Assembly: GCA_913777465.1 (NCBI GenBank) | Contig: CAJYRQ010000013.1 | Span: 17,579-81,578, forward strand | Source: an uncultured Chryseobacterium sp. | GTDB lineage: Bacteria; Bacteroidota; Bacteroidia; Flavobacteriales; Weeksellaceae | Length of the DNA: 64,000 nt | Direction of reading: 5' to 3' | Translations under genes and position numbers: made by a program | The notes under the pieces: generated by a model | Told to the model about the DNA's origin: nothing | Databases searched by the model: none | The model's input: the letters and a program-made list of their open reading frames with translations, nothing else | Shown here: one piece after another, positions 1 through 64,000 of the stretch | Numbering within the stretch: the first letter of the stretch is position 1 | How the letters are laid out: the number at the start of each line of letters is the position of its first letter

Positions 1-1886
1 ACCCCGGCCAGTGGCGGAAGCTTGATACTGATGGATTCCGGGTATCCTTTATATTCTTCTTTGTCACTCCTGACGATATCGGGTTCAACACCGCTTCCTG
101 CATATTTTCCATCATCGGAATTGAAAACAATCTCCCACTGGCTCCCGGTATCGACGCCGACCTTATAATCCAAAACCCTTGGTGTTAAATTCAGGATAAT
201 CATGAAAACGTCTCCTGCCTTTTTTTCTTTTCTCAAATAAATGTATACCGAATTATCCGTATCGTCCGCTTCCACCCATTCAAAACCTTCCGGGCTGAAC
301 TGGTTTTCGTAAAAGGCAGTTTCGTTGCGGTAAAGAAGGTTCAGATCTTTGACCAAAGTCTGCAATCCTTTATGAACTGGAAAATCGAGCAAATGCCAAT
401 CCAGGCTTTTCTTGAAATTCCATTCGCTGGTCTGCCCGAACTCATCGCCCATGAAGAGCAGCTTTGCCCCGGGATGCGTAAACATATAGACATAAAGGGC
501 CCGCAGATTGGCAAATTTCTGCCATTCGTCGCCTTTCATCTTATAGATCAGGCTGGCTTTCCCATGCACCACTTCATCATGCGACAGCGGCATCATGTAA
601 TTTTCATTGTACATGTACATGGATGCGAAAGTCAGTTTGTGATGAAAGAATTTCCTGTTGATGGGGTCTTCCTTAAAATAAGCCAGCGTATCGTGCATCC
701 AGCCCATCATCCATTTCATTCCGAAACCTACGCCGCCCATATGAACAGGTTTGGTAAGCATCGGAAAGTCGGAGCTTTCTTCCGCAATAGTGATGATATT
801 GTCGCCAAATTCTTTATATACAGCGGTATTGAATTCCTGAAGAAACGTTTTGGCTTCCAGGTTCACGTTTCCGCCGTAGATATTGGGTTCCCATTCTCCT
901 TCATTCCGGGAATAATCCAAATGAAGCATAGACGTTACCGCATCTACCCGCAATCCGTCAGCATGATACCGTTCCAGCCAGAACATGGCATTAGAAATCA
1001 GAAAGGATTTCACTTCATTCCTTCCGTAATTGAAAATATAGGATTTCCAGTCGGGATGAAAGCCTTTGCGCGGATCTTCATGCTCATACAGATAAGAACC
1101 GTCGAAACGGTGCAGACCATTGGCATCCCCCGGAAAATGGGAAGGTACCCAGTCTAAAATTACCCCGATGCCATTCCGGTGGAGTTCATCGATCAGGAAC
1201 ATCAGGTCCTGCGGTGAGCCGAAACGTGAAGTTGCAGCATAAAACCCGGTAATCTGGTAGCCCCAGCTTGGATCGTACGGATATTCCATCAGAGGCATAA
1301 ATTCCACATGGGTGAAAGCCATTTCTTTAAGATAGGGAATAAGCTTTGCGGCAAGATCGCGGTAATTCAGGAATTTTTCCGGATGATGCTCATCCCGCAT
1401 CCATGATCCGACATGCATTTCATAGACGGAGACGGGAGCCTTCAGGGTATTTTTCTGCCAGCGGCTGTCCATCCATTCTTTATCTTCCCAATCGTACCAG
1501 GTGGTGGAAACGAGTGATGCCGCCTGGATGTTCTGTTCCCAGCTCAGAGCATACGGATCGCTTTTTTCCAGGATTTCACCGCGGTAGGTCTCAATGGCAT
1601 ACTTATACAACGTTCCCCAGGTAAGACCGGCAATAAATCCTTCCCAGATTCCGGAGCCGTCCCATCGGGGGAATAAGATATGCTCGTTAGGATTCCAGCT
1701 GTTAAAATTTCCGATCACCGAAACTTTTTTGGCATTGGGCGCCCAGACTGAAAAGTAAACGCCCTGTACTCCATCCTTTTCTGCAGAATGTGCCCCGAAT
1801 TTATCGTAGAGCTTATAATGCTTACCTTCTCTGAAAAGATAAATGTCCTGATCTGTAAAAAGAGTGTATGTTTTAACCGAATTCAT
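1..1886 (-). CDS. glgB: 1,4-alpha-glucan branching enzyme, C-terminus cut by window edge
   Basis: Glycogen branching enzyme of family GH13, which makes alpha-1,6 branches in cytoplasmic glycogen. About 628 residues are visible from the ATG at 1886; only the last few are lost at the window edge. It starts with a CBM48-type module (VSVIGNFNSWNP) and has the GH13 signatures: DGLRVDAV with nucleophile Asp315, IAEESSD with acid Glu369, and PLSHDEVVHGK. It is shorter than the E. coli enzyme (728 aa) because the extra N1 domain is absent. No other glycogen gene is in the window. It is divergent from the esterase gene at 2105. The identification is firm. Confidence 0.96.
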   Translation of the reverse strand, partial: MNSVKTYTLFTDQDIYLFREGKHYKLYDKFGAHSAEKDGVQGVYFSVWAPNAKKVSVIGNFNSWNPNEHILFPRWDGSGIWEGFIAGLTWGTLYKYAIETYRGEILEKSDPYALSWEQNIQAASLVSTTWYDWEDKEWMDSRWQKNTLKAPVSVYEMHVGSWMRDEHHPEKFLNYRDLAAKLIPYLKEMAFTHVEFMPLMEYPYDPSWGYQITGFYAATSRFGSPQDLMFLIDELHRNGIGVILDWVPSHFPGDANGLHRFDGSYLYEHEDPRKGFHPDWKSYIFNYGRNEVKSFLISNAMFWLERYHADGLRVDAVTSMLHLDYSRNEGEWEPNIYGGNVNLEAKTFLQEFNTAVYKEFGDNIITIAEESSDFPMLTKPVHMGGVGFGMKWMMGWMHDTLAYFKEDPINRKFFHHKLTFASMYMYNENYMMPLSHDEVVHGKASLIYKMKGDEWQKFANLRALYVYMFTHPGAKLLFMGDEFGQTSEWNFKKSLDWHLLDFPVHKGLQTLVKDLNLLYRNETAFYENQFSPEGFEWVEADDTDNSVYIYLRKEKKAGDVFMIILNLTPRVLDYKVGVDTGSQWEIVFNSDDGKYAGSGVEPDIVRSDKEEYKGYPESISIKLPPLAG

Positions 1887-2000
1887 CACGGTTTTTATTT
1901 TAATTTAATTTCTCTGAAACTACGGAAAAATACCGGCAACCTATATTAATTATGAGTGAATTAATTATTATGTAAAACGGCTTCTATTGATAGTTTCTAT

Positions 2001-2008
2001 CAAATATA
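2001..2008 (-). promoter_or_regulatory. Putative -7 promoter box of glgB
   Basis: Read on the minus strand this is TATATTTG, a full match to the Bacteroidota -7 consensus TAnnTTTG. It lies about 115 bases upstream of the glgB ATG. I see no clear -33 TTTG, so the call is tentative. Confidence 0.4.
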
Positions 2009-2104
2009 AAGTTTTTCAGCCAGTAATACCATGATTCAGGAAATTATTTGCCATAAAAAGATTTTTTATAAATTTATCCTTTTAAATTTTTAGCAGAGAC
2101 ACTG

Positions 2105-3226
2105 ATGAAGTTTGAACTCCATACCGCAGAACAGGATGAAAGGATTATTTACATCACCGGGAATTTCAACCGCTGGAATCCAAGGGACCAGCGTTTCCGG
2201 CTGACGCGGAAAGATATCAACCAATATTTTATAGAAATTGAAGATCATGTGCTGCCGGGTCTTGTGGAATATAAATTCACAAAAGGCGGCTGGGAAAATG
2301 TGGAACTGGACCATCAGGGCAATATTACTCCGAACCGGAAAGTGTTGAAATCTGCAGGAACCGTTTCTGATACCGTAGAAAAATGGAGACTGAACTGGGG
2401 ACCTTTTAAAGCGGAATATTTTCCGATTGCCGAAATAATTTCGGATAAATTTTATATCCCGCAGCTCGACCGTTACCGGAAAGTCTGGGCACTTCTGCCG
2501 TACGATTATTATACTTCAGACAAGAGCTACCCGGTGCTGTACCTCCAGGATGCCCAGAACCTGTTCAACGAAGGCAGCGATTATGGCAACTGGGAAATCG
2601 ATAAAAAGCTTTCGGTTCTTACGGAATATGGCCGCGGTGACGTCATCATTATTGCCATCGAACACGGCAGCGACGACCGGATTAAAGAATATATTTTCGA
2701 TAACGACCATGTTGCCAACGGTTCGGAAGGAAAGAAATACATCCGTTTTATCACCGACACCTTAAAACCTTTTGTAGACCGGAACTACCGTACCAAAAAA
2801 GACCGGGAGAATACGGGGATCGGCGGAAGCTCGCTAGGTGCCCTGATCAGCATTTACAGCGGTTTCCTTTACCCGGAAGTCTATTCCAAGCTTTTGATTT
2901 TTTCACCTTCTCTTTGGGTGGAACCGAACAATAATTTTCCGATGATGAATTTCAAGGTTCCCTTCAGAACCAAAATTTATCTTTACGGCGGCGCGCAGGA
3001 AGGTTCTAAAATGGTAAAAAGAATCCATGCTTTTGAAGAATCGATGAAACGATGGGAAGAAAAACACCTTTTTGACTGCGAGATCAGGATCAGCATCAAT
3101 CCGGAAGGAACACACAGTGAATTCTACTGGTCGCAGGAGTTTCCCAGAGCCATCGAATGGCTGTACTACAACAATATCGAAAACCCTGTAGAAGTAAAAC
3201 CGACGCAGGACAGCATTAAAAATTAA
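2105..3226 (+). CDS. Esterase-like alpha/beta hydrolase with N-terminal CBM48/AMPK-type glycogen-binding-like domain
   Basis: Two-domain protein of 373 aa with no signal peptide. Residues about 1-90 resemble a CBM48/AMPK-beta immunoglobulin-like domain (ITGNFNRWNP), the fold also found at the N-terminus of GlgB next door. Residues about 110-360 form an esterase-D/Fes-type alpha/beta hydrolase with the nucleophile elbow G-S-S-L-G (Ser243) and a likely catalytic His in GTHSEFYW near the C-terminus. The stop lies 4 bases before the next start, so it is co-transcribed with the aminopeptidase at 3231. The substrate is unknown: the N-domain suggests a glycan, while the neighbours suggest an ester or amide intermediate of the amidoligase cluster. 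Confidence 0.82.
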   Translation: MKFELHTAEQDERIIYITGNFNRWNPRDQRFRLTRKDINQYFIEIEDHVLPGLVEYKFTKGGWENVELDHQGNITPNRKVLKSAGTVSDTVEKWRLNWGPFKAEYFPIAEIISDKFYIPQLDRYRKVWALLPYDYYTSDKSYPVLYLQDAQNLFNEGSDYGNWEIDKKLSVLTEYGRGDVIIIAIEHGSDDRIKEYIFDNDHVANGSEGKKYIRFITDTLKPFVDRNYRTKKDRENTGIGGSSLGALISIYSGFLYPEVYSKLLIFSPSLWVEPNNNFPMMNFKVPFRTKIYLYGGAQEGSKMVKRIHAFEESMKRWEEKHLFDCEIRISINPEGTHSEFYWSQEFPRAIEWLYYNNIENPVEVKPTQDSIKN

Positions 3227-3230
3227 CATT

Positions 3231-4646
3231 ATGAAGCTCATCAACAAAAAAAATAAAAACTATACCCAGGTATTCCATCTGTTTACGGAGGAAGAATGGG
3301 CCAAATCCGACAGGAATTTCCATAAAAATATTTCTACATTTTTCAACGGTAAAAAGCATGAGGTCTTTATCCATGTCCATGAAGAAGGAACCGCTTATTT
3401 TATCGGGCTGGGAAAACCGGATCTTCAGAATTTTGAAATTCAGCAGGTAGCCGTGAAATTTTCCCAGGCTTACAAAGAAAAGATACAGGCTGTCCCGACT
3501 TTACTGTTAGCAGACTTTATGAACGAAAGGCAGTTTGAAGAATTTGTAAAAGGCCTGCTGACCGGAACTTACCACTACCCTTTTGAAAAAAAACATGCTT
3601 TCTGGAATCCTAAATTCGAGCTGCACTTTGAAAATTTAAGCCAGAAAAAATTAGACCATATCGGTAAAAAGACCGAAGCCATCAGCAACGGACAGACCGC
3701 CTGCCAGGAGTGGCTGAACAAACCGGCTAATCTTAAAAAACCGGATATTTTCAGCCTTTATTTAAAAAATTTAGCTAAAAAATACGATCTCAAATACACG
3801 GTTTTCAACAGAAAAAAATGCGAAGAACTCGGTCTGGGAGCTTACCTTTCCGTTAACCAGGGAAGTGCATACGATGCTGCTTTTACCATCCTGGAGTACC
3901 GGACTGCCGTTAAAAATGCAAAAACCTTCGGACTGGTCGGAAAATGCGTGCTCTTCGATACCGGCGGAATCTCCCTGAAAAATCCGGACAATATGCACTA
4001 TATGAAATCGGATATGGGCGGTGCGACGGCTGTTTTGGGAACACTGATTTACGCTGCCGAAATGCAGCTTCCGGTGAATATCACAGCAGTGCTGCCCATT
4101 ACCGACAATGCCATCTCCGAGAAAGCTTTTCTTCCGAGCGACGTGATTACCGCTTATAACGGAAAAACCATCGAAGTCCTGAATACCGACGCGGAAGGGC
4201 GGATGATCATGGCAGACGGACTTTCTTACCTGGCTAAAAATTTTAAAACCGATTTCCTGATCGATCTGGCGACTTTAACGGGAAGCTCGGTGCGGATGTT
4301 CGGCGATACCTGCGGGGCCCTATTTTCAAATAACGAAGAACTGAAAAATCTTCTGCTGAAAACCGGCGATAAAACGAACCAACGACTCTGGAGTTTACCG
4401 CTGTGGGATATCTGGAAAGACGATATCCGGTCTGATGTTGCCGACCTGAAAAATATCTCCATGAAGCCGGTCGGAGACTGTATCGTAGCAGCAAAATTCC
4501 TGGAGCAGTTTATAGAAAACCATCCGAAGTGGGCCCATCTGGATATTGCCGGAGTCGCCTTCGGAAATGTAGGCTATGCGAAAGAAAAAGCGGCCACCGG
4601 ATTTGGGGTACAGCTGCTGGCAGATTTAATCGAAAATTATCACTAA
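3231..4646 (+). CDS. M17 leucyl aminopeptidase family protein
   Basis: Cytosolic dinuclear-metal aminopeptidase of family M17 (471 aa), which removes N-terminal residues from peptides. The family signature NTDAEGR is present at residues 318-324, and the upstream ligand region FDTGGISLK is intact. The N-terminal about 150 residues are the usual divergent regulatory domain. It starts 4 bases after the esterase and heads into a cluster of ATP-grasp ligases. A peptidase here could trim or recycle an amide-linked product, but ordinary peptide turnover explains it equally well. Confidence 0.93.
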   Translation: MKLINKKNKNYTQVFHLFTEEEWAKSDRNFHKNISTFFNGKKHEVFIHVHEEGTAYFIGLGKPDLQNFEIQQVAVKFSQAYKEKIQAVPTLLLADFMNERQFEEFVKGLLTGTYHYPFEKKHAFWNPKFELHFENLSQKKLDHIGKKTEAISNGQTACQEWLNKPANLKKPDIFSLYLKNLAKKYDLKYTVFNRKKCEELGLGAYLSVNQGSAYDAAFTILEYRTAVKNAKTFGLVGKCVLFDTGGISLKNPDNMHYMKSDMGGATAVLGTLIYAAEMQLPVNITAVLPITDNAISEKAFLPSDVITAYNGKTIEVLNTDAEGRMIMADGLSYLAKNFKTDFLIDLATLTGSSVRMFGDTCGALFSNNEELKNLLLKTGDKTNQRLWSLPLWDIWKDDIRSDVADLKNISMKPVGDCIVAAKFLEQFIENHPKWAHLDIAGVAFGNVGYAKEKAATGFGVQLLADLIENYH

Positions 4647-4748
4647 AAATTAGTTTATTACAAAAATTCTCTGTATCATTGATATGGTTTTTCAAAAGTG
4701 CATGATATTTTTATTTTTAACACTGAATAATTAATAAAAAATCATTTT

Positions 4749-4756
4749 TATTTTTG
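4749..4756 (+). promoter_or_regulatory. Putative promoter of the first ATP-grasp gene
   Basis: TATTTTTG matches TAnnTTTG and lies 30 bases before the ATG at 4786. It implies that transcription of the amidoligase genes can start here, separately from the esterase-aminopeptidase pair. Confidence 0.5.
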
Positions 4757-4785
4757 AAAAGCCATTAAAAAACTAAAAACATTGT

Positions 4786-5997
4786 ATGGAGGAGAAAACT
4801 ATAGTGTGTATTTCATGCTATTACAAGGGTTATGATTTCATGGATGAAATGAAAAAACTCGGTAATAAAGTAATTCTGGTAACATCTGAGAATCTTAAGG
4901 AGAAGAACTGGCCCTGGCATGCCATCGACGAGGTATTTTACATGCCCGAAGTAAAACCCTCCGTCTGGAATCTCGACCATCTGATTCAGGGATTTTCTCA
5001 TCTGATGCAGACCCGGAAAGTACATGCTGTAATTGCTCTTGATGATTATGATGTAGAAAAGGCAGCCCTGATCCGTGAAACCTTCAGGATTCCCGGGATG
5101 GGGCAAACGACCCACCGCTATTTCAGGGATAAGCTGGCTATGCGCCGGAAAGCAAAAGATTCCGGCATCAATGTTCCCGAGTTTACCGCTGTTTTCAACA
5201 ATGATGAGGTCAATGCTTTTGCCGATACCGTTCCTGCGCCCTGGGTTCTGAAACCACGGTCGGAAGCTTCTGCTTCGGGAATTAAAAAGCTGACTTCCAA
5301 AGATGAGCTTTGGGAAGCCCTGAATAACCTTGGCGAAGAGCGCCACCTGTTCCTACTGGAAAGCTTTAAACCCGGTGATGTCTATCACGTGGACAGTCTC
5401 ACCTTTAATAAAGAAATCGTTTTTACTTCCGCTTCAAAATATCTTGCTCCACCGATGCAGGTTTCCCACGAAGGCGGCGTTTTCAGAACCAAAACCCTGG
5501 GCCGGTATTCGGATGAATTCCGGGAGCTGGAAAAAGCCAACGCCAAAGTCCTTTCCAATTTCGGACTGATGAACGGCGCGACCCACACCGAATTTATCAG
5601 AAGCCGGGAAAACGGCAAATACTATTTTCTCGAAACATCATCACGGGTTGGCGGTGCACACATCCCCGACCTGGTGGAGGCGTCAAGCAGCATCAACATC
5701 TGGCGCGAATGGGCGAAAATTGAAGATGCCTTATTGCGGGGAAAAGATTATCAGGTTTCGAAGCCGACGGGATATTATGCCGGTCTGATCATCGCTTTAA
5801 TCAAAGACCAGCAACCTGATTACAATGCATTTGAATGTGAAGAAGCCGTGAAATTCCTGCCGATCGATTATCATGCAGGAATCGTCTATAAATCCAAGGA
5901 TGCGGACGTCATTCAGGAAAAACTGGACAAAGCCGCTGAAAAAATCCAGGCTGAAATGCTGAATATCCTTCCTCCGAAGGATAAACCCACCTCATAA
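4786..5997 (+). CDS. ATP-grasp carboxylate-amine/thiol ligase (first of cluster)
   Basis: ATP-grasp enzyme of 403 aa. It activates a carboxylate as an acyl-phosphate and joins it to an amine. The pre-grasp domain covers about 1-110. The nucleotide-binding segment has WVLKPRSEASASGI with Lys156, and the metal-binding strand has THTEFI followed by FLETSSRVGGAH with Glu283, so the active site looks complete. The C-terminus (about 310-403) resembles the lid of biotin-carboxylase or peptide-ligase type ATP-grasps. It is first in a run of amide-forming genes. The substrate cannot be read from sequence; a dipeptide or small-metabolite ligase is the best guess. Confidence 0.88.
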   Translation: MEEKTIVCISCYYKGYDFMDEMKKLGNKVILVTSENLKEKNWPWHAIDEVFYMPEVKPSVWNLDHLIQGFSHLMQTRKVHAVIALDDYDVEKAALIRETFRIPGMGQTTHRYFRDKLAMRRKAKDSGINVPEFTAVFNNDEVNAFADTVPAPWVLKPRSEASASGIKKLTSKDELWEALNNLGEERHLFLLESFKPGDVYHVDSLTFNKEIVFTSASKYLAPPMQVSHEGGVFRTKTLGRYSDEFRELEKANAKVLSNFGLMNGATHTEFIRSRENGKYYFLETSSRVGGAHIPDLVEASSSINIWREWAKIEDALLRGKDYQVSKPTGYYAGLIIALIKDQQPDYNAFECEEAVKFLPIDYHAGIVYKSKDADVIQEKLDKAAEKIQAEMLNILPPKDKPTS

Positions 5998-6012
5998 CTT
6001 GTAAAATATACT

Positions 6013-6043
6013 ACGCCGGAAACAAGAAAACCGGTGTTATTTT
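6013..6043 (+). terminator. Weak terminator-like hairpin
   Basis: ACGCCGG and CCGGTGT pair across an 11-base loop (one G-T pair), followed by TATTTT. It may partly separate the first ATP-grasp gene from the esterase at 6106. Confidence 0.35.
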
Positions 6044-6105
6044 AAGTTTTGCCATCCTTTAAATAAAATCAGAGGTTTGAAACCTTTAACTCCAAATAAC
6101 AAAAA

Positions 6106-6819
6106 ATGCCGAAAATAGAACATACCGATTACTATTCCCATATCTTAGGAACCAGCCTGAAAGTTGAGGTCACGGGCCATTACGGCTATCCGATCATTAT
6201 GTTCCCAACTTCACAGGGATTCTATACCCAAAACCATGATTTCCAGCTGAACGGAAGCATCAACTGGTTTGTGGAACAGGGAAAGGTAAAGCTTTACAAC
6301 ATCCAGACGATCGACAGCCAAAGCTTTTACGACGAAAGCATTCCGCCGCAACAGCGGATCAGGAATTACGAAAAATACGCACAGTTCCTGATTAAAGAAT
6401 TCGTGCCCTATATTCAGAAACTCCACAATACGCACCGCGTTGCCGTTGCCGGAGCGAGTTTCGGAGGATATCATGCCGCTAATTTCGCCTTCCGGTTTCC
6501 GGATGTCGTATCGCACCTGTTCTGTCTTTCAGGCGCATTCAGCATCAGGAATTTTATGGACGGCTACTCTGATGACCTGGTATACTTCAATTGTCCGAGG
6601 GAATTTGTAAAAAATGATGAAGCCTGGAAATACAAGCACATGCATATTGTCCTGAGCACTTCCGACCAGGATATCTGCAGGGATAAAAATGTGGAAATGG
6701 CAGAAATCCTCACGTTAAAAGGAATTGATTTCTGGTACGATGAAAAGAAATGGATCAACCACGACTGGCCGCTCTGGAGAATGGTGTTTCCGACTTTTAT
6801 CGGCGCTTTTTTTTCTTAA
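6106..6819 (+). CDS. Alpha/beta hydrolase-fold esterase within the amidoligase cluster
   Basis: Single-domain alpha/beta hydrolase (237 aa) of the esterase-D/enterochelin-esterase type with no signal peptide. It carries the nucleophile elbow GASFGG in AVAGASFGGYHAANF. A likely catalytic Asp lies in STSDQDIC and a catalytic His in NHDWPLW near the C-terminus, so a full Ser-Asp-His triad is present. It sits between two ATP-grasp genes, which suggests hydrolysis or transfer of an acyl or peptidyl intermediate made by them. It is a second, CBM-less relative of the esterase at 2105. Family call is good; substrate is unknown. Confidence 0.86.
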   Translation: MPKIEHTDYYSHILGTSLKVEVTGHYGYPIIMFPTSQGFYTQNHDFQLNGSINWFVEQGKVKLYNIQTIDSQSFYDESIPPQQRIRNYEKYAQFLIKEFVPYIQKLHNTHRVAVAGASFGGYHAANFAFRFPDVVSHLFCLSGAFSIRNFMDGYSDDLVYFNCPREFVKNDEAWKYKHMHIVLSTSDQDICRDKNVEMAEILTLKGIDFWYDEKKWINHDWPLWRMVFPTFIGAFFS

Positions 6820-6839
6820 ACTGAATGAACTGTAAGCAT

Positions 6840-6910
6840 AAGAATCTTGACGCAAAGTCCGCAAAGTTTTTTACTACTAACTGTTTTTAAGTTCGCCAAG
6901 GCGTTCTACT
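6840..6910. repeat. Degenerate intergenic repeat (GCAAAG...GCCAAGGCG type)
   Basis: The spacer before the ATP-grasp gene at 7007 contains GACGCAAAGTCCGCAAAG and then AAGTTCGCCAAGGCG. This looks like a decayed copy of the short GC-biased repeats scattered in flavobacterial spacers. No promoter of the TAnnTTTG type is visible in it. Confidence 0.35.
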
Positions 6911-7006
6911 CAGCTGAGATCAAAGATCAAATTATAAGATCATTCAAATCAGTATCAAAATATATTAATAATCCAATACACAATAAAAACATTAAAAAAA
7001 TACATT

Positions 7007-7960
7007 ATGGCTAAAAAAGTAGGAATTTTGTTCGGGATGGAAGATACGTTTCCCTGGGCATTTATTGATAAGGTAAATGAACTGGGCAAAGGAGAAATCA
7101 TTGCCGAACCGGTGAACATCGATAAGCTTGAACAGGGAGCCGATTACGGATATGCCGTGATTATCGACCGGATTTCCCAGGATGTCCCTTTCTACCGGGC
7201 TTACCTGAAAAATGCAGCGCTGAACGGAACGTATGTAGTCAACAACCCTTTCTGGTGGAGTGCCGACGAAAAGTTTTTCAACAATGCTTTAATGAGCAAG
7301 CTTGGGATCCCGCTTCCGAAAACCGTCCTGCTTCCTTCTCATGAAAGACCGACCAACACATCGGAGACTTCTTTCAGGAACCTGCAATTTCCTCACGACT
7401 GGGATTATATCTTCGATTACGTAGGATTTCCGGCCTATATGAAACCTCACGACGGCGGCGGCTGGAGAAATGTGTACCGCGTGAACAGCCCGGAAGATCT
7501 TTGGGCCAAGCTGGGCGAAACGGAACAGCTGGTGATGATGGTGCAGGAAGAAATTGTTTTCAACGATTATTACCGTGTGTATTGCCTGGGCCAGAAATAT
7601 GTTCACATCATGCCTTATGAGCCGAGAAATGCTCCTCATCTGAGATACGAGACAACCCATAAAACCGAGGGTAAAGAACTTAAAAAGATCTTGAAAACCA
7701 TTCATGATTATACACTTAAAATGAACAAGGCATTGGGCTACGATTTCAACACGGTGGAGTTCGCCGTTCGCGACGGAATCCCTTATGCCATCGATTTCTG
7801 CAACCCGGCTCCCGATGCCGACCGGAATTCGGTGGGCGAAGAAAATTTTGCCTGGATTGTGGAGCATGCTGCCAGATTAGCCGTAGAAAAAGCAAAAGAA
7901 TACGTTCCCGGAAAACCGAACATTTCGTGGGGAACCTTTGTGAAAGATTCTGTAAAATAA
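7007..7960 (+). CDS. ATP-grasp ligase (second of cluster)
   Basis: RimK-like ATP-grasp protein of 317 aa. The nucleotide-binding lysine region is PAYMKPHDGGGW (Lys146 with the glycine-rich loop), and the metal-binding strand is TVEFAVRDGIPYAIDFCNPAPDAD around residues 248-272. Asp263 replaces the usual acidic-Asn pair pattern in DFCNPAP, an unusual but still acidic variant. It is followed after 25 bases by the GCS2-type ligase, so the two are clearly co-transcribed and may act in sequence. The product is unknown. RimK-like glutamate ligation or a dipeptide ligase are the alternatives. Confidence 0.87.
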   Translation: MAKKVGILFGMEDTFPWAFIDKVNELGKGEIIAEPVNIDKLEQGADYGYAVIIDRISQDVPFYRAYLKNAALNGTYVVNNPFWWSADEKFFNNALMSKLGIPLPKTVLLPSHERPTNTSETSFRNLQFPHDWDYIFDYVGFPAYMKPHDGGGWRNVYRVNSPEDLWAKLGETEQLVMMVQEEIVFNDYYRVYCLGQKYVHIMPYEPRNAPHLRYETTHKTEGKELKKILKTIHDYTLKMNKALGYDFNTVEFAVRDGIPYAIDFCNPAPDADRNSVGEENFAWIVEHAARLAVEKAKEYVPGKPNISWGTFVKDSVK

Positions 7961-7985
7961 GAACCTCTAAAAAACACGAAAAAAA

Positions 7986-9104
7986 ATGCATCAGTTTACC
8001 ATCGGAATCGAAGAAGAATATCAGATCATTGATGTTGAGAGCAGGGACCTGATTTCTCATGTTTCGAAAATCATCGAAGGCGGAAAAGCGGTTTTAAGTG
8101 AAAATTTAAAGCACGAAATGCACGAATCCATGATCGAGATGGAAACGGGCATCTGCCAGAATATCCAGGAGGCCAAAACGGAACTCACGAACCTGAGAAG
8201 ACATCTTATCAAAACCGCTCACGAACAGGGACTCCGGGTTTCCGGCGGCGGGACTCATCCTTTCTCCAACTGGGAACACAACACCATTACCAACGGTGAA
8301 CGTTACAATAAAATCGTAGATGATATGGGGGATGTGGCGCGTGGCAATCTGATTTTCGGGCTTCACGTACACATCGGCATCCCAAACCGTGAGGAAGGCG
8401 TAAGAATCCAGAATGTGATGCGGTATTTTCTGCCGCACGTATATGCTCTGTCTACCAATTCCCCTTTCTGGATCGGAAGGAATACCGGCTTCAAATCGTA
8501 CCGTCAGGAAATTTTCGTGAAGTTCCCGAGAACCGGGATCCCGAGCTTCTTTAATTCGCTGGCGGAATTCGACAGCTATGTGGATCTGCTGGTAAAGACG
8601 GGAACCATAGACAACGCCAAGAAAATATGGTGGGACCTCCGGGTTCACCCTTTCTATCCTACCATTGAGTTCAGGATCTGCGATATGCCTTTGCGGATCG
8701 ATGAAACCGTCTGTCTGGCGGCCATCATGCAGTCTTTGGTTGCCAAAATATACAAACTGCACCAGCAAAACCTGAGCTTCAGAAGCTACCGCAGGCTGTT
8801 GCTGAATGAAAATAAATGGAGGGCCTCCAAAAGCGGCATCGAAGCCCATCTGATTGATTTCGGTAAGGAAGAATCGGTTCCCTATCCTGATTTGTTAAAA
8901 GAGCTACTGGAATTTATCGACGATGTCGTGGATGACCTGGGATGCCGGAAAGAAGTGGAATATGCATGGACAATCCTGGAAAACGGAACCGGTGCAGACC
9001 GTCAACTGAAGGTATTCCACGAGACCAGCGACCTTACCAAAGTAGTGGATTATATGATCTCCGAAACGGAATACGGAATTACCCACAGCGAAACGGCTTT
9101 ATAA
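7986..9104 (+). CDS. GCS2/YbdK-family carboxylate-amine ligase
   Basis: Member (372 aa) of the glutamate-cysteine ligase type 2 superfamily (COG2170, YbdK-like), glutamine-synthetase fold. These enzymes couple a carboxylate, often gamma-glutamyl, to an amine using ATP. Signatures seen: IGIEEEY near the N-terminus (metal-binding glutamates), GLHVHIG in the middle, and EFRICDMPLRIDE late. No gshB-type partner in the usual glutathione arrangement is present. Instead it lies between ATP-grasp and amidotransferase genes, as in predicted peptide-metabolite clusters. It is probably not a true gamma-glutamylcysteine synthetase. Confidence 0.9.
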   Translation: MHQFTIGIEEEYQIIDVESRDLISHVSKIIEGGKAVLSENLKHEMHESMIEMETGICQNIQEAKTELTNLRRHLIKTAHEQGLRVSGGGTHPFSNWEHNTITNGERYNKIVDDMGDVARGNLIFGLHVHIGIPNREEGVRIQNVMRYFLPHVYALSTNSPFWIGRNTGFKSYRQEIFVKFPRTGIPSFFNSLAEFDSYVDLLVKTGTIDNAKKIWWDLRVHPFYPTIEFRICDMPLRIDETVCLAAIMQSLVAKIYKLHQQNLSFRSYRRLLLNENKWRASKSGIEAHLIDFGKEESVPYPDLLKELLEFIDDVVDDLGCRKEVEYAWTILENGTGADRQLKVFHETSDLTKVVDYMISETEYGITHSETAL

Positions 9105-9112
9105 TATTTCGG

Positions 9113-9120
9113 TAACTTTG
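9113..9120 (+). promoter_or_regulatory. Putative promoter of the glutamine amidotransferase gene
   Basis: TAACTTTG is a full TAnnTTTG match, followed by CAAAAATTAGG. It overlaps a possible TTG start at 9118, so that codon cannot be the translated start; the ATG at 9136, 16 bases downstream, fits. Confidence 0.55.
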
Positions 9121-9135
9121 CAAAAATTAGGTTGT

Positions 9136-9969
9136 ATGAAGGATATACGGATGGCTTTGCTCGACATGAACAACAATCAGGTGAATCAGGGATTTAAAAA
9201 TATTAAAGAAATTTCCGAAGCCTTTCAGAATAGTACGGAAGAACATGTATATATTGAAACATTTGATGTAAGGTTTAAGAATGAAATGCCGGCGGTAGAG
9301 GATTTTGACATTTTCATTTCCTCAGGCGGGCCGGGCGATCCGCACCGGGAAGGCCTGGAATGGGAAGACCGGTTTGCAGAATTTCTGGATGGCATTTTTA
9401 AGTATAATCAATCGAATGACCGAAAAAAATACCTGTTCCTGATCTGCCATTCTTTTCAGTTGGCCAGCATCCACTGGAAACTCGGAACGATCAACAGAAG
9501 AAAATCCTACTCTTTCGGGGTAATGCCGATTCATAAAACCAAAGAAGGTGAACAGGAATTTCTGCTTAAAAATTTACCCGATCCTTTTTATGGGGTAGAT
9601 TCCAGAGCATTCCAGTTTATCGAACCCGATTATGCCCGTTTTGAAGAACTGGGGATGCATATCGTGGCCATAGAGAAATTCCGTCCGCACATCAATCTGG
9701 AAAGAGCGGTGATGGCGGTGCGTTTTTCCGAAGAGATTTTCGGGACGCAGTTTCATCCGGAAGCCAATCCGGCCGGGATGATTGAAAACCTGAAAGTTGA
9801 AAAAAACAAAGCGGCGATGATCGAAAATTTCGGAATGGAAAAATATTTGGAAACCATCGACCGGATTAACGATGAAGATAAAATTGTTTTAACGCAGGCC
9901 CAGATTCTTCCGAGGTTCCTGGAGCATGCGAAAAAGAATATCCTGATTCAGGCCCAAGCAACCATTTAA
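9136..9969 (+). CDS. Class I glutamine amidotransferase-like protein
   Basis: GATase class I domain (277 aa from the ATG at 9136). It hydrolyses glutamine and passes ammonia to a partner. The oxyanion region SSGGPGDP is present, the nucleophile is Cys104 in LICHSFQLA, and His207 and Glu209 in TQFHPEANP complete the triad, so it should be active. The longer reading from a TTG at 9118 is rejected because that codon lies in a promoter box. No synthetase domain is fused, so the acceptor is probably one of the neighbouring ATP-grasp or GCS2 ligases, giving an amidated product. GMP synthase subunits are the nearest familiar relatives. Confidence 0.88.
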   Translation: MKDIRMALLDMNNNQVNQGFKNIKEISEAFQNSTEEHVYIETFDVRFKNEMPAVEDFDIFISSGGPGDPHREGLEWEDRFAEFLDGIFKYNQSNDRKKYLFLICHSFQLASIHWKLGTINRRKSYSFGVMPIHKTKEGEQEFLLKNLPDPFYGVDSRAFQFIEPDYARFEELGMHIVAIEKFRPHINLERAVMAVRFSEEIFGTQFHPEANPAGMIENLKVEKNKAAMIENFGMEKYLETIDRINDEDKIVLTQAQILPRFLEHAKKNILIQAQATI

Positions 9970-9991
9970 TAAAAACAATAGAAAAATATCT

Positions 9992-10021
9992 AAAAATCGG
10001 GCATCAAATGTCCGATTTTTT
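9992..10021 (+). terminator. Terminator after the amidotransferase gene
   Basis: AAAAATCGG and CCGATTTTT pair across an 11-base loop and end in a T run. It separates the amidotransferase from the gene at 10043. Confidence 0.7.
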
Positions 10022-10042
10022 AAATCACAAAAAGCAAAGAAT

Positions 10043-11227
10043 ATGATCCCAAAATACAGAAAGCAGTTCAATCAGGAATTTTCACCGGAAAAGTATGCTC
10101 AACTAAAGGAAATCCTGAGACAAAAAAGCGGTATTGAGCCCGCATTCCGGATATCCGAAAGCCCACTGTTCCTGAACAAAGCATTTGAAGCCAAGCTTCT
10201 CGGTGCCAGCGAAAGCATCATCGACCAGATCAAGGCTTTGCCAGCGGAAACTTTACAGAAGGCTATCCCGGAAAACTGCCGCGTCCCGAACGATACGGAC
10301 CAGCCGCATTTTTTCACGATCGATTTCGGGATCTGTAAAAGTGACAACGGCGAAATAGAACCTCAGCTGATCGAACTTCAGGCCTTCCCTTCCCTTTATG
10401 CTTTCCAGAGGATTTTCGAAGATACTTTTTGTGAAGTCTATCCTTTTCTTTCGGAAATCAGGAATAAAATGCCGGATGAGACTTTTAAAAATTATTTAAA
10501 AGAACTGATTGTAGGCAACGAAAATCCCGAAAACGTCGTTCTTCTTGAAATTTATCCTGAAAAGCAGAAAACGGCGATTGATTTTATCTATACGGAACAA
10601 CTGTTGGGCATTAAAACAGTTTGCCTGACCAAAATAAAAAAAGAGGGTAAGCAATTGTTTTATGAAAACAACGGTAGCCTAACGGAGATCAAAAGAATTT
10701 ACAACCGCGTTATTTTCGATGAGCTTGACCGGATCCCGGATCTGAAGACGGAGTTCGATTTCCGTGAAGACGTTGACGTTACCTGGGTAACGCATCCGAA
10801 CTGGTTTTTTAAGATTTCCAAATTCCTTCTGCCGCTTTTACAACATCAGTTCGTGCCGAAAAGTTATTTCCTGCATGAATTCCCGGAAGATGAAAACCTT
10901 GAGAATTTTGTATTAAAACCCCTGTTCTCCTTTGCCGGCAGCGGCGTGAATTTAAATCCAACCCGGGAAATCACTGATGCTATTGAGGACAAGGAAAACT
11001 ACATTCTGCAAAAAAAGGTACAGTATGAGCCGGTTTTCGAAGATATTCACGGCGATTTTTCCAAAGCAGAAATCAGATTATTGTATATTTGGCGCGAAAA
11101 AGACGAACGACCAATCCTTCTTGAAAATCTGGGAAGAATGACCAAAGCCGCCATGGTGAATGTCGACTTCAATAAGAAAGATACAATCTGGATCGGAAGC
11201 TCGAATGCCTTTTTTGCGGAAGAATAA
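10043..11227 (+). CDS. Divergent ATP-grasp-like protein (third of cluster)
   Basis: Protein of 394 aa that I cannot place in a named family. The C-terminal half looks ATP-grasp-like: FVLKPLFSFAGSGVN (about 288-302, resembling the lysine and glycine-rich loop), YILQKKVQYEPVF (about 316-328, hinge strand) and EIRLLYIW (late metal-binding strand region). The N-terminal about 140 residues contain FFTIDFGICKSDNGEIEPQLIELQAFPS, in which the acidic strand appears early, as in circularly permuted ATP-grasps. It sits behind a terminator but in the same direction as the cluster. A third ligase is likely; the assignment is inference from motifs. Confidence 0.6.
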   Translation: MIPKYRKQFNQEFSPEKYAQLKEILRQKSGIEPAFRISESPLFLNKAFEAKLLGASESIIDQIKALPAETLQKAIPENCRVPNDTDQPHFFTIDFGICKSDNGEIEPQLIELQAFPSLYAFQRIFEDTFCEVYPFLSEIRNKMPDETFKNYLKELIVGNENPENVVLLEIYPEKQKTAIDFIYTEQLLGIKTVCLTKIKKEGKQLFYENNGSLTEIKRIYNRVIFDELDRIPDLKTEFDFREDVDVTWVTHPNWFFKISKFLLPLLQHQFVPKSYFLHEFPEDENLENFVLKPLFSFAGSGVNLNPTREITDAIEDKENYILQKKVQYEPVFEDIHGDFSKAEIRLLYIWREKDERPILLENLGRMTKAAMVNVDFNKKDTIWIGSSNAFFAEE

Positions 11228-11245
11228 TTTTAAAACTGATATACA

Positions 11246-11704
11246 ATGGAAGAAAGCTCATCTTTTCAGGAATTTGAAACGAAAGAAAATTTTACAAGAA
11301 GAAGAAATTTGTTGCCTCTGTGGATCAAAATATTTTTATGGTTCTTCTTAATAGGAGGTTTATTTGCGGCTGTTTTTTTAATCATCGGGCCGTTTCTGAA
11401 TAAGATCGACCTGTCGCTCTATGGGATTACCGCCACTCATTCTTATACTTTGCCGGGAATCATTACCACCTTACTGCTCATATATAAGGGAATTGTAGCC
11501 TACGGTTTGTGGTTTGAACAGAAATGGGCCGTTCAGGCCGCTATTATTGATGCTATCATCGGTATTGCCGTCTGCATCATCATGATGGTGGTTATTCCAT
11601 TTACCGCTCCGAATGTCAGCTTTACGATACGGCTGGAGTTGATCCCACTCTATTTTTATATGGTGAAAATGCAGAAAATAAAATCAGCCTGGGAACATCT
11701 TTAA
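11246..11704 (+). CDS. Small membrane protein, function unknown
   Basis: Protein of 152 aa with a charged N-terminal tail (about 22 residues) and about three to four hydrophobic segments (about 24-48, 68-88, 95-118 and possibly 126-142). It starts 18 bases after the ATP-grasp-like gene, so it probably shares its transcript. No motif is recognised. It could be a membrane partner or exporter accessory for the cluster product, but that rests only on position. Confidence 0.7.
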   Translation: MEESSSFQEFETKENFTRRRNLLPLWIKIFLWFFLIGGLFAAVFLIIGPFLNKIDLSLYGITATHSYTLPGIITTLLLIYKGIVAYGLWFEQKWAVQAAIIDAIIGIAVCIIMMVVIPFTAPNVSFTIRLELIPLYFYMVKMQKIKSAWEHL

Positions 11705-11709
11705 ATATT

Positions 11710-11738
11710 AAACCTTCGGAAACCCGGAGGTTTTAGTT
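11710..11738 (+). terminator. Terminator at the end of the amidoligase cluster
   Basis: AAACCTTCGG pairs with CCGGAGGTTT (one wobble) across a 4-base loop, followed by TAGTTTT. It closes the + strand run and faces the convergent gene ending at 11750. Confidence 0.65.
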
Positions 11739-11749
11739 TTATTACGAAA

Positions 11750-12499
11750 TCAGGATGCCCAATACCTGCTTAAAACATAAAACCTGCTTTCGTACTCAAT
11801 AACAAAACAGTTATCATACAATGATTCAAGCTTTTGGACGGAAGCAATTTCTTTCACGAAAAGAGCACAGATTAAATCTGCAAGAGGCTTGGCATAATCA
11901 TCAGACCGGTTCATTGACCGCTCTCCTATTCCTAATGCTTTTCCTATAAATTTCAGAAGTTCATCTTTATAGTGAATGACCGGAATGGGTATAGGTTCGT
12001 TTATCTTCTTTTCAAGCAGATCATCCAGCGAATCTCTTTTATAAAATTCCAGGCCTTCCCGGTAAGTATCATCCCAAAAGTGTTCGTACACATACTGATC
12101 GATAAATAACAAAGCACCTTCGATACGGCTTAGTTTATTATCTTCATTAAGCATACTTCTTTCATAATCTATAGAAACCGGATACTTTTTATCCGCGAAA
12201 TAGCTAATATTTTCATAAGGATTATTTATTTCGAGACAGTTTCTGAGATCCTTCCTTGCATGATTCATTTCAGCTTCCAGATAAAATTCTCTTCCTGAAT
12301 TCAAATCATCTCTTCTTATGTAACCGTCGGTATTGTTATCAATGATATCAAAATGTTTCGGCATCGCATAGCCGACAGCAAGATTATCATCAGCAATGAG
12401 GTAAAACTTTGCTTTATTCTCATGAAAACCAAATCCGATGACCAGATATTCGTCCAGATTTTTATAATTTGACAAATCTTTTTTAAACCGTACCTTCAT
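11750..12499 (-). CDS. Hypothetical protein
   Basis: Soluble protein of 249 aa without signal peptide or membrane segment. The N-terminal about 90 residues are beta-rich (VRFKKDLSNYKNLDEYLVIG), then a helical, acidic middle and C-terminal half. I recognise no domain. It lies between the terminators of the amidoligase run and of cphA, on the minus strand, so it appears to be transcribed alone. The intact 249-codon frame and normal codon use support a real gene. Confidence 0.7.
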   Translation of the reverse strand: MKVRFKKDLSNYKNLDEYLVIGFGFHENKAKFYLIADDNLAVGYAMPKHFDIIDNNTDGYIRRDDLNSGREFYLEAEMNHARKDLRNCLEINNPYENISYFADKKYPVSIDYERSMLNEDNKLSRIEGALLFIDQYVYEHFWDDTYREGLEFYKRDSLDDLLEKKINEPIPIPVIHYKDELLKFIGKALGIGERSMNRSDDYAKPLADLICALFVKEIASVQKLESLYDNCFVIEYESRFYVLSRYWAS

Positions 12500-12520
12500 C
12501 TTTCCGGGCTCAATGATATT

Positions 12521-12557
12521 AAAATTTCGGCGGCATCTGAGATGCCGCCGAAATTTT
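12521..12557 (-). terminator. Terminator of cphA
   Basis: Perfect 17-bp inverted repeat with a 3-base loop (AAAATTTCGGCGGCATC and its complement), ending in a T run on the minus strand, just after the cphA stop at 12576. It is symmetric, so it could stop either strand. Confidence 0.88.
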
Positions 12558-12575
12558 GTTTTATATTAGTTTTAT

Positions 12576-15206
12576 TTACTGAACCTTATCGTCCTCCATC
12601 AGTTCCCTGGCCTGATATTCCTGAACCAGATCGATGGCGTTGGAAATCACATCGCTCAGGGCGGTAATGAAGGTCCCTTCTTCAGCCATTCCCATGGCAT
12701 GTTTCAGGGCTTCAATTTCCTTGGGAATGATTTCGTAGCTCACATCCCTCCCGGAAGACTGCATGCCTTCGATAATCAGTCCGTTGATCTCGTCTTCGGT
12801 TCTGCCGCGAAGGTGCTTTTCGTTGCGGATAATGATGTGGTCGAACATTCTTCCGGCAATCTTCCCGCATTCCCGGATATCGCCGTCCCGTCGGTCGCCA
12901 ACGCCTGAAATGATGCCTATTTTCTTGGTGGATTCCACATTTTTCAGGTAATCTTCAATCGCTTCATAGCCGGCAGGATTGTGGGCAAAATCAATCAGTA
13001 CTTTAAAACTTTTGAATTTAAATACATTCAGCCGTCCCGGAGTAAGCTGTGCGCTTGGGATGAAAGTGCGAAGGGAATTTGAAATATCTTCAATTCCGAA
13101 GCCGTGAAGATAAGAGGCCAGACTGGCAGCCAACACATTTTCGATCATGAATTTGGCCTTTCCTTCCATGGTAATCGGGAAGTCTTTGGCTTTTCCGATC
13201 CTGATTTTCCAGTCGCCTTTTTTAATGGTTACAAAACCTTCTTCATACACGCAGGTAATTCTTCCTTCTTTCGCAAATTTCTTAATGTGCGGATTATTCT
13301 CGTCCATACTGAAGATCGCGATGTTGGAATGCAGATCGTTGATGATCCTCATGGAATATTCGTCATCGGCGTTCATCACGCTCCATCCGTTTTTCTTTAC
13401 GCTGTCGAGAACCACCCTTTTTACACGGGTAAGATCTTTCAGATTGTGGATGTCATTCAATCCCAAATGATCTTCCTTAATATTGGTTAAGACCCCGATA
13501 TCACACTGGGAGAATCCTAATCCTGAGCGTAAAATCCCGCCTCTTGCCGTTTCGAGGACTGCAAATTCCACGGTAGGGTCTTTCAGGATAAATTCTGCTG
13601 AAAGAGGGCCTGTGGTATCGCCTTTCGTCAGCATCGTATTCTGAATATAAATACCGTCTGAAGTTGTAAAGCCTACGCGGTATCCATTGCTTTTAACGAT
13701 ATGGGAGATTAATCTCGTGGTTGTTGTCTTCCCGTTTGTTCCCGTCACCGCAATAATCGGAATGGTAAAAGGTTTTCCCTGAGGGTAAAGCATATCCACC
13801 ACCGGGGCAGCTACGTTTCTCGGCAGCCCTTCGCTCGGAGCCAGGTGCATCCTGAATCCCGGGGCCGCATTCACTTCAATGATGGCACCGCCGCTTTCTT
13901 TCAGGGGCTGGGTAAGATTTTCGGCCATAATATCGATTCCGCAGACATCAAGTCCGATAATTTTTGAAATCCTTTCCGCCATGGTAATGTTCTCCGGATG
14001 CACCATATCGGTAACATCAATCGAAGTTCCTCCGGTAGATAGATTGGCCGTTGATTTCAGATAAACCACCTCTCCTCTCTGGGGAACCGTATCAAGGGTA
14101 TAATGAAGTTTTTCCAGCAGTTCAGTAGTATCTTTATCGATCAGGATTTCAGTTAAAACATTTTCGTGGCCATAGCCTCTTCTCGGATCTGTATTTTCTT
14201 TGTCAATCAGTTGCTGAAGATTCAGCTCACCATCACCTACAACGTGGGCAGGAACCCTTCTTGCGGCCGCCACCATCTTGTTGTTGATAACCAGAACTCT
14301 GAAATCGTAGCCGGTAATGTATTTTTCGATAATAACTCTACCGGAATATTTCTGGGCGTGCTCCAGACCGGTTTTTGCAGCTTCCCAATCGTTTACATTA
14401 ATTGATGAACCTTTTCCGTGATTGCCATCCAGGGGCTTAATTACCACCGGATATCCTATTTTTCTTACAACGGCATCCAAACCCTCTTCATCGGTGATCA
14501 GGTCCCCGATCGGAACAGGAATTGCCGCGTCGTGCAGCATTCTTTTTGTTAACTCTTTATTACATGCAATGTCTACGGCAATGGAACTGGTGTTTCCGGT
14601 AATGGTTGCCTGGAACCGCTGCTGGTTTACGCCATACCCCAGCTGAACCAGGGAATTCGTTCCCAGACGGATCCACGGAATTCTCCTGGAAACCGCTTCT
14701 TCCACGATACTTCCGGTAGAAGGGCCAAGGCGCACCCGTTCCCTGATTTCTTTTAGCATTTTGATACAGGCATTCAGGTCATATTCTTTCCCTTCAATCA
14801 ATGCTTCGGCAATGGCTACAGACTGTTCCGCAGCATAAATTCCGGCATTTTCTTCGATATAATTGAATACAACATTATACACACCCGGCGTTCTTGTTTC
14901 ACGGGTTCTCCCGAAACCGACGTCCATTCCCGCAAGCGTCTGAATTTCCAGTGCGATATGCTCGATCACGTGGCCCATCCAGGTTCCCGTTTCAATACGG
15001 TGGAAAAATCCGCCTTCGGTACCTTCGGAACAACGGTGGGACCACAGGGAAGGAATCAGTTTTTCGATTCTTTCTCTGAAGCCGTCGATTTTATTGGTAG
15101 GAAAATTTTCCATTTCTTCGAGATCCAACCTCATCTGTATCAGCTTCTTCCTTCTGATACTCCAAATATTCGGGCCGCGCAATGCCTGTATCTTCTCAAT
15201 TTTCAT
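12576..15206 (-). CDS. cphA: Cyanophycin synthetase
   Basis: Makes cyanophycin, a poly-L-aspartate chain with an arginine on each side chain, using ATP. At 876 aa it has the normal CphA1 length. The start MKIEKIQALRGPNIWSI is typical of the family. The N-terminal domain covers about 1-160, and the ATP-grasp domain about 210-470 with KPLDGNHGKG (257-266) and EVNAAPG (444-450). A Mur-ligase-like domain follows from about 485 with the P-loop GTNGKTT (489-495). Both catalytic halves look intact, so this is a CphA1-type enzyme, not the half-dead CphA2 type. It is divergent from a cyanophycinase gene. Product length and lysine content cannot be predicted. Confidence 0.95.
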   Translation of the reverse strand: MKIEKIQALRGPNIWSIRRKKLIQMRLDLEEMENFPTNKIDGFRERIEKLIPSLWSHRCSEGTEGGFFHRIETGTWMGHVIEHIALEIQTLAGMDVGFGRTRETRTPGVYNVVFNYIEENAGIYAAEQSVAIAEALIEGKEYDLNACIKMLKEIRERVRLGPSTGSIVEEAVSRRIPWIRLGTNSLVQLGYGVNQQRFQATITGNTSSIAVDIACNKELTKRMLHDAAIPVPIGDLITDEEGLDAVVRKIGYPVVIKPLDGNHGKGSSINVNDWEAAKTGLEHAQKYSGRVIIEKYITGYDFRVLVINNKMVAAARRVPAHVVGDGELNLQQLIDKENTDPRRGYGHENVLTEILIDKDTTELLEKLHYTLDTVPQRGEVVYLKSTANLSTGGTSIDVTDMVHPENITMAERISKIIGLDVCGIDIMAENLTQPLKESGGAIIEVNAAPGFRMHLAPSEGLPRNVAAPVVDMLYPQGKPFTIPIIAVTGTNGKTTTTRLISHIVKSNGYRVGFTTSDGIYIQNTMLTKGDTTGPLSAEFILKDPTVEFAVLETARGGILRSGLGFSQCDIGVLTNIKEDHLGLNDIHNLKDLTRVKRVVLDSVKKNGWSVMNADDEYSMRIINDLHSNIAIFSMDENNPHIKKFAKEGRITCVYEEGFVTIKKGDWKIRIGKAKDFPITMEGKAKFMIENVLAASLASYLHGFGIEDISNSLRTFIPSAQLTPGRLNVFKFKSFKVLIDFAHNPAGYEAIEDYLKNVESTKKIGIISGVGDRRDGDIRECGKIAGRMFDHIIIRNEKHLRGRTEDEINGLIIEGMQSSGRDVSYEIIPKEIEALKHAMGMAEEGTFITALSDVISNAIDLVQEYQARELMEDDKVQ

Positions 15207-15251
15207 AGTCTATTTGCATTTTTAATAGTTAACAATAACTGCATTTAGTAT

Positions 15252-15259
15252 CAAAGATA
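15252..15259 (-). promoter_or_regulatory. Putative cphA promoter (-7 box)
   Basis: On the minus strand this reads TATCTTTG, a full TAnnTTTG match, about 46 bases before the cphA start. It shares the 197-bp divergent spacer with the cyanophycinase promoter. Confidence 0.5.
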
Positions 15260-15389
15260 ATGCAAAACCCCAAACGAAACTATACCACAATTAAACATTT
15301 GTAAAAAATAAATGAAAATCATCAATAAATATTAAATCTCCATGATTAATTTCAATATCAACGAATTTCTCTACCTATTAATAATTTTT

Positions 15390-15397
15390 TAACTTTG
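15390..15397 (+). promoter_or_regulatory. Cyanophycinase promoter, close to the start codon
   Basis: TAACTTTG matches TAnnTTTG and ends 6 bases before the ATG at 15404. Transcription would begin at or next to the start codon, so the mRNA may be leaderless. The box also contains a TTG at 15395 that could be mistaken for a start. Confidence 0.5.
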
Positions 15398-15403
15398 CAG
15401 CCT

Positions 15404-16294
15404 ATGATTAAACCAGTTGGAAAATTAATTGTAATCGGGGGCGCTGTTAATAAAGGCAGTTTTGCCGAAACCGATTTTGATCAGAACATAGAAAAAAACC
15501 TCAACTTTTTTGAAAGAGGCATTCTCAGAAAAATCATCAACGAATCTAAACACAAGGAAGATTCGATAATTGAGATTATCACAACCGCTTCCCAGATTCC
15601 GCAGATTGTAGGATCCGAATACAAAAAGGCTTTTGAATTTCTGGGTGCCCAGAATGTCAATATACTGGATGTCCACAACCGTGAAGAGGCCAACTCCGAT
15701 GCGATAGTGGCACGGGCAAATGCCGCCGATGTGGTGATGTTTACCGGAGGAGACCAATTAAGGCTGACCTCTATTCTTGGCGGAACAAGATTCCATGATA
15801 CCATTTTATTAAAATACCAGGAACAGGATTTCATTTATTCCGGGACTTCTGCCGGAGCAGCGGCAGCTTCTGAAAATATGATTTATCAGGGAAGCAGTTC
15901 TGAAGCATTGCTGAAAGGTGAAATCAAGACCACACAGGGTCTGGGATTAATTGATAATGTAATCATCGATACCCACTTTGTGCAGCGGGGCAGAATCGGG
16001 AGGCTCTTCCAGGCAGTGGTGAATAACCCGAGAACATTGGGGATCGGCCTTGGTGAAGATACCGGTCTTTTCATTCATAATGAAGTCATGACAGCCGTAG
16101 GTTCAGGGCTGGTCATCCTGGTAGACGGAAGATTCATTAAAGATACCAACCTTACCAATATCAATCTGGGCGAACCGATTTCCATCGATAATTTGACGGT
16201 TCATGTTTTGTCCATGAACGACCATTATGATCTGACGACGAAAACCCTGACGATTGAAAATTCCCAATTCAACCCGATTCCGCAGGACAGGTAG
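15404..16294 (+). CDS. cphB: Cyanophycinase (peptidase family S51)
   Basis: Serine exopeptidase that cuts cyanophycin to beta-Asp-Arg dipeptides. It has 296 aa from the ATG at 15404; the TTG nine bases earlier lies inside the promoter box and is rejected. Signatures: MFTGGDQLRL, the nucleophile motif GTSAGAAA with Ser149, and DTHFVQRGRIGRL, typical of cyanophycinases rather than of the shorter aspartyl dipeptidase PepE. It has no signal peptide and so acts in the cytoplasm. It is divergent from cphA and directly upstream of an isoaspartyl peptidase, giving a full degradation route next to the synthetase. Confidence 0.94.
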   Translation: MIKPVGKLIVIGGAVNKGSFAETDFDQNIEKNLNFFERGILRKIINESKHKEDSIIEIITTASQIPQIVGSEYKKAFEFLGAQNVNILDVHNREEANSDAIVARANAADVVMFTGGDQLRLTSILGGTRFHDTILLKYQEQDFIYSGTSAGAAAASENMIYQGSSSEALLKGEIKTTQGLGLIDNVIIDTHFVQRGRIGRLFQAVVNNPRTLGIGLGEDTGLFIHNEVMTAVGSGLVILVDGRFIKDTNLTNINLGEPISIDNLTVHVLSMNDHYDLTTKTLTIENSQFNPIPQDR

Positions 16295-16379
16295 TTATAA
16301 GTGATGAATAATGATTGATTTTCAATCGAAAATTATTAATACCATCACCTGCAAATTAAAACCATCAAATACAAAATAT

Positions 16380-17222
16380 ATGAAGATAATCATTCACGGC
16401 GGATTTTTCTCGGAAAGCGACCAGAGCCACGAAGTAAAAACTGCCAAACAGGATTCCCTGAAAGCAATTGCCATGAAGGCATTCGAGTATTTACAGACAC
16501 ATTCTGCATTTGATACGGCAGCTTATGCCGTTTCGCTGCTGGAAGATGACGAATTGTATAATGCAGGAACCGGTTCCCAGATCCAGGGCGACGGAATTAT
16601 CAGGATGAGTGCGGCCATCATCAATGGGGAAACCGAAAAAATGAGCGGGGTCATTAATATCGAAAACGTAAAGAATCCGGTTCTCGTGGCTAAAGCCCTG
16701 ATCGGGGAAGACGACCGTGTTCTCGGCGGAAGCGGGGCCAAAAAATATGCTGATGAACATGGCTTTGAAAACTACTCTACTGAAATTCCGCAAAGGAGAA
16801 GAGAGTATGAAGAAAAGCGGAAAAGCGGCGGAAAAGGAACTGTAGGCTGTGTTGCCATCGATAAGGATGGAAAACTAGCTGCCGCAACTTCCACCGGAGG
16901 CAAAGGTTTTGAAATCCCGGGACGGATCTCCGATTCTGCAACCGTTGCCGGAAATTACGCCAATTCTTTCTGCGCAGTAAGCTGCACCGGTGTAGGTGAA
17001 GATATTGTAAGCAATGCCACTGCCGCTAAAATTGTAACCCGCGTTACCGACGGGATGACATTGGAGCATGCTTTTACCAGGACTTTTGAAGAATTAAAAG
17101 CCATTGACGGTTTTGCCGGAGCCATTGCTATTGATCAGGAAGGAAATATTTTCCACCAGGACTCACATCCGACTATGGTATTTGCCAGTTTTGACGGGGA
17201 AAATTTTGAGGTCTTCAATTAA
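16380..17222 (+). CDS. iaaA: Isoaspartyl peptidase / L-asparaginase (Ntn hydrolase)
   Basis: Plant-type asparaginase family T2, which self-cleaves and hydrolyses beta-aspartyl dipeptides, here plausibly beta-Asp-Arg from cyanophycin. The ATG at 16380 (MKIIIHGGF) gives 280 aa; the longer reading from 16311 adds 23 unconserved residues. The autocleavage motif GTVGCVAID places the new N-terminal Thr at 154. Substrate loop GGKGFEIPGRISDS is present. It is somewhat short for the family (usually about 300-330) because the linker before the cleavage site is compact. It follows the cyanophycinase on the same strand and probably shares its transcript. Confidence 0.92.
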   Translation: MKIIIHGGFFSESDQSHEVKTAKQDSLKAIAMKAFEYLQTHSAFDTAAYAVSLLEDDELYNAGTGSQIQGDGIIRMSAAIINGETEKMSGVINIENVKNPVLVAKALIGEDDRVLGGSGAKKYADEHGFENYSTEIPQRRREYEEKRKSGGKGTVGCVAIDKDGKLAAATSTGGKGFEIPGRISDSATVAGNYANSFCAVSCTGVGEDIVSNATAAKIVTRVTDGMTLEHAFTRTFEELKAIDGFAGAIAIDQEGNIFHQDSHPTMVFASFDGENFEVFN

Positions 17223-17255
17223 TTTTAACATTATTTTATAAATCAGTCGTTTTTT

Positions 17256-17273
17256 TTGGCACGTATTTTACAT
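17256..17273 (+). promoter_or_regulatory. Sigma-54-like promoter
   Basis: TTGGCACG-N4-TTACAT resembles the sigma-54 consensus TGGCAC-N5-TTGC, with the -24 GG and the -12 element in correct spacing; the only clear deviation is TTAC for TTGC. It lies 47 bases before the ATG at 17321. No TAnnTTTG box competes nearby. Confidence 0.45.
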
Positions 17274-17320
17274 AATGATTAGTATCAAACATTAATATTA
17301 ACATTTAAAAAATAGAAATC

Positions 17321-17623
17321 ATGGGAAATAAAACGAAAGGTTTATTGGCATTAGTAGGTTTAGGAGCATTAGCATACTGGAAATACAAAAACTCTTCTGA
17401 TGAAGATAAGCAAATGGTAAAAGACAAAATCAATACCGCAAAAGACAACCTGAACAAATGGAGCAACGATATTAAAGACAAAGCGAACAATGTAGCGTCT
17501 CAGGTAAAGGACAAAGCCAACGACGTAGCTTCTCAGGTAAAAGACAAAGCAAGTGATGTAGCATCTCAGGCTCAGGATAAAGCAGATGATCTGAGAAACA
17601 GGACACAGGAAGTTGTAAGCTAA
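17321..17623 (+). CDS. YtxH-like / LEA-like 11-mer repeat protein
   Basis: Small protein of 100 aa. An N-terminal hydrophobic stretch (about 6-20, LLALVGLGALAYWKY) may be a membrane anchor. From about residue 50 there are four consecutive 11-residue repeats of the type DKANDVASQVK (variants DKANNVASQVK, DKASDVASQAQ, DKADDLRNRTQ). At DNA level these are 33-bp near repeats. Such repeats form amphipathic helices as in LEA group 3 and YtxH-type stress proteins. Behind a sigma-54-like site and next to a storage-polymer locus, a stress or stationary-phase role is plausible but not shown. Confidence 0.8.
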   Translation: MGNKTKGLLALVGLGALAYWKYKNSSDEDKQMVKDKINTAKDNLNKWSNDIKDKANNVASQVKDKANDVASQVKDKASDVASQAQDKADDLRNRTQEVVS

Positions 17624-17649
17624 ACAAATTTATTTTAACATTCATATAT

Positions 17650-17686
17650 AAAAGTCATCGTTGTTTTAATTACGATGACTTTTTTA
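17650..17686. terminator. Convergent terminator
   Basis: AAAGTCATCG and CGATGACTTT pair across a 12-base loop followed by a T run. It serves the repeat protein on + and overlaps the stop codon of the methyltransferase on the minus strand. Confidence 0.75.
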
Positions 17687-18467
17687 TGGCTTCAACAGCA
17701 TATACGAGTGGAATTTTATTGCCGAACTGCGGGATTCTCCACTTTCCTTTTTCAAATTCATTTACATGCCGGAAACAGGGATACGGTGAGCAGTCAAATT
17801 CTTTAAACTGTGTGATTTCCATCTGATTCAGAATCAGGTTCTGAAGTACATCGGCGAGAGGATGATTCCACATCACATATTCCTGAACCAGATCGGCCGA
17901 CTGATAAGCATACGTCCCTTCATAAGTTTCGATGATTGGTTTTTCATTAAAATAATTATACTTTATGCCTTCAAAGTCGTCATCAAACATCCATACCACC
18001 GGATGGAATTCTGCCATTACAAATTTTCCTCCCGGCTTTAAAAACCGGTTGATGATTTCAGCCCATTTTTTTAAATCAGGGAGCCAGCCAATGGTTCCGT
18101 AGCTTGTAAAAACCATATCGAATTTACGATCCAGGATATTGGGCAGGTTATATAAATCGGTACAAATAAATTCCGTACTCGTTTCTGCTTTCCGGGCCAG
18201 ATTTTTTGCGGCCTCAATTGCTGTATCGGAAAGATCGACTCCGGTAACCTGAGCCCCCAGTCTTGATAAAGAAATGGAATCCTGGCCGAAATGGCATTGT
18301 AAGTGCAGAATGCTTTTACCGACTATTTCTCCCAAAAGCTCCAATTCTATGGAATTTAATGATGTTCTTCCTTTCAGAAATTCGTCTACAAAGTAAAAAT
18401 CAGATTTCAGATGAGGTTCAACCTTGGCGTTCCAGGATTTTCTGTTGGTTTCAAGATAATTCTCCAT
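17670..18467 (-). CDS. Class I SAM-dependent methyltransferase
   Basis: Methyltransferase of 265 aa with the Rossmann SAM motif I as ILHLQCHFGQDSISLSRLG, motif II acidic VTGVDLSD, and ICTDLYNLP (post-II). HFGQD replaces the more usual GxGxG but is common in this subfamily. The C-terminus has WNHPLADVLQNLI, typical of small-molecule methyltransferases of unknown substrate. It starts 17 bases after the gene at 18485-19216 on the same strand and is probably co-transcribed with it. Confidence 0.88.
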   Translation of the reverse strand: MENYLETNRKSWNAKVEPHLKSDFYFVDEFLKGRTSLNSIELELLGEIVGKSILHLQCHFGQDSISLSRLGAQVTGVDLSDTAIEAAKNLARKAETSTEFICTDLYNLPNILDRKFDMVFTSYGTIGWLPDLKKWAEIINRFLKPGGKFVMAEFHPVVWMFDDDFEGIKYNYFNEKPIIETYEGTYAYQSADLVQEYVMWNHPLADVLQNLILNQMEITQFKEFDCSPYPCFRHVNEFEKGKWRIPQFGNKIPLVYAVEAIKKSS

Positions 18468-18484
18468 GATTAAAGTTTTTTAGA

Positions 18485-19216
18485 TTAATTCCCCTGGATC
18501 ACATAATTTTTCACCAACAGTTTTCTTTCAGGCTTCGCAGAATCATCAGGCCTGAACCATACCTCTACCCTGCTCCCGTAATAATTTCCCCATTCGCCTT
18601 CTTCAACGACAAATATATTGTCTGATTCGAATTCTTCCAGTTCATCCGATGTGTTTTCCACCTCCAGTTGGGTTTCTCTTTTAATCTTTTTTGCAGACAG
18701 CAGCCTGTTGGTCGTCAGATCAAAAAGTTTCAGATAAATTTTCCCTTTTTCAATTTTATTAAGGAATACATCGTATTTATACTGTCCGGGCTGCTGATAA
18801 TTATACAAAAGAACATCCTGGCCTTTTACTTCGACCAGCGGCTTCTCATCCATCCCGATGAAATCCAGTGGCATCTCCACTTTTACATTATTCGGATTTA
18901 CAATATTGCCTTTATATTCTTTATACGGGCTTTTTGGAGTAAGAATGAAGAAAAAAACACAGGCGATAAAAGTAAATACTACGGAAAGTATGATCTGAAC
19001 AAAGCCTTCTTTAAAGCGCTTTTTGAATAATTTTGAAATTCCCAGAAGCGTGTAAACCAAACCGGTACACAATGGAATAATAAAACATAAATTCCAAACG
19101 GTTTTCGTAACGGGAAGAATCCACATCAATAACCAGAAGAAGATACTGATGGCCGTAATAAAAAAAGGAGCAGACCATTTCCCGTTGATGATTTTGAGAA
19201 TAAATGATTTTATCAT
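18485..19216 (-). CDS. Hypothetical membrane protein
   Basis: Protein of 243 aa from the ATG at 19216 (MIKSFILKIINGKW). A longer reading from 19330 would overlap the upstream gene and adds an unlikely basic stretch, so it is rejected. There are three hydrophobic segments (about 14-34, 38-58 and 68-92) and then a soluble domain of about 145 residues. I recognise no family. It lies between a PH/SHOCT-domain gene and a methyltransferase, all on the minus strand. Confidence 0.72.
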   Translation of the reverse strand: MIKSFILKIINGKWSAPFFITAISIFFWLLMWILPVTKTVWNLCFIIPLCTGLVYTLLGISKLFKKRFKEGFVQIILSVVFTFIACVFFFILTPKSPYKEYKGNIVNPNNVKVEMPLDFIGMDEKPLVEVKGQDVLLYNYQQPGQYKYDVFLNKIEKGKIYLKLFDLTTNRLLSAKKIKRETQLEVENTSDELEEFESDNIFVVEEGEWGNYYGSRVEVWFRPDDSAKPERKLLVKNYVIQGN

Positions 19217-19271
19217 AATTAACTTAGTGATTTTCTTTTTGAATTGTTTAATTGGATTGTGTCCGGCAGTT

Positions 19272-20210
19272 TTATAGCCTTTCGAGCAGTTTCCTTTTCT
19301 GTTCGGCAAACTCCTGTTCCGTGAGAACACCCAGCTCTTTTAATTTACCCAGCTTTTCCAGCTGTTGGATAATGACCTCCGCTGACTCTTTTTTTTCACC
19401 GGATATATTTTGAGGGCTTGTTTCAGGGCTGCTTTTCTGCTGGAACGGCGATTCCTGATCCGGCAGGTTATAAAGATCAAAAGAGGAAGCCTGAATTCGT
19501 TGTTGTTGTTGTTGTTGTTGTTGTTGTGAAGCGGACTGGCCTGCATAGCCATTCAGATACTGACTGAAAGCGCTGCTGAACTTTCTGCCGTCGCTTTTAT
19601 TATGAAGCCTGAATTCTGCTGAAGAACCGTTTTTAGAAATAATTCTCAGGGTCGAATACAGAAGGCTTTCCACATGATCAACCGAACGGATATTGTGATA
19701 TGGATATTCATCGATCTGCACATTTCCCAAAATTTTCTTGTCGATGAAAACCACTCTCTTATAAGTGGAAAAAATAAGCCCTTCTGTTTTTCCGGGGATG
19801 GTTAATGCTTCTGCAATGGCAATAAGTTTTTCATCCCTTTCTAAAATATTAATCAGTTCTTTTACTTCACCATTCGCCAGAATACTTAATCTCGCATTCA
19901 GGGCAACAATCTGATCCTGAATTTCATCGAACCTCGTCGGTGTACCGCCAAATCCGAAAGTCGGCGCTCCGGTATTCTGAAAACTTGAAGAGTGGGTGTT
20001 TTCAGAGACCCCGATTTTTCCCTGAAGGATAATTCCTCGAATCTCAGCAAGAAAAAACTGATTAAGATTACTGATGACGTCTTTGTTGAGGGCAGCAGCT
20101 CGGTTCAGACAGCTGTTGCACAGCAAATGCCCGTCTGCCAGTTTATTTTCACCTGCTGCCGTATCCATTAAGGTTAATGGGTTACCGCATAATCCGCAAA
20201 TTGTATTCAT
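19272..20210 (-). CDS. Zinc-ribbon / PH-like / SHOCT-domain protein with a polyglutamine tract
   Basis: Protein of 312 aa in three parts. N-terminal treble-clef-like ribbon: CGLCG at 5-9 and CNSC later. The middle resembles a bacterial PH domain (GLIFSTYKRVVFIDKK through NIRSVDHVESLLYSTLRI). The C-terminal 30 residues form a SHOCT motif (LGVLTEQEFAEQKRKLLERL). Between them lies a run of nine glutamines encoded by nine CAA codons. SHOCT domains are short oligomerisation or membrane-targeting tails. The function is unknown; the neighbour downstream is a membrane protein. Confidence 0.78.
   Translation of the reverse strand: MNTICGLCGNPLTLMDTAAGENKLADGHLLCNSCLNRAAALNKDVISNLNQFFLAEIRGIILQGKIGVSENTHSSSFQNTGAPTFGFGGTPTRFDEIQDQIVALNARLSILANGEVKELINILERDEKLIAIAEALTIPGKTEGLIFSTYKRVVFIDKKILGNVQIDEYPYHNIRSVDHVESLLYSTLRIISKNGSSAEFRLHNKSDGRKFSSAFSQYLNGYAGQSASQQQQQQQQQRIQASSFDLYNLPDQESPFQQKSSPETSPQNISGEKKESAEVIIQQLEKLGKLKELGVLTEQEFAEQKRKLLERL
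19500..19526. repeat. (TTG)9 trinucleotide microsatellite
   Basis: Nine uninterrupted TTG units on +, read as nine CAA glutamine codons in the SHOCT protein. Length change would alter the polyglutamine linker without shifting the frame. Confidence 0.95.
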
Positions 20211-20385
20211 ACATTATTAGTTTTAAGTTTTTCAGTTACAAATTACAAAATCATTTTGTTTTTTAAGGCTTTGAAGAAAATAAGCAATTTTCAGATGGGC
20301 GGCTGACTGTATGATCAACCGTAAAAACTTCACCATATCTAATCGCAGCTGCTTCAAACCTGGATTATTTTATTTAAAATTCTCT

Positions 20386-21033
20386 TCAATGTTCCTTCTC
20401 TATCACAATGGAGGTGTAAAAACTGTGTATTTTCCAGCCCAAAAATTCATATAAAAGTTTTCCCTGCCCGGTAGCCACCAGGAAATTTTCCGAAACTCCT
20501 TTTAATGCTGCCATACGATGAAGCTCTTTTATAATCTGAGTGGCCAGCCCTTTCCGCTGATGTTCTTTTTCCGTTTTTATACGGTCATAAATGGCAAGTC
20601 CGTCTACAATAATCAATCGCCCTATGGCCGCCTCTTCTTTATTCCCGCTATTGATTCTTGCAACAAAAACATCAGGCTTTTGCTGAAAAATTTCCATTGA
20701 ATAGCCCACCGGTAGCGGTTTTTCCGGAACCATCATTTTTTCCGGACCGTACATCATATAACCCTGCGGCTGAATTTTCCACCGATTGGGAATAAGTCTG
20801 CTGAATTCTTCCGGATGTGCGCAGACCTTCAGATAGATCCACGGCTCACGGATGGATTCTGCAAGGCTGATAAAATCTTCATTTACCTGTGGAAATACAT
20901 ATCTGACTTTTTGCTCTTCATCTCCTACAAGAACCCTGTATCCGGATTTCCAGGCTTCCGGCAAAGGCTTGTCTCTCGAAACAGACCAGCCTTTAAGCCA
21001 TTTTTCCAAAAGATCTTCCGGAACCTGATTCAT
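20386..21033 (-). CDS. GNAT-family N-acetyltransferase
   Basis: Acetyl-CoA-dependent acetyltransferase of 215 aa. The GNAT fold is in the C-terminal half: a beta-strand VARINSGNKEEAAIGRLIIVDGLAIYDRIKTE and the acetyl-CoA loop EKEHQRKGLATQIIKEL (Q/RxxGxG/A type: QRKGLA), then FLVATGQGKLLYEFLGW. The N-terminal about 100 residues are an extra domain seen in some GNATs. Its ATG overlaps the hisS stop by one base (TAATG), so translation is coupled to hisS. The substrate is unknown. Confidence 0.87.
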   Translation of the reverse strand: MNQVPEDLLEKWLKGWSVSRDKPLPEAWKSGYRVLVGDEEQKVRYVFPQVNEDFISLAESIREPWIYLKVCAHPEEFSRLIPNRWKIQPQGYMMYGPEKMMVPEKPLPVGYSMEIFQQKPDVFVARINSGNKEEAAIGRLIIVDGLAIYDRIKTEKEHQRKGLATQIIKELHRMAALKGVSENFLVATGQGKLLYEFLGWKIHSFYTSIVIEKEH

Positions 21034-22385
21034 TATTTATTTAAAAAATCTTCTAAAGAAACAGTCTTTTGTTCTCCGGCTTTAAGGTCTTTATAGGTTA
21101 CTGTCCCGTTTTTGATTTCTTCTTCCCCTAAGAAGACAAGTTTGCTGATGCCTTTCTTTTCGGCGTAGGTAAACTGTTTTCCGATCTTAGCATTTTCAGG
21201 ATAGATCTCAGCAGAAATCCCTTTTTCCCTCAGTTGTCTGATGATTTTTAAAGCCTCAAGGGCTTCCTCTCCTCCGAAATTGGCAAACAGGTATTCAATT
21301 TTGGATGCTGCTTCTTCCGGGAAAAGTCCCAGTTCTTCCATTACCAGGTAAATCCGGTCGAGTCCGAAAGAAATCCCGATTCCCGGGATATTTTTCACAC
21401 CGAAAACTTCTGTAAGATTATCATATCTTCCGCCGCCGCCGATGGAACCCATCTGCACTTCATCTGCCTTCACTTCGAAAATGGCGCCGGTATAATAATC
21501 CAGACCTCTGGCTAAGGTAATATCAAACCTGAGGTTCTGAATATCCACTCCAAGGTTTAAAGATTGGGTAATAACGGTTTCCAGTTCTTCCACTCCCTTC
21601 AGTCCGGTTTCATTTCCGGCAAACTTTTCTTTCAGCTGAAGCAGGTTTTCCAGTGCATCATCCGATTGGGTAAACAGGAAATCCAGTTTATCAATGGATT
21701 CCCGGGTGATTCCGCGTTCCAGCAATTCTTTTACGACCCCTTCTTTCCCGATTTTGTCCAGCTTATCCAAAGCTACGGTAAAATCGATCAGCTTATCGGT
21801 AATTCCTGCGAATTCTGCCAATCCGGAAAGAATCTTCCGGTTGTTGATGTGAATGGTTACGGAAACGCCAAGCTCTGTAAATGACTTCAGATACAATTGA
21901 ATAAGATCTACTTCCTGCAAAAGGCTTTCACTTCCTACCACATCGGCATCACACTGATAAAACTCCCTGAATCTGCCTTTTTGAGGACGATCGGCCCTCC
22001 ATACCGGCTGGATCTGGTAACGCTTGAAAGGAAAAGTAAGCTGGTTGTGGTTCATGGCCACGAACCTTGCAAAAGGTACGGTAAGGTCGTAACGAAGGGC
22101 TTTATCTGAAATCTGGGAAGTAAGTTTCTGCTGGCTTTTATTTTCCCAATCTTGCTGATTCACTTTTGAAGTATAATCCCCTGAATTTAAAATCTTAAAG
22201 ATCAGCCGGTCTCCTTCTTCTCCGTATTTTCCCGTCAAGGTAGAAAGATTTTCAAAGCTTGGGGTTTCCAGCGGCTGAAAACCGAAGAGTTCAAAGTTTC
22301 TCTGTAAGGTATTGATGATGTATCTTCTTCGGGAAACTTCCAATGCGGTAAAATCTCTCGTTCCTTTTGCTAAGCCTGGTTTCAT
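21033..22385 (-). CDS. hisS: Histidyl-tRNA synthetase
   Basis: Class II aminoacyl-tRNA synthetase that charges tRNA-His. At 450 aa it has normal length. Motif 1 lies near [11 protein letters not shown], motif 2 as [15 protein letters not shown], the histidine-specific loop as [13 protein letters not shown], and motif 3 as [10 protein letters not shown]. The C-terminal anticodon-binding domain covers about 355-450. It has its own candidate promoter and is followed, with a one-base overlap, by a GNAT gene. Confidence 0.97.
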
Positions 22386-22423
22386 TTTATAATAGATAAA
22401 TGATGATTAATATTTGTAAGCAG

Positions 22424-22431
22424 CAAAAATA
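22424..22431 (-). promoter_or_regulatory. hisS promoter -7 box
   Basis: On the minus strand TATTTTTG, a TAnnTTTG match about 38 bases before the hisS ATG. A TTTG 23 bases further upstream could be the -33 element. Confidence 0.5.
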
Positions 22432-22462
22432 AGGAATTGAGCCGACTTTTAAGACAAACAAA

Positions 22463-22489
22463 AAGCCGGAGCACCATAATCTCCGGCTT
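22463..22489 (-). terminator. Terminator after the ssb-HRDC pair
   Basis: AAGCCGGAG and CTCCGGCTT pair across a 9-base loop, with a T run on the minus strand. It separates the ssb/HRDC transcript from hisS. Confidence 0.82.
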
Positions 22490-22532
22490 CGGGTAAAAAT
22501 AATAATCCCTTCACTTGTGTTTCTGCGTCAAA

Positions 22533-22985
22533 TCAAATGCTTTCCAGAAGCTCCAGGATTTCTTCGCCATAATTTTCGATCTTATGTTTTCCAAAACCTT
22601 TAATATCCAGAAGCTCTTCTTTCTTTGCCGGTTTGTATTTGGCTACTGACAAGAGTTCCTTGTTGGTAGCGATAAAATAGGACGGCAGATTCTGCTCTTT
22701 GGCTTTTTCAGATCGCCAGTATTTCAGGGCCTCCAGGATTGCTGTTTCATCGGAAGTCAAGGCATCGTCTTCTGCAGAATATTTTACATGTTTCGGCTCT
22801 TTTACAGAATCCTTTGCGATCTTTATTTCGTCGAAATACATCACTACGGACCAATAGTTTTCATCATTTACAAATGCCGTTTCCACTTTGATGATTTCGT
22901 GCGACTCCAGAAAAGCATCGAGCATTCTCTGATCTTTATGAAGGAATTCTTCATTTATTCTTATTTTAAAAACTTTTACTTTCAT
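22533..22985 (-). CDS. HRDC-domain protein
   Basis: Stand-alone HRDC protein of 150 aa. The N-terminal half is a small unassigned domain (KVFKIRINEEFLHKDQ). The C-terminal half (about 80-150) is a helicase-and-RNaseD-C-terminal domain: LPSYFIATNKELLSVAKYKPAKKEELLDIKGFGKHKIENYG would be its core, with the helix-hairpin IKGFGKHKIENYG. HRDC domains bind nucleic acid. It starts 17 bases after ssb on the same strand, so a DNA-repair or recombination role with that SSB is plausible. A separate RecQ at 50.6-52.8 kb already has its own HRDC. Confidence 0.82.
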   Translation of the reverse strand: MKVKVFKIRINEEFLHKDQRMLDAFLESHEIIKVETAFVNDENYWSVVMYFDEIKIAKDSVKEPKHVKYSAEDDALTSDETAILEALKYWRSEKAKEQNLPSYFIATNKELLSVAKYKPAKKEELLDIKGFGKHKIENYGEEILELLESI

Positions 22986-23002
22986 GGCAGTACTTTTTAT
23001 GG

Positions 23003-23335
23003 TTATTTGCCTCCCAATAAGAGGATTTCTTCTACCCGGATCTCGGTAATGAATCTCTTCACGCCGTCTTTATCGTCATAAGAACGGTAAGTAAGTTTTC
23101 CTTCTATTGCAAGTTCTTTTCCTTTCGGGGCATATTTCTGAAGGATTTCCGCCGTTTTCCCGAAGGCAACCAGATTGTGCCATTGGGTCTCTTCTACTTT
23201 CTCTCCTTTTGCATTCGTATAATGATCGCTGGTAGCGAGAGATACGCTGGCTTTTGAGGTTCCGTTTTCAAAGTTGATTACTTCTACTTCTTTTCCTGTG
23301 TGCCCGATGAGTGTAATTTTGTTTCTTAGTGACAT
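23003..23335 (-). CDS. ssb: Single-stranded DNA-binding protein, short form
   Basis: OB-fold SSB of 110 aa starting MSLRNKITLIGHTGKEVEV and containing ETQWHNLVAFGKTAEI, both typical. It ends at VEEILLLGGK, directly after the OB fold. The glycine-rich linker and acidic DDDIPF-type tail that recruit partner proteins are absent. The flavobacterial housekeeping SSB is usually longer, so this may be an accessory copy. It is followed by the HRDC gene in one operon. Confidence 0.9.
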   Translation of the reverse strand: MSLRNKITLIGHTGKEVEVINFENGTSKASVSLATSDHYTNAKGEKVEETQWHNLVAFGKTAEILQKYAPKGKELAIEGKLTYRSYDDKDGVKRFITEIRVEEILLLGGK

Positions 23336-23462
23336 AATGTGTAATTTTTAAAGTTAATATTCAGATCAGAGACGTTCACTGCTTTCTCAAATCTCTGTTG
23401 CAAAGATTGCCAGATTCCACTGCCTGAGTCGGGAGAAAATTATTTAAATTCGTTTGTAGTCG

Positions 23463-23491
23463 TTTGTAAACGGATAAAATCCGTATATTTG
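23463..23491 (+). promoter_or_regulatory. Promoter of the HPP gene with a palindrome in the spacer
   Basis: TTTG at 23463-23466 and TATATTTG at 23484-23491 match the -33 and -7 elements, 17 bases apart. The spacer holds the inverted repeat ACGGAT-AAA-ATCCGT (23470-23484), a possible operator. The -7 box ends 5 bases before the ATG, so the transcript may be leaderless. Confidence 0.55.
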
Positions 23492-23496
23492 AAGAT

Positions 23497-24099
23497 ATGA
23501 AGAAGACGATAAAAAGAACATACCGGGTTTCCAAATATGTGATTTACCGGGAAACGCTGGTAGACTGGAAAGAACATTTCTGGTCGTTCCTGGGTGCATT
23601 TTTCGGCATCGGGATTATTGCTTTTATCCAGTCGCACAGTCTTTCGGAAACGGAGAATATTTTTCTTATCGGTTCCTTCGGCGCTTCGAGCGTATTGATT
23701 TACGGTGCTATCCAGAGTCCTTTGGCCCAGCCGCGCAATCTTATCGGCGGGCATTTGCTTTCAGCTTTAGTGGGCGTTACCGTTTATAAAATCGTTCCGG
23801 ATATTATCTGGCTTTCCGCACCTTTAGCCGTTGCTCTTTCAATCGTCCTGATGCAGTACACCAAAACGCTGCATCCACCCGGGGGTGCCACCGCATTGAT
23901 TGCCGTAAGCTCTACAGGGAAAATTCCTGAACTGGGCTTCTGGTATGTCCTGTCGCCTGTACTGTCAGGCTGTCTGATTTTACTGCTTGTGGCACTCTTT
24001 TTCAATAATATAACACCTAACCGAAGCTACCCGGCGCATAACCGGCTGATGAAACTTCTCAGAAAAAAACACACTCACCCTCACCAACTGAAAAAATAA
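23497..24099 (+). CDS. HPP family membrane protein
   Basis: Integral membrane protein of 200 aa with four hydrophobic segments (about 30-48, 55-70, 85-115 and 150-168) and the family-naming motif in KTLHPPGGATALIA at about residues 124-137. Members have been linked to nitrite transport in plastids and cyanobacteria, but the bacterial role is mostly unknown. The following zinc-ribbon gene starts 3 bases after its stop, so they form an operon. Confidence 0.9.
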   Translation: MKKTIKRTYRVSKYVIYRETLVDWKEHFWSFLGAFFGIGIIAFIQSHSLSETENIFLIGSFGASSVLIYGAIQSPLAQPRNLIGGHLLSALVGVTVYKIVPDIIWLSAPLAVALSIVLMQYTKTLHPPGGATALIAVSSTGKIPELGFWYVLSPVLSGCLILLLVALFFNNITPNRSYPAHNRLMKLLRKKHTHPHQLKK

Positions 24100-24101
24100 A
24101 A

Positions 24102-24449
24102 ATGATGGAATGTATCGAATGCGGCGAAAAAATTATCGGAAGATCAGACAAAAAATTTTGCAATGATGCCTGCCGGAATGCCTACAACAACAAACAGAAT
24201 AAGGATTCCAACAACCTGATGCGGAATGTGAATAACAAGCTCCGCAGGAACTACAGGATCCTGACAGAAGTAAATACCGACGGTAAGACAAAAATTACAA
24301 AGTCTAGGCTTGATGGCTTGGGTTTTGATTTTGAGTATTTCACCAATCTGAAGGTTTATAAAAATGGATCCGAATATAAATTCATCTACGATTATGGCTA
24401 TAAACTTCTGGATGACGACTTTGTCCTGATTGTAAAAAATCAGTCGTGA
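24102..24449 (+). CDS. Hypothetical zinc-ribbon protein
   Basis: Protein of 115 aa with an N-terminal zinc ribbon: CIECG followed by CNDAC, in the arrangement CxxC-x13-CxxxC with KKFCNDACRNAYNNK. This resembles small DUF2116/CGNR-like ribbons. The rest is a basic middle and a beta-rich C-terminal part (YKNGSEYKFIYDYGYKLL). It directly follows the HPP gene. There are two adjacent ATGs (24102 and 24105); either could be used. Confidence 0.75.
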   Translation: MMECIECGEKIIGRSDKKFCNDACRNAYNNKQNKDSNNLMRNVNNKLRRNYRILTEVNTDGKTKITKSRLDGLGFDFEYFTNLKVYKNGSEYKFIYDYGYKLLDDDFVLIVKNQS

Positions 24450-24469
24450 AATCTCCTTAATACTGAAAC

Positions 24470-25375
24470 ATGAAAGAAACTGTCCTGATTACCGGAGCCA
24501 ACGGATTAATTGCCAAAGAATTATCAAAAAGACTTGAAAAAGAATATACTGTCCGTTTTTTAACTCGGAAGAAAAAGCATAACAGTGAATTTGAATGGGA
24601 CCTTAAAAATGGTACCGTTGATGAAGCTGCATTTGAAAACATTTCGCATGTCATCCATTTGGCCGGAGCCGGAGTTGCCGAAAAGAGATGGACCGATGAA
24701 AGAAAAAAAGAAATTATCTCAAGCCGGGTAGATTCTGCCCGGCTGATTCTGAAAACCTTACAGAAGAATAACCAAAAGTTGAAATCCTTTGTTTCCGCTT
24801 CCGGAATCAACTATTACGGTACCGAAACCACCGAAAAAATATTTACCGAAGAGGACGGACCGGGAAATGACTTTCTGAGTAAAGTCACCGTTATCTGGGA
24901 ACAGGCTGCCGACGAATTTAAAAACAAACAGGCTGCGGAACGGGTCGTAAAAATGAGGACGGGTGTTGTTCTTTCTGAAAAAGAAGGTGCCCTGAAAAAA
25001 ATGCTTCCGACCATAAAGGCTGGCATCGGATCTCCGCTGGGTACAGGAAAACAATATATGCCCTGGATTCATATTCACGACATCTGCTCGATGTATGAAT
25101 TTGCCCTGAAAAATCCTGAACTACAAGGCGCTTTCAATGCGGTTGCTCCCGAGCATGCTACTAACAGGGACCTGACGGAAAAAGCTGCGCAGGTGCTGAA
25201 AAAACCTTTATTTATGCCTAACGTCCCGGGATTTATCCTGAAGCTGATCTTCGGCGAGCTATCGGTAGCGGTTCTGGAAGGTTCAAGGGCTTCCTGTGAA
25301 AAGATACAAAGCGCAGGATTTCAGTTTAAATTCCCTCACCTGACGGAAGCATTGAAAGACTTATTAAAAAATTAA
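24470..25375 (+). CDS. TIGR01777-family NAD(P)-dependent epimerase
   Basis: Extended SDR protein (301 aa) of the TIGR01777/SDR39U1 type. The NAD-binding loop TGANGLIAKELSKRL is at residues 6-20, HLAGAGVAEKRW is the second family signature, and VSASGINYYGT holds the Ser and Tyr of the catalytic site. The C-terminal DUF1731 part covers about 245-301 (PNVPGFILKLIFGELS). The substrate is unknown. It is followed after 19 bases by a NUDIX gene. Confidence 0.92.
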   Translation: MKETVLITGANGLIAKELSKRLEKEYTVRFLTRKKKHNSEFEWDLKNGTVDEAAFENISHVIHLAGAGVAEKRWTDERKKEIISSRVDSARLILKTLQKNNQKLKSFVSASGINYYGTETTEKIFTEEDGPGNDFLSKVTVIWEQAADEFKNKQAAERVVKMRTGVVLSEKEGALKKMLPTIKAGIGSPLGTGKQYMPWIHIHDICSMYEFALKNPELQGAFNAVAPEHATNRDLTEKAAQVLKKPLFMPNVPGFILKLIFGELSVAVLEGSRASCEKIQSAGFQFKFPHLTEALKDLLKN

Positions 25376-25394
25376 AAATCAGATTATCCAGATT

Positions 25395-25976
25395 ATGCAC
25401 GATACAAAAGTGACTATAGAAAAAACGGAGATTTTGTCCGACAATTGGTATACGCTGAAGAAAGTAACGTTCAGTATCAGGAAAAAAGACGGAACATTTG
25501 AACAGCAGAGCCGCGAGGCCTATGACCGGGGAAATGGTGCCGTTATTCTTTTATATAACAAAAAAGAGGAAAAGGTGATTTTAACGCAACAGTTCCGGCT
25601 GCCCACTTTTATCAACGGAAATGCATCGGGTATGATGATTGAAGCCTGTGCGGGTCTCCTGGACAACGACAATCCGGAAGAATGCATCAAAAGAGAAACC
25701 GAAGAAGAAACCGGCTACAAAATTTCCCACGTAGAAAAAATATTTGAAGCCTATATGTCGCCGGGATCCGTAACGGAGATCCTCCACTTTTTCATTGCGG
25801 AATATTCGGAAGAGCTGAAAATCAACGATGGCGGCGGACTTGCAGATGAAGGCGAAGACATCGAAGTGCTGGAACTCCCGTTTGATCAGACATTAACCAT
25901 GATCGATTCGGGAGAGATTAGAGATGCCAAAACCATCATGCTGCTTCAGCACCTGAGAATAAAAAATATTTTATAA
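25395..25976 (+). CDS. NUDIX hydrolase, NudK-like
   Basis: Nucleoside-diphosphate-sugar hydrolase of 193 aa. The Nudix box is clear as GLLDNDNPEECIKRETEEET at about 86-105 with REx2EE in RETEEE. The layout, with FRLPTFINGNASG upstream and VTEILHFFIAEYSE downstream, resembles GDP-mannose or ADP-ribose pyrophosphatases (NudK/NudF). It probably shares a transcript with the SDR gene before it. Confidence 0.92.
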   Translation: MHDTKVTIEKTEILSDNWYTLKKVTFSIRKKDGTFEQQSREAYDRGNGAVILLYNKKEEKVILTQQFRLPTFINGNASGMMIEACAGLLDNDNPEECIKRETEEETGYKISHVEKIFEAYMSPGSVTEILHFFIAEYSEELKINDGGGLADEGEDIEVLELPFDQTLTMIDSGEIRDAKTIMLLQHLRIKNIL

Positions 25977-26007
25977 ATTCAACCGTTCTTATTATAAATC
26001 CTATCCA

Positions 26008-26586
26008 ATGAAACTTCTGTATACCCTAAGTTTTTCCTTACTCCTATCGGTTTCCGCCGCTGCCCAGAAAACAGCAAAGGCCGGACCTAAAGATAAAGCC
26101 GTGATCGAGCATTTTAAAGATGACTATAAAAAGAAAAATTATAAAAAGTTTGCCGGGCAGATAACCGTCAATAACAAGCAGATGGTATTCGATAACAAAA
26201 CCGTTTTCTACAGTCCTTCCGATAAAATAACCACTATGCTTTTAAAAGAAGGCTTGGTGTACCCGCAGCTTCTTACCGATTTTCAGGTGGATAAGTTTGA
26301 AAATGAAGACAGCGACAGGACGCAGAAACGGTTTGCCAGGCTTCAGAAAAACTGGAAAGATGCTTTTGATGTCAACAACATCAGCCTGAGCAATGCTTCA
26401 GAACAGGCTTTTTTAAGTTCGGATCCTGCCGTCAGAAGATTCAAAGTACTGTGTAAAGACCCGAAGTTCCCGAATATGATGGCCTATTATTTTGAACTGA
26501 CCGATAAAAAAGCGGATCTTAATACATCTACGGAAGATTTTATTAAGAATGCGAAGCTCACACATATTTACCAGCGAACGGAATAA
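26008..26586 (+). CDS. Hypothetical exported protein
   Basis: Protein of 192 aa with an N-terminal signal peptide (MKLLYTLSFSLLLSVSAAAQ) and probable cleavage after AAAQ. The mature part is very basic near its start (KDDYKKKNYKKFAGQ) and otherwise mixed alpha/beta. I recognise no family. It follows the NUDIX gene by 31 bases. Confidence 0.72.
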   Translation: MKLLYTLSFSLLLSVSAAAQKTAKAGPKDKAVIEHFKDDYKKKNYKKFAGQITVNNKQMVFDNKTVFYSPSDKITTMLLKEGLVYPQLLTDFQVDKFENEDSDRTQKRFARLQKNWKDAFDVNNISLSNASEQAFLSSDPAVRRFKVLCKDPKFPNMMAYYFELTDKKADLNTSTEDFIKNAKLTHIYQRTE

Positions 26587-26597
26587 TTATTAACTTC

Positions 26598-27361
26598 ATG
26601 TATAATCCAACCCGCCGGAACAGGAATACCGGAACTGAGAATCAGGGTTTCAGCAAAAATAATAAACTGAATATAGCAACGCCTTACGGAACCCTGAAAT
26701 CTTTCTATGAAAGAATTGGAAAACATCATCGGGAAATAAGAGTGATCAATGGGCATGAGTTTTTATTTGTTGTTGAAGAGACAAGGAAAACTGTTTCCAT
26801 TCATGTTCTGTAAACGATATTGTAAAAATAATTACCCATATTCCCTCAGAAGATTACGGCGATCTTAAATTCATTGTTTTACGCCAGCCTAAAAGAAAAG
26901 AGGAAATTGTTTCTCCGGTTTGGGGAAGGCTCGTTTAAAGCTTTGAATTTGAGCAGGAATATGCTCCTGCCATTATCCTGGATGCTGTAGATCTCAATAA
27001 GAAGCTCGTCTGGCCTAAAAGGATGACGGTTGAAGATCAGAAAGAATTTATCAGGTTGCAGGAAGATCGGCATGATTTTACCGACAATAAAAAAGCTTAT
27101 GTTTCACCGATCTGCATTGAGCCTTCGAGAAATACACAATTGTACCGGATTCTGCTTCATGAGTTTGGGCATTATGTCCATTATCTTGAAGTTGTAGAAC
27201 GCCCCGGAAATGAGACGGAAGATGACGAAATGAAAGAAGCACGGGATAATTTTTATTTCCGGCTGTCGAAAATGGAAAAAGAAAAATTTCCCCATCAGTA
27301 TGCCGATCGTCTGAAACTGAAATTAATGGCAGAGAAAGTGATTTCCTTTAACCGAAGCTAA
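26598..27361 (+). pseudogene. Broken gene for an HExxH metalloprotease-like protein
   Basis: Three pieces on one strand read as one protein with two lesions. Frame one starts at 26598 (MYNPTRRNRNTG) and ends at 26813. The sense then continues one frame back (NDIVKIITHIPSEDYGDLKF), needing a one-base deletion near 26800. In that frame a TAA at 26936-26938 interrupts GRLV and SFEFEQEY; one base change from TAT would explain it. The last piece contains LLHEFGHYVHYLE, an HExxH zinc-peptidase motif. The intact ancestor would be about 250 aa of unknown role. Sequencing error could explain one lesion but hardly both. Confidence 0.72.
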
Positions 27362-27383
27362 ATCTTAAAAATTAAATTTCAGT

Positions 27384-27806
27384 ATGATCAGATTAGACAG
27401 CCCGAATGCAAAGAAAATATTCAGAGCGGCAGGTTATACGGACAGAATAAATGGTTTTTGCAGGAAATACATTCTTGAATCTTATAGTGTGAGAAAAGAT
27501 ACTTTTCAAAAAATGAAATCGGAATGCTTGGCTTTCAGCGAATTTTCAAAAATTCAGTTTGAAGAAAGGAAAGATGCTATTCAGATTTTAATTAATGAAC
27601 TTATTATCGAAATTGAAAATCTGGAAGCTATGAATGAAATCACGCAGGAAGGTCATTGTAAATTTTGCAACAGTCCACTAAAAACCTACGACACCTTGGT
27701 ATCAGATAAAATTTTAAGGTTTATCACTGTCTGTCCAAACTGTCCGGAGAAAATCCGTCATCTGCTGAATAAACTGGACTGGGCTACAGGAGCCGTTTTT
27801 ATCTAA
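27384..27806 (+). CDS. Hypothetical protein with C-terminal zinc ribbon
   Basis: Protein of 140 aa. The first 90 residues are helical and charged (IQILINELIIEIENLEAM could coil). The C-terminal part has two cysteine pairs: CKFC near residue 93 and CPNC near 118, about 20 residues apart, so it is a likely zinc ribbon. No family is recognised. It lies between a broken peptidase gene and another hypothetical, in the accessory stretch. Confidence 0.65.
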   Translation: MIRLDSPNAKKIFRAAGYTDRINGFCRKYILESYSVRKDTFQKMKSECLAFSEFSKIQFEERKDAIQILINELIIEIENLEAMNEITQEGHCKFCNSPLKTYDTLVSDKILRFITVCPNCPEKIRHLLNKLDWATGAVFI

Positions 27807-27822
27807 TTTCGTTATCCCTTAT

Positions 27823-28365
27823 ATGAAGAACCGTCTAATCACCGATTATTTCAACGCTATCTGCGAATTCCGCCAGGTCCATCCGGTCGTGAAAGGCCAG
27901 CCTTTGCGCACCAACGATCCCGGGATGATGATGGTACGCGATGCACTGAGCGGTTTTAAAGGAGCTCTGCAAAATAAATACAAAGAATTCAAAGGTACCA
28001 ATCTATCCGTCGAAATTTCCCGCGGGATCACTAATTTACCTCACGTCCTCTACGCCTGCATCCTCCCGCCGGGCCAGCTGGTTCCTAACGGAATTTACAC
28101 CGTGATTTGTTTTGATGTACTGGGAAGAGGCGCACTGGTCGGTTGCGTGGAATCCAAAGTGACTTCCAAAGGCCTTAATACCGTACAACGCAAAAAAGAC
28201 CGGGGCCTTTTACCCATTGATGTGGATGGTGTCAGCGAACGTACGAAATACAATAATGTATTCGTCAATCCGAAAGAGTTTTACTATCCGTTGGAAAACA
28301 GCAAAATGCTGGAACGGCATATCGCGGAGTCGCTGGAGTTGGCGTTTACCCTGTTAACGTTATAA
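27823..28365 (+). CDS. Hypothetical protein
   Basis: Protein of 180 aa starting MKNRLITDYFNAICEFRQ, 16 bases after the previous gene. The middle is beta-rich (YTVICFDVLGRGALVGCVES), and the end resembles the target-recognition-like N-terminal domains of some restriction proteins only in a loose way (FVNPKEFYYPLENSKMLE). I do not name it. The last five codons and stop form the left arm of a perfect inverted repeat, so its 3' end is unusual. Confidence 0.62.
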   Translation: MKNRLITDYFNAICEFRQVHPVVKGQPLRTNDPGMMMVRDALSGFKGALQNKYKEFKGTNLSVEISRGITNLPHVLYACILPPGQLVPNGIYTVICFDVLGRGALVGCVESKVTSKGLNTVQRKKDRGLLPIDVDGVSERTKYNNVFVNPKEFYYPLENSKMLERHIAESLELAFTLLTL

Positions 28366-28381
28366 ACGTTAACAGGGTAAA
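28345..28381. repeat. Perfect 17-bp inverted repeat overlapping a stop codon
   Basis: TTTACCCTGTTAACGTT and its exact complement, with a 3-base loop ATA. The left arm codes for the last residues of the gene at 27823. A third half-site AAACGTTAACGGGG follows at 28380-28393. No T run follows the right arm, so it may be an operator for the metE promoter 16 bases downstream rather than only a terminator. Confidence 0.8.
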
Positions 28382-28408
28382 ACGTTAACGGGGATAAAAA
28401 ATATTTCC

Positions 28409-28416
28409 TACATTTG
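28409..28416 (+). promoter_or_regulatory. metE promoter -7 box
   Basis: TACATTTG matches TAnnTTTG and lies about 30 bases before the riboswitch, so the leader transcript would be close to 580 bases long. Confidence 0.6.
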
Positions 28417-28444
28417 TCCGGAAATAGTTCTTTAACATCCTTCA

Positions 28445-28620
28445 TCAAACGGAAAAGGTTTTACGTAAAGTAGATTAATAGGGAATCGTGTGAGAATCAC
28501 GAGCTGTCGCGCAACTGTAAGTAATACCCCAAAGGTTTTTGTCCGAGTAGATCCACTGTGCAAACGGGAAGGATGACAGAAACTGTTACAAGTCAGGAGA
28601 CCTGCCTGTTCCGGATTGAC
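28445..28620 (+). ncRNA. Cobalamin riboswitch
   Basis: Adenosylcobalamin-type leader. Recognised by GGGAATCGTGTGAGAATCAC (28481 on), GAGCTGTCGCGCAACTGTAA and the B12 box AGTCAGGAGACCTGCC (28591-28606). Such elements turn metE off when vitamin B12 is present. The exact ends are estimated. Confidence 0.94.
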
Positions 28621-29001
28621 AATGCTCTCGCGGTCTGGAGCTTTTGAGTCATACAGATGATACTTGTGAACGTATTTTGGTTTGAATTTTTGAATGGATT
28701 TATTTTAGAGCCAACGGTTTTATTTATAAATTAATCTGAACTTCGGAATTACCGGTTTGGAAATTAATGGGTTTTCCATTTTTCCATATTGGGTTATTGG
28801 TTCTGTTTTTATTTTGGTGAAATCGGGCTGATTAAAACTTTATTTCGCAGTACAAAAATTTTCAAGCCGATCCCATGATCCGATGGGAAAATTACGTCTT
28901 TACGGTATCTTTTTTATTTCTTAAAATTCTTTTCTCCGCGTGCATTGCGAAGCATCTGAAGAGCTTTTAAAATTATTGTTTCATTTAAAAGTTTTAAGAA
29001 C

Positions 29002-31308
29002 ATGCAAACGCACATTCTTGGCTATCCGCGTATTGGTAGCAACAGAGAACTCAAAAAAGCCTGCGAGCAGTATTGGACAGGCAAAACCGATGTAACCGCT
29101 CTTTTGGAGACCGGCAAGACCATCAAAGAAAACAACTGGAAGCTGCAGCAGGAAGCAGGCATCGACCTGATTCCATGCAACGACTTTTCGTATTATGACC
29201 AAGTGCTGGACATGACGCTGACGGTAGGTGCCATTCCTCAGCGTTATCAGGAAATCGCTTCCCAAAAACACGAACTGGATCTTTATTTCTCCATGGCCAG
29301 AGGGTTCCAGAAAGAGGGTCTGGACATCACCGCGATGGAGATGACCAAATGGTTCGATACCAATTACCACTACATCGTTCCTGAGTTCCGCAAGGATCAG
29401 GAGTTCAGCCTGTTTTCAGATAAGATCATTAAAGAATTTATCAGTGCAAAAGAAGCAGGGATCCGTGCAAAGCCGGTAATGATCGGTCCGGTAACCTATC
29501 TTTTGCTGGGAAAAGAAAAGGAGGAAGGTTTTGATAAGCTGGATTTGGCTGATAAGCTTTTACCGGTATATCTTCAGATTTTAAAAGAACTTGAAAACCA
29601 CGGAGCGGAATACATCCAGTTTGATGAACCGTTTTTAGCACTGGATCTCAGTGAGAAAGCAAAAGAAACTTACCGGTTTGTTTATTCTGAAATCAGGAAG
29701 TACTTTCCGGATCTGAAATTTATCCTGGCAACTTATTTTGAAGGTTTGCTGGACAATCTTTCATTGGCTTCATCCCTGCCGGCGGACGTTTTGCATATCG
29801 ACCTGGCGCGTTGTCCTGAACAGCTGGATGAAGTTTTACAGGCAATTCCTGAAACACTAAGCCTGTCTTTGGGAATCGTTGACGGAAGGAATATCTGGAA
29901 AAATGATTTCGAAAAATCCTTACATTTCATTGATAAAGCAGTACGGAAAATAGGTTCCGGACGGGTGTTTATTGCACCTTCATGTTCGCTGCTCCACGTG
30001 CCTGCCGATCTTGATGCGGAAAACAATGAAGAGATCCTGTCCGGTGAAATCAAGCAGTGGATGGCATTTGCCAAACAAAAAGTCCATGAAATCGTGGTCT
30101 TAAAAAAGTTAGCTTCGGAAAATCCGGATTACCATACACTTCAGCAATTAGCCGCAAATAAAAAGGCCATCGAAAACCGCAGCACCTCAGCCTTAATCCA
30201 TCATCCCGAAGTAAAAGACCGCGTTGATGTAACCACTGCAGAAGATGCGAAGAGATCTTCCCCATTTAAGGCAAGAAAAAAATCCCAGCAGGATATCCTT
30301 CAGCTGCCGTTATTCCCGACGACTACAATCGGTTCCTTTCCTCAGACCAAAGAGGTAAGAGCCTGGCGTTCGAAATTCAAAAAAGGAGAATTGAGTGCCG
30401 CACAATATGATGCTTTACTGAAAGAAGAAACCGAAAGAACCATCCGCTGGCAGGAGGAAATCGGAATCGATGTGCTGGTTCATGGGGAATTCGAACGAAA
30501 CGATATGGTGGAATATTTCGGAGAGCAGCTGGCCGGGTTTGCCTTCACCCAAAACGGCTGGGTACAAAGTTACGGAAGCCGGTGTGTAAAACCGCCGGTG
30601 ATTTACGGAGACGTTCACCGTCCGGCTCCAATGACGGTCTACTGGTCGGAATATGCCCAGTCCTTAACAAAAAAATGGGTAAAAGGAATGCTGACCGGAC
30701 CGGTTACCATTCTTCAATGGTCCTTTGTCCGTGACGATCAGCCCCGCTCTTTAACCTGCAAGCAGATTGCTTTAGCGATACGTGATGAAGTAACCGACCT
30801 CGAAAGAGCAGGCATCCGGATTATCCAGATCGATGAACCCGCGATCCGTGAAGGACTGCCGTTACGGACTTCCGAATGGCAGAGTTACCTGAAATGGGCC
30901 GTTGAAGCATTCCGGATTTCGGCCAGCGGCGTGGAAGATTCCACGCAGATCCATACGCATATGTGTTATTCTGAATTCAATGATATCATTCAGAATATTG
31001 CCAATATGGACGCGGATGTGATTACAATAGAATGCTCCAGAAGTCAGATGGAATTGCTGAACGCCTTCTCCGATTTCCAATATCCGAATGAGATCGGTCC
31101 GGGCGTATACGACATCCACTCGCCAAGGGTTCCGTCCAAAGAAGAAATGGTGGAGCTGCTGAAAAAAGCACAGGCCGTGATTCCGGCAGAACAGCTTTGG
31201 GTAAACCCAGACTGCGGCTTGAAAACCCGGCATTGGGAAGAAACCGAAAAAGCGCTGATTGCGATGGTTGCCGCCTCAAAAGAAATGAGTGAAGTGTTCG
31301 CTTTATAA
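29002..31308 (+). CDS. metE: Cobalamin-independent methionine synthase
   Basis: 5-Methyltetrahydropteroyltriglutamate-homocysteine methyltransferase, the last step of methionine synthesis without vitamin B12. At 768 aa it has the usual two-barrel MetE length. Start MQTHILGYPRIGSNRELKKA is typical. Zinc-site motifs are in the C-terminal barrel: IHTHMCYSEF, ITIECSRS and NPDCGLKTR. A cobalamin riboswitch precedes it, as expected where a B12-dependent MetH replaces it when the vitamin is available. No metH or B12 transport gene is in the window. Confidence 0.97.
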   Translation: MQTHILGYPRIGSNRELKKACEQYWTGKTDVTALLETGKTIKENNWKLQQEAGIDLIPCNDFSYYDQVLDMTLTVGAIPQRYQEIASQKHELDLYFSMARGFQKEGLDITAMEMTKWFDTNYHYIVPEFRKDQEFSLFSDKIIKEFISAKEAGIRAKPVMIGPVTYLLLGKEKEEGFDKLDLADKLLPVYLQILKELENHGAEYIQFDEPFLALDLSEKAKETYRFVYSEIRKYFPDLKFILATYFEGLLDNLSLASSLPADVLHIDLARCPEQLDEVLQAIPETLSLSLGIVDGRNIWKNDFEKSLHFIDKAVRKIGSGRVFIAPSCSLLHVPADLDAENNEEILSGEIKQWMAFAKQKVHEIVVLKKLASENPDYHTLQQLAANKKAIENRSTSALIHHPEVKDRVDVTTAEDAKRSSPFKARKKSQQDILQLPLFPTTTIGSFPQTKEVRAWRSKFKKGELSAAQYDALLKEETERTIRWQEEIGIDVLVHGEFERNDMVEYFGEQLAGFAFTQNGWVQSYGSRCVKPPVIYGDVHRPAPMTVYWSEYAQSLTKKWVKGMLTGPVTILQWSFVRDDQPRSLTCKQIALAIRDEVTDLERAGIRIIQIDEPAIREGLPLRTSEWQSYLKWAVEAFRISASGVEDSTQIHTHMCYSEFNDIIQNIANMDADVITIECSRSQMELLNAFSDFQYPNEIGPGVYDIHSPRVPSKEEMVELLKKAQAVIPAEQLWVNPDCGLKTRHWEETEKALIAMVAASKEMSEVFAL

Positions 31309-31334
31309 ATGCTTTAATTATTGATATTATTTTT

Positions 31335-31362
31335 CAGGAGCCTTTCGCGGCTCCTGTTTTTG
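31335..31362 (+). terminator. metE terminator
   Basis: CAGGAGCC and GGCTCCTG pair across a 6-base loop, followed by TTTTTG. Confidence 0.88.
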
Positions 31363-31389
31363 TTTATCTTTATCAGAAATTAATACTTA

Positions 31390-31750
31390 ATGACTGCCGA
31401 AGAATTTGTAAAAAACTTTTATCAGGAAAAACAGAATATTTTTAATTCATGCTTCGATCATCAACCGGAACATCAAACACTTGTATCAACCGGAACATCA
31501 AACACTTGTATCAACGAAAATAAAGGGATTAAATTTAGATAAAATTCAAAATGAAAAGCTAAAAGATATAATTTCTGATCTTCTGACAGATACATTTTAC
31601 ACCCTATTGCTTGGTCTGGATGGCTCGGCAGCTATCGGAAATTCACAGGAAAGTTTTAAAATCTATGATGAGGACAATCATTTAATTTGTGAAGGTGGAG
31701 ATTTAGAGGGATTGGCTTATGAATATTTCCATGAAAATACTACATTCTAA
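31390..31750 (+). pseudogene. Small gene put out of frame by a 25-bp tandem duplication
   Basis: The frame from the ATG at 31390 (MTAEEFVKNFYQEKQN) runs into two exact copies of a 25-bp unit and then stops after about 50 codons. Removing one copy joins it to the frame ending at 31750 and gives a continuous protein of about 111 aa (ending EYFHENTTF). Twenty-five is not a multiple of three, so the duplication is the sole visible lesion. The intact protein has no family I recognise; GLDGSAAIGNSQESFKIYD is its clearest stretch. It could be reversible by slippage. Confidence 0.82.
31461..31510. repeat. Two perfect copies of a 25-bp tandem repeat
   Basis: Copy one is 31461-31485 and copy two 31486-31510, beginning TCAACCGGAACATCAAACAC. 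Five further bases (TCAAC) continue the match. Confidence 0.97.
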
Positions 31751-31813
31751 AGAGGATGAGAAATAAATGATTTTATTTTATTAATTACTTTTAATTCAAA
31801 TTATTAGCAGAGC

Positions 31814-32557
31814 ATGACCATTATTCCCATAGAAGATCAGAAGTATGCAGATTCCGTCATCGAAAAATATCCCTTCATTATCAGCGACAAAATTTCAGAT
31901 AAAGAATACAGCCTTCAATGCAGCTATGAAGGCGAAATCAGAATGGGACCACCTTATTATTCTGTTGAAGCCTTAAGAAATGGAAATAAAATATGGAACA
32001 GCCGGACTTATGGCGGCGAGTTATTCAATAAAAATATTATTTCAGCAAAACACCATAAGCTTATCCTGGTAAAATGGTACTCTTTGGATCCGAATAATGA
32101 AGTGGTGGTTAAAGTCGATCTGGAAACCGGCAAAGAAAAAATCCTTACCGGTGAAGCCCGTTACCATTATGCCGGCCATTTTGATTCCTTTGACGGAATA
32201 TTTTATGCAATGACGGGTAAAGATCTTATCTGCGAAAATTTTGAAACGCAGGAAAAATTCTTCCTGAATGAAACCCTGAACAAAAGTATCGACAACATCA
32301 TTTCCTGGGGCATTTCTCCTGTCAGGAACACCATTATTGTGGTTACGAGTGATGAAACGCAAAACGTTATCTTATTTAATCTTAAAAACAAACTGATTGT
32401 CAGTACGGCAACTATGGAAAATAATCTTTCTCCTAACGGTAGCATAAATTGCTTTTTAGATAAAGAAAACGAGAAGATTATTTTCGAATTTAATGATTAC
32501 GAGAAGACTGATCAAGGAAATATATCCATCCAATATTATAAGAGCCTGATTTTTTGA
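31814..32557 (+). CDS. Hypothetical protein
   Basis: Soluble protein of 247 aa without signal peptide. Beta-strand-rich blocks such as HHKLILVKWYSLDPNNEVVVKVDLETGKEKIL and IFYAMTGKDLICENFETQEKFF recur and suggest a small beta-propeller or repeated sheet, though no named repeat is clear. It follows the broken small gene by 63 bases and may be its former partner. Confidence 0.68.
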   Translation: MTIIPIEDQKYADSVIEKYPFIISDKISDKEYSLQCSYEGEIRMGPPYYSVEALRNGNKIWNSRTYGGELFNKNIISAKHHKLILVKWYSLDPNNEVVVKVDLETGKEKILTGEARYHYAGHFDSFDGIFYAMTGKDLICENFETQEKFFLNETLNKSIDNIISWGISPVRNTIIVVTSDETQNVILFNLKNKLIVSTATMENNLSPNGSINCFLDKENEKIIFEFNDYEKTDQGNISIQYYKSLIF

Positions 32558-32728
32558 AATCTGTTGCCAAATTCTTTACATCATTCTTTTAATCTAAATA
32601 ACATCATTGGTTAGCACATTAAAACAGTTTTTCATCACCCATTACTGACTGCTATTAATTTTATCTTAAATTTTAAAATAGAAATAAATTAATAATGAAT
32701 ACGTTATGATTTTTAAAATTTAAAACCT

Positions 32729-32736
32729 TAATTTTG
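32729..32736 (+). promoter_or_regulatory. Promoter of the DnaJ/KTSC gene
   Basis: TAATTTTG matches TAnnTTTG and lies 26 bases before the ATG at 32762. Confidence 0.6.
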
Positions 32737-32761
32737 CACCCCGAAATAAGGATCCAACCAT

Positions 32762-33208
32762 ATGAAAAAATTAGGCGAATACAGAAAGTTGCTGGAAGTA
32801 GATAAAAACGTAACGTTAAAGGAACTGAAGACCATCTACAGGAATACGATGAAAGACACGCATCCTGATAAGTTCATCAACGACGAAGCCGGAAAACTGG
32901 AAGCGGAAGAGAAAAGCAAATCGGTAATCGAGGCTTATCATTTCCTGGTAAGCATCAATCCGGAAACACAGGAGAAATACAAAGAGGAATATACAGAGAC
33001 GATTACCACTTCCAATATTCAGGATTTTTACCTGGAAAAATCCATCCTTACGGTCCAGCACCTCAACGGAAATATTTATGAATACCTGAGTGTTCCGAGA
33101 AATACCTACATCAAAATGGTGAATGCCGATTCGCCGAGCCGTTTTGCCAGAAGACATATTTACGGAAGCTTCGTTTACCGCAAAGCCGGTGAAGTAATGG
33201 CCGATTAA
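32762..33208 (+). CDS. J-domain and KTSC-domain fusion protein
   Basis: Protein of 148 aa. Residues about 5-70 form a J domain (YRKLLEVDKNVTLKELKTIY) with the HPD motif in KDTHPDKF, which stimulates Hsp70 ATPase. Residues about 95-143 form a KTSC domain (NGNIYEYLSVPRNTY, then ADSPSRFARRHIYG). KTSC domains are linked to lysyl-tRNA-synthetase-type and nucleic-acid contexts, but the role of this fusion is unknown. Good promoter and terminator make it a single-gene unit. Confidence 0.88.
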   Translation: MKKLGEYRKLLEVDKNVTLKELKTIYRNTMKDTHPDKFINDEAGKLEAEEKSKSVIEAYHFLVSINPETQEKYKEEYTETITTSNIQDFYLEKSILTVQHLNGNIYEYLSVPRNTYIKMVNADSPSRFARRHIYGSFVYRKAGEVMAD

Positions 33209-33226
33209 TTTTCTAAAGATATTTAT

Positions 33227-33263
33227 AAAAAGGCTTTCAGGTTTTCCCTGGAAGCTTTTTTTA
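33227..33263 (+). terminator. Terminator of the J/KTSC gene
   Basis: AAAAGGCTTTCAGG pairs with CCTGGAAGCTTTT (one mismatch) across a short loop and ends in a T run. Confidence 0.75.
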
Positions 33264-33295
33264 TTTCGGTATTTCCGGAAGCCTGGGAATTAAAA

Positions 33296-33345
33296 CACAA
33301 AGGACACGGATTTTTTCACGAATGACACGGATTTTCACGGATGAT
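33296..33345. repeat. CACGGATTTT-type degenerate repeat
   Basis: ACACGGATTTTTTCACG followed by ACACGGATTTTCACGG, two tandem degenerate units. A related sequence in opposite orientation is at 59555-59582. Confidence 0.55.
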
Positions 33346-33540
33346 GGCATGGCTTCGAGAGCCTAAGCCTGACAGTGCGTATATACAGCTTTGGATTAAA
33401 ATAGTTCATTGTTAAAACAGAATATAAACTTAGACTCATATTGGCATAATGCCATCCTGCGGCTCTCGAAAGATTTCTTAAGACGCTAATAAAGGCTTTG
33501 AGAATTTCAGCTACCGAATGAGCATAATTTCAATACGCTG

Positions 33541-33650
33541 TTTGTCATCCCATAGGGATCTCAATATAGTATTAGAGAATCGTGGGTAAAGATTCGCGTT
33601 TAGGTTCTTTCAGAAATTGAAGATTCGACGTAGTCAATGACAAATAGGAT
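33541..33650 (+). repeat. Dispersed hairpin repeat, copy A
   Basis: Begins TTTGTCATCCCATAGGGATC; the core ATCCC-ATA-GGGAT is a palindrome, followed by ATAGTATTAGAGAATCG and, about 60 bases on, GAAGATTCGACGTAGTCAA. The same order occurs, inverted, at 50185-50289. Confidence 0.8.
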
Positions 33651-33873
33651 AAAGATTTATAAACCTCAGATTTCAAAGATTTTTACAGATGATCGTGTGG
33701 CTTCTATAACTTTAGACAATTGTGATGGTCATTTCTTTAAACCAGGGATCGTAAAAATCATACATTTTTAAAACTTTGTGCGCTTCATTACACATCAAAC
33801 ATTTAACTTTATTAAGCAGCATCAATATCTTTTGTCCCTTTTATGGTAAAAATTCAGCATTTTAAAGCAAATA

Positions 33874-33902
33874 AAAAAGCGCATCATTGCTGATACGCTT
33901 TT
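33874..33902 (-). terminator. Terminator of the RND efflux operon
   Basis: AAAAGCG-ATCA and TGAT-CGCTTTT pair with one bulge each and a 4-base loop; a T run follows on the minus strand. Confidence 0.78.
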
Positions 33903-33930
33903 CGGTTAATTAAAGGTTGGTTAATAATAG

Positions 33931-36900
33931 TTAGTCGATATGTTTCGGCGTAAATCCGTCTTCGCTTAAATCTCTGTGCTTGTAATCGGCTTTCATTTCC
34001 GCTTCGTAATCTATCGGCTGCCCTTTGCCCATTCTTCTTAGAACAGAATCAAAAAGGGAATATACCACCGGTACAATGATCAGCGTCAGGAATAACGATG
34101 AGGTAAGACCTCCGATGATTACCCATGCGAGACCGTTGTTCATCTCTGCTCCTGCTCCTTTGGCAATCGCGATCGGGATCATCCCGAAGATCATCGCAAT
34201 CGTTGTCATCAGGATCGGACGGAGACGGGCGTGGTTGGCCTGGATCAGTGCATCGTGGGTATTGGCCCCGGCCGCTTTACGCATGTTGGCAAAGTCGACG
34301 ATCATGATCGCGTTCTTTGCTACCAGACCGATCAGCATTATCATCCCCAGCATGGTAAAGATGTTCAGCGAGTTTCCGGTGATGGCCAGGATTACCATAA
34401 CCCCGATCAGTGCCAGCGGAATGGAGAATAATACCACGAACGGATAGACGAAGGAGTCATACAGGGAAACCATTACCAGGTATACCAATACAATCGCTGC
34501 CAATAAGGCAATTCCCAACGTACCGAAACCTTCGGTCTGGTTTTCCATGTCCCCGCTCCAGATGTACGATACTCCAGCAGGTTTTGTTTTTTCATTATCC
34601 ATGAACATCGCTGCCCACTCGTTGGCGACATCCCCTACCGGACGACCTACCACTTTGGATTTTACTTTTACCGAAGGCGCTTTGTCCCTACGTTCCAGCA
34701 AACTCGGTCCGGATCCCATTTTTACGTCGGCAAACTGGCTTAATCTGATCTGCTGTCCCTGAGGATTGGTAAACATCAGGTTCCGCACATCATCAATTGA
34801 CTGTCTGTTGGCATCACCGAAACGGATGTTGATGTCGTATTCATATTCCCCGGCTCTGAATTTTCCGTCGGTATTCCCGCTGAACGCCGTCTGCATCGTC
34901 TGTCCAACGCTGGAAAGGTTCAGACCTAAAGCCGCCATCTTATCCCGGTCAATATTCACCTGAACTTCAGGGTTACCGCTATCAGTAGACAATTCGGCAT
35001 CCACTGAACCCGGAACTTTTTTAAGCAGGTTCAGGATCCTGTTTGCTTCTTTGTTGGCCGTTTCGTTATCCTGGGCGGTTACTACCATTTCGATCGGTGC
35101 GTTATCCGCTCCCATCAATCCGATCGGCGCCGTCTTGAATTCAACCCCGGTGAATTTTTCCTCAAGAGCTCTTTTAATCTTGGCCGATTTGATATCGGTG
35201 CTTTCGTTACGTTCCGATTTATCCACCAAGATCACCTGGATTTCCGATTGGTACAAAGTAGCCTGTGCGCCTCCGAACCCGGAAGACTGCTGCCCTACCG
35301 TGGTAATCATATCCACGACGTCTTTATCGTTTCTCAGGTATCTTTCAACTTCCAGGGTTACCTGGTTGGTTTTTTCTACAGAAGCATCTTTCGGCAATTC
35401 CATCTGAACGAGGAACTGGCCCCTGTCCATTTTAGGGAAGAATTCCCCTCCGATGAATCCGAATGCCACCAGCATGAAGGAAGAGATCAGGATGATAAAA
35501 GTTACCACTACCGTCATTACCCTTCTCAGGGTAGTTTTTAAAGCCCATTCCAGAATGCCGGTGATCCAGTGGGTGAATTTCTCCAATTGTTTTTCAAACC
35601 AAAGGATAAATCTTTCAAAAACATTCTTCCCGGTAAGGTGTACCAGTTTTCCGTATCTTGAAGACAGCCATGGAATGATGGTAAATGAAGCCAATAACGA
35701 TAACATCGTCGCAATAACCACCGTTACACAGAACTGCGCCAGGATATCTGATACCAATCCTGAACTCATCGCGATCGGTAAGAATACCACCACAATTACC
35801 AGGGTAATGGCGGTTACGGTAAACCCAATTTCAGAAGCCCCGTCGTAAGCCGCACGGATCCTGCTTTTTCCCATCTCCATGTGCCGGTATACGTTTTCCA
35901 GTACCACAATCGCGTCATCCACAAGAATACCTACAACGAGTGAAAGTCCGAGTAAACTCATCAGGTTCAGGGTGTAGCCCATCAGGTACATTCCGATCAC
36001 CGTGGCGATCAATGACATTGGGATCGACACCATAACGATAAACGCGTTTCTGATGTTGTGAAGGAACAGTAACATCACAACTGCTACCAGGATAATCGCC
36101 AGGAACAGGTCAAAAATTACGTGGTCCGCCGCCTCTAAAGTAAAGTCGGTGGAGTCATCTACGATATTCACCTGAAGTCCCTGTACTTTATAGTCGTTCT
36201 GCACCTGGGCAATGGTTTTCTGCACCTGCTCCGAAACGGCTACCGCGTTGGCATCCGACTGTTTCTTTACCTGAAGCAAAATCGTAGAGTTCTGGTTGTA
36301 CCTTGCGATTTTTTCAACATCTTTCTGTGAGTCGAAAACCGTCGCGATATCCGACAGCCTTACCTGAGCACCGTTTTTGCTGGAAATCACCAGGTTATTC
36401 AGTTCGGCTACATTTTTATATTTTCCGGAAAGACGGATCGTCGATCTGGAAGTTCTTGTTTTCAAGGCTCCCGTCGGGAAATCCAGGTTGGAAGAAAGAA
36501 TGGCCTGCTGTACATCACCGATGGACAGTCCGTACCCCTGCAGTTTCTTTTCATCCAGATTCACCTGAATCTCTCTTTCCTGTCCGCCGACCAGGTCCAC
36601 CTGGGCAACCCCGTTCACCCGGGAAAAGATCGGTTCGATTTTTTTATCCAGAAGATCATAAAGCTGTTTGTTGTTGAGCTTGTTGCTGGTAATACTCAGC
36701 GTCATGATCGGAAGGTCGTCTAATGAAAACTTGTTCAGTGATGGCGGATCGGCATCATCCGGAAGATCTGCCAAAACCGCATTTACCTTTCTCTGGGCAT
36801 CATTCAATGCGTAGTTGACGTCAGCACCGGTGTTCAGCTGAACCATGATTACCGATAAACTTTCGTATGATGAAGATTCTACCTTTTTTACATTTTCCAA

Positions 36901-37119
36901 AGAACCTACGGCGTCTTCAATTTTACGGGTCACGGAAGTTTCCACCTCTGCAGGCGAAGCTCCGGGATAGACCGTAGAAATGGTGACCATATTGGTTTCA
37001 AACTTCGGAATCAATTCATACCCCATCATGGAGTAGCTTAATAAACCGCCCAGCGTAAGGATCGTAAAGAGTACGATAACCAGGGACGGCCTTTTAATGG
37101 ATATTTCTGCTAACTTCAT
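33931..37119 (-). CDS. RND efflux pump inner-membrane transporter (HAE1 type)
   Basis: Proton-driven drug/metabolite exporter of the AcrB family (1062 aa, full length). Twelve membrane helices and two large periplasmic loops are expected from the layout. Proton-relay residues are present: LVDDAIVVLENVYRH (the Asp pair of helix 4) and GLVAKNAIMIVDFA (the Lys of helix 10). The N-terminus MKLAEISIKRPSLVIVLFTI is typical. It is the last gene of the tetR-tolC-adaptor-pump operon, 6 bases after the adaptor. Substrates cannot be read from sequence. Confidence 0.96.
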   Translation of the reverse strand: MKLAEISIKRPSLVIVLFTILTLGGLLSYSMMGYELIPKFETNMVTISTVYPGASPAEVETSVTRKIEDAVGSLENVKKVESSSYESLSVIMVQLNTGADVNYALNDAQRKVNAVLADLPDDADPPSLNKFSLDDLPIMTLSITSNKLNNKQLYDLLDKKIEPIFSRVNGVAQVDLVGGQEREIQVNLDEKKLQGYGLSIGDVQQAILSSNLDFPTGALKTRTSRSTIRLSGKYKNVAELNNLVISSKNGAQVRLSDIATVFDSQKDVEKIARYNQNSTILLQVKKQSDANAVAVSEQVQKTIAQVQNDYKVQGLQVNIVDDSTDFTLEAADHVIFDLFLAIILVAVVMLLFLHNIRNAFIVMVSIPMSLIATVIGMYLMGYTLNLMSLLGLSLVVGILVDDAIVVLENVYRHMEMGKSRIRAAYDGASEIGFTVTAITLVIVVVFLPIAMSSGLVSDILAQFCVTVVIATMLSLLASFTIIPWLSSRYGKLVHLTGKNVFERFILWFEKQLEKFTHWITGILEWALKTTLRRVMTVVVTFIILISSFMLVAFGFIGGEFFPKMDRGQFLVQMELPKDASVEKTNQVTLEVERYLRNDKDVVDMITTVGQQSSGFGGAQATLYQSEIQVILVDKSERNESTDIKSAKIKRALEEKFTGVEFKTAPIGLMGADNAPIEMVVTAQDNETANKEANRILNLLKKVPGSVDAELSTDSGNPEVQVNIDRDKMAALGLNLSSVGQTMQTAFSGNTDGKFRAGEYEYDINIRFGDANRQSIDDVRNLMFTNPQGQQIRLSQFADVKMGSGPSLLERRDKAPSVKVKSKVVGRPVGDVANEWAAMFMDNEKTKPAGVSYIWSGDMENQTEGFGTLGIALLAAIVLVYLVMVSLYDSFVYPFVVLFSIPLALIGVMVILAITGNSLNIFTMLGMIMLIGLVAKNAIMIVDFANMRKAAGANTHDALIQANHARLRPILMTTIAMIFGMIPIAIAKGAGAEMNNGLAWVIIGGLTSSLFLTLIIVPVVYSLFDSVLRRMGKGQPIDYEAEMKADYKHRDLSEDGFTPKHID

Positions 37120-37125
37120 CTGCTC

Positions 37126-38187
37126 TTACTTTACGATATTGATTTTGGAACCGTTGTCGAGGTTGATCTGTCCGCTGGTAATCACCTGCTCCCCTCCTTT
37201 CAGTCCGCTTACGATTTGAACTTTATCGCCGTATACTTTTCCGGTCTGTACAGTGATCAGCTTGGCGGTTCCGTTGTTTACGATAAACAGCTGTCCTGAG
37301 CTTACCCCGTTTACGAAGGCTTCTGCAGGGACCGTCAGCATATTCTGGGTTTCCGCACCGTTGTTCGTTTTAAAGGTAGCGGTAGCATACATCCCGGCTT
37401 TCAGGTTTCCTCTGTTCTGTACTTCAATTTCCACCGGGAAATTCAGGGACGCATCACTTTTAGGAGCAATGAAGGTAATTCTTCCGACAAAAGATTCGTC
37501 AGGCAGTACATTGACTTTAATCGGAACTTCCTGACCAAGTTGGATTTTCCCGATCTGGCTTTCGTCCACCAATACGGAAAGTTTCAGGGAATTGATGTTT
37601 ACGATTTCAAATAAAGCCGTTCCGGGAGCTACCACCATTCCCGGTTCCACCATTTTCTTGTTGATGGTTCCGCTGATTCCCGCACGCACACTGGTATCGT
37701 TTACCCTAACGCCCTGTGCACGAACTGCGGCCTGTGCGTTTTTCAGCTGCAATCTCGAATTATCAAGCTGCTGTTTCGTAACCCCGCCGGTTTTAAAAGC
37801 GTTTTCATAACGCTGGTTATCGATAATGGCGTTCTGTAAATTGTTCTGTGCCTGGGCAACATCCACTTCAATCGCATCTTTCTTGATGGTGGCCAATACC
37901 TGGCCTGCACCTACCCTGGATCCTTCTTTTACCAGAACACTTACAATACGTCCTGAAATCTCGGAAGACTGGTTGGATTCCTGCTTCGGAATAAAGGTCC
38001 CGTTGGCAGAGTAATCGGTGTTGATATTCTCCCTTGAAGCGGTAACCACGTTCACATTTATTTTATCTACCTGCCGGGCCACTTCCTGTACTTCTTTCGT
38101 CTGCTTTTCTTTGTTACCGGCAATTTTATAGGCTGCCAGGCCAATCAGCACGGCGGCCAAGATAATATATATTAGAGTTTTTTTCAT
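37126..38187 (-). CDS. RND efflux periplasmic adaptor (membrane fusion protein)
   Basis: Adaptor of the MFP/HlyD family (353 aa) that joins the pump to TolC. It has an N-terminal signal anchor (TLIYIILAAVLIGLAAYKIAG), a lipoyl domain around GRIVSVLVKEGSRVGAGQVLATI, a helical hairpin (VAQAQNNLQNAIIDNQRYENAF), then barrel and membrane-proximal domains (LTVPAEAFVNG). No lipobox cysteine is seen, so it is anchored by its N-terminal helix. It lies 9 bases downstream of the tolC-like gene. Confidence 0.95.
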   Translation of the reverse strand: MKKTLIYIILAAVLIGLAAYKIAGNKEKQTKEVQEVARQVDKINVNVVTASRENINTDYSANGTFIPKQESNQSSEISGRIVSVLVKEGSRVGAGQVLATIKKDAIEVDVAQAQNNLQNAIIDNQRYENAFKTGGVTKQQLDNSRLQLKNAQAAVRAQGVRVNDTSVRAGISGTINKKMVEPGMVVAPGTALFEIVNINSLKLSVLVDESQIGKIQLGQEVPIKVNVLPDESFVGRITFIAPKSDASLNFPVEIEVQNRGNLKAGMYATATFKTNNGAETQNMLTVPAEAFVNGVSSGQLFIVNNGTAKLITVQTGKVYGDKVQIVSGLKGGEQVITSGQINLDNGSKINIVK

Positions 38188-38196
38188 TGTAGTTTA

Positions 38197-39549
38197 TTAT
38201 GGGTTTTGTAATGTATTCAGTTCACCTTTTGCTTTTATCAGCTTAATTTCCGCCTGTTTGTAATCCAGTAATGCATTGGCGTAATTCTGCTTGGCCTCCG
38301 TTAATGCATTTTCAGAATCCAGTACTTCCGTCAGGGTTGCAAGACCATACTGATAGTTGGATTGTGTATTTTTCTGAACCCTTTCGGCCAGGCCTACATT
38401 ATCCTTTGTATTATCAATTTTGATCAGCGCATTTTCCATATTGGTTACGGCATTACGGTAGTCCAGGCTCAGGCTTAGCTGTGTGTTCTGAATATCCTGA
38501 TCCAGATCCTGGATATCGATTTCCGCCTGGTTGATTTTGGCTTTCGTAGATCCTCCGTTGAAAATCGGGATGTTGATATTTAAGCCGATCGCCGAGTAAT
38601 CGCTCCAAAGTACCCCGTTGTTGATGCCGTTCGTTAGTGGAAACTTGGCTCCGGTGGCTCCCCACCCGTAGTTGGCCACGAGATTGACTGTAGGATAGCG
38701 GTAGGCTTCCGTTGCTTTCTTATTGTAAACCAAGAGTTCCCTGTTTTTATTTAAAACTTTTACTTCGGTACGTTCATCCAGGTTTACCGTGCTGGCAATC
38801 AATTCAGGTTTAGGCTCAATGGTTTTTTCTTCCAGTTCGATATCGGTGCTGATCGGAACGCCCATATAGAATTTCAGAGCATTCTTGGAAAGCTCCACGG
38901 CATTTCTCAGCGTCTGCCTGTTGGATCCGATATTGGTCAGCTGAACATTGGTCCGGTCGAGGTCGATTGATTTTGCCAGGCCGTTATCCACCAGGCTTTT
39001 GATCACATTTCTTACCCTTTCCGTATTGGCATAGCTGGCATCTACGGTTTTCAGGTTTTCTTCCTGAACAAACACCTGGTAATAAGCCGTGGCTACATTT
39101 TCAATAAGCTGTTCGTTGGTAAGCTGGGCATTTAAAACATAAAATTCCCTTGTGGATTTTGCAGCTTTAAGACCGGTGAAAACCCGTTGGTCGAAAATGG
39201 CCTGCTGCAGCTGTACGGATGCAGTGGAACTCCACGGCTGTCCCAGCTGGGCTCTTATTCGCTGTCCTCCGAATTCCAGCAATGATTCCTGGATAATCGG
39301 GTTGTAGGTAAGCCCCGCAGTAGCATTGATCTGGGGTAAAGCCCCGGCTCTGGCTTCATCGATCTTGTATTCGGCTTTTTTGATCTGTAAAGCAGCTTTT
39401 TTGGCTTCCGCTTTGTTCTGAAGTGCCTGCTTGATGGCTTCCTGAAGGGAAACCTGCTGTTGGGCGGACACCGATGAAAAACCGAACATCATAAATGCAG
39501 CAGCTATTCCTATTTTTAGCTTTCTTGCAGTTATACGTTTACTTTTCAT
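38197..39549 (-). CDS. TolC-family outer-membrane channel
   Basis: Outer-membrane efflux protein of 450 aa. A signal peptide lies within the first about 30 residues (IGIAAAFMMFGFSSVSAQ). Two similar halves of long helices typify TolC, for instance SLQEAIKQALQNKAEAKKAA at the start and ALTEAKQNYANALLDYKQAE at the end, the classic outer-membrane-efflux motif. It is the second gene of the operon, after tetR. It forms the exit duct for the adaptor and pump that follow. Confidence 0.95.
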   Translation of the reverse strand: MKSKRITARKLKIGIAAAFMMFGFSSVSAQQQVSLQEAIKQALQNKAEAKKAALQIKKAEYKIDEARAGALPQINATAGLTYNPIIQESLLEFGGQRIRAQLGQPWSSTASVQLQQAIFDQRVFTGLKAAKSTREFYVLNAQLTNEQLIENVATAYYQVFVQEENLKTVDASYANTERVRNVIKSLVDNGLAKSIDLDRTNVQLTNIGSNRQTLRNAVELSKNALKFYMGVPISTDIELEEKTIEPKPELIASTVNLDERTEVKVLNKNRELLVYNKKATEAYRYPTVNLVANYGWGATGAKFPLTNGINNGVLWSDYSAIGLNINIPIFNGGSTKAKINQAEIDIQDLDQDIQNTQLSLSLDYRNAVTNMENALIKIDNTKDNVGLAERVQKNTQSNYQYGLATLTEVLDSENALTEAKQNYANALLDYKQAEIKLIKAKGELNTLQNP

Positions 39550-39648
39550 AATCTTATACTTCGTTTATTATTTTTAATAGGATTGTTCTTTTCAGTGAAT
39601 TTATTTCTAAAGGACGATTCATTTTAAAAATTACTTTAACCTTTTTAA

Positions 39649-40242
39649 TTAATTTTTAAATAACATATTCAGGATAATATCCTTTCTTTCGGAAATGATC
39701 TTATCAAATTCTGTTTCATTGATCATCAGGTTTTCCATGAGCAAAGGCCGTACGGCACTTGGAAATACCAATAAAGAAATCATGTTCAGGAGAAACTGGA
39801 TGGGTTTCATTCTTTCGATATTTCCCAATTCCATTTCCGTTTCAATATCCTTATAGAGTTTTTCCAGTTGGCCTTCCTCAATATCTTTTTTGTGGCAGTT
39901 CCCCTTATTGATCTGTGAAACAATATAGGTTTCCAGATACGGATACTGGAGACTGGTAGAAAGGCTGCTTTCGATGAATTGACCGATTTTTTCCTTGAAA
40001 GGAAGGTCCGAGTTCATGATGATCTCCGATTTTTCGTGCTCTACTTTATGCGCTTCGTCAAAAATAATCTGGATCAGATTATCCCTTGAGCGGAAGTAGT
40101 AATTGATCAGGGTTCTGTTGACACCGGCCGCATCGGCAATTTCCTGGGTGGTGGCATCGAACTTCCCTTTCACAAAGAATAAATTCTTCGTGGTTTCCTT
40201 AATAAGTTCCTGGGTCTGGTCTTTTTTTGTTTGATTTGACAT
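39649..40242 (-). CDS. TetR/AcrR-family repressor of the efflux operon
   Basis: One-component regulator of 197 aa. The N-terminal helix-turn-helix reads ATTQEIADAAGVNRTLINYYF at about 27-47, typical of TetR proteins. The C-terminal about 140 residues are the ligand-binding and dimer domain (a variable part), here not matched to a named subgroup. It is the first gene of the pump operon and has paired palindromes at its promoter, so autoregulation that also controls the pump is likely. Confidence 0.94.
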   Translation of the reverse strand: MSNQTKKDQTQELIKETTKNLFFVKGKFDATTQEIADAAGVNRTLINYYFRSRDNLIQIIFDEAHKVEHEKSEIIMNSDLPFKEKIGQFIESSLSTSLQYPYLETYIVSQINKGNCHKKDIEEGQLEKLYKDIETEMELGNIERMKPIQFLLNMISLLVFPSAVRPLLMENLMINETEFDKIISERKDIILNMLFKN

Positions 40243-40244
40243 TT

Positions 40245-40255
40245 TTGTTAAACAA
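40245..40255. promoter_or_regulatory. Candidate TetR operator, proximal copy
   Basis: Perfect palindrome TTGTTAAACAA, 3 bases upstream of the tetR start. It recurs exactly at 40295-40305. Confidence 0.6.
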
Positions 40256-40262
40256 CTTTGTG

Positions 40263-40293
40263 CAAATTTAAATCAATCAATTGTTTTGACAAA
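40263..40293 (-). promoter_or_regulatory. Promoter of the tetR-efflux operon
   Basis: On the minus strand TTTG (40293-40290), a 19-base spacer and TAAATTTG (40270-40263). This is the best-formed flavobacterial promoter in the window. The two palindromes flank it. Confidence 0.75.
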
Positions 40294-40294
40294 A

Positions 40295-40305
40295 TTGTTA
40301 AACAA
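40295..40305. promoter_or_regulatory. Candidate TetR operator, distal copy
   Basis: Second exact TTGTTAAACAA, 50 bases centre to centre from the first, just upstream of the -33 element. Another small palindrome TTTTGACAAAA lies at 40284-40294. Confidence 0.6.
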
Positions 40306-40398
40306 AATAATTAAGAGAATTATTATGATATGCATCAGGTTTTTGACCGCAGGATCAAGATGGAGAATTCTTAATTCTTTTGAAGGAGTGCATTTTTA

Positions 40399-40406
40399 TA
40401 TCTTTG
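40399..40406 (+). promoter_or_regulatory. Promoter of the T9SS cargo gene
   Basis: TATCTTTG matches TAnnTTTG, 20 bases before the ATG; TTTG at 40379-40382 may be the -33 element. Confidence 0.6.
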
Positions 40407-40425
40407 CCGGAAAAATTAGTAACCA

Positions 40426-43400
40426 ATGCGAAAAATTTTATTTCTACTGACGATTTTATACTTTGGATTTGGTTTGGCTCAAAATCATCTGTGGAATTTT
40501 CAAACTACCAGTACCATTTCTTTATCTCAACATACTATTAATTTAAGCGATACAGATTCCCAGGGAAATATTTATGTAGCTGGAAAGTACGGCAGATTTG
40601 CATTTCCAAGCGTTAATACCATTTCATTTAATGCTATTACCAAAACAACGTCAGCAAACGAAACTTCAAGAGCCATTGTTGCAAAACTTGATAAGAATAA
40701 AAATGTTATATGGGTAAAGGAGATCAGTTCCAGCTACGTATCTGCCATTACATCTTTAATTGTGGATAAGCAGGACAATGTAATTATCGCAGGCTATACG
40801 GATGGATACAATTTAAAACTGGATCCGAATTCCAACACAACTTTTAATACGGGAATTACCGAATCCAGTTCTTTTATTGTAAAACTTAATGCTGCCGGAA
40901 ATTATGTATTCGGAAACATCTACAATTATGCAGCAAATCTTTTATGTACCGTCGACCAGAACAACAATATCATATCAACAGGAAGTTATGTAAATTATCC
41001 GCCATTAGCCAATACGGATTTCAATCCTGATCCTGCGATTACTTATAATTTGCCGGCACCTAATGGAATTTTTATTATGAAAAATAATCCGGACGGATCT
41101 TTTGTGTGGGCCCGTCCGCTCCATGCTCATAATACACCTGCCATCAGCTGTGTAAAAGTGGATAAAAATAACAATATTATTGTAATAGGGGGATTTGAAG
41201 CTTATTTAAAAATCGATAACAATACTTTTTCCGCAAATACAAATTACTCTAACCGGCTTTTTCTGGCTAAATTTAATAATGCAGGAAATTTTATCTGGTA
41301 CCAGAATCTATCTGCTTACACTGCAATATTTCCCTCGAATTCCAAGATCGACATTGATAATGATAATAACATTTATACAGCAAGTACCTATTACGACGCT
41401 CAGATAATCAATTTTCCCAATGCCACTATAAATGCGCCTTTCGGAGGGAGAACGCTTATCTACAAAATAAATACCAACGGTCATTTGGTATGGAATTCTT
41501 TGATTAAAGGTATTGATTCTTATGACTTTCTTTCCATAAAACTCAATTCGGATAATACCATTAATTTCTTTGTTCGGTACATGGATAATACCATTAAAGT
41601 GGTCAATGGAAACAATAATACAGAAGAGACGGTAAAAAAACTGGATCTCGGTCTCAATTACAGTTACTTAAGCCGTGATGCGGATACTTATTATTTAAAG
41701 TTTAGAAATGATGGTAAACTGATTTTCAATAAAAGTGATTTCTCTTCTTTTTCATATAGCCAGAACATTGATTATGAAGGGAATATTATTTTAACCGGTT
41801 ATTATGACAATTATCAGGATTTTGATCCCGACCAGGATATTAAAATTATAAAATACACAAGTGGTGACATCAACGGATTTGTACAGAAATTTGGAAAATG
41901 CTACAATGGAACACCGGATGGTGATAAAATACAGACTTTCTGTTCCTCTATAAATCCTACGATAGCCGATCTTTCTCCGAATACCTCTTACACAAATTGG
42001 TACAATTCTCCGGTGTCCCTTTTACCTTTGGCTCAAAATACCCCTTTGCAGAATAATGTTACTTATTATGCATCTATACAGGACGAATCTTGCCCCTACA
42101 ATCCTAAACGTCTTGCTGTAAATGTAATCATTAAGAATTCTCCACCTGCATTAACGGTAAATGATTTTTATTTTTGCAGCAATGTGAATCAGATGACCTT
42201 GAATCAGTTGAATATCAATAACAATCAAAATATTCATTTTTATGATTCTGCAGGAAACCTTATCAGTAATTATGCTAATATTATTGCAGGCTATCAATAT
42301 TATGTCACACAATATAGTAATGGCTGCGAAAGCGTAAAAGTTCCTTTTAAAGTCTTTTCAACACAGGGGCTTACTCCCACCGCAAACACCCAGCAAACCT
42401 TCTGCGCAAGCCTTCACCCTACCCTTGCCGATATCCAGATTACCGGACAGGGCATCAAATGGTATGATGCAGCGGGAATTCTTTTGCCAACAACAACACC
42501 GCTAGTGAACGGCCAGACTTACTTTGCCTCGCAAACCATCAACGGCTGTGAAAGCAATAAAACTGCAATTCTGGTAACCGTCAATAATACCCCAAAGCCA
42601 ACGGGAAATCCCGTTCAGGATTTCTGTATTTCCTCTGCTCCGACTTTGGCTAACCTGGCAATTACAGGAACTGCTCTGAAGTTTTACGATGCCGCCGGAA
42701 ACATTTTGCCACTGACGACTCCGCTTGTTGACGGGACAACTTATTTTGTAACGCAGACGCTGAACAACTGCGAATCTGAAAAGCTTGCGGTTATGGCTAC
42801 CCTTTCGGCCAATAATGTCCCGGCTAACGATTATTCCGTGACATTGTGCAACACCACAACTGGAAATTCAATGAGCGTTAATTTAACCGCTTATCAACCC
42901 AATATCATCATTAACCCGGGAAGTTACACTTTCGCTTACACGGATAGTTTTGGGAACCCGATAGCCAATCCGGTCAATTACCTGCTGAATACTGGATCAA
43001 CCGTAATCCACGTTAAGGTTTCCACACCGGACGGATGTTTTAAAATCGTACGATTAAATATTGCCCTGAATCCAAAACCGGAATTCAGTCTTCCTGAAAA
43101 AATCGATTTCTGTAAAGGAAAGAACGTAACGCTTGATGCCGGCAGCGGCTATGCCTCTTACCTGTGGAGCAATGGAGCAACCACGCAGATGATTACAGTG
43201 TCTGCTCCGGGAAATTATTCCGTAACGGTAACCAACAGCTTCGGGTGCAAGAATACGGACAGCATTCAGGTAAGCTATACGGTTTTACCGGAAATTGTAT
43301 CCGTTAATGTAAGCAACAATTCCGCAACGGTCATTCTTTCGGCAACTGGGAATTTTGAGTACTCGCTGGATAATTTCACCTGGCAGGATTCCAATATATT

Positions 43401-43752
43401 TACAAATTTAAATATCGGGGAATACATGGTTTATTTAAGAACAAAAGGAGGCTGCTTTATCGGCCAGAAACCGTTCTCTATTTTTAATATCCCGAATACC
43501 TTTACGCCGAACGGAGACGGCTTCAACGATCACTGGAAAATTGCCGGACTGGAAAATTATCCGGGAACCGAGGTCAATGTATACGACCGCAGAGGCCTTC
43601 CGGTTTTCAGGGAAATCATTTCCAAAAAACCGCTGACCTGGGATGGCAGGCTGAACGGAAGCCAGGTGTCTACAGGAAATTACTGGTATACCATAAAAGT
43701 ATCCGACGGCAGGGTGTATACCGGCTGGCTGCTGATTAAGAACAGGGAATAA
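40426..43752 (+). CDS. Large secreted protein with T9SS type B sorting domain
   Basis: Protein of 1108 aa that should be exported by Sec and then by the type IX system. Signal peptide MRKILFLLTILYFGFGLAQ. Residues about 35-490 hold spaced units such as DSQGNIYVAGKYG, DKQDNVIIAGYTDG and DYEGNIILTGYYD, like SBBP beta-propeller repeats. Residues about 500-800 hold tandem Ig-like modules, two of them nearly copies (IKWYDAAGILLPTTTPL and LKFYDAAGNILPLTTPL). The last about 90 residues are the gliding-motility-associated type B tail, with IPNTFTPNGDGFNDHWKI and WDGRLNGSQVSTGNYWY. The ligand is unknown; adhesion or a surface role is typical. Confidence 0.93.
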   Translation: MRKILFLLTILYFGFGLAQNHLWNFQTTSTISLSQHTINLSDTDSQGNIYVAGKYGRFAFPSVNTISFNAITKTTSANETSRAIVAKLDKNKNVIWVKEISSSYVSAITSLIVDKQDNVIIAGYTDGYNLKLDPNSNTTFNTGITESSSFIVKLNAAGNYVFGNIYNYAANLLCTVDQNNNIISTGSYVNYPPLANTDFNPDPAITYNLPAPNGIFIMKNNPDGSFVWARPLHAHNTPAISCVKVDKNNNIIVIGGFEAYLKIDNNTFSANTNYSNRLFLAKFNNAGNFIWYQNLSAYTAIFPSNSKIDIDNDNNIYTASTYYDAQIINFPNATINAPFGGRTLIYKINTNGHLVWNSLIKGIDSYDFLSIKLNSDNTINFFVRYMDNTIKVVNGNNNTEETVKKLDLGLNYSYLSRDADTYYLKFRNDGKLIFNKSDFSSFSYSQNIDYEGNIILTGYYDNYQDFDPDQDIKIIKYTSGDINGFVQKFGKCYNGTPDGDKIQTFCSSINPTIADLSPNTSYTNWYNSPVSLLPLAQNTPLQNNVTYYASIQDESCPYNPKRLAVNVIIKNSPPALTVNDFYFCSNVNQMTLNQLNINNNQNIHFYDSAGNLISNYANIIAGYQYYVTQYSNGCESVKVPFKVFSTQGLTPTANTQQTFCASLHPTLADIQITGQGIKWYDAAGILLPTTTPLVNGQTYFASQTINGCESNKTAILVTVNNTPKPTGNPVQDFCISSAPTLANLAITGTALKFYDAAGNILPLTTPLVDGTTYFVTQTLNNCESEKLAVMATLSANNVPANDYSVTLCNTTTGNSMSVNLTAYQPNIIINPGSYTFAYTDSFGNPIANPVNYLLNTGSTVIHVKVSTPDGCFKIVRLNIALNPKPEFSLPEKIDFCKGKNVTLDAGSGYASYLWSNGATTQMITVSAPGNYSVTVTNSFGCKNTDSIQVSYTVLPEIVSVNVSNNSATVILSATGNFEYSLDNFTWQDSNIFTNLNIGEYMVYLRTKGGCFIGQKPFSIFNIPNTFTPNGDGFNDHWKIAGLENYPGTEVNVYDRRGLPVFREIISKKPLTWDGRLNGSQVSTGNYWYTIKVSDGRVYTGWLLIKNRE

Positions 43753-43756
43753 TACC

Positions 43757-43794
43757 AAAACAAAACGAGCGGAAATTTCCGCTCGTTTTGTTTT
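43757..43794. terminator. Bidirectional terminator
   Basis: A perfect 19-bp inverted repeat without spare loop bases (AAAACAAAACGAGCGGAAA and its complement), giving T runs on both strands. It separates the convergent T9SS gene and cvfB. Confidence 0.9.
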
Positions 43795-44617
43795 ATAACA
43801 ATCTTATTTTATCTTCTAAAATATCGATGATCTTATCTTTGTATAAACCACCAATGGCTTTCTTGAAATTCTTTTTGCTCATCTGCACCTCCTCTTTAAT
43901 TTCTTCCGGAGAAGATTTGTCTGAAAGGTGGAGCAGTCCGTAATTTTCTTCCAGCTTATCCAGGATTTTCTTTTTGAATTCATCGATGTTTTCAAATCCT
44001 TCAGGCTGCAGGGAAACATCAATTTTTCCGTCTTCCCGGATGGCTTTGATGTATCCGGTTTCTTCGGATAAAGGGTATAATTTTTTGAAAACATCGGAAG
44101 CATAGATCAGGCCGATGTATTTTTTATTGATCACCACATTCCAGCCCAGTTCGCTTTCATTCATCATGATTAGGTCTACTTTATCGCCTTTCTGAAAAGG
44201 AAGATCCTCGTATTGCGGGTTTCTTTTAAATTTGGTGGTTCCGGTGATGAGCTCCATATCCTCATCGATATAAATGTGCACCAGATATCTTTTGCCTTCG
44301 ATGATCTTGGTTTTCTGCTGCTTGTACGGAATGAAAAGATCCTTAATAATCCCCCAATCCATGAATGCGCCGCTCGGCAGGCTTTGCACACAGCTCATTA
44401 CCGCAAACTCATCCACTTCCGCCAACGGAATTTCTGTGGTGGCTTTTAATTTTCCATCATCCTGATAGACGAAAACCTCCATGTCATCACCTTCTTCTTT
44501 TTCATCCTGAATGAAAATTTTGGGAAGGAAAGCTTTTTCACCGGATTCGTCCGTAAGGATCCATCCTGAGTTGTTTTTATCTGAAATTTTTAAAGTCTGG
44601 GTTTTTCCGATTTGCAT
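43793..44617 (-). CDS. cvfB: CvfB-like S1-domain RNA-binding protein
   Basis: CvfB/YitL-type protein of 274 aa: three S1-like OB folds followed by a C-terminal winged helix. Seen: an N-terminal S1-like strand set (TLKISDKNNSGWILTDE), PSGAFMDWGIIKDLFIPYKQ as the second S1 core, GYIKAIREDGKIDVSLQPEG as the third, and SPEEIKEEVQMSKKNFKKAI as the winged helix. In Staphylococcus CvfB affects RNA and virulence gene levels; here the role is unknown. It is probably cytoplasmic and transcribed alone. Confidence 0.9.
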   Translation of the reverse strand: MQIGKTQTLKISDKNNSGWILTDESGEKAFLPKIFIQDEKEEGDDMEVFVYQDDGKLKATTEIPLAEVDEFAVMSCVQSLPSGAFMDWGIIKDLFIPYKQQKTKIIEGKRYLVHIYIDEDMELITGTTKFKRNPQYEDLPFQKGDKVDLIMMNESELGWNVVINKKYIGLIYASDVFKKLYPLSEETGYIKAIREDGKIDVSLQPEGFENIDEFKKKILDKLEENYGLLHLSDKSSPEEIKEEVQMSKKNFKKAIGGLYKDKIIDILEDKIRLL

Positions 44618-44636
44618 GGATGATAAAATTAGTCGA

Positions 44637-44644
44637 CAAAGGTA
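44637..44644 (-). promoter_or_regulatory. cvfB promoter -7 box
   Basis: On the minus strand TACCTTTG, a TAnnTTTG match 19 bases before the ATG at 44617. Confidence 0.5.
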
Positions 44645-44664
44645 CGGAAATTGCCGATTTCAAC

Positions 44665-45147
44665 CTATTGATAATCCTCCAAATCTTTTTTCAGCCCGGC
44701 AGCCTCTTTCAGGTAATCTTTTTTTTCTTCTGGTTTGCCGGATATTCCTGCAGTTTTAATAAGCTTTCCGTTCAGGTAATAATGCCTTGATTCCGACATC
44801 AGCACCGGGTGCTTCAGGAGTCCGTTCCCGCCTGAGATCCTGTATTTTTTAAAATGAACAAAAACCGGTTGGCCATGATCGAAAAAATATTCCGTCAGAT
44901 ATTTCCATGCCGATACGCTCACCGAATATTCCATTTTCTTGAGTTCCCCTTTATAATAAAATCCTTTGAGCTCGCTGCCATTATCCGTAACCTGCCCTTT
45001 CTCAACGAAGTATTCGTTAGGCACTGTTTTTAGCGTATAATTACCGGCTTTGTTGATCTGTTCAACGGTTTTCCGGATAGCGCTAATATCTTGGCCAAAC
45101 ACGGAGCCAAAAATGAGGACTGAAATAAAGAAAAATAAATTCCGCAT
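44665..45147 (-). CDS. Hypothetical exported protein
   Basis: Protein of 160 aa with signal peptide MRNLFFFISVLIFGSVFGQ. The mature part has a central beta-rich stretch (GFYYKGELKKMEYSVS, SRHYYLNGKLIKTAG) loosely like MORN/YwqK-type strands, and a helical end. It lies 26 bases after the DUF4476 gene on the same strand, so they may be co-transcribed. Role unknown. Confidence 0.75.
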   Translation of the reverse strand: MRNLFFFISVLIFGSVFGQDISAIRKTVEQINKAGNYTLKTVPNEYFVEKGQVTDNGSELKGFYYKGELKKMEYSVSVSAWKYLTEYFFDHGQPVFVHFKKYRISGGNGLLKHPVLMSESRHYYLNGKLIKTAGISGKPEEKKDYLKEAAGLKKDLEDYQ

Positions 45148-45173
45148 TTTTTTTTATTTAAAGATGAGAAAAA

Positions 45174-46073
45174 TTAAAGATTGGAAATATAATCCATTAC
45201 TTCCTTTCTGCTGCTTTCAAAATCCAGAGCATCCCCTACCATGAAATATCTATGCTTGTCGACACACTGTGGAAAAAGCAATTTAGCCAATGCAATTTTA
45301 TTTTTATCAAAGCTTAAATCTTTTACAAGAGTGCCGATCTGTTTTGCAGTAAACATGGCGTGGCGGCCCTGCGCTTTGATGAAGGCGATCTTTTTATCAT
45401 CGAACCAGGCCTCTTTTTTCATGGCTGAAAAAAACCGCTGAAAATCCTGGTTGTTCATAACATTCGGGTAATTTCCACTGTTGTCCGAATCACCCTGGCT
45501 TCCGTATGGATTGTTCCACACATCGTTCCAGCTGTTGAAACCGTATGACTGGTTTGGTACAGGATAATTATCCAGCAGGTACAGACCTTCTGTCGTGAAA
45601 AAATCCAGGACCATCCTGCTGTTGTTCCGTACATTTAAAGTCGTTCTGTATACGAGATAGCCGCTTTCATAAATGGAAACCGGGATTCTTCCTGCCGGCA
45701 GATCGAAAAACCGGTACCGCCCGGAATTGTTGGACATATACTGGTCCCCTACTTCCACGCTGAAAAATCCCTGTTCGGGAATCCTGAGAAAAACTTCTGA
45801 ATACCCGTAATCCGGATTCCACTGGTAGTTTGGGTTTTTAATTCTTAAACCGTCGGTATTCCCGTTTCTGAATCCTGAGTTATTGTTATTGTTGCCTCTA
45901 TTGTTGTTGTTGTTGTTGTTGTTGTTGTTCTGAACTTTTGCTTTGGAATCCGACGATCCCAATTCGGAAACGGATGCTTCGTTTTTCAGCCGTTCTCCCG
46001 CTTTTCCGGCCTGCTGTGCTGATGCATAACTTCCCACCGCCACAAGAGCCAATCCGATGATTATCTTTTTCAT
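45174..46073 (-). CDS. Exported DUF4476-domain protein with polyasparagine tract
   Basis: Protein of 299 aa with signal peptide MKKIIIGLALVAVGSYASAQ. After it comes a low-complexity run of ten asparagines, then RG, then more asparagines. The middle is a beta-sandwich-like domain (FFSVEVGDQYMSNNSGRYRF). The C-terminal about 90 residues are DUF4476 (FQRFFSAMKKEAWFDDKKIA, then LSFDKNKIALAKLLFPQC), a domain common in Bacteroidota of unknown role. Confidence 0.85.
   Translation of the reverse strand: MKKIIIGLALVAVGSYASAQQAGKAGERLKNEASVSELGSSDSKAKVQNNNNNNNNNNRGNNNNNSGFRNGNTDGLRIKNPNYQWNPDYGYSEVFLRIPEQGFFSVEVGDQYMSNNSGRYRFFDLPAGRIPVSIYESGYLVYRTTLNVRNNSRMVLDFFTTEGLYLLDNYPVPNQSYGFNSWNDVWNNPYGSQGDSDNSGNYPNVMNNQDFQRFFSAMKKEAWFDDKKIAFIKAQGRHAMFTAKQIGTLVKDLSFDKNKIALAKLLFPQCVDKHRYFMVGDALDFESSRKEVMDYISNL
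45899..45930. repeat. (TTG)n microsatellite coding for polyasparagine
   Basis: About ten trinucleotide units on +, read as AAC asparagine codons in the DUF4476 protein on the minus strand. Same repeat unit as at 19500 but in a different codon phase. Confidence 0.93.
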
Positions 46074-46101
46074 ATCCTGTTTTATTTTATGATTTTATCC
46101 T

Positions 46102-46130
46102 TAAAAAAAGGAGAGGCCAATGCCTCTCCT
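46102..46130 (-). terminator. lpdA terminator
   Basis: AGGAGAGGC and GCCTCTCCT pair across a 4-base loop, with seven T on the minus strand. Confidence 0.88.
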
Positions 46131-46171
46131 AATTTACAAATATTTTAAATGATTATCCGTATAATAAGATA

Positions 46172-47575
46172 TTACATATGAATCGGTCTTTTTGCCGTTG
46201 CATCCAAGGCCGCTTCTTTGATCGCTTCCGCATACGTCGGGTGTGCATGTGAGCTTCTGGCAATATCTTCTGCACTGGCACGGAATTCCATAGCGATTAC
46301 CCCTTCTGCGATAAGGTCGGCTGCTCTCGCGCCTATGATGTGCATCCCTAAAATTTCATCGGTTTTTTCATCAGCAATGATTTTCACCAGTCCGTCTACA
46401 TCACCGCTTGCACGGCTTCTTCCCAAAGCTCTCATCGGGAAAGAACCTACTTTGTAGGCGACACCATCCTCTTTTAACATCTCTTCGGTTCTACCTACTC
46501 CAGCCACTTCAGGCCATGTATACACCACTCCGGGGATCAGGTTGTAATTGATGTGCGGTTTCTGTCCGGCCAGAGTTTCAGCAACGAAAACCCCTTCTTC
46601 TTCCGCTTTGTGGGCCAGCATTGCCCCTTGGATAACGTCTCCGATGGCATAAATATTCGCTACATTGGTCTGAAGATGGTCGTTTACTTTTACCCTTCCT
46701 CTTTCGTCCAGCTCCACCCCTGATTTTTCAAGGGCAAGACCGTCGGTGAAAGGTCTTCTTCCTACGGAAACAAGACAATAATCGCCTTCCACGACTACTT
46801 CCGCTCCTTTTTTATCTTTGGCTGTAATTTTTACGGTATCCCCGTTTCTTTCCACTGCGGAAACCGCTGTAGAAAGCATAAACTTCATGCCCTGTTTTTT
46901 AAGAACTTTCGTCAATTCTTTGCTCAAAGCGCCATCCATTCCCGGAATGATCTTATCCATAAACTCCACTACGGTTACCTGGGCACCTAATCTTAAGTAA
47001 ACGGAACCCAATTCAAGACCGATGACCCCTCCACCGATGACCACTAAGTGCTTAGGAATTTCTTTAAGGTTTAAAGCTTCCGTAGAAGTAATCACCCTTT
47101 CCTTATCAATCGTGATGAAAGGTAAAGAAGACGGCTTGGAGCCGGTAGCGATGATGGTATATTTGGATTCGATCGTTTCCGTAGAACCGTCGTTTTTTGT
47201 TACTTTAATCTGGTTGGCAGATTCGAAGCTTCCTACGCCTTCAAAAACAGTGATTTTGTTTTTGTTCATCAGGTAGCTGATTCCGTCCGTATTTTGTTTG
47301 ATCACCTCGTTTTTACGCTCGATCATCCTTGCAATATCAGCCTGAGGCTCGTTGATGATGATTCCGTGGCCTGCAAAATTATGCTTGGCGTTCTCGAAAT
47401 GCTCGGAGCTGTCTAAAAGTGCTTTCGACGGGATACATCCCACGTTAAGACAGGTTCCGCCCAAAGTCGGGTATTTTTCAATAATTGCTGTTGTGAAACC
47501 TAATTGCGCGGCACGGATTGCAGCAACATAACCACCAGGACCGGAACCGATTACGGTAACATCGAATTGACTCAT
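46172..47575 (-). CDS. lpdA: Dihydrolipoyl dehydrogenase
   Basis: E3 subunit that reoxidises dihydrolipoamide in the pyruvate and 2-oxoglutarate dehydrogenase and glycine-cleavage complexes. At 467 aa it has normal length. FAD loop IGSGPGGYVAAIRAAQLG, redox-active disulfide GGTCLNVGCIPSK, NAD loop VIGGGVIGLELGSVY, second FAD motif ANIYAIGDVIQG and the C-terminal base His-Glu in HAHPTYAEAIKEA are all present. No E1 or E2 genes are nearby, so it may be shared among complexes. It has its own promoter and terminator. Confidence 0.97.
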   Translation of the reverse strand: MSQFDVTVIGSGPGGYVAAIRAAQLGFTTAIIEKYPTLGGTCLNVGCIPSKALLDSSEHFENAKHNFAGHGIIINEPQADIARMIERKNEVIKQNTDGISYLMNKNKITVFEGVGSFESANQIKVTKNDGSTETIESKYTIIATGSKPSSLPFITIDKERVITSTEALNLKEIPKHLVVIGGGVIGLELGSVYLRLGAQVTVVEFMDKIIPGMDGALSKELTKVLKKQGMKFMLSTAVSAVERNGDTVKITAKDKKGAEVVVEGDYCLVSVGRRPFTDGLALEKSGVELDERGRVKVNDHLQTNVANIYAIGDVIQGAMLAHKAEEEGVFVAETLAGQKPHINYNLIPGVVYTWPEVAGVGRTEEMLKEDGVAYKVGSFPMRALGRSRASGDVDGLVKIIADEKTDEILGMHIIGARAADLIAEGVIAMEFRASAEDIARSSHAHPTYAEAIKEAALDATAKRPIHM

Positions 47576-47617
47576 GTTATTTATGAATTTGTTTATTTAT
47601 TATCTCTTTAGTTCTTA

Positions 47618-47625
47618 CAAATTTA
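47618..47625 (-). promoter_or_regulatory. lpdA promoter -7 box
   Basis: TAAATTTG on the minus strand, about 43 bases before the lpdA ATG. Confidence 0.5.
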
Positions 47626-47691
47626 ACGATTAATTGCCACGTGAGAAAGTGAGTTTTATCAAGTTTGTAATAAATTACCTTCTGGGTAACT

Positions 47692-48249
47692 CTATTTTAA
47701 TCGCTCTTTAATAAGTTTGCTGTAAAAATTAAATTTATCTTTTTTATCCCATTCATCATAAATTTGAACAATTTGCCAAAGTTCATCTGTAGTCATATCC
47801 TTTGGATTCTTTTTTAAAACCTCAGAAAGTATTTTATTTTGACACTTAAATCTCCTGATTTCTTTTCGGCAAATCAAGCAATGTACAGGAATAGATTTTA
47901 TGTAGAATTTTAACTGCTCATACCAAACTTTTTTCTCTTCTTTGGTAAACGTAAATTCATTTTTACATCTCTTACATATCAAGTTGACATCATCATAGAT
48001 TAAATCCGGACTAAACGTTCTGCCTTGCTGTGATAAGTTTGACACTAAAGCTTTCTTATCATCAATACATTGATCACAGGCCCATTTAAAATTCGAATCA
48101 ATCAACAATTCAAACAAATTATATTCATGATCAGAGTTTCTTACAACATCTGTATTTTTTAAAACAGACAAACTTATTAATACCTCCGATTGATCTCTGA
48201 GAAGCCCACAGCACTTACATTTAGCATATTTTATGTTTTTACGCTTCAT
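47692..48249 (-). CDS. Hypothetical cysteine-rich protein
   Basis: Protein of 185 aa with four cysteine pairs spread along it: CKCC near residue 10, CDQC near 58, CKRC near 92 and CLIC near 123. This points to two zinc ribbons. The rest is basic and helical (IKYAKCKCCGLLRDQSEV at the start). I know no family. It is in the same direction as its hypothetical neighbour at 48297, which also has CxC and CxxC pairs, so both may bind zinc. Confidence 0.68.
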   Translation of the reverse strand: MKRKNIKYAKCKCCGLLRDQSEVLISLSVLKNTDVVRNSDHEYNLFELLIDSNFKWACDQCIDDKKALVSNLSQQGRTFSPDLIYDDVNLICKRCKNEFTFTKEEKKVWYEQLKFYIKSIPVHCLICRKEIRRFKCQNKILSEVLKKNPKDMTTDELWQIVQIYDEWDKKDKFNFYSKLIKERLK

Positions 48250-48296
48250 TATTATAACTGCTTTGAGTAAAGGATAGATTTAATTAATTCTTTAAA

Positions 48297-48641
48297 TCAA
48301 ATATCTATTTTCCCAACGCCAAATGCTGTCGTATTTCCAAAAAAACCACCACCGTAGACATACCACTCCAGTCCTTCAATGTATTCTAAAGCATTTTCAG
48401 GCGTAATCTGCGGACGGTCTTTTTTGGATACCATTCCTTTGTACCATTTGCCGGATTCAGGAGTAGAATCTGCATGGAAAGCATACCTTATCCAAATCCT
48501 CTGGCAAAGTTTGCACTGCTGAATGCTTACTTCGGCATTTTTTCCGTGGGTCTGATCGATGCCCAGTGCCGAAGTTCTGAATTCCGTATAGGATGCGGTG
48601 GGCTTTTCACAGGCACATCCCAATTTCTGCATTTTAATCAT
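48297..48641 (-). CDS. Hypothetical protein with cysteine pairs
   Basis: Protein of 114 aa from the ATG at 48641 (MIKMQKLGCACEKP); a second ATG at 48632 is possible. The longer reading from 48677 is rejected because it overlaps a promoter box. CAC near residue 9 and CKLC near 43 could bind a metal. The C-terminal part (ALEYIEGLEWYVYGGGFFG) is aromatic and glycine-rich. Family unknown. Confidence 0.68.
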   Translation of the reverse strand: MIKMQKLGCACEKPTASYTEFRTSALGIDQTHGKNAEVSIQQCKLCQRIWIRYAFHADSTPESGKWYKGMVSKKDRPQITPENALEYIEGLEWYVYGGGFFGNTTAFGVGKIDI

Positions 48642-48674
48642 GAATGAAAATTGATTTTTTAATAATTGAACGCC

Positions 48675-48682
48675 CAAAAATA
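48675..48682 (-). promoter_or_regulatory. Promoter -7 box of the gene at 48297-48641
   Basis: TATTTTTG on the minus strand; a TSS near 48668 fits the ATG at 48641. Confidence 0.45.
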
Positions 48683-48715
48683 TGGAAACAGATTCCTGCA
48701 GGCAAACCGGAAGAA

Positions 48716-49798
48716 TTAACGCTTTACGAGATCCAGCAAAACTTTTTCGTACCGATCCAGAATAATATGTTTTGAAAACCTGGATTTGATACAGCTTTCA
48801 ATAGCTTCCGGATCATGATGTTCGTGGAGGACGCTCATGATTTTCTGTGCAAAATCCTCATGGTTCCCGATGTCGGAAACTTCCCCGTTGATGTTATCCA
48901 GAATAATTTCATTGATTCCACCCGGACAGTTGTTGGCTAAAGAATAGGTTCCGCAGGCGCCGGCTTCCAGCAACACATTCGGGAATCCCTCATATCTTGA
49001 CGAAAGAATAAAAAGATCGGCATGTTTCAGAAACGGGTAAGGGTTTTCCTGCCGTCCGTGAAAAATAACATTTTCCAGTCCTAAAAATTCCTTCATCTGA
49101 TGCAGCAGGTCACGGTCTTGTCCGTCACCGAGGATATGAAGCATTACATTTTCGTTTTTAAGCCTTGAAAATACTTTCAGCAGGTTGTCGAAGCCTTTTC
49201 TTGATGACAGGTTTCCGATGGCCACCACATTTTTATAATTGTATCTGAAGCTCCCGGGTTTTGGGGCATCGGTAAGTTTTTCTTCGATAAAATCAAAATC
49301 TACCGGATTGTTGATCTTGATGACTTTCTCCGGCTTAATCCTGAAATTCCGGGTGAGATCCTTCAGCATGTCATCACTTTGCGCAATGATCCTGTGGTAA
49401 TTGTTGTAAAAATTATAGAAGAATTTTATTTCTTTCCGCGTCACGTGCTGCGTCACCACATTGGTCTCGCGGGCAATGAATCTCGTTTTTGGAAAAAGTT
49501 TGATAAACAACGAAAGATACGCGTTAACTTCACCGAAACCCGAAAACACGATATCCGGTTTTCTGCGGTAGATTTCTGCCAGGATAGGCTTTAACGAGTG
49601 CCTGATCCTCTCGGTATTGATGTCGATGATTTCCACATCTTCTTTCAGGAAATTCAGGTAGCCGCCCTGTTTGCGCAAGAGCAAAATCTTAGGCTCAAAC
49701 CGGTCCCGTGAGAGATGGTTTGCAATGGTGGTAACAATCCTTTCCGCGCCGCCGGTCTCCAGATCCGGCAGGATAAATATGACAGAGATCTTTTTCAT
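48716..49798 (-). CDS. GT4-type glycosyltransferase
   Basis: Retaining GT-B glycosyltransferase of 360 aa. The start ISVIFILPDLETGGAERIV is typical of GT4 (acceptor-side glycine loop GGAE). The donor side has VAIGNLSSRKGFDNLLKVF, LHILGDGQDRDLL and the late SSRYEGFPNVLLEAGACG, where the E-x7-E pattern holds the sugar nucleotide. Acceptor and sugar are unknown; surface polysaccharide or lipid synthesis is likely. No other polysaccharide gene lies next to it. Confidence 0.93.
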   Translation of the reverse strand: MKKISVIFILPDLETGGAERIVTTIANHLSRDRFEPKILLLRKQGGYLNFLKEDVEIIDINTERIRHSLKPILAEIYRRKPDIVFSGFGEVNAYLSLFIKLFPKTRFIARETNVVTQHVTRKEIKFFYNFYNNYHRIIAQSDDMLKDLTRNFRIKPEKVIKINNPVDFDFIEEKLTDAPKPGSFRYNYKNVVAIGNLSSRKGFDNLLKVFSRLKNENVMLHILGDGQDRDLLHQMKEFLGLENVIFHGRQENPYPFLKHADLFILSSRYEGFPNVLLEAGACGTYSLANNCPGGINEIILDNINGEVSDIGNHEDFAQKIMSVLHEHHDPEAIESCIKSRFSKHIILDRYEKVLLDLVKR

Positions 49799-50184
49799 CC
49801 CTGTAAAATTAGTAAAAAGTTTTGGTACTGTTCTTAACTATATCCATTTACTTATTTGATTAAAATTTTATTTCTAAGAACTTGTTTAAGTTTAACTTTT
49901 ATATTTTAACATTAAGAATTTAAGGTATTTTAGCTTAAAGAAATCAATATATCGGTTGCCAGCATATTCAATTAAATTAATTGAAATCATCGTATTAAGG
50001 TGAAGAATAAATAAAGTTTATTTAATTCAGAAATTAAGAAAAATGACAGAAAGTTTGCTGAATTAAAATTTAAACAGGCCTTAAAAGATTATAGAGGATA
50101 TAAATTTCGATTTTAATCAATTTTTTATAAAGTAAATGATTAATGAAGTAACAAACTTAAATTTCTTCCTATCCTCGTATATTA

Positions 50185-50289
50185 ACATGGTATTTGACTG
50201 CGTCGAATCTTCGATTTCCTAGATCCAAATATGAATCTCTCTACCGGTTCTCTAATACTATGTTTAGATCCCTTGCGGGGATGACAAAT
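50185..50289 (-). repeat. Dispersed hairpin repeat, copy B
   Basis: Inverted relative to copy A. On the minus strand it reads TTTGTCATCCCCGCAAGGGA, then ATAGTATTAGAGAACCGG and later GAAGATTCGACGCAGTCAA, in the same order and spacing as copy A. Confidence 0.8.
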
Positions 50290-50323
50290 ACCGTGTTAAA
50301 ATTACGTCTTTATAATTTAATTA

Positions 50324-50358
50324 AAAGAGCCGTCTCATAACTAATGAAACGGACTCTT
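50324..50358 (-). terminator. Terminator-like hairpin after recQ and the small ORF
   Basis: AAAGAG-CCGT and ACGG-CTCTTT pair with a small bulge around a 14-base loop, followed on the minus strand by TTTTAATT. Confidence 0.55.
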
Positions 50359-50451
50359 TCTGTTTTTTTCTCCATTTTCTTATTGGAGAAAGATTTTCAC
50401 ATAGTCAATTCTTAATCTATATTATTGAATTGTAAAGCTGACTCTTTAAAT

Positions 50452-50577
50452 TTATTTTCTTCCCTGTATAAACCAGGATATAAAAAAATTAAAAACATAT
50501 ATTAAAACATAAAAACCCAATACAAATAAGCTCAGGTAAAATAATGCTTTTACAATGTCTTTGAAATAATATTTCAT
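50452..50577 (-). CDS. Tiny membrane protein, 41 aa, directly after recQ
   Basis: The recQ stop codon TAA is followed at once by ATG and a frame of 41 codons: MKYYFKDIVKALFYLS, then a hydrophobic stretch to FFISWFIQGRK. Residues about 11-37 form one membrane helix, with basic residues at both ends. The zero-base junction suggests translation coupled to recQ. A terminator-like hairpin lies about 95 bases downstream. I recognise no family, and small size makes chance possible, but the adjacency and clean single-helix pattern support it. Confidence 0.6.
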   Translation of the reverse strand: MKYYFKDIVKALFYLSLFVLGFYVLIYVFNFFISWFIQGRK

Positions 50578-52782
50578 TTAATTAGCGACATCACTGATGA
50601 ATTTAATCCTAAGCATCCTGACCTCTTCATCGGAAAGCTCATCCCCGAATTCATCAAGAAGGACCTTCATGCTGTCGCTTTCGGATTCGTTCATAAATTC
50701 CATAAAACCGTCTACGATATCTTCGTCAAAATTATCCTCGATGTAGTAGTCGATATTGAGCTTGGTTCCCTGATAAACGATGCGTTCCATTTCCTTCAGC
50801 AGCTCATCCATGGATAGGTTTTTGGCCCGGGCAATATCTTCAAGATCGATCTTCTTGTCGGTACTCTGGATAATAAAAACTTTGTGGCTGGATTTGTTAG
50901 CCACCTGTTTCAGCACCATATCCTGAGTACGCTCGATGTTGTTTTCTTCTACGTATTTGCTGATGAAATCGGCGAATTCTTTCCCGTATTTTTTGGCTTT
51001 TCCTTCACCTACGCCATAGATTTTGGCGATCTCGTCTACTTTTACCGGATACTGAACCGTCATGTCTTCGAGACTCGGATCCATAAATACCGTATAAGGC
51101 GGAATTCCGTGCTTCTTGGCTACTTTTTTCCGCAATTCTTTCAGCTGGTTGAAAAGATTCTGGTCCAAGCCGCCACCGGACTGCATCTGCACCTGATCGC
51201 TCTCCGCTTTGGTCTGCGTTAAGTCAAATTCCCGGTCTTCGGCAATAAGGAAAGAATGTTCCAGTTTTCCATCAAGCACCAGTCTTCCTTTATCCGAAAT
51301 TTTCAGGACGCCGTAGGTTTCGATATCCTTGGTCAAGAAATTCTGAACCGTTGCCTGTCGCAGGACCGTTTTCCAGTGGTTGTCTTTTTCTTCTTTCCCG
51401 AATCCGAAATAAGGACTCTGATCCAGCTTATATGATTTTGTAACAGCGGTTTCTTTTCCGGCAATCACGGTAATAAGATCTTTTGCCTTGAATTTTTCAC
51501 CGGTATCCCTGATGAGTTCCAGTGCTTTCTTCAGATCATCCGTCGCATCTTTCAGCTTCGGCGGATTGGAAGAATTGTCGCACATCTTGGCACCATCCCC
51601 GTTTACAGGATCAAAGTTTTCCCCAAAATAATACAGGATATACTGCCTTCTGCTCATGCATGTTTCGGCATAGCCTACCACTTCGTTCAGAAGCTGCAAT
51701 CCGATTTCTCTTTCGGAAACAGGCTTCTGGGCCAGGAATTTTTCGAGCTTTTCAATATCTTTCGGATCGTAATACGCTACGCAATGGCCTTCTCCTCCGT
51801 CGCGTCCGGCACGTCCGGTTTCCTGGTAATAACTTTCCAGGGATTTCGGGAAATCGTAATGGATCACGAAACGCACATCCGGCTTGTCGATTCCCATCCC
51901 GAAGGCAATTGTTGCTACAATCACGTCTACCTCTTCCATCAGGAATTTGTCCTGATTGGCAACCCTGACTTTCTGATCCAGACCGGCGTGATAAGGAAGG
52001 GCATTGATGCCGTTGACCTGGAGAAGCTGGGCAAATTCCTCTACCTTTCTGCGGCTCAGGCAATATACGATACCCGATTTTCCTTTATGGCGGTTGATAA
52101 AACGTACAATTTCCTTATCAACATTTACCTTCGGCTGTACTTCATAATACAGGTTCGGTCTGTTGAAGCTCTCCTTAAAAACTAAAGCATTCGTCATTCC
52201 CAGGGTTTTCTGGATATCGTCCTGGACTTTGGGAGTTGCTGTCGCCGTTAAAGCGATCACCGGAACATCAGCAATCTTATCGATAATGGATTTCAGGTTC
52301 CGGTATTCCGGCCGGAAATCATGCCCCCATTCCGAAATACAGTGTGCTTCATCAATAGCGCAGAATGAGATCTTGACATCTTTCAGAAAATCGAGGTATT
52401 CTTCTTTGATCAGTGATTCCGGAGCTACATAGAGCAGCTTTGTTTTTCCATTTTTTATATCGTCAAAAACCTGTTTGGTCTGGGTTTTGTTTAATGATGA
52501 ATTCAAAACATGGGCAACCCCGTCATCAGATGAAAGACCATTCACGGCATCTACCTGGTTTTTCATCAATGCGATGAGGGGCGATACCACAATGGCCGTA
52601 CCTTCCGAAATAAGAGCCGGAAGTTGATAGCATAAGGATTTACCACCGCCTGTTGGCATCAGAACAAAGATATCCTTACCATTCATAAGGTTTTCGATAA
52701 TCTGTTCCTGCTGGCCTTTGAAAGTGGAAAACCCGAAATATTTTTTCAATTCGCCTGATAAATTGGCTTTTTTTGCGCTCAT
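50578..52782 (-). CDS. recQ: ATP-dependent DNA helicase RecQ
   Basis: 3'-5' DNA helicase for recombination repair (734 aa). Walker [17 protein letters not shown] is at about 39-54, the DExH box is [19 protein letters not shown], and motif VI is [15 protein letters not shown]. The RecQ-C-terminal zinc region includes [14 protein letters not shown], and an HRDC domain lies around [19 protein letters not shown] further acidic C-terminal extension of about 110 residues makes it longer than the E. coli protein (about 609 aa). It is divergent from kdsD and followed by a tiny membrane-protein frame. Confidence 0.96.
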
Positions 52783-52814
52783 CTAATTTTCTATTGCTAA
52801 ATTTGCATCTAATC

Positions 52815-52822
52815 CAAAGTTA
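52815..52822 (-). promoter_or_regulatory. recQ promoter -7 box
   Basis: TAACTTTG on the minus strand, about 33 bases before the recQ ATG. Confidence 0.5.
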
Positions 52823-52932
52823 TGAATTTTTCGCTTAAAATAAAAGCGAACGAATTTATAAAAAATAAAAATTATATTAAATATCCTTTTTGAACATAAC
52901 GTATTTAAAGGGAATTTTCATATACCGATAAA

Positions 52933-53898
52933 ATGATAATGGAAAAAGCCGACCTTATTTCAATTGCAAAAAGCACCCTGGAAATCGAAATTGCAGAACT
53001 TCAGAAACTGTCCTCAAGACTGGGGGATGATTTTATAAAAGCAGTGGAAATCATTCATGCGGCAAAAGGAAAGCTTATTGTGGTAGGCATCGGGAAATCG
53101 GCGCACGTAGGCAATAAGATCGTGGCCACTTTAAATTCTACCGGTACGCCTTCCCAGTTTCTGCATGCGTCGGAAGCCATTCACGGGGATCTTGGGGTCA
53201 TCCAGAAACAGGACGTGGTTCTGTGCATCTCCAATTCCGGCAATTCCCCTGAAATTGTGAACCTTGTGCCTTATCTGAAGGAGTACTCACATGCTTTGAT
53301 CGGCATGACCGGGAACCCTTCCAGCAAGCTGGCGGAATTTTCTGACCTTATACTGGATGCCCATGTTGATACGGAAGCCTGCCCGAACAAACTGGCTCCA
53401 ACAAGCTCAACCACACTACAAATGGCTTTGGGAGACGCTTTGGCCATTGTTTTAATGGAAATGAATGAATTCAGGGCCAATGATTTTGCCAAATTCCATC
53501 CGGGAGGCAGCCTTGGGAAGAATTTAATCTCAAAAGTAGACGATTTTTTATCTTCGCAGAAACCTCAGGTTACGGAAAATGCTACCGTAAAGGACGTTAT
53601 TATTTCCATAAGCAGTTCCAGACACGGGATTACCGTGGTCACGGAGGACGATAAAATTATCGGGGTTATTACTGACGGGGACCTGAGAAGGATGCTTTTA
53701 AAAGGGGACGATATTTCAAAAGTCCTGGCAAAAGACATTATGTCTGCCGATCCGAAAACGATTGAACGAACAGCTTTGGCCAAAGAGGCCATGCAGATTT
53801 TAAAAGACAACAACATCGGACAGCTCGTCGTTACGGAAAACGGAAAATATTTCGGGATTATCGATCTTCACAAATTGCTGGACGAAGGGATCATTTAA
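52933..53898 (+). CDS. kdsD: Arabinose-5-phosphate isomerase, KpsF/GutQ family
   Basis: Converts ribulose 5-phosphate to arabinose 5-phosphate, the first step to the lipopolysaccharide sugar Kdo. It has 321 aa, the family length. The SIS domain covers about 30-180 with GIGKSAHVGNKIVATLNSTG and HASEAIHGDLGVI. Two CBS domains follow (about 200-320: RHGITVVTEDDKIIGVITDG and DNNIGQLVVTENGKYFGII). Starts at 52933 (MIMEK) or 52939 (MEK) are both possible. It is divergent from recQ and precedes tatC. Confidence 0.94.
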   Translation: MIMEKADLISIAKSTLEIEIAELQKLSSRLGDDFIKAVEIIHAAKGKLIVVGIGKSAHVGNKIVATLNSTGTPSQFLHASEAIHGDLGVIQKQDVVLCISNSGNSPEIVNLVPYLKEYSHALIGMTGNPSSKLAEFSDLILDAHVDTEACPNKLAPTSSTTLQMALGDALAIVLMEMNEFRANDFAKFHPGGSLGKNLISKVDDFLSSQKPQVTENATVKDVIISISSSRHGITVVTEDDKIIGVITDGDLRRMLLKGDDISKVLAKDIMSADPKTIERTALAKEAMQILKDNNIGQLVVTENGKYFGIIDLHKLLDEGII

Positions 53899-54088
53899 TA
53901 TAATCCCTAATAAATCCTGTGGATTTACTGGAAGAGATGGCCGGATGCCGGAAGTTTTTTCTTCTGACATTGGGTTTAAAGCCTTTGAAAGTTGAGAAGC
54001 CTTACCGGTAATTTATATTTTTTACGATTTGTTGAATAAACTTCCATCTTCCTTAATATTAGGCCCCACAATACTGAAACTTTTTTCA

Positions 54089-54096
54089 TAAATTTG
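54089..54096 (+). promoter_or_regulatory. tatC promoter -7 box
   Basis: TAAATTTG, 22 bases before the GTG start at 54118. Confidence 0.5.
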
Positions 54097-54117
54097 AAAT
54101 CTTAAAAATATTATTCT

Positions 54118-54945
54118 GTGAGTGATGCTAAAGACATGTCCTTCTGGGGGCATATTGGCGAACTGAGAGGCCACCTCATCCGTTCGATTCTCGCCATAGT
54201 GGTTGCTGCAATCGTTATCGGTTTCAATATCAACTGGATTATGGACCATGTTTTCTTCGGTCCTACCCGAAATGATTTTGCCACTTTTGAAATGGTTAAC
54301 CATTTTTCAAAAATGATCCTGGGCGAAGACAGTATCCATCTGCCGAAAGATTTCCCGGTACGTGCCAGTAAACTTTACCAGCAGTTCAATGTGATGATGG
54401 CCGTTTCCATTTTCGGGGGAATCGTTCTTGCTTTTCCTTACATTGTCTGGGAACTGTGGCGTTTCATCAGCCCGGCCTTGCATCCCAATGAAAGAAAGAA
54501 TTCCCTGTTTATCATCAATTCGGTATGGATTTTATTTATGACCGGCGTTTTGTGCGGATATTACCTCATTCTCCCTTTTGCCGTGAATTTCGGGGTGATT
54601 TTCAAAATTTCAGATATTATTATTCCGCTGTATGACCTGAGCGACTATACGACACTGTTTTTACAGGTAGTTTTGGGAATGGGGGTTATTTTCCTTTTTC
54701 CTGTACTGATCTATTTCCTTACAACCATCGGAATTTTAACCCCGATGTTTATGAAGACTTACCGGCGTCATGCCATCGTTCTGATTATGGTGGTTGCAGC
54801 AATCATTACTCCGGCGGATGTCCTGAGTATGATGATGGCGGCTTTCCCATTGCTTCTGTTGTATGAATTCAGCATCATCATGTGTTCTTATACCTATAAA
54901 AAAGTACAGAAGGCAGCGGCCAATTTACCGGTCGTTCAGAAATAA
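54118..54945 (+). CDS. tatC: Twin-arginine translocase subunit TatC
   Basis: Receptor core of the Tat pathway, which exports folded proteins across the inner membrane (275 aa). It starts with GTG: MSDAKDMSFWGHIGELRGHL, where the conserved SFWGHIGELR fits the TatC N-terminal FxxHLxELR pattern. Six membrane segments can be seen, and the family FPYIVWELWRFISPAL motif is present after the long first periplasmic loop. The C-terminal RRHAIVLIMVVAAIITPADV segment is typical. No tatA is adjacent. Confidence 0.96.
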   Translation: MSDAKDMSFWGHIGELRGHLIRSILAIVVAAIVIGFNINWIMDHVFFGPTRNDFATFEMVNHFSKMILGEDSIHLPKDFPVRASKLYQQFNVMMAVSIFGGIVLAFPYIVWELWRFISPALHPNERKNSLFIINSVWILFMTGVLCGYYLILPFAVNFGVIFKISDIIIPLYDLSDYTTLFLQVVLGMGVIFLFPVLIYFLTTIGILTPMFMKTYRRHAIVLIMVVAAIITPADVLSMMMAAFPLLLLYEFSIIMCSYTYKKVQKAAANLPVVQK

Positions 54946-54966
54946 ATATTTCAACAATAAAATAGA

Positions 54967-54997
54967 TTCCCGCTGATTTTTCTGCGGGATTTTTTTA
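54967..54997 (+). terminator. tatC terminator
   Basis: TCCCGC and GCGGGA pair across a 10-base loop and a T run follows. Confidence 0.82.
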
Positions 54998-55221
54998 TGA
55001 GGATATTAATTGCTGCTTCTGCTTTGTCAGATCGTGCTGAGGAGCTAATTATCTGGTTAAATAATACGGTTCTAGAGACGCCAAGAATTTGATGCTGTCA
55101 AATTTTCATGCTGCTAATACCAATCGCTTAATTTTTATCCTTATAGAATCAGCGGCCTTTAATTTTATCGAAAATAAAATCCTTACGGCTTTTTACACAA
55201 CTCATTTTTGAGAACCTTTTG

Positions 55222-55229
55222 TAAATTTG
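55222..55229 (+). promoter_or_regulatory. Candidate promoter of the M1 peptidase gene
   Basis: TAAATTTG matches the -7 consensus but is about 200 bases before the ATG at 55432, so the leader would run through a repeat. Tentative. Confidence 0.35.
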
Positions 55230-55256
55230 CTTTTTCCAACCACAAAAGTCCTCTAA

Positions 55257-55330
55257 GGATTGACCCTTGACTTGCAAAGCAAAATTGACAATCAAAAACG
55301 AATTGACCATTCACTATTCACTTTTCGGGA
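55257..55330 (+). repeat. Dispersed GACCATTCAC-type repeat, single copy
   Basis: ATTGACCCTTGACTTGCAAA, then GAATTGACCATTCACTATTC. It is related to the tandem units at 63.64-64.0 kb (CATTGACCATTGACCATTCA). Confidence 0.65.
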
Positions 55331-55431
55331 TGTAACAAAACCTCAGGTTTCACGTCTTATTAAAGAGATTCAATCTGAGTTTGTCTCGGCATCGATTTAT
55401 TCTTTATTTTAGTCCATTAATTTTATTTCAG

Positions 55432-57054
55432 ATGAAAAAACTTTCATATACACTTTTATTTGTTTCAGGGTTGTTTTTCGGTCAGACCCGTGAAATAGAT
55501 CATTATACGGTACTGGATACTTTAAAAGGTTCCGATACCAAATACCGGAATTTCTGGGATGTAAAAAAATACGATCTTTCCGTAGAGCCTGATTTTGCGA
55601 TGAAAAGCATTAAAGGAAGCAACATCATCAGCTTTGAGATCACGAAAGATGTTAACAATCCTACTTTCCAGATTGATCTTCAGGAACCCATAAAGGCTGA
55701 TAAAGTAGAAGCGGGTTTTCCGATCACGAATTATGAGCAGGAAGGAGATTTTATCTGGATCAGAGCCAACAAAAGCTTTAAAAAAGGAGAAAAGTATATG
55801 ATAAAAGTTACCTTTTCCGGAAATCCCACCATTGCTAAAAATGCACCATGGGACGGCGGCTGGGTGTTTACCAAAGATAAAAACGGAAATCCGTGGATGA
55901 GTGCTGCTGATGAAGGCATTGGGGCTTCGGTCTGGCTTCCGGTGAAAGACATCTGGAGCGATGAACCCGACAACGGCATCGTGATGAAGATTATCACACC
56001 GAAAGATCTTGTGGGCGTCGGAAACGGAAGACTGATCAGCAAAAAAGCGGAGGGCGATAAAATGGCCTACACCTGGGAAGTGAAAAACCCGATCAACGCC
56101 TACTCCATCATTCCGAATATCGGTAAATACACCAATTTTAAAGATACCTTCAGTGGAGAAAAAGGAAAGCTGGACCTGGATTACTGGGTACTGGATTATA
56201 ATCTGGACAAGGCAAAAAAACAATTCCAGCAGGTAAAACCGATGCTTTCGGCTTTTGAATACTGGTTTGGCCCTTACCCTTTTTATGAAGATTCTTACAA
56301 GCTTGTCGAGTCGCCTTATCTGGGGATGGAACACCAGAGCAGCGTGGCTTACGGCAACGGATACCAAAACGGGTATCTTGGAAGAGACCTTTCCGGAACC
56401 GGCGTCGGGCTGAACTGGGATTTTATCATCATTCACGAAAGCGGCCACGAATGGTTTGCCAACAATATTACAGCGAAGGACCAGGCGGATATGTGGGTGC
56501 ATGAAAGTTTTACGAATTATTCCGAAGTACTGTTTACCGAAAAGTATATGGATAAAAAATCGGCAGAGGTCTATGCCCAGGGAATCCGGAATATCATCCG
56601 GAACGACACGCCGATTATCGGAAAATACGGCGTAAGGAATGAAGGCAGCGGCGATATGTATCCGAAAGGAGCCAGCATGATCCATACGATCCGCCAGGCC
56701 ATCAACGATGATGAAAAATTCAGGCAGATCCTGAGAGGTCTCAATAAAGATTTCTACCACCAGACCGTAACGACCGGACAGATCGAAAATTACATTTCAA
56801 AAAAATCGGGAATTGATTTTTCCGGTGTTTTCGATCAGTATCTGAGAACGACCCAGGTTCCTGTACTCGAATACGCGCAAAGAGGCGATGAACTGAAATT
56901 CCGGTATACCGATACCGTGAAGAATTTTAAACTTCCGATCATTGTCGAAGGTATAACCATCAATCCTACCGGACAATGGCAGACCATAAAACTAAAAAAA
57001 GAAGGCCCGGTAGAATTCAACAAAAATTATTATATCATCTTTAAAAAGGTTTAA
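55432..57054 (+). CDS. Exported M1-family zinc metallopeptidase
   Basis: Aminopeptidase of family M1 (540 aa from the ATG at 55432). The TTG at 55381 gives a longer but unlikely start. Signal peptide MKKLSYTLLFVSGLFFGQ. Zinc site HESGH at 335-339 with the third ligand Glu358, matching HExxH-18-E. The upstream exopeptidase region GMEHQSSVAYG replaces the classic GAMEN, a known variant in bacterial M1 proteins. No T9SS tail is present, so it probably stays in the periplasm. It precedes the M61 gene on the same strand. Confidence 0.93.
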   Translation: MKKLSYTLLFVSGLFFGQTREIDHYTVLDTLKGSDTKYRNFWDVKKYDLSVEPDFAMKSIKGSNIISFEITKDVNNPTFQIDLQEPIKADKVEAGFPITNYEQEGDFIWIRANKSFKKGEKYMIKVTFSGNPTIAKNAPWDGGWVFTKDKNGNPWMSAADEGIGASVWLPVKDIWSDEPDNGIVMKIITPKDLVGVGNGRLISKKAEGDKMAYTWEVKNPINAYSIIPNIGKYTNFKDTFSGEKGKLDLDYWVLDYNLDKAKKQFQQVKPMLSAFEYWFGPYPFYEDSYKLVESPYLGMEHQSSVAYGNGYQNGYLGRDLSGTGVGLNWDFIIIHESGHEWFANNITAKDQADMWVHESFTNYSEVLFTEKYMDKKSAEVYAQGIRNIIRNDTPIIGKYGVRNEGSGDMYPKGASMIHTIRQAINDDEKFRQILRGLNKDFYHQTVTTGQIENYISKKSGIDFSGVFDQYLRTTQVPVLEYAQRGDELKFRYTDTVKNFKLPIIVEGITINPTGQWQTIKLKKEGPVEFNKNYYIIFKKV

Positions 57055-57255
57055 TAAATGAGACGGGCAAAACTGTGAAATGCGGTTTTGCCTTTTATCT
57101 TTTTTGAATTTAATCCAGAAAAATAATTTTTCAATAAATAAAAAACTGCAAATCAATCACTTAACTTAAAATAAAATTTAATTTAACAAAGTTTAATATA
57201 CATTTCCGTAACAAAATCATTCGATCAGCAACTATTTAACTATAAATTGAACTCA

Positions 57256-59112
57256 ATGAAAAAAACAGCTTTAAGTTTGGGACTTTTAACCGCTTTTCTG
57301 GTGAATGCCCAATCCATAAAAACCACCATTGACCTCGTTAATGTAAAAGACGACCAGGTGCCGGTAACGATGGAATTCCCTAAAATGAAATCCGGCGACA
57401 TCAAGTTCCATTTTCCGAAAACGGTTCCGGGAACCTATTCCGTGGATGATTACGGACGTTTTGTGGAAGGCGTTAAATTTATGGACAACAAAGGAAAAGA
57501 AATTCCTTTCACCAAAGTCAATGACAACACCTATGCCCTGAAAAACGCGCAGAATTTAAGCAAAGTCACTTACCTGGTGAACGACAGCTTTGATGATGAA
57601 ATGGATGAATCGAAACATAAAGCCGTATTTTCACCATCCGGAACGGACATCGAAGCCGGAAAGGTATATCTGATCAACACCCACGGCTTTATCGGGTACA
57701 TCGATAATATGCAGGATGTGCCTTATCAGCTGATTGTGAAAAAACCTACGGACTTCTACGGAACTACCGCATTGGTCGATCAGGACAAATCCGAATCTAC
57801 AGACACGTTTACCCTGGCCAATTATGCAAAAGTAACCGATTCGCCATTAATGTACACCAAACCGGATTACATCACTTTCAATGCAGGAGGAATGAACCTG
57901 GTACTGGGCGTTTATTCCCCGACCGGCAAATACAAAGCGGCTGACTTTAAAGATAATCTTGAAAAAATGGTGGTAGCCCAAAAGAAATTCCTGGGCGATA
58001 TGAACACCAACAAAAAATATGCGATCATGCTGTATCTGGCAGGAGCGCAAGGGCCGCAGATCAAAGGGTTCGGTGCACTGGAACATCACGAATCCACCAG
58101 TGTGGTGCTTCCTGAGATGATGCCGAAAGAGGCAATCGATAAAGCCATTACAGACGTAGTTTCCCATGAGTTTTTCCATACGGTGAATCCGTTGAAAACC
58201 CATTCCGAGGAAATCCATTATTTTGATTATGCCGACCCGAAAATGTCGCAGCACCTCTGGATGTACGAAGGCGGTACGGAATATTTTGCCAATCTGTTCC
58301 AGATCCAGGAAGGCCTGATCACCAAAGACGAGTTCCTCCAGAGAATGAGCGAAAAGATCGCCAATTCCAAGAACTACAATGATACGATGCCTTTCACGGT
58401 CATGAGTAAAAACATCCTTAAGGATGAATACAAAGACCAGTACCGGAACGTTTACGAGAAGGGTACTCTTCTTACGATGTGCCTGGATATCGAGCTGAGA
58501 AAACTGTCGAACGGGGAAATGGGCTACCGCGATATGATCCGCAAACTGTCTCAGCGGTTCGGTGAAAACAAGCCGTTTAAAGACGACCAGTTAATTGATG
58601 AGCTGGTTGCCGTTACGGGATATCCCCAAATCAAAGATTTCTATAATAAATACATTGCAGGCGGTCAGCCGACTCCTTACGCCCAGTATTTGGATATGGT
58701 TGGCGTAGAAATCAAGAAACAGGAAACCCCGCCGATGTTCTGGTTTATTAAAGATCCGCAGCAAACGGGTTATGATGAGAAGGATAATGCCTTTGTATTC
58801 GATGAAAGTTCTGCCCAGTCGCCTTTTGCGAAAAGCATCGGCCTGAAAATTACTGATAAGATTGTTGCCCTGGACGGAAAAACCATCAACATCCAGAACA
58901 TCCAGTCGTTCATCGAATATTCAAGAACCATTAAGGAAGGACAAAATGTGACGGTTACCATTCTGAGAAAGAATGGCGATAAAACCGAAAAAATGGATCT
59001 TAAAGGAAAAGCGGTCCTTGATAAGATGACGGTTGAAACCCTTGCCTTTAAAGCCAACCCGACCCCTGCCGAAAAGAAACTGCAGGACCAGTGGCTGACC
59101 GGAAAGAAATAG
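57256..59112 (+). CDS. Exported M61-family metallopeptidase with PDZ domain
   Basis: Glycyl-aminopeptidase-like protein of family M61 (618 aa from the ATG at 57256; a TTG nine bases earlier is unlikely). Signal peptide MKKTALSLGLLTAFLVNAQS. An N-terminal M61 beta domain comes first, then the zinc site VSHEFFHTVNPLK (His304, Glu305, His308) and the third ligand in YEGGTEYF. A PDZ domain covers about 500-590 (IGLKITDKIVALDGKTINIQ), which usually binds C-terminal peptides. It follows the M1 peptidase and may help with periplasmic peptide turnover. Confidence 0.93.
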   Translation: MKKTALSLGLLTAFLVNAQSIKTTIDLVNVKDDQVPVTMEFPKMKSGDIKFHFPKTVPGTYSVDDYGRFVEGVKFMDNKGKEIPFTKVNDNTYALKNAQNLSKVTYLVNDSFDDEMDESKHKAVFSPSGTDIEAGKVYLINTHGFIGYIDNMQDVPYQLIVKKPTDFYGTTALVDQDKSESTDTFTLANYAKVTDSPLMYTKPDYITFNAGGMNLVLGVYSPTGKYKAADFKDNLEKMVVAQKKFLGDMNTNKKYAIMLYLAGAQGPQIKGFGALEHHESTSVVLPEMMPKEAIDKAITDVVSHEFFHTVNPLKTHSEEIHYFDYADPKMSQHLWMYEGGTEYFANLFQIQEGLITKDEFLQRMSEKIANSKNYNDTMPFTVMSKNILKDEYKDQYRNVYEKGTLLTMCLDIELRKLSNGEMGYRDMIRKLSQRFGENKPFKDDQLIDELVAVTGYPQIKDFYNKYIAGGQPTPYAQYLDMVGVEIKKQETPPMFWFIKDPQQTGYDEKDNAFVFDESSAQSPFAKSIGLKITDKIVALDGKTINIQNIQSFIEYSRTIKEGQNVTVTILRKNGDKTEKMDLKGKAVLDKMTVETLAFKANPTPAEKKLQDQWLTGKK

Positions 59113-59135
59113 TTTTAGATTAAACATTATAGTAG

Positions 59136-59160
59136 GCGGGGAAATTTTCTCCGCTTTTTT
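59136..59160 (+). terminator. M61 gene terminator
   Basis: GCGGGGA and TCTCCGC pair (one wobble) across a 6-base loop; a T run follows. Confidence 0.78.
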
Positions 59161-59296
59161 ATTTGCAAAAAAGCATGGACTCATAAGAAACATTAAAATA
59201 AAAACCTTGAAAATATTTTAGTCATAAGATTAAAAAACAAAGATTTTGAATTGTTTTCAGTTTGAATACTTCTTTAATTTTGAAAGTAGTTTATGT

Positions 59297-59355
59297 ACGA
59301 ATCTTTCCAAACAATTCTCTAATACGATGTTTAGATCCCTATGGGATGGACAAAT
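59297..59355 (-). repeat. Dispersed hairpin repeat, copy C
   Basis: On the minus strand TTTGTCCATCCCATAGGGAT, then CATCGTATTAGAGAATTG and AAAGATTCG. It lacks the second half found in copies A and B. Confidence 0.78.
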
Positions 59356-59554
59356 TGAGTGGTTAAAATACGATATTTTCAGGTGTTAATGATTAATGAA
59401 AAAACCAATATATCATCCTTTCAGAACTTAATATCCGTATTTCCTGTAACTCCAGATTCCGCATTGTGCTATTGTTGTTTCGCCTCTTTTCAGGCCGCAC
59501 AATAGATCACGATTAGCATTAAAATGCAATCTAAAAAATTAATATTCGGCAGTG

Positions 59555-59582
59555 CCTCTGTGAAAATCTGTGCGATCCGTGG
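59555..59582 (-). repeat. CACGGATTTT-type remnant
   Basis: The complement reads CCCACGGATCGCACAGATTT, then TCACAGAGGC, related to the units at 33296-33345. Confidence 0.45.
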
Positions 59583-59593
59583 GACAAAAAATA

Positions 59594-60748
59594 CTATACT
59601 TTCCGAATGGTGATCCTGAAGGTTGTTCCTTTTCCTACTTCCGTCTGTGAAATTTTGATGTCCCCGTTGTGGTATTCCTGGATGACCCTTTTGGCAAGAG
59701 ACAGCCCCAGTCCCCAGCCCCGTTTTTTCGTTGAATAGCCGGGTTTGAAGGCATTGGCTGCCTGCTGTTTCGTCATTCCGCTACCGGTATCCTGTACCTG
59801 CACGACGATACTTTTGTTTCTTTCAATAACGGATATTGAAATGGAACCTTCCCCTTTCATCGCGTCGACGGCATTTTTTACCAGGTTTTCTATCACCCAG
59901 CTCATCAGGATTTTGTTGTGGGGAACCGAGACCGTATGGTTCGGCAGGTGCAGACCGAAGTTGATCTTTCTGGAAATCCTTGTTTTTAAATAATCGTAAT
60001 TTTCCTGAATGGTGGCATTGAAATCCTTGTCATTAAGTTCGGGAACAGAACCGATTTTTGAAAACCTTTCGGAAATGGTCCTTAACCGTTCGATATCTTT
60101 TTCGATTTCGTGGACGCCTTCAGAATCCGGGGTATCCAGTTTCATGATTTCCATCCAGCCGATCATCGAAGATAAGGGCGTTCCGATCTGGTGTGCCGTT
60201 TCTTTGGCAAGCCCGGCCCAGAGATAGCCTTCATCCGTCTTTTTGATGGTGCGGAAAAACCAGAAAGTAAACCCGAAATAGGAAAGAATGAACAGTCCTA
60301 AGATATACGGAGAATACTGCAGGTTATTCAGCAGCCGCGAGTTATCGTAATACACAAACTGTTTGTTACCTTTCAGGATGTTGATTTCAATGGGAGGATA
60401 GCTCTTCGCCATTTTTTTTGCCAGCGCAATGATCTCTGCCGAATTGTTTTCGATATCCTGCGGAATATTTTTGTGCTCGATGATCTGCCCGCTTTTGTCT
60501 AAAATAATCAGCGGGATAGTAGTATTGGAGCTGTAGATCTGCAAAAGAAGCGCCTGAATTTCCAGGTTGGGATTTTCCGTTTCCTGCTGGAATTTCAAGG
60601 CACTGACCAGGATATCCACCCGTCTTACCTCTTCTTTCCGGAGAAAATTAATCAGAATGGTTGATGCAATGACGGTTGTCAACACAACAATTGTCATCAG
60701 GGTAAAAATGATCCAGTTATTCAGTCTTGCAAATAAGGATTTCTTCAA
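59594..60748 (-). CDS. Membrane sensor histidine kinase
   Basis: Two-component sensor of 384 aa. Membrane helices lie at about 13-36 and 147-166 and flank a periplasmic sensing domain of about 110 residues. The H-box is AKETAHQIGTPLSSM with phospho-His186. The HATPase domain has N-box ENLVKNAVDAM, G1 DTGSGM and G2 KRGWGLGLSLAKRV. No HAMP domain is clear. No response regulator is in the window. It starts 9 bases after dacB on the same strand, so it is co-transcribed with a cell-wall enzyme and might sense envelope state. Confidence 0.93.
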   Translation of the reverse strand: MKKSLFARLNNWIIFTLMTIVVLTTVIASTILINFLRKEEVRRVDILVSALKFQQETENPNLEIQALLLQIYSSNTTIPLIILDKSGQIIEHKNIPQDIENNSAEIIALAKKMAKSYPPIEINILKGNKQFVYYDNSRLLNNLQYSPYILGLFILSYFGFTFWFFRTIKKTDEGYLWAGLAKETAHQIGTPLSSMIGWMEIMKLDTPDSEGVHEIEKDIERLRTISERFSKIGSVPELNDKDFNATIQENYDYLKTRISRKINFGLHLPNHTVSVPHNKILMSWVIENLVKNAVDAMKGEGSISISVIERNKSIVVQVQDTGSGMTKQQAANAFKPGYSTKKRGWGLGLSLAKRVIQEYHNGDIKISQTEVGKGTTFRITIRKV

Positions 60749-60757
60749 AATGTTGGT

Positions 60758-62128
60758 TTATTTTAGAACATTCAGGATCTTCTGCAGTTCCGTACCGCCG
60801 CTGCCCTGGTAATTGTTGATGATGATTGAAAATACATATTTCTTCCCGTCTTTTGAAGTATGGAAACCCGCATAGGATTTGGTGTCCCGCATGGTACCGC
60901 TTTTCATTTTGATGCCGTTGTCCTGGGTGGGAAAACCTTCATAATAGGCTTCAAACCAAGGCTGCTTTTTAGCATATAATAAAGCCTGCACTTCTGCTCT
61001 GGCCGAAACGTAATTCTGCGGCGAAAGTCCGCTTCCGTCGGCAAAATTAATCATGGCCGGATTGATTCCTTTCCCCTTCCAGAATTCTTTCAGGTAGGCA
61101 ACGCCCGTTTTAAAGTCTGAATTCCCTTTCTTTTCTCTGGCTAAAGTTTTAATTAATGTTTCACCGTACATATTGATGCTTTTCCTTAAAAACCAATAGA
61201 CGATTTTATCTAAAGTCGGCGATTCGTAGGTAAGGATCAGGTTCTGTTTAGGAAATTCCAAAGATTTCTTCCCTTCGATTTCAAGCTGGGAATTCGTTAT
61301 CACTTTTCCCGAAAAATCAATACCGGAATCTTTCAGCCACTGCTTAATTTCTACGCCCAGCTGCAAAGGCGGATTGGGTACCGAACCGGAGACCGTAACC
61401 GGTTTTGAAGGCAGGGTTCCGTTAATCAGTGCCACATTGGAATGCGGTGCAGTGAAAATTAAACTCTGATCGGAGCTTCCGCCTGCTTTCAGATCATTCA
61501 GCCAGCTGATACCTTCCAGGGGATAGGAAAAACTTTTGAATTCCGTTCCGTTGATGTTGATGTCGAACTGGTTTTCACGCCAGTTGACCCCCCAGACACC
61601 GGCTCCGTAATAGTTGCCCAGATCATCCCACGGCCATCCTCCCGGAACGGTCTGGTGGTCGAAATAAGAATCATCAATTATAAGGTCTCCTGAAATTTTT
61701 TTAATACCGGATTTCTTTACGGCCTCCATGAGTTTCTGCTTAAAATTTTCCGGCTTGTAAGATTCATACCGCCAGCTTCCCAGGGTTGGATCCCCGGTTG
61801 AGCCGATGAACAGGTTTCCGTTCAGGCTTCCGTTTGAAATGGTTCCGGAATAGGCTGACGTTGTTTTATAGGTGTAATTTTTACCCAAAACTTCCAAAGC
61901 TGCCGCAGCTGTGAATATTTTCTGGGTTGAAGCAGTGGAAAGGCCTTTATTTCCCTGATAATCATAAACCGGATTCCCGCTTTCATCCGAAACATAAAAA
62001 GATAGGCTGGACGAAACCGCACCGGAGGATTCCATCAGGTTTTTAGTGGCTGCATCCAGTTTCTGGGCCATATTCTGCGCCAGAACCATTTGGGTTGAAA
62101 GAAGAAATACAGGGAAAATGTTTTTCAT
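60758..62128 (-). CDS. dacB: D-alanyl-D-alanine carboxypeptidase/endopeptidase (PBP4, family S13)
   Basis: Periplasmic peptidoglycan enzyme that trims D-Ala and cuts cross-links (456 aa from the ATG at 62128). The TTG at 62146 is rejected since it lies in the promoter box. Signal peptide MKNIFPVFLLSTQMVLAQ. The active-site triad is complete: S-T-Q-K at 67-70, SGLSPQN (SxN type) and KSGTMRD. The family insertion domain lies between the first two motifs. It is followed after 9 bases by a histidine kinase. Confidence 0.94.
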   Translation of the reverse strand: MKNIFPVFLLSTQMVLAQNMAQKLDAATKNLMESSGAVSSSLSFYVSDESGNPVYDYQGNKGLSTASTQKIFTAAAALEVLGKNYTYKTTSAYSGTISNGSLNGNLFIGSTGDPTLGSWRYESYKPENFKQKLMEAVKKSGIKKISGDLIIDDSYFDHQTVPGGWPWDDLGNYYGAGVWGVNWRENQFDININGTEFKSFSYPLEGISWLNDLKAGGSSDQSLIFTAPHSNVALINGTLPSKPVTVSGSVPNPPLQLGVEIKQWLKDSGIDFSGKVITNSQLEIEGKKSLEFPKQNLILTYESPTLDKIVYWFLRKSINMYGETLIKTLAREKKGNSDFKTGVAYLKEFWKGKGINPAMINFADGSGLSPQNYVSARAEVQALLYAKKQPWFEAYYEGFPTQDNGIKMKSGTMRDTKSYAGFHTSKDGKKYVFSIIINNYQGSGGTELQKILNVLK

Positions 62129-62143
62129 GAAGGATTGTTTATT

Positions 62144-62151
62144 CAAATATA
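62144..62151 (-). promoter_or_regulatory. dacB promoter -7 box
   Basis: TATATTTG on the minus strand. A TSS near 62137 leaves a leader of about 10 bases to the ATG at 62128, and rules out the TTG start at 62146. Confidence 0.5.
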
Positions 62152-62162
62152 ATTAAATAAAA

Positions 62163-62855
62163 TTACAGCTCGGAACCCGCCTCAATCTCGTACGGCTCTT
62201 TATTTTTTTCAAAAATCCTCGTCAGTTCGGTGCCTTCTACCGTAATACGGTCCTCTTTTCTACGGATCCAGTTGCCTTCGCGGAGACCTACGACTTTAAG
62301 ATCATTCTGCGTTAAAAATTCTTTGATTCTCGTTTCCCTTGTTTCACCGTTGTGCTTCAGATCGGGGTTCGGGTCGAGGTAATGCGGGTTGATGTTGAAC
62401 GGAACCAGCCCCATGCAGTCGAAGCTTGGAGGATACACGATCGGCATATCGTTTGTGGTCTTCATATTCTGCCCGCCGATGTTGCTTCCGGCACTGCATC
62501 CCAGATACGGCTTTCCGCTTTCTATATTTTTTTTCATTACATCCATCAATCCTTCTTCATGTAACGTTTTTACCAGCAGAAACGTATTTCCGCCACCGGT
62601 AAAAAAACCTTTGCCCTGATTAACCGCTTCTGCTTTATCGGCAAATTCGTGAAGCCCCGTTACTTTTATATTAATGGTGTTAAAAAAGTACTTTGCTTTT
62701 TCCGTGTAGTCATCGTGAGAAATCCCGCCGGGCCTTGCAAAAGGAATGAAGATAATTTCATCAATTCCTTCATATAATTTAATGATCTCTTCTTTTAAAT
62801 AGTCCAGGTATTGTCTGCCGAAAAGCGTGGAAGTGGAAGCGAGTATAATGTTCAT
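62163..62855 (-). CDS. pepE: Peptidase E, alpha-aspartyl dipeptidase (S51)
   Basis: Cytosolic serine dipeptidase that cleaves Asp-X dipeptides with N-terminal aspartate (230 aa, normal). The nucleophile is Ser121 in YLGCSAGSNIGG; the GGGNTFLL motif precedes it and NINPHYLDPNPD follows, both typical of PepE. It is in the same family as the cyanophycinase at 15.4 kb but belongs to the dipeptidase branch. A link to cyanophycin use is possible but not shown, because cyanophycin links are beta-aspartyl. Confidence 0.93.
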   Translation of the reverse strand: MNIILASTSTLFGRQYLDYLKEEIIKLYEGIDEIIFIPFARPGGISHDDYTEKAKYFFNTINIKVTGLHEFADKAEAVNQGKGFFTGGGNTFLLVKTLHEEGLMDVMKKNIESGKPYLGCSAGSNIGGQNMKTTNDMPIVYPPSFDCMGLVPFNINPHYLDPNPDLKHNGETRETRIKEFLTQNDLKVVGLREGNWIRRKEDRITVEGTELTRIFEKNKEPYEIEAGSEL

Positions 62856-62880
62856 AATTTTTAAGCTTTATTGTCTCCCA

Positions 62881-62888
62881 CAAAGATA
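62881..62888 (-). promoter_or_regulatory. pepE promoter -7 box
   Basis: TATCTTTG on the minus strand, about 26 bases before the pepE ATG. Confidence 0.5.
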
Positions 62889-63033
62889 ATGCAAACTGCT
62901 GCGAATCTAAAATTATGGTAAAAAAATAGCCGTTCCCGTTAATCTTTTCTAAAAAACCTTAAAGCTTCCGAATTTTATTTTTTTATAAAAATGGAATTTT
63001 ATAGCTTTATAACACGTTTAAAATGTAGGAATT

Positions 63034-63585
63034 ATGAAAATGACAAAAATGAACAGAAACCTTTTATTAGGTTTGATATTGACAGGAGCCGTAAGTTTTG
63101 CCAACGCACAAACAACTAAGACGGACAGTGCAGCCACAACCATCACAGCCGTTCAGGCAACCGGGAATCCAGCCATTGATGCATTGAAGAAGAAAATAGA
63201 AGCCAATCCTAAAGATACGGAATCCTTAGCCCAATTGGCGGGAGCCTATCAGGAGGCATCCGACTGGACCAATGCGATAGATACATGGAAAAAAATATCG
63301 GTATTGCTGCCGGATTGGGCACCGTCTTACTACAGCCAGGCTTATGCCTATCAGTCTGCAAAAGATGATGCCAATGCCAAACTGGCTTATGAGAAATATA
63401 TTGCTACCGTGAAACCTGAAGAGGTGGAGCAAAGCAAAAAAAATCTGGCCTATGCCTACTTTTATGTTGCTTTCTCCGAGCAGCAAAGCAATCCGGATAA
63501 AGCGAAAGAACATATTGCCAAATCGCTGCAGTATGATCCGAGCAACCAGGATGCTGTAAAATTAAGCCAGGCTTTAAATTCATAA
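63034..63585 (+). CDS. Exported tetratricopeptide-repeat protein
   Basis: Protein of 183 aa with signal peptide (NRNLLLGLILTGAVSFANAQ). After a Thr/Ala-rich stretch there are about three TPR units, for instance AQLAGAYQEASDWTNAIDTWKK and PSYYSQAYAYQSAKDDANAK, then an ending unit AYFYVAFSEQQSNPDKAKEH. TPRs bind partner proteins. Partner unknown; probably periplasmic. Standard promoter boxes are weak here (TAGCTTTA at 63004, one base off). Confidence 0.87.
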   Translation: MKMTKMNRNLLLGLILTGAVSFANAQTTKTDSAATTITAVQATGNPAIDALKKKIEANPKDTESLAQLAGAYQEASDWTNAIDTWKKISVLLPDWAPSYYSQAYAYQSAKDDANAKLAYEKYIATVKPEEVEQSKKNLAYAYFYVAFSEQQSNPDKAKEHIAKSLQYDPSNQDAVKLSQALNS

Positions 63586-63590
63586 TGTTG

Positions 63591-63619
63591 AAAGATCCGA
63601 TTTTTCCGGATCTTTTTTT
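63591..63619 (+). terminator. Terminator of the TPR gene
   Basis: AAAGATCCG and CGGATCTTT pair across a 7-base loop followed by a T run. Confidence 0.85.
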
Positions 63620-63634
63620 GTTCAGTATTTATGT

Positions 63635-64000
63635 CAATAGTCAATTTTCGCTTCGCAAGTGAATGGTGAATTTTTAAATTTGACGAGCGAAGCGCATTGA
63701 CCATTGACCATTCACTCTTAAAATGACTGCTGCTTAAAACCATCCCGTCAAAAATTCCTTCAGAATTTTCGCCGCCCCTCCAAGGGAGTGGAATTGCGGT
63801 TAAAGCATGGTTTGAGGTTTATGATTAAAAATTGAAGCTTTATTTAAATTGACAAGCAAATTCACCATTCACCATTCACTTTTTAAGATGCGGCTGTTCA
63901 AAACCATCCCGTCAAAAATTCCTTCAGAATTTTCGCCGCCCCTCCAAGGGAGTGGAATTGCGGTTAAAGCATGGTCTGAGGTTTATGATTAAAAATTGAA
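63635..64000. repeat. 164-bp tandem repeat array, cut by the window edge
   Basis: A 96-bp core beginning CATCCCGTCAAAAATTCCTT occurs at 63741-63836 and again at 63905-64000, with one mismatch (GGTTTGAGG or GGTCTGAGG). The period is 164 bp. Each core has an AAAATTC-CTTCA-GAATTTT hairpin. CATTCACCATTCACT-type sequence links the cores and is related to 55257-55330. The stretch 63586-64000 has no gene. Confidence 0.85.

Follow-up and report, generated by a model that had tools for sequence, protein, structure and literature searches.

A conserved Bacteroidota gene cluster with three co-occurring ligases that probably make one small molecule

Many Bacteroidota, among them a Chryseobacterium-like genome, encode three ligases, E, F and H, which occur as a set or are missing as a set and often adjoin genes for hydrolases. 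Thus, the three probably make a single small molecule. The unit that recurs across many families is D-E-F-G-H (positions 6106–11227); A-B-C form an accessory block. With a probability of about 0.55, D-E-F-G-H constitute one NRPS-independent pathway to a short amide-linked small molecule that would be trimmed or recycled by hydrolases.

Gene content and order at the locus

Nine open reading frames, A to I, occupy positions 2105–11704 of the window (the whole stretch of 64,000 nucleotides analysed), all on the + strand (Table 1). The gene classes assigned to A, B, C, D, F and G in the preliminary description pass the Pfam cut-offs. B scores below the cut-offs of NCBIfam equivalog models. A Pfam search with I returned no family, and its sequence reads as hydrophobic. 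All nine genes are under purifying selection (dN/dS 0.006–0.133). Sites resembling the terminator-like hairpin number 9 over the scanned region, compared with a mean of 13.1 in shuffled sequences, and are hence not above the shuffles. A search of Rfam with positions 1500–12700 (E ≤ 0.1) gave no RNA match.

Table 1. Features of the cluster and of the region downstream.
Feature	Position	Strand	Length (aa)	Assignment	Score or remark
A	2105..3226	+	373	esterase-type serine hydrolase	PF00756 at residues 120–349, 82.6 bits (cut-off 22)
B	3231..4646	+	471	M17 leucyl-aminopeptidase-type metallopeptidase	Peptidase_M17, 349 bits (cut-off 25)
C	4786..5997	+	403	ATP-grasp_4-type ligase	28.9 bits (cut-off 27)
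D	6106..6819	+	237	esterase-type serine hydrolase	PF00756, 39.7 bits (cut-off 22)
E	7007..7960	+	317	ATP-grasp ligase, RimK/LysX/Ddl type	no Pfam family
F	7986..9104	+	372	GCS2/YbdK-type carboxylate-amine ligase	Pfam GCS2, above curated cut-off
G	9136..9969	+	277	free-standing class I glutamine-amidotransferase-fold enzyme	GATase, 34.6 bits (cut-off 22.8)
H	10043..11227	+	394	ligase, glutathione synthetase/GspS/YgiC-type fold	
I	11246..11704	+	152	small hydrophobic protein	outside core
Terminator-like hairpin and T-rich tail	11710..11733	+		consensus match only	directly 3' of I
K, L, M	12576–17222			cphA (K); cyanophycinase (L); asparaginase/isoaspartyl peptidase family (M)	downstream of cluster

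Conservation of gene order was assessed in 80 named loci, which are the best 80 matches listed from a profile search of genome contigs and all bear Bacteroidota names, with Flavobacterium, Dyadobacter and Mucilaginibacter among the genera. Among these matches, 66 loci extend 4.5 kb or more past E, and in 62 of them F, G and H all follow E on its strand within 5.5 kb; 75 loci extend 1.5 kb or more upstream of E, and 72 of these have D ahead of E. Hence, the grouping is not due to chance. Loss of the neighbourhood in related genomes had been named beforehand as the outcome that would break the case for one pathway; it was checked and not seen. The proposal that the whole block forms a single pathway stands in part, for D-E-F-G-H, which recurs across families, but not for the accessory A-B-C genes or for I, which adjoins H only in some close relatives (some Chryseobacterium). 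A-B-C lie upstream of D in Weeksellaceae and behind H in L088, L222 and L230, and C is linked to the core in several arrangements (Weeksellaceae and L076, L078, L088, L211, L215, L217, L222 and L230). Spread of the cluster by plasmids was rejected, as 72,556 plasmid records held no match to E (E ≤ 1e-20) or H (E ≤ 1e-10).

The genes K, L and M that follow the core raised the question of whether the cluster is part of cyanophycin metabolism. K and L score above equivalog cut-offs, and L and M are likewise found close to the core in L087 and in the Hymenobacter loci L232 and L236. However, of 80 genomes that carry all three ligases only 16 have the N-terminal domain of cyanophycin synthetase, and of 80 that lack the ligases 8 have it; the domain is thus not coupled to the ligases. 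At most core loci, K was not detected in the vicinity. A common system is thus largely refuted and very improbable; K, L and M seem instead to form a system of their own.

Co-occurrence of ligases E, F and H

Among 395 Bacteroidota genomes, 105 have E, F and H and 257 have none of the three. Partial sets occur in the other 33 (23 with E only, 5 with E and H, 4 with F and H, 1 with E and F). In 30 of the 105 genomes with the full set, any two of the three genes are either more than 6 kb apart or on different strands; hence, the coupling exceeds neighbourhood, and the earlier proposal that the ligases belong together holds even where their genes are unlinked. Among 160 sampled genomes, both states are found inside 8 families, and kinship was allowed for only through these mixed families. 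Distances correlate at 0.93–0.97 over 21 loci, values obtained without an unrelated-gene control.

The E list comprises 134 genomes rather than 135 because G108, with a weak E match (5.4e-4) in a frame of 1170 aa, was dropped; second weak E matches of G090 and G106 were also left out. For F, 110 of 129 genomes were taken to have an orthologue-grade match, 7 genomes with 471–481 bits and 12 with 292–381 bits were set aside, and a lower-scoring relative of F is held by 11 of the 257 genomes scored as having none. The triple lacks F in the 5 genomes that carry only E and H. G is present in 16 of the 23 E-only genomes, and in 6 of the 7 of these 16 that were fetched another ligase-like protein of 450–480 aa, F5, with the invariant motifs R134-x-D136 and E148-x-N150, is encoded between E and G. 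The other 7 E-only genomes hold only distant relatives of E (31–40% identity).

Folds and relatives of the three ligases

F scores 536.3 bits against the curated NCBIfam model PRK13515 for carboxylate-amine ligases (cut-off 371), and its profile finds the YbdK structure and also plant glutamate-cysteine ligase (E 2.4e-5). Its sequence is nearly frozen, with a dN/dS of 0.006 against L098. F is tied to E and H; stand-alone YbdK is not known to have such partners.

E has no match in Pfam and falls below the cut-offs of the NCBIfam model rimK_fam (E-value 1.5e-8; 34.3 bits, cut-off 143.4) and of the LysX model, so that membership of the RimK family is not indicated. However, the earlier assignment of E as an ATP-grasp ligase is supported by its predicted structure (pLDDT 89.8). 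The best Foldseek matches of the model are Ddl, LysX/ArgX and RimK (E 1e-14 to 1e-12), and there were 500 PDB matches at E ≤ 0.001, of which all 50 listed entries belong to ATP-grasp ligases. E thus shares its modelled fold with RimK, LysX/ArgX and D-Ala-D-Ala ligases.

H was initially described as a third generic ATP-grasp-like protein. Its structure model (pLDDT 90.4) points instead to the clan of eukaryotic-type glutathione synthetase, glutathionylspermidine synthetase and YgiC, to which all 29 PDB matches at E ≤ 0.001 belong, with TM-scores of 0.45–0.63 by query length. By sequence, H is nearest to YgiC, annotated as a peptide-spermidine ligase, and could be aligned with the YgiC-like loops W-x-x-P-x-W ... 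SK-x-x-LP and VLKPLFSFAG. H thus has the modelled fold and these loops in common with Gss, E. coli YgiC and YjfC, but scores below the Pfam GSP_synth cut-off (18.2 bits; cut-off 29.3). The active site of GspS carries the motifs R-x-D and E-x-N. In H, residues D94, E111, Q113 and K292 are invariant (21 rows), but the Arg two residues before D94 is missing in 21/21 rows and E111-x-Q113 replaces E-x-N; hence, the chemistry of H may differ. In PMC12568646, the same two motifs are given for a related enzyme, and spermidine ligase activity of YgiC and YjfC is credited to Pederick et al. 2023. With regard to spermidine as a possible amine for H, the match to nspC (carboxynorspermidine decarboxylase) in the genome is far below the cut-off (51.6 versus 409 bits). 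A gene of deoxyhypusine-synthase type passes its cut-off at 145 bits. The bacterial family of this type can make homospermidine.

The closest folds of E, which include RimK, LysX/ArgX with LysW, and graspetide ligases, also fit ligases that modify a protein or a carrier-bound substrate, as RimK adds a tail to a ribosomal protein and LysX works with the carrier LysW, with the hydrolases removing the tag. The rate of evolution of F is as low as that of a housekeeping gene, and some members such as YgiC act on peptides according to annotation and to a paper cited in PMC12568646. However, in the loci read, with frames of at least 80–90 aa called, no conserved small frame was noticed beside the core, and two further stand-alone ligases and several esterases suit work on a small molecule better. 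No RiPP or graspetide precursor gene was noticed beside the ligase among frames of at least 70–90 aa. Protein modification is considered unlikely, and a small-molecule product is preferred.

Hydrolases and the proposed pathway

In D, the catalytic motif is intact, with G116-x-S118-x-G120, D189 and H219 invariant (21 rows). G has the class I GATase fold, and its triad Cys104-His207-Glu209 (counted from the ATG at 9136, not the TTG at 9118), reported as intact in the preliminary description, is invariant in 22 sequences. At present, G is annotated only as an amidotransferase. Of 395 genomes, 86 have G, and E accompanies it in 84. The fold, the triad and the association with E are consistent with a true glutaminase that supplies ammonia to one ligase, giving a product that ends in a primary amide, as first proposed. 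However, G is missing from 41 of the 105 genomes that have the complete set of ligases. The slot between F and H is occupied by G in 95 clusters and by an M29 metallopeptidase in six, which represent five families and in whose genomes a search for G found none; in five further clusters F is next to H with neither, and no G was detected in two of the genomes concerned. Moreover, the GATase fold alone does not show a glutaminase, as the profile relatives of G include homoserine O-succinyltransferase. These data weaken the supply of ammonia by G, which we regard as quite unlikely. Since M29 fills the slot of G in six clusters whose genomes lack G, G is more likely an amide-bond hydrolase. An HHalign comparison with PuuD-type gamma-glutamyl hydrolase gave a probability of only 20; plant gamma-glutamyl peptidase GGP1 is presumably a parallel.

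In the proposed pathway, F would activate a carboxylate and join it to an amine; the most likely such carboxylate is that at the gamma position of glutamate. H and E would each attach one further unit, that added by H plausibly being a terminal amine or amino acid. G, or the M29 peptidase in its place, would cut an amide bond of the intermediate or product, and esterases D, A and Z and peptidase B may trim or recycle the product, which would be a short, possibly gamma-glutamyl, peptide or peptide-amine. In line with the preliminary description, the literature searched named no product for this arrangement. Iyer et al. 2009 reportedly predicted peptide synthesis from comparable neighbourhoods that combine GCS2, ATP-grasp, GAT and peptidase genes.

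The closest known systems resemble the cluster in part. Glutathione biosynthesis of eukaryotes and plants combines glutamate-cysteine ligase with glutathione or homoglutathione synthetase; F, of the GCS2 clan, is related by profile to the plant form of the former, and H has the fold of the latter. However, H shares only 9–18% identity with those structures, the F-H pair is joined by E as a further coupled ligase, and the bacillithiol gene bshC is present in 80/80 sampled cluster carriers. A more speculative and rather unlikely suggestion is that the three ligases produce a glutathione-like gamma-glutamyl peptide or peptide-amine specific to the phylum, which many Bacteroidota would keep as a core cofactor beside bacillithiol, with G or M29 as its peptidase and PF00756 proteins as acyl-thiol/ester hydrolases. 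Replacement of bacillithiol by the product was rejected because carriers should then lack bshC, which is also found in 75/80 non-carriers; an additional thiol beside bacillithiol is possible. For E-64 (ATP-grasp and amide bond synthetase), dapdiamides and cystargolides, PMC12568646 describes stand-alone ligases that join a few building blocks, a stepwise NRPS-independent logic like that proposed here. Those clusters belong to narrow secondary metabolism, whereas D-E-F-G-H is strongly conserved across many Bacteroidota families.

If a single pathway explains why E, F and H occur together, roughly one in four of the Bacteroidota genomes sampled (105/395) would make the same amide-linked compound, and selection on it would be as strict as for basic metabolism. 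Functions would follow for three enzyme families (E, F in its cluster setting, and H) and for G. With three ligases, a candidate hydrolase and several hosts amenable to genetics, the cluster would be a sharp target for finding the product by metabolite comparison.

Organisation and recurrence of the gene cluster

Nine open reading frames (A to I) lie in a row on one strand of the window, as the preliminary description had reported. The spacers between E and F, F and G, G and H, and H and I are short (25, 31, 73 and 18 bases, respectively, with G taken from the start listed in the table), and those between B and C, C and D, and D and E are longer (139, 108 and 187 bases). A terminator-like site is present 3' of I.

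Table. Genes of the cluster and further features in the window and in loci of related genomes
Feature	Location	Strand	Assignment
A to I	window 2105-11704	+	nine open frames
A			esterase
B			M17 peptidase
C			ATP-grasp
D			esterase
E			ATP-grasp
F			GCS2 ligase
G	start taken, ATG 9136		class I GATase
H			glutathione synthetase/GspS/YgiC-type fold
I			small protein, end of row
J	window 11750-12499	-	open frame, no Pfam match; only in close relatives
Cyanophycin set	window 12576-17222	-, +, +	cphA, cyanophycinase, Asparaginase_2 gene in a row
Riboswitch	window 28439-28623	+	cobalamin, 94.3 bits
Esterase beside core	L236:5520-7076	-	runs on into DinB_2/bacillithiol-transferase-like domain
Long frame over H	L129:3137-5737	+	single 867 aa frame, sodium:solute symporter joined to H
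Gene after E	L148:5150-6682	+	histidine ammonia-lyase
Gene after E	L071:7404-8906	-	histidine ammonia-lyase

A search for E was positive in 35 of 59 relatives, including 34 of the 36 genomes of the same genus (the window's own among them), and in 135 of 395 genomes across the phylum, spanning 90 of 170 genera. The order D-E-F-G-H was recurrent in the loci inspected, which comprised 40 around E from many families, 19 more and the best 80 named loci, together with 40 stretches that surround other clusters or unlinked copies of E, G or H. The 80 named loci are the best E matches, the nearest being Chryseobacterium, and close relatives are thus over-represented in the counts that follow. D is upstream of E in 72 of 75 of these loci; among the 66 with enough sequence downstream, F, G and H follow E in 64, 63 and 63, respectively, and all three do so in 62.

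In Weeksellaceae, A-B-C lies upstream of D. C is upstream in 21 of the 68 named loci (best 80) with at least 3.5 kb of upstream sequence. Elsewhere, C, B and A are convergent behind H (L088, L222 and L230), C alone or C with B stands behind H (L211, L215 and L217; C in L076), or C follows the core on the same strand (L078). As C occurs in several independent arrangements with the core, it is therefore tied to it. Upstream of D or E, 38 of the same 68 named loci have a divergent esterase of family PF00756 (Z). In the one case tested, L236 from Hymenobacter, the C-terminal part of Z is a DinB_2 domain, which is related to thiol transferases; at the corresponding place, L232 and L087 have similarly long frames.

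The reading of all nine genes as one pathway is partly supported: in the core the order is kept and E, F and H are coupled (see below), but A-B-C is accessory.

Coupling of the ligases and sequence conservation

Profiles for H, G and F were run on the same 395 genomes as E, and were positive in 114, 86 and 110 (F at orthologue grade), respectively, compared with 134 for E, one weak match being left out. E, F and H are all present in 105 genomes and all absent from 257, 11 of which have a lower-scoring relative of F. Partial sets are E only (23), E with H (5), F with H (4) and E with F (1). Carriers and non-carriers both occur within 8 families (160 genomes sampled); hence the carrier pattern is not one old split. 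Of the 105 full carriers, 30 have no two of E, F and H less than 6 kb apart on the same strand, though by this criterion some "unlinked" genomes still have E and F 9-26 kb apart on one contig (e.g. G082, G286 and G156).

G is present in 16 of the 23 E-only genomes. Seven of these 16 were inspected, and 6 encode another ligase-like protein of 450-480 aa (F5) between E and G; the R-x-D and E-x-N motifs of F5 are invariant in five sequences. The other 7 E-only genomes have distant E relatives only, with 31-40% identity (L061-L067; G215, G443, G341, G423, G411, G065 and G142). F, G and H were not found there at the thresholds used, and these relatives possibly have another function.

Comparison with L098 (dS 0.67-1.15; synonymous sites were mostly saturated in other comparisons) gave dN/dS of 0.006 for F, 0.014 for E, 0.029 for D, 0.031 for C, 0.040 for B and H, 0.056 for A, 0.073 for G and 0.133 for I. 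Given these low values, the core is functional, and its degree of conservation is unusual for a biosynthetic cluster.

Folds of the ligases and the role of G

The model of H from 21 sequences (pLDDT 90.4) matched 29 PDB structures at E<=0.001, all glutathione or homoglutathione synthetases, synthetase-like effectors, glutathionylspermidine synthetases, YgiC or YjfC, with 9-18% identity and TM-scores by query length of 0.45-0.63. D94, E111, Q113 and K292 are kept in 21/21 rows, and Arg at the R-x-D position is absent from this alignment. YgiC is nearest in sequence (profile E 0.012; HHalign probability 63); it is annotated as a peptide-spermidine ligase in the E. coli K-12 record, and a passage of PMC12506659, citing Sui, describes it as lacking Gss activity. 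The E model (31 sequences, pLDDT 89.8) matches Ddl, LysX/ArgX, RimK and graspetide ligases. With the F profile, YbdK was found at 1.7e-64 and plant glutamate-cysteine ligase, a weak match, at 2.4e-5. Thus, F and H are fold counterparts of the enzyme pair with which plants make glutathione; this is resemblance rather than membership, and the cluster has a third ligase, E.

The 129 occurrences of H in the loci, which are not independent samples, are arranged as F-G-H (95), E-G-H (5), F-M29-H (6), F-H adjacent (5), F and H with an unassigned gap (2) or without a linked partner (16). The six cases with the metallopeptidase M29 represent five families, and a profile search did not find G in any of these genomes. 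Where F and H are adjacent, G is elsewhere in 3 genomes and was not found in 2. Exchange of a GATase-fold protein for a metallopeptidase is most readily explained if both cut an amide bond, which suggests this activity for G.

The long frame over H in L129 is either a real fusion or an assembly effect; G326 and G444, of the same genus, also have long frames over H. The histidine ammonia-lyase genes belong to two genomes of family f39, in which an Amidohydro_3 gene precedes H, as it does in family f42 (L127, L120 and L121).

Proposed pathway and neighbouring genes

The Asparaginase_2 gene beyond the cluster is isoaspartyl peptidase-like, scoring below the PRK10226 cut-off. Isoaspartyl dipeptidases of Bacteroidota are referred to in a passage of PMC10206079 as still undiscovered, and this gene is a candidate for one.

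In the proposed pathway, F would activate a carboxylate, probably that of glutamate, and form the first amide; E and H would attach additional units, in the case of H perhaps a terminal amine by analogy with YgiC and spermidine; and G or M29 plus the esterases would serve in processing or recycling. The genome has a deoxyhypusine-synthase-type gene and no nspC above the cut-off. A product acting as a bacillithiol replacement was rejected on comparison of 80 carriers and 80 non-carriers. A literature search found no paper describing the product of this cluster. Given the tight coupling of its ligases and its strong conservation, the cluster is of real interest.
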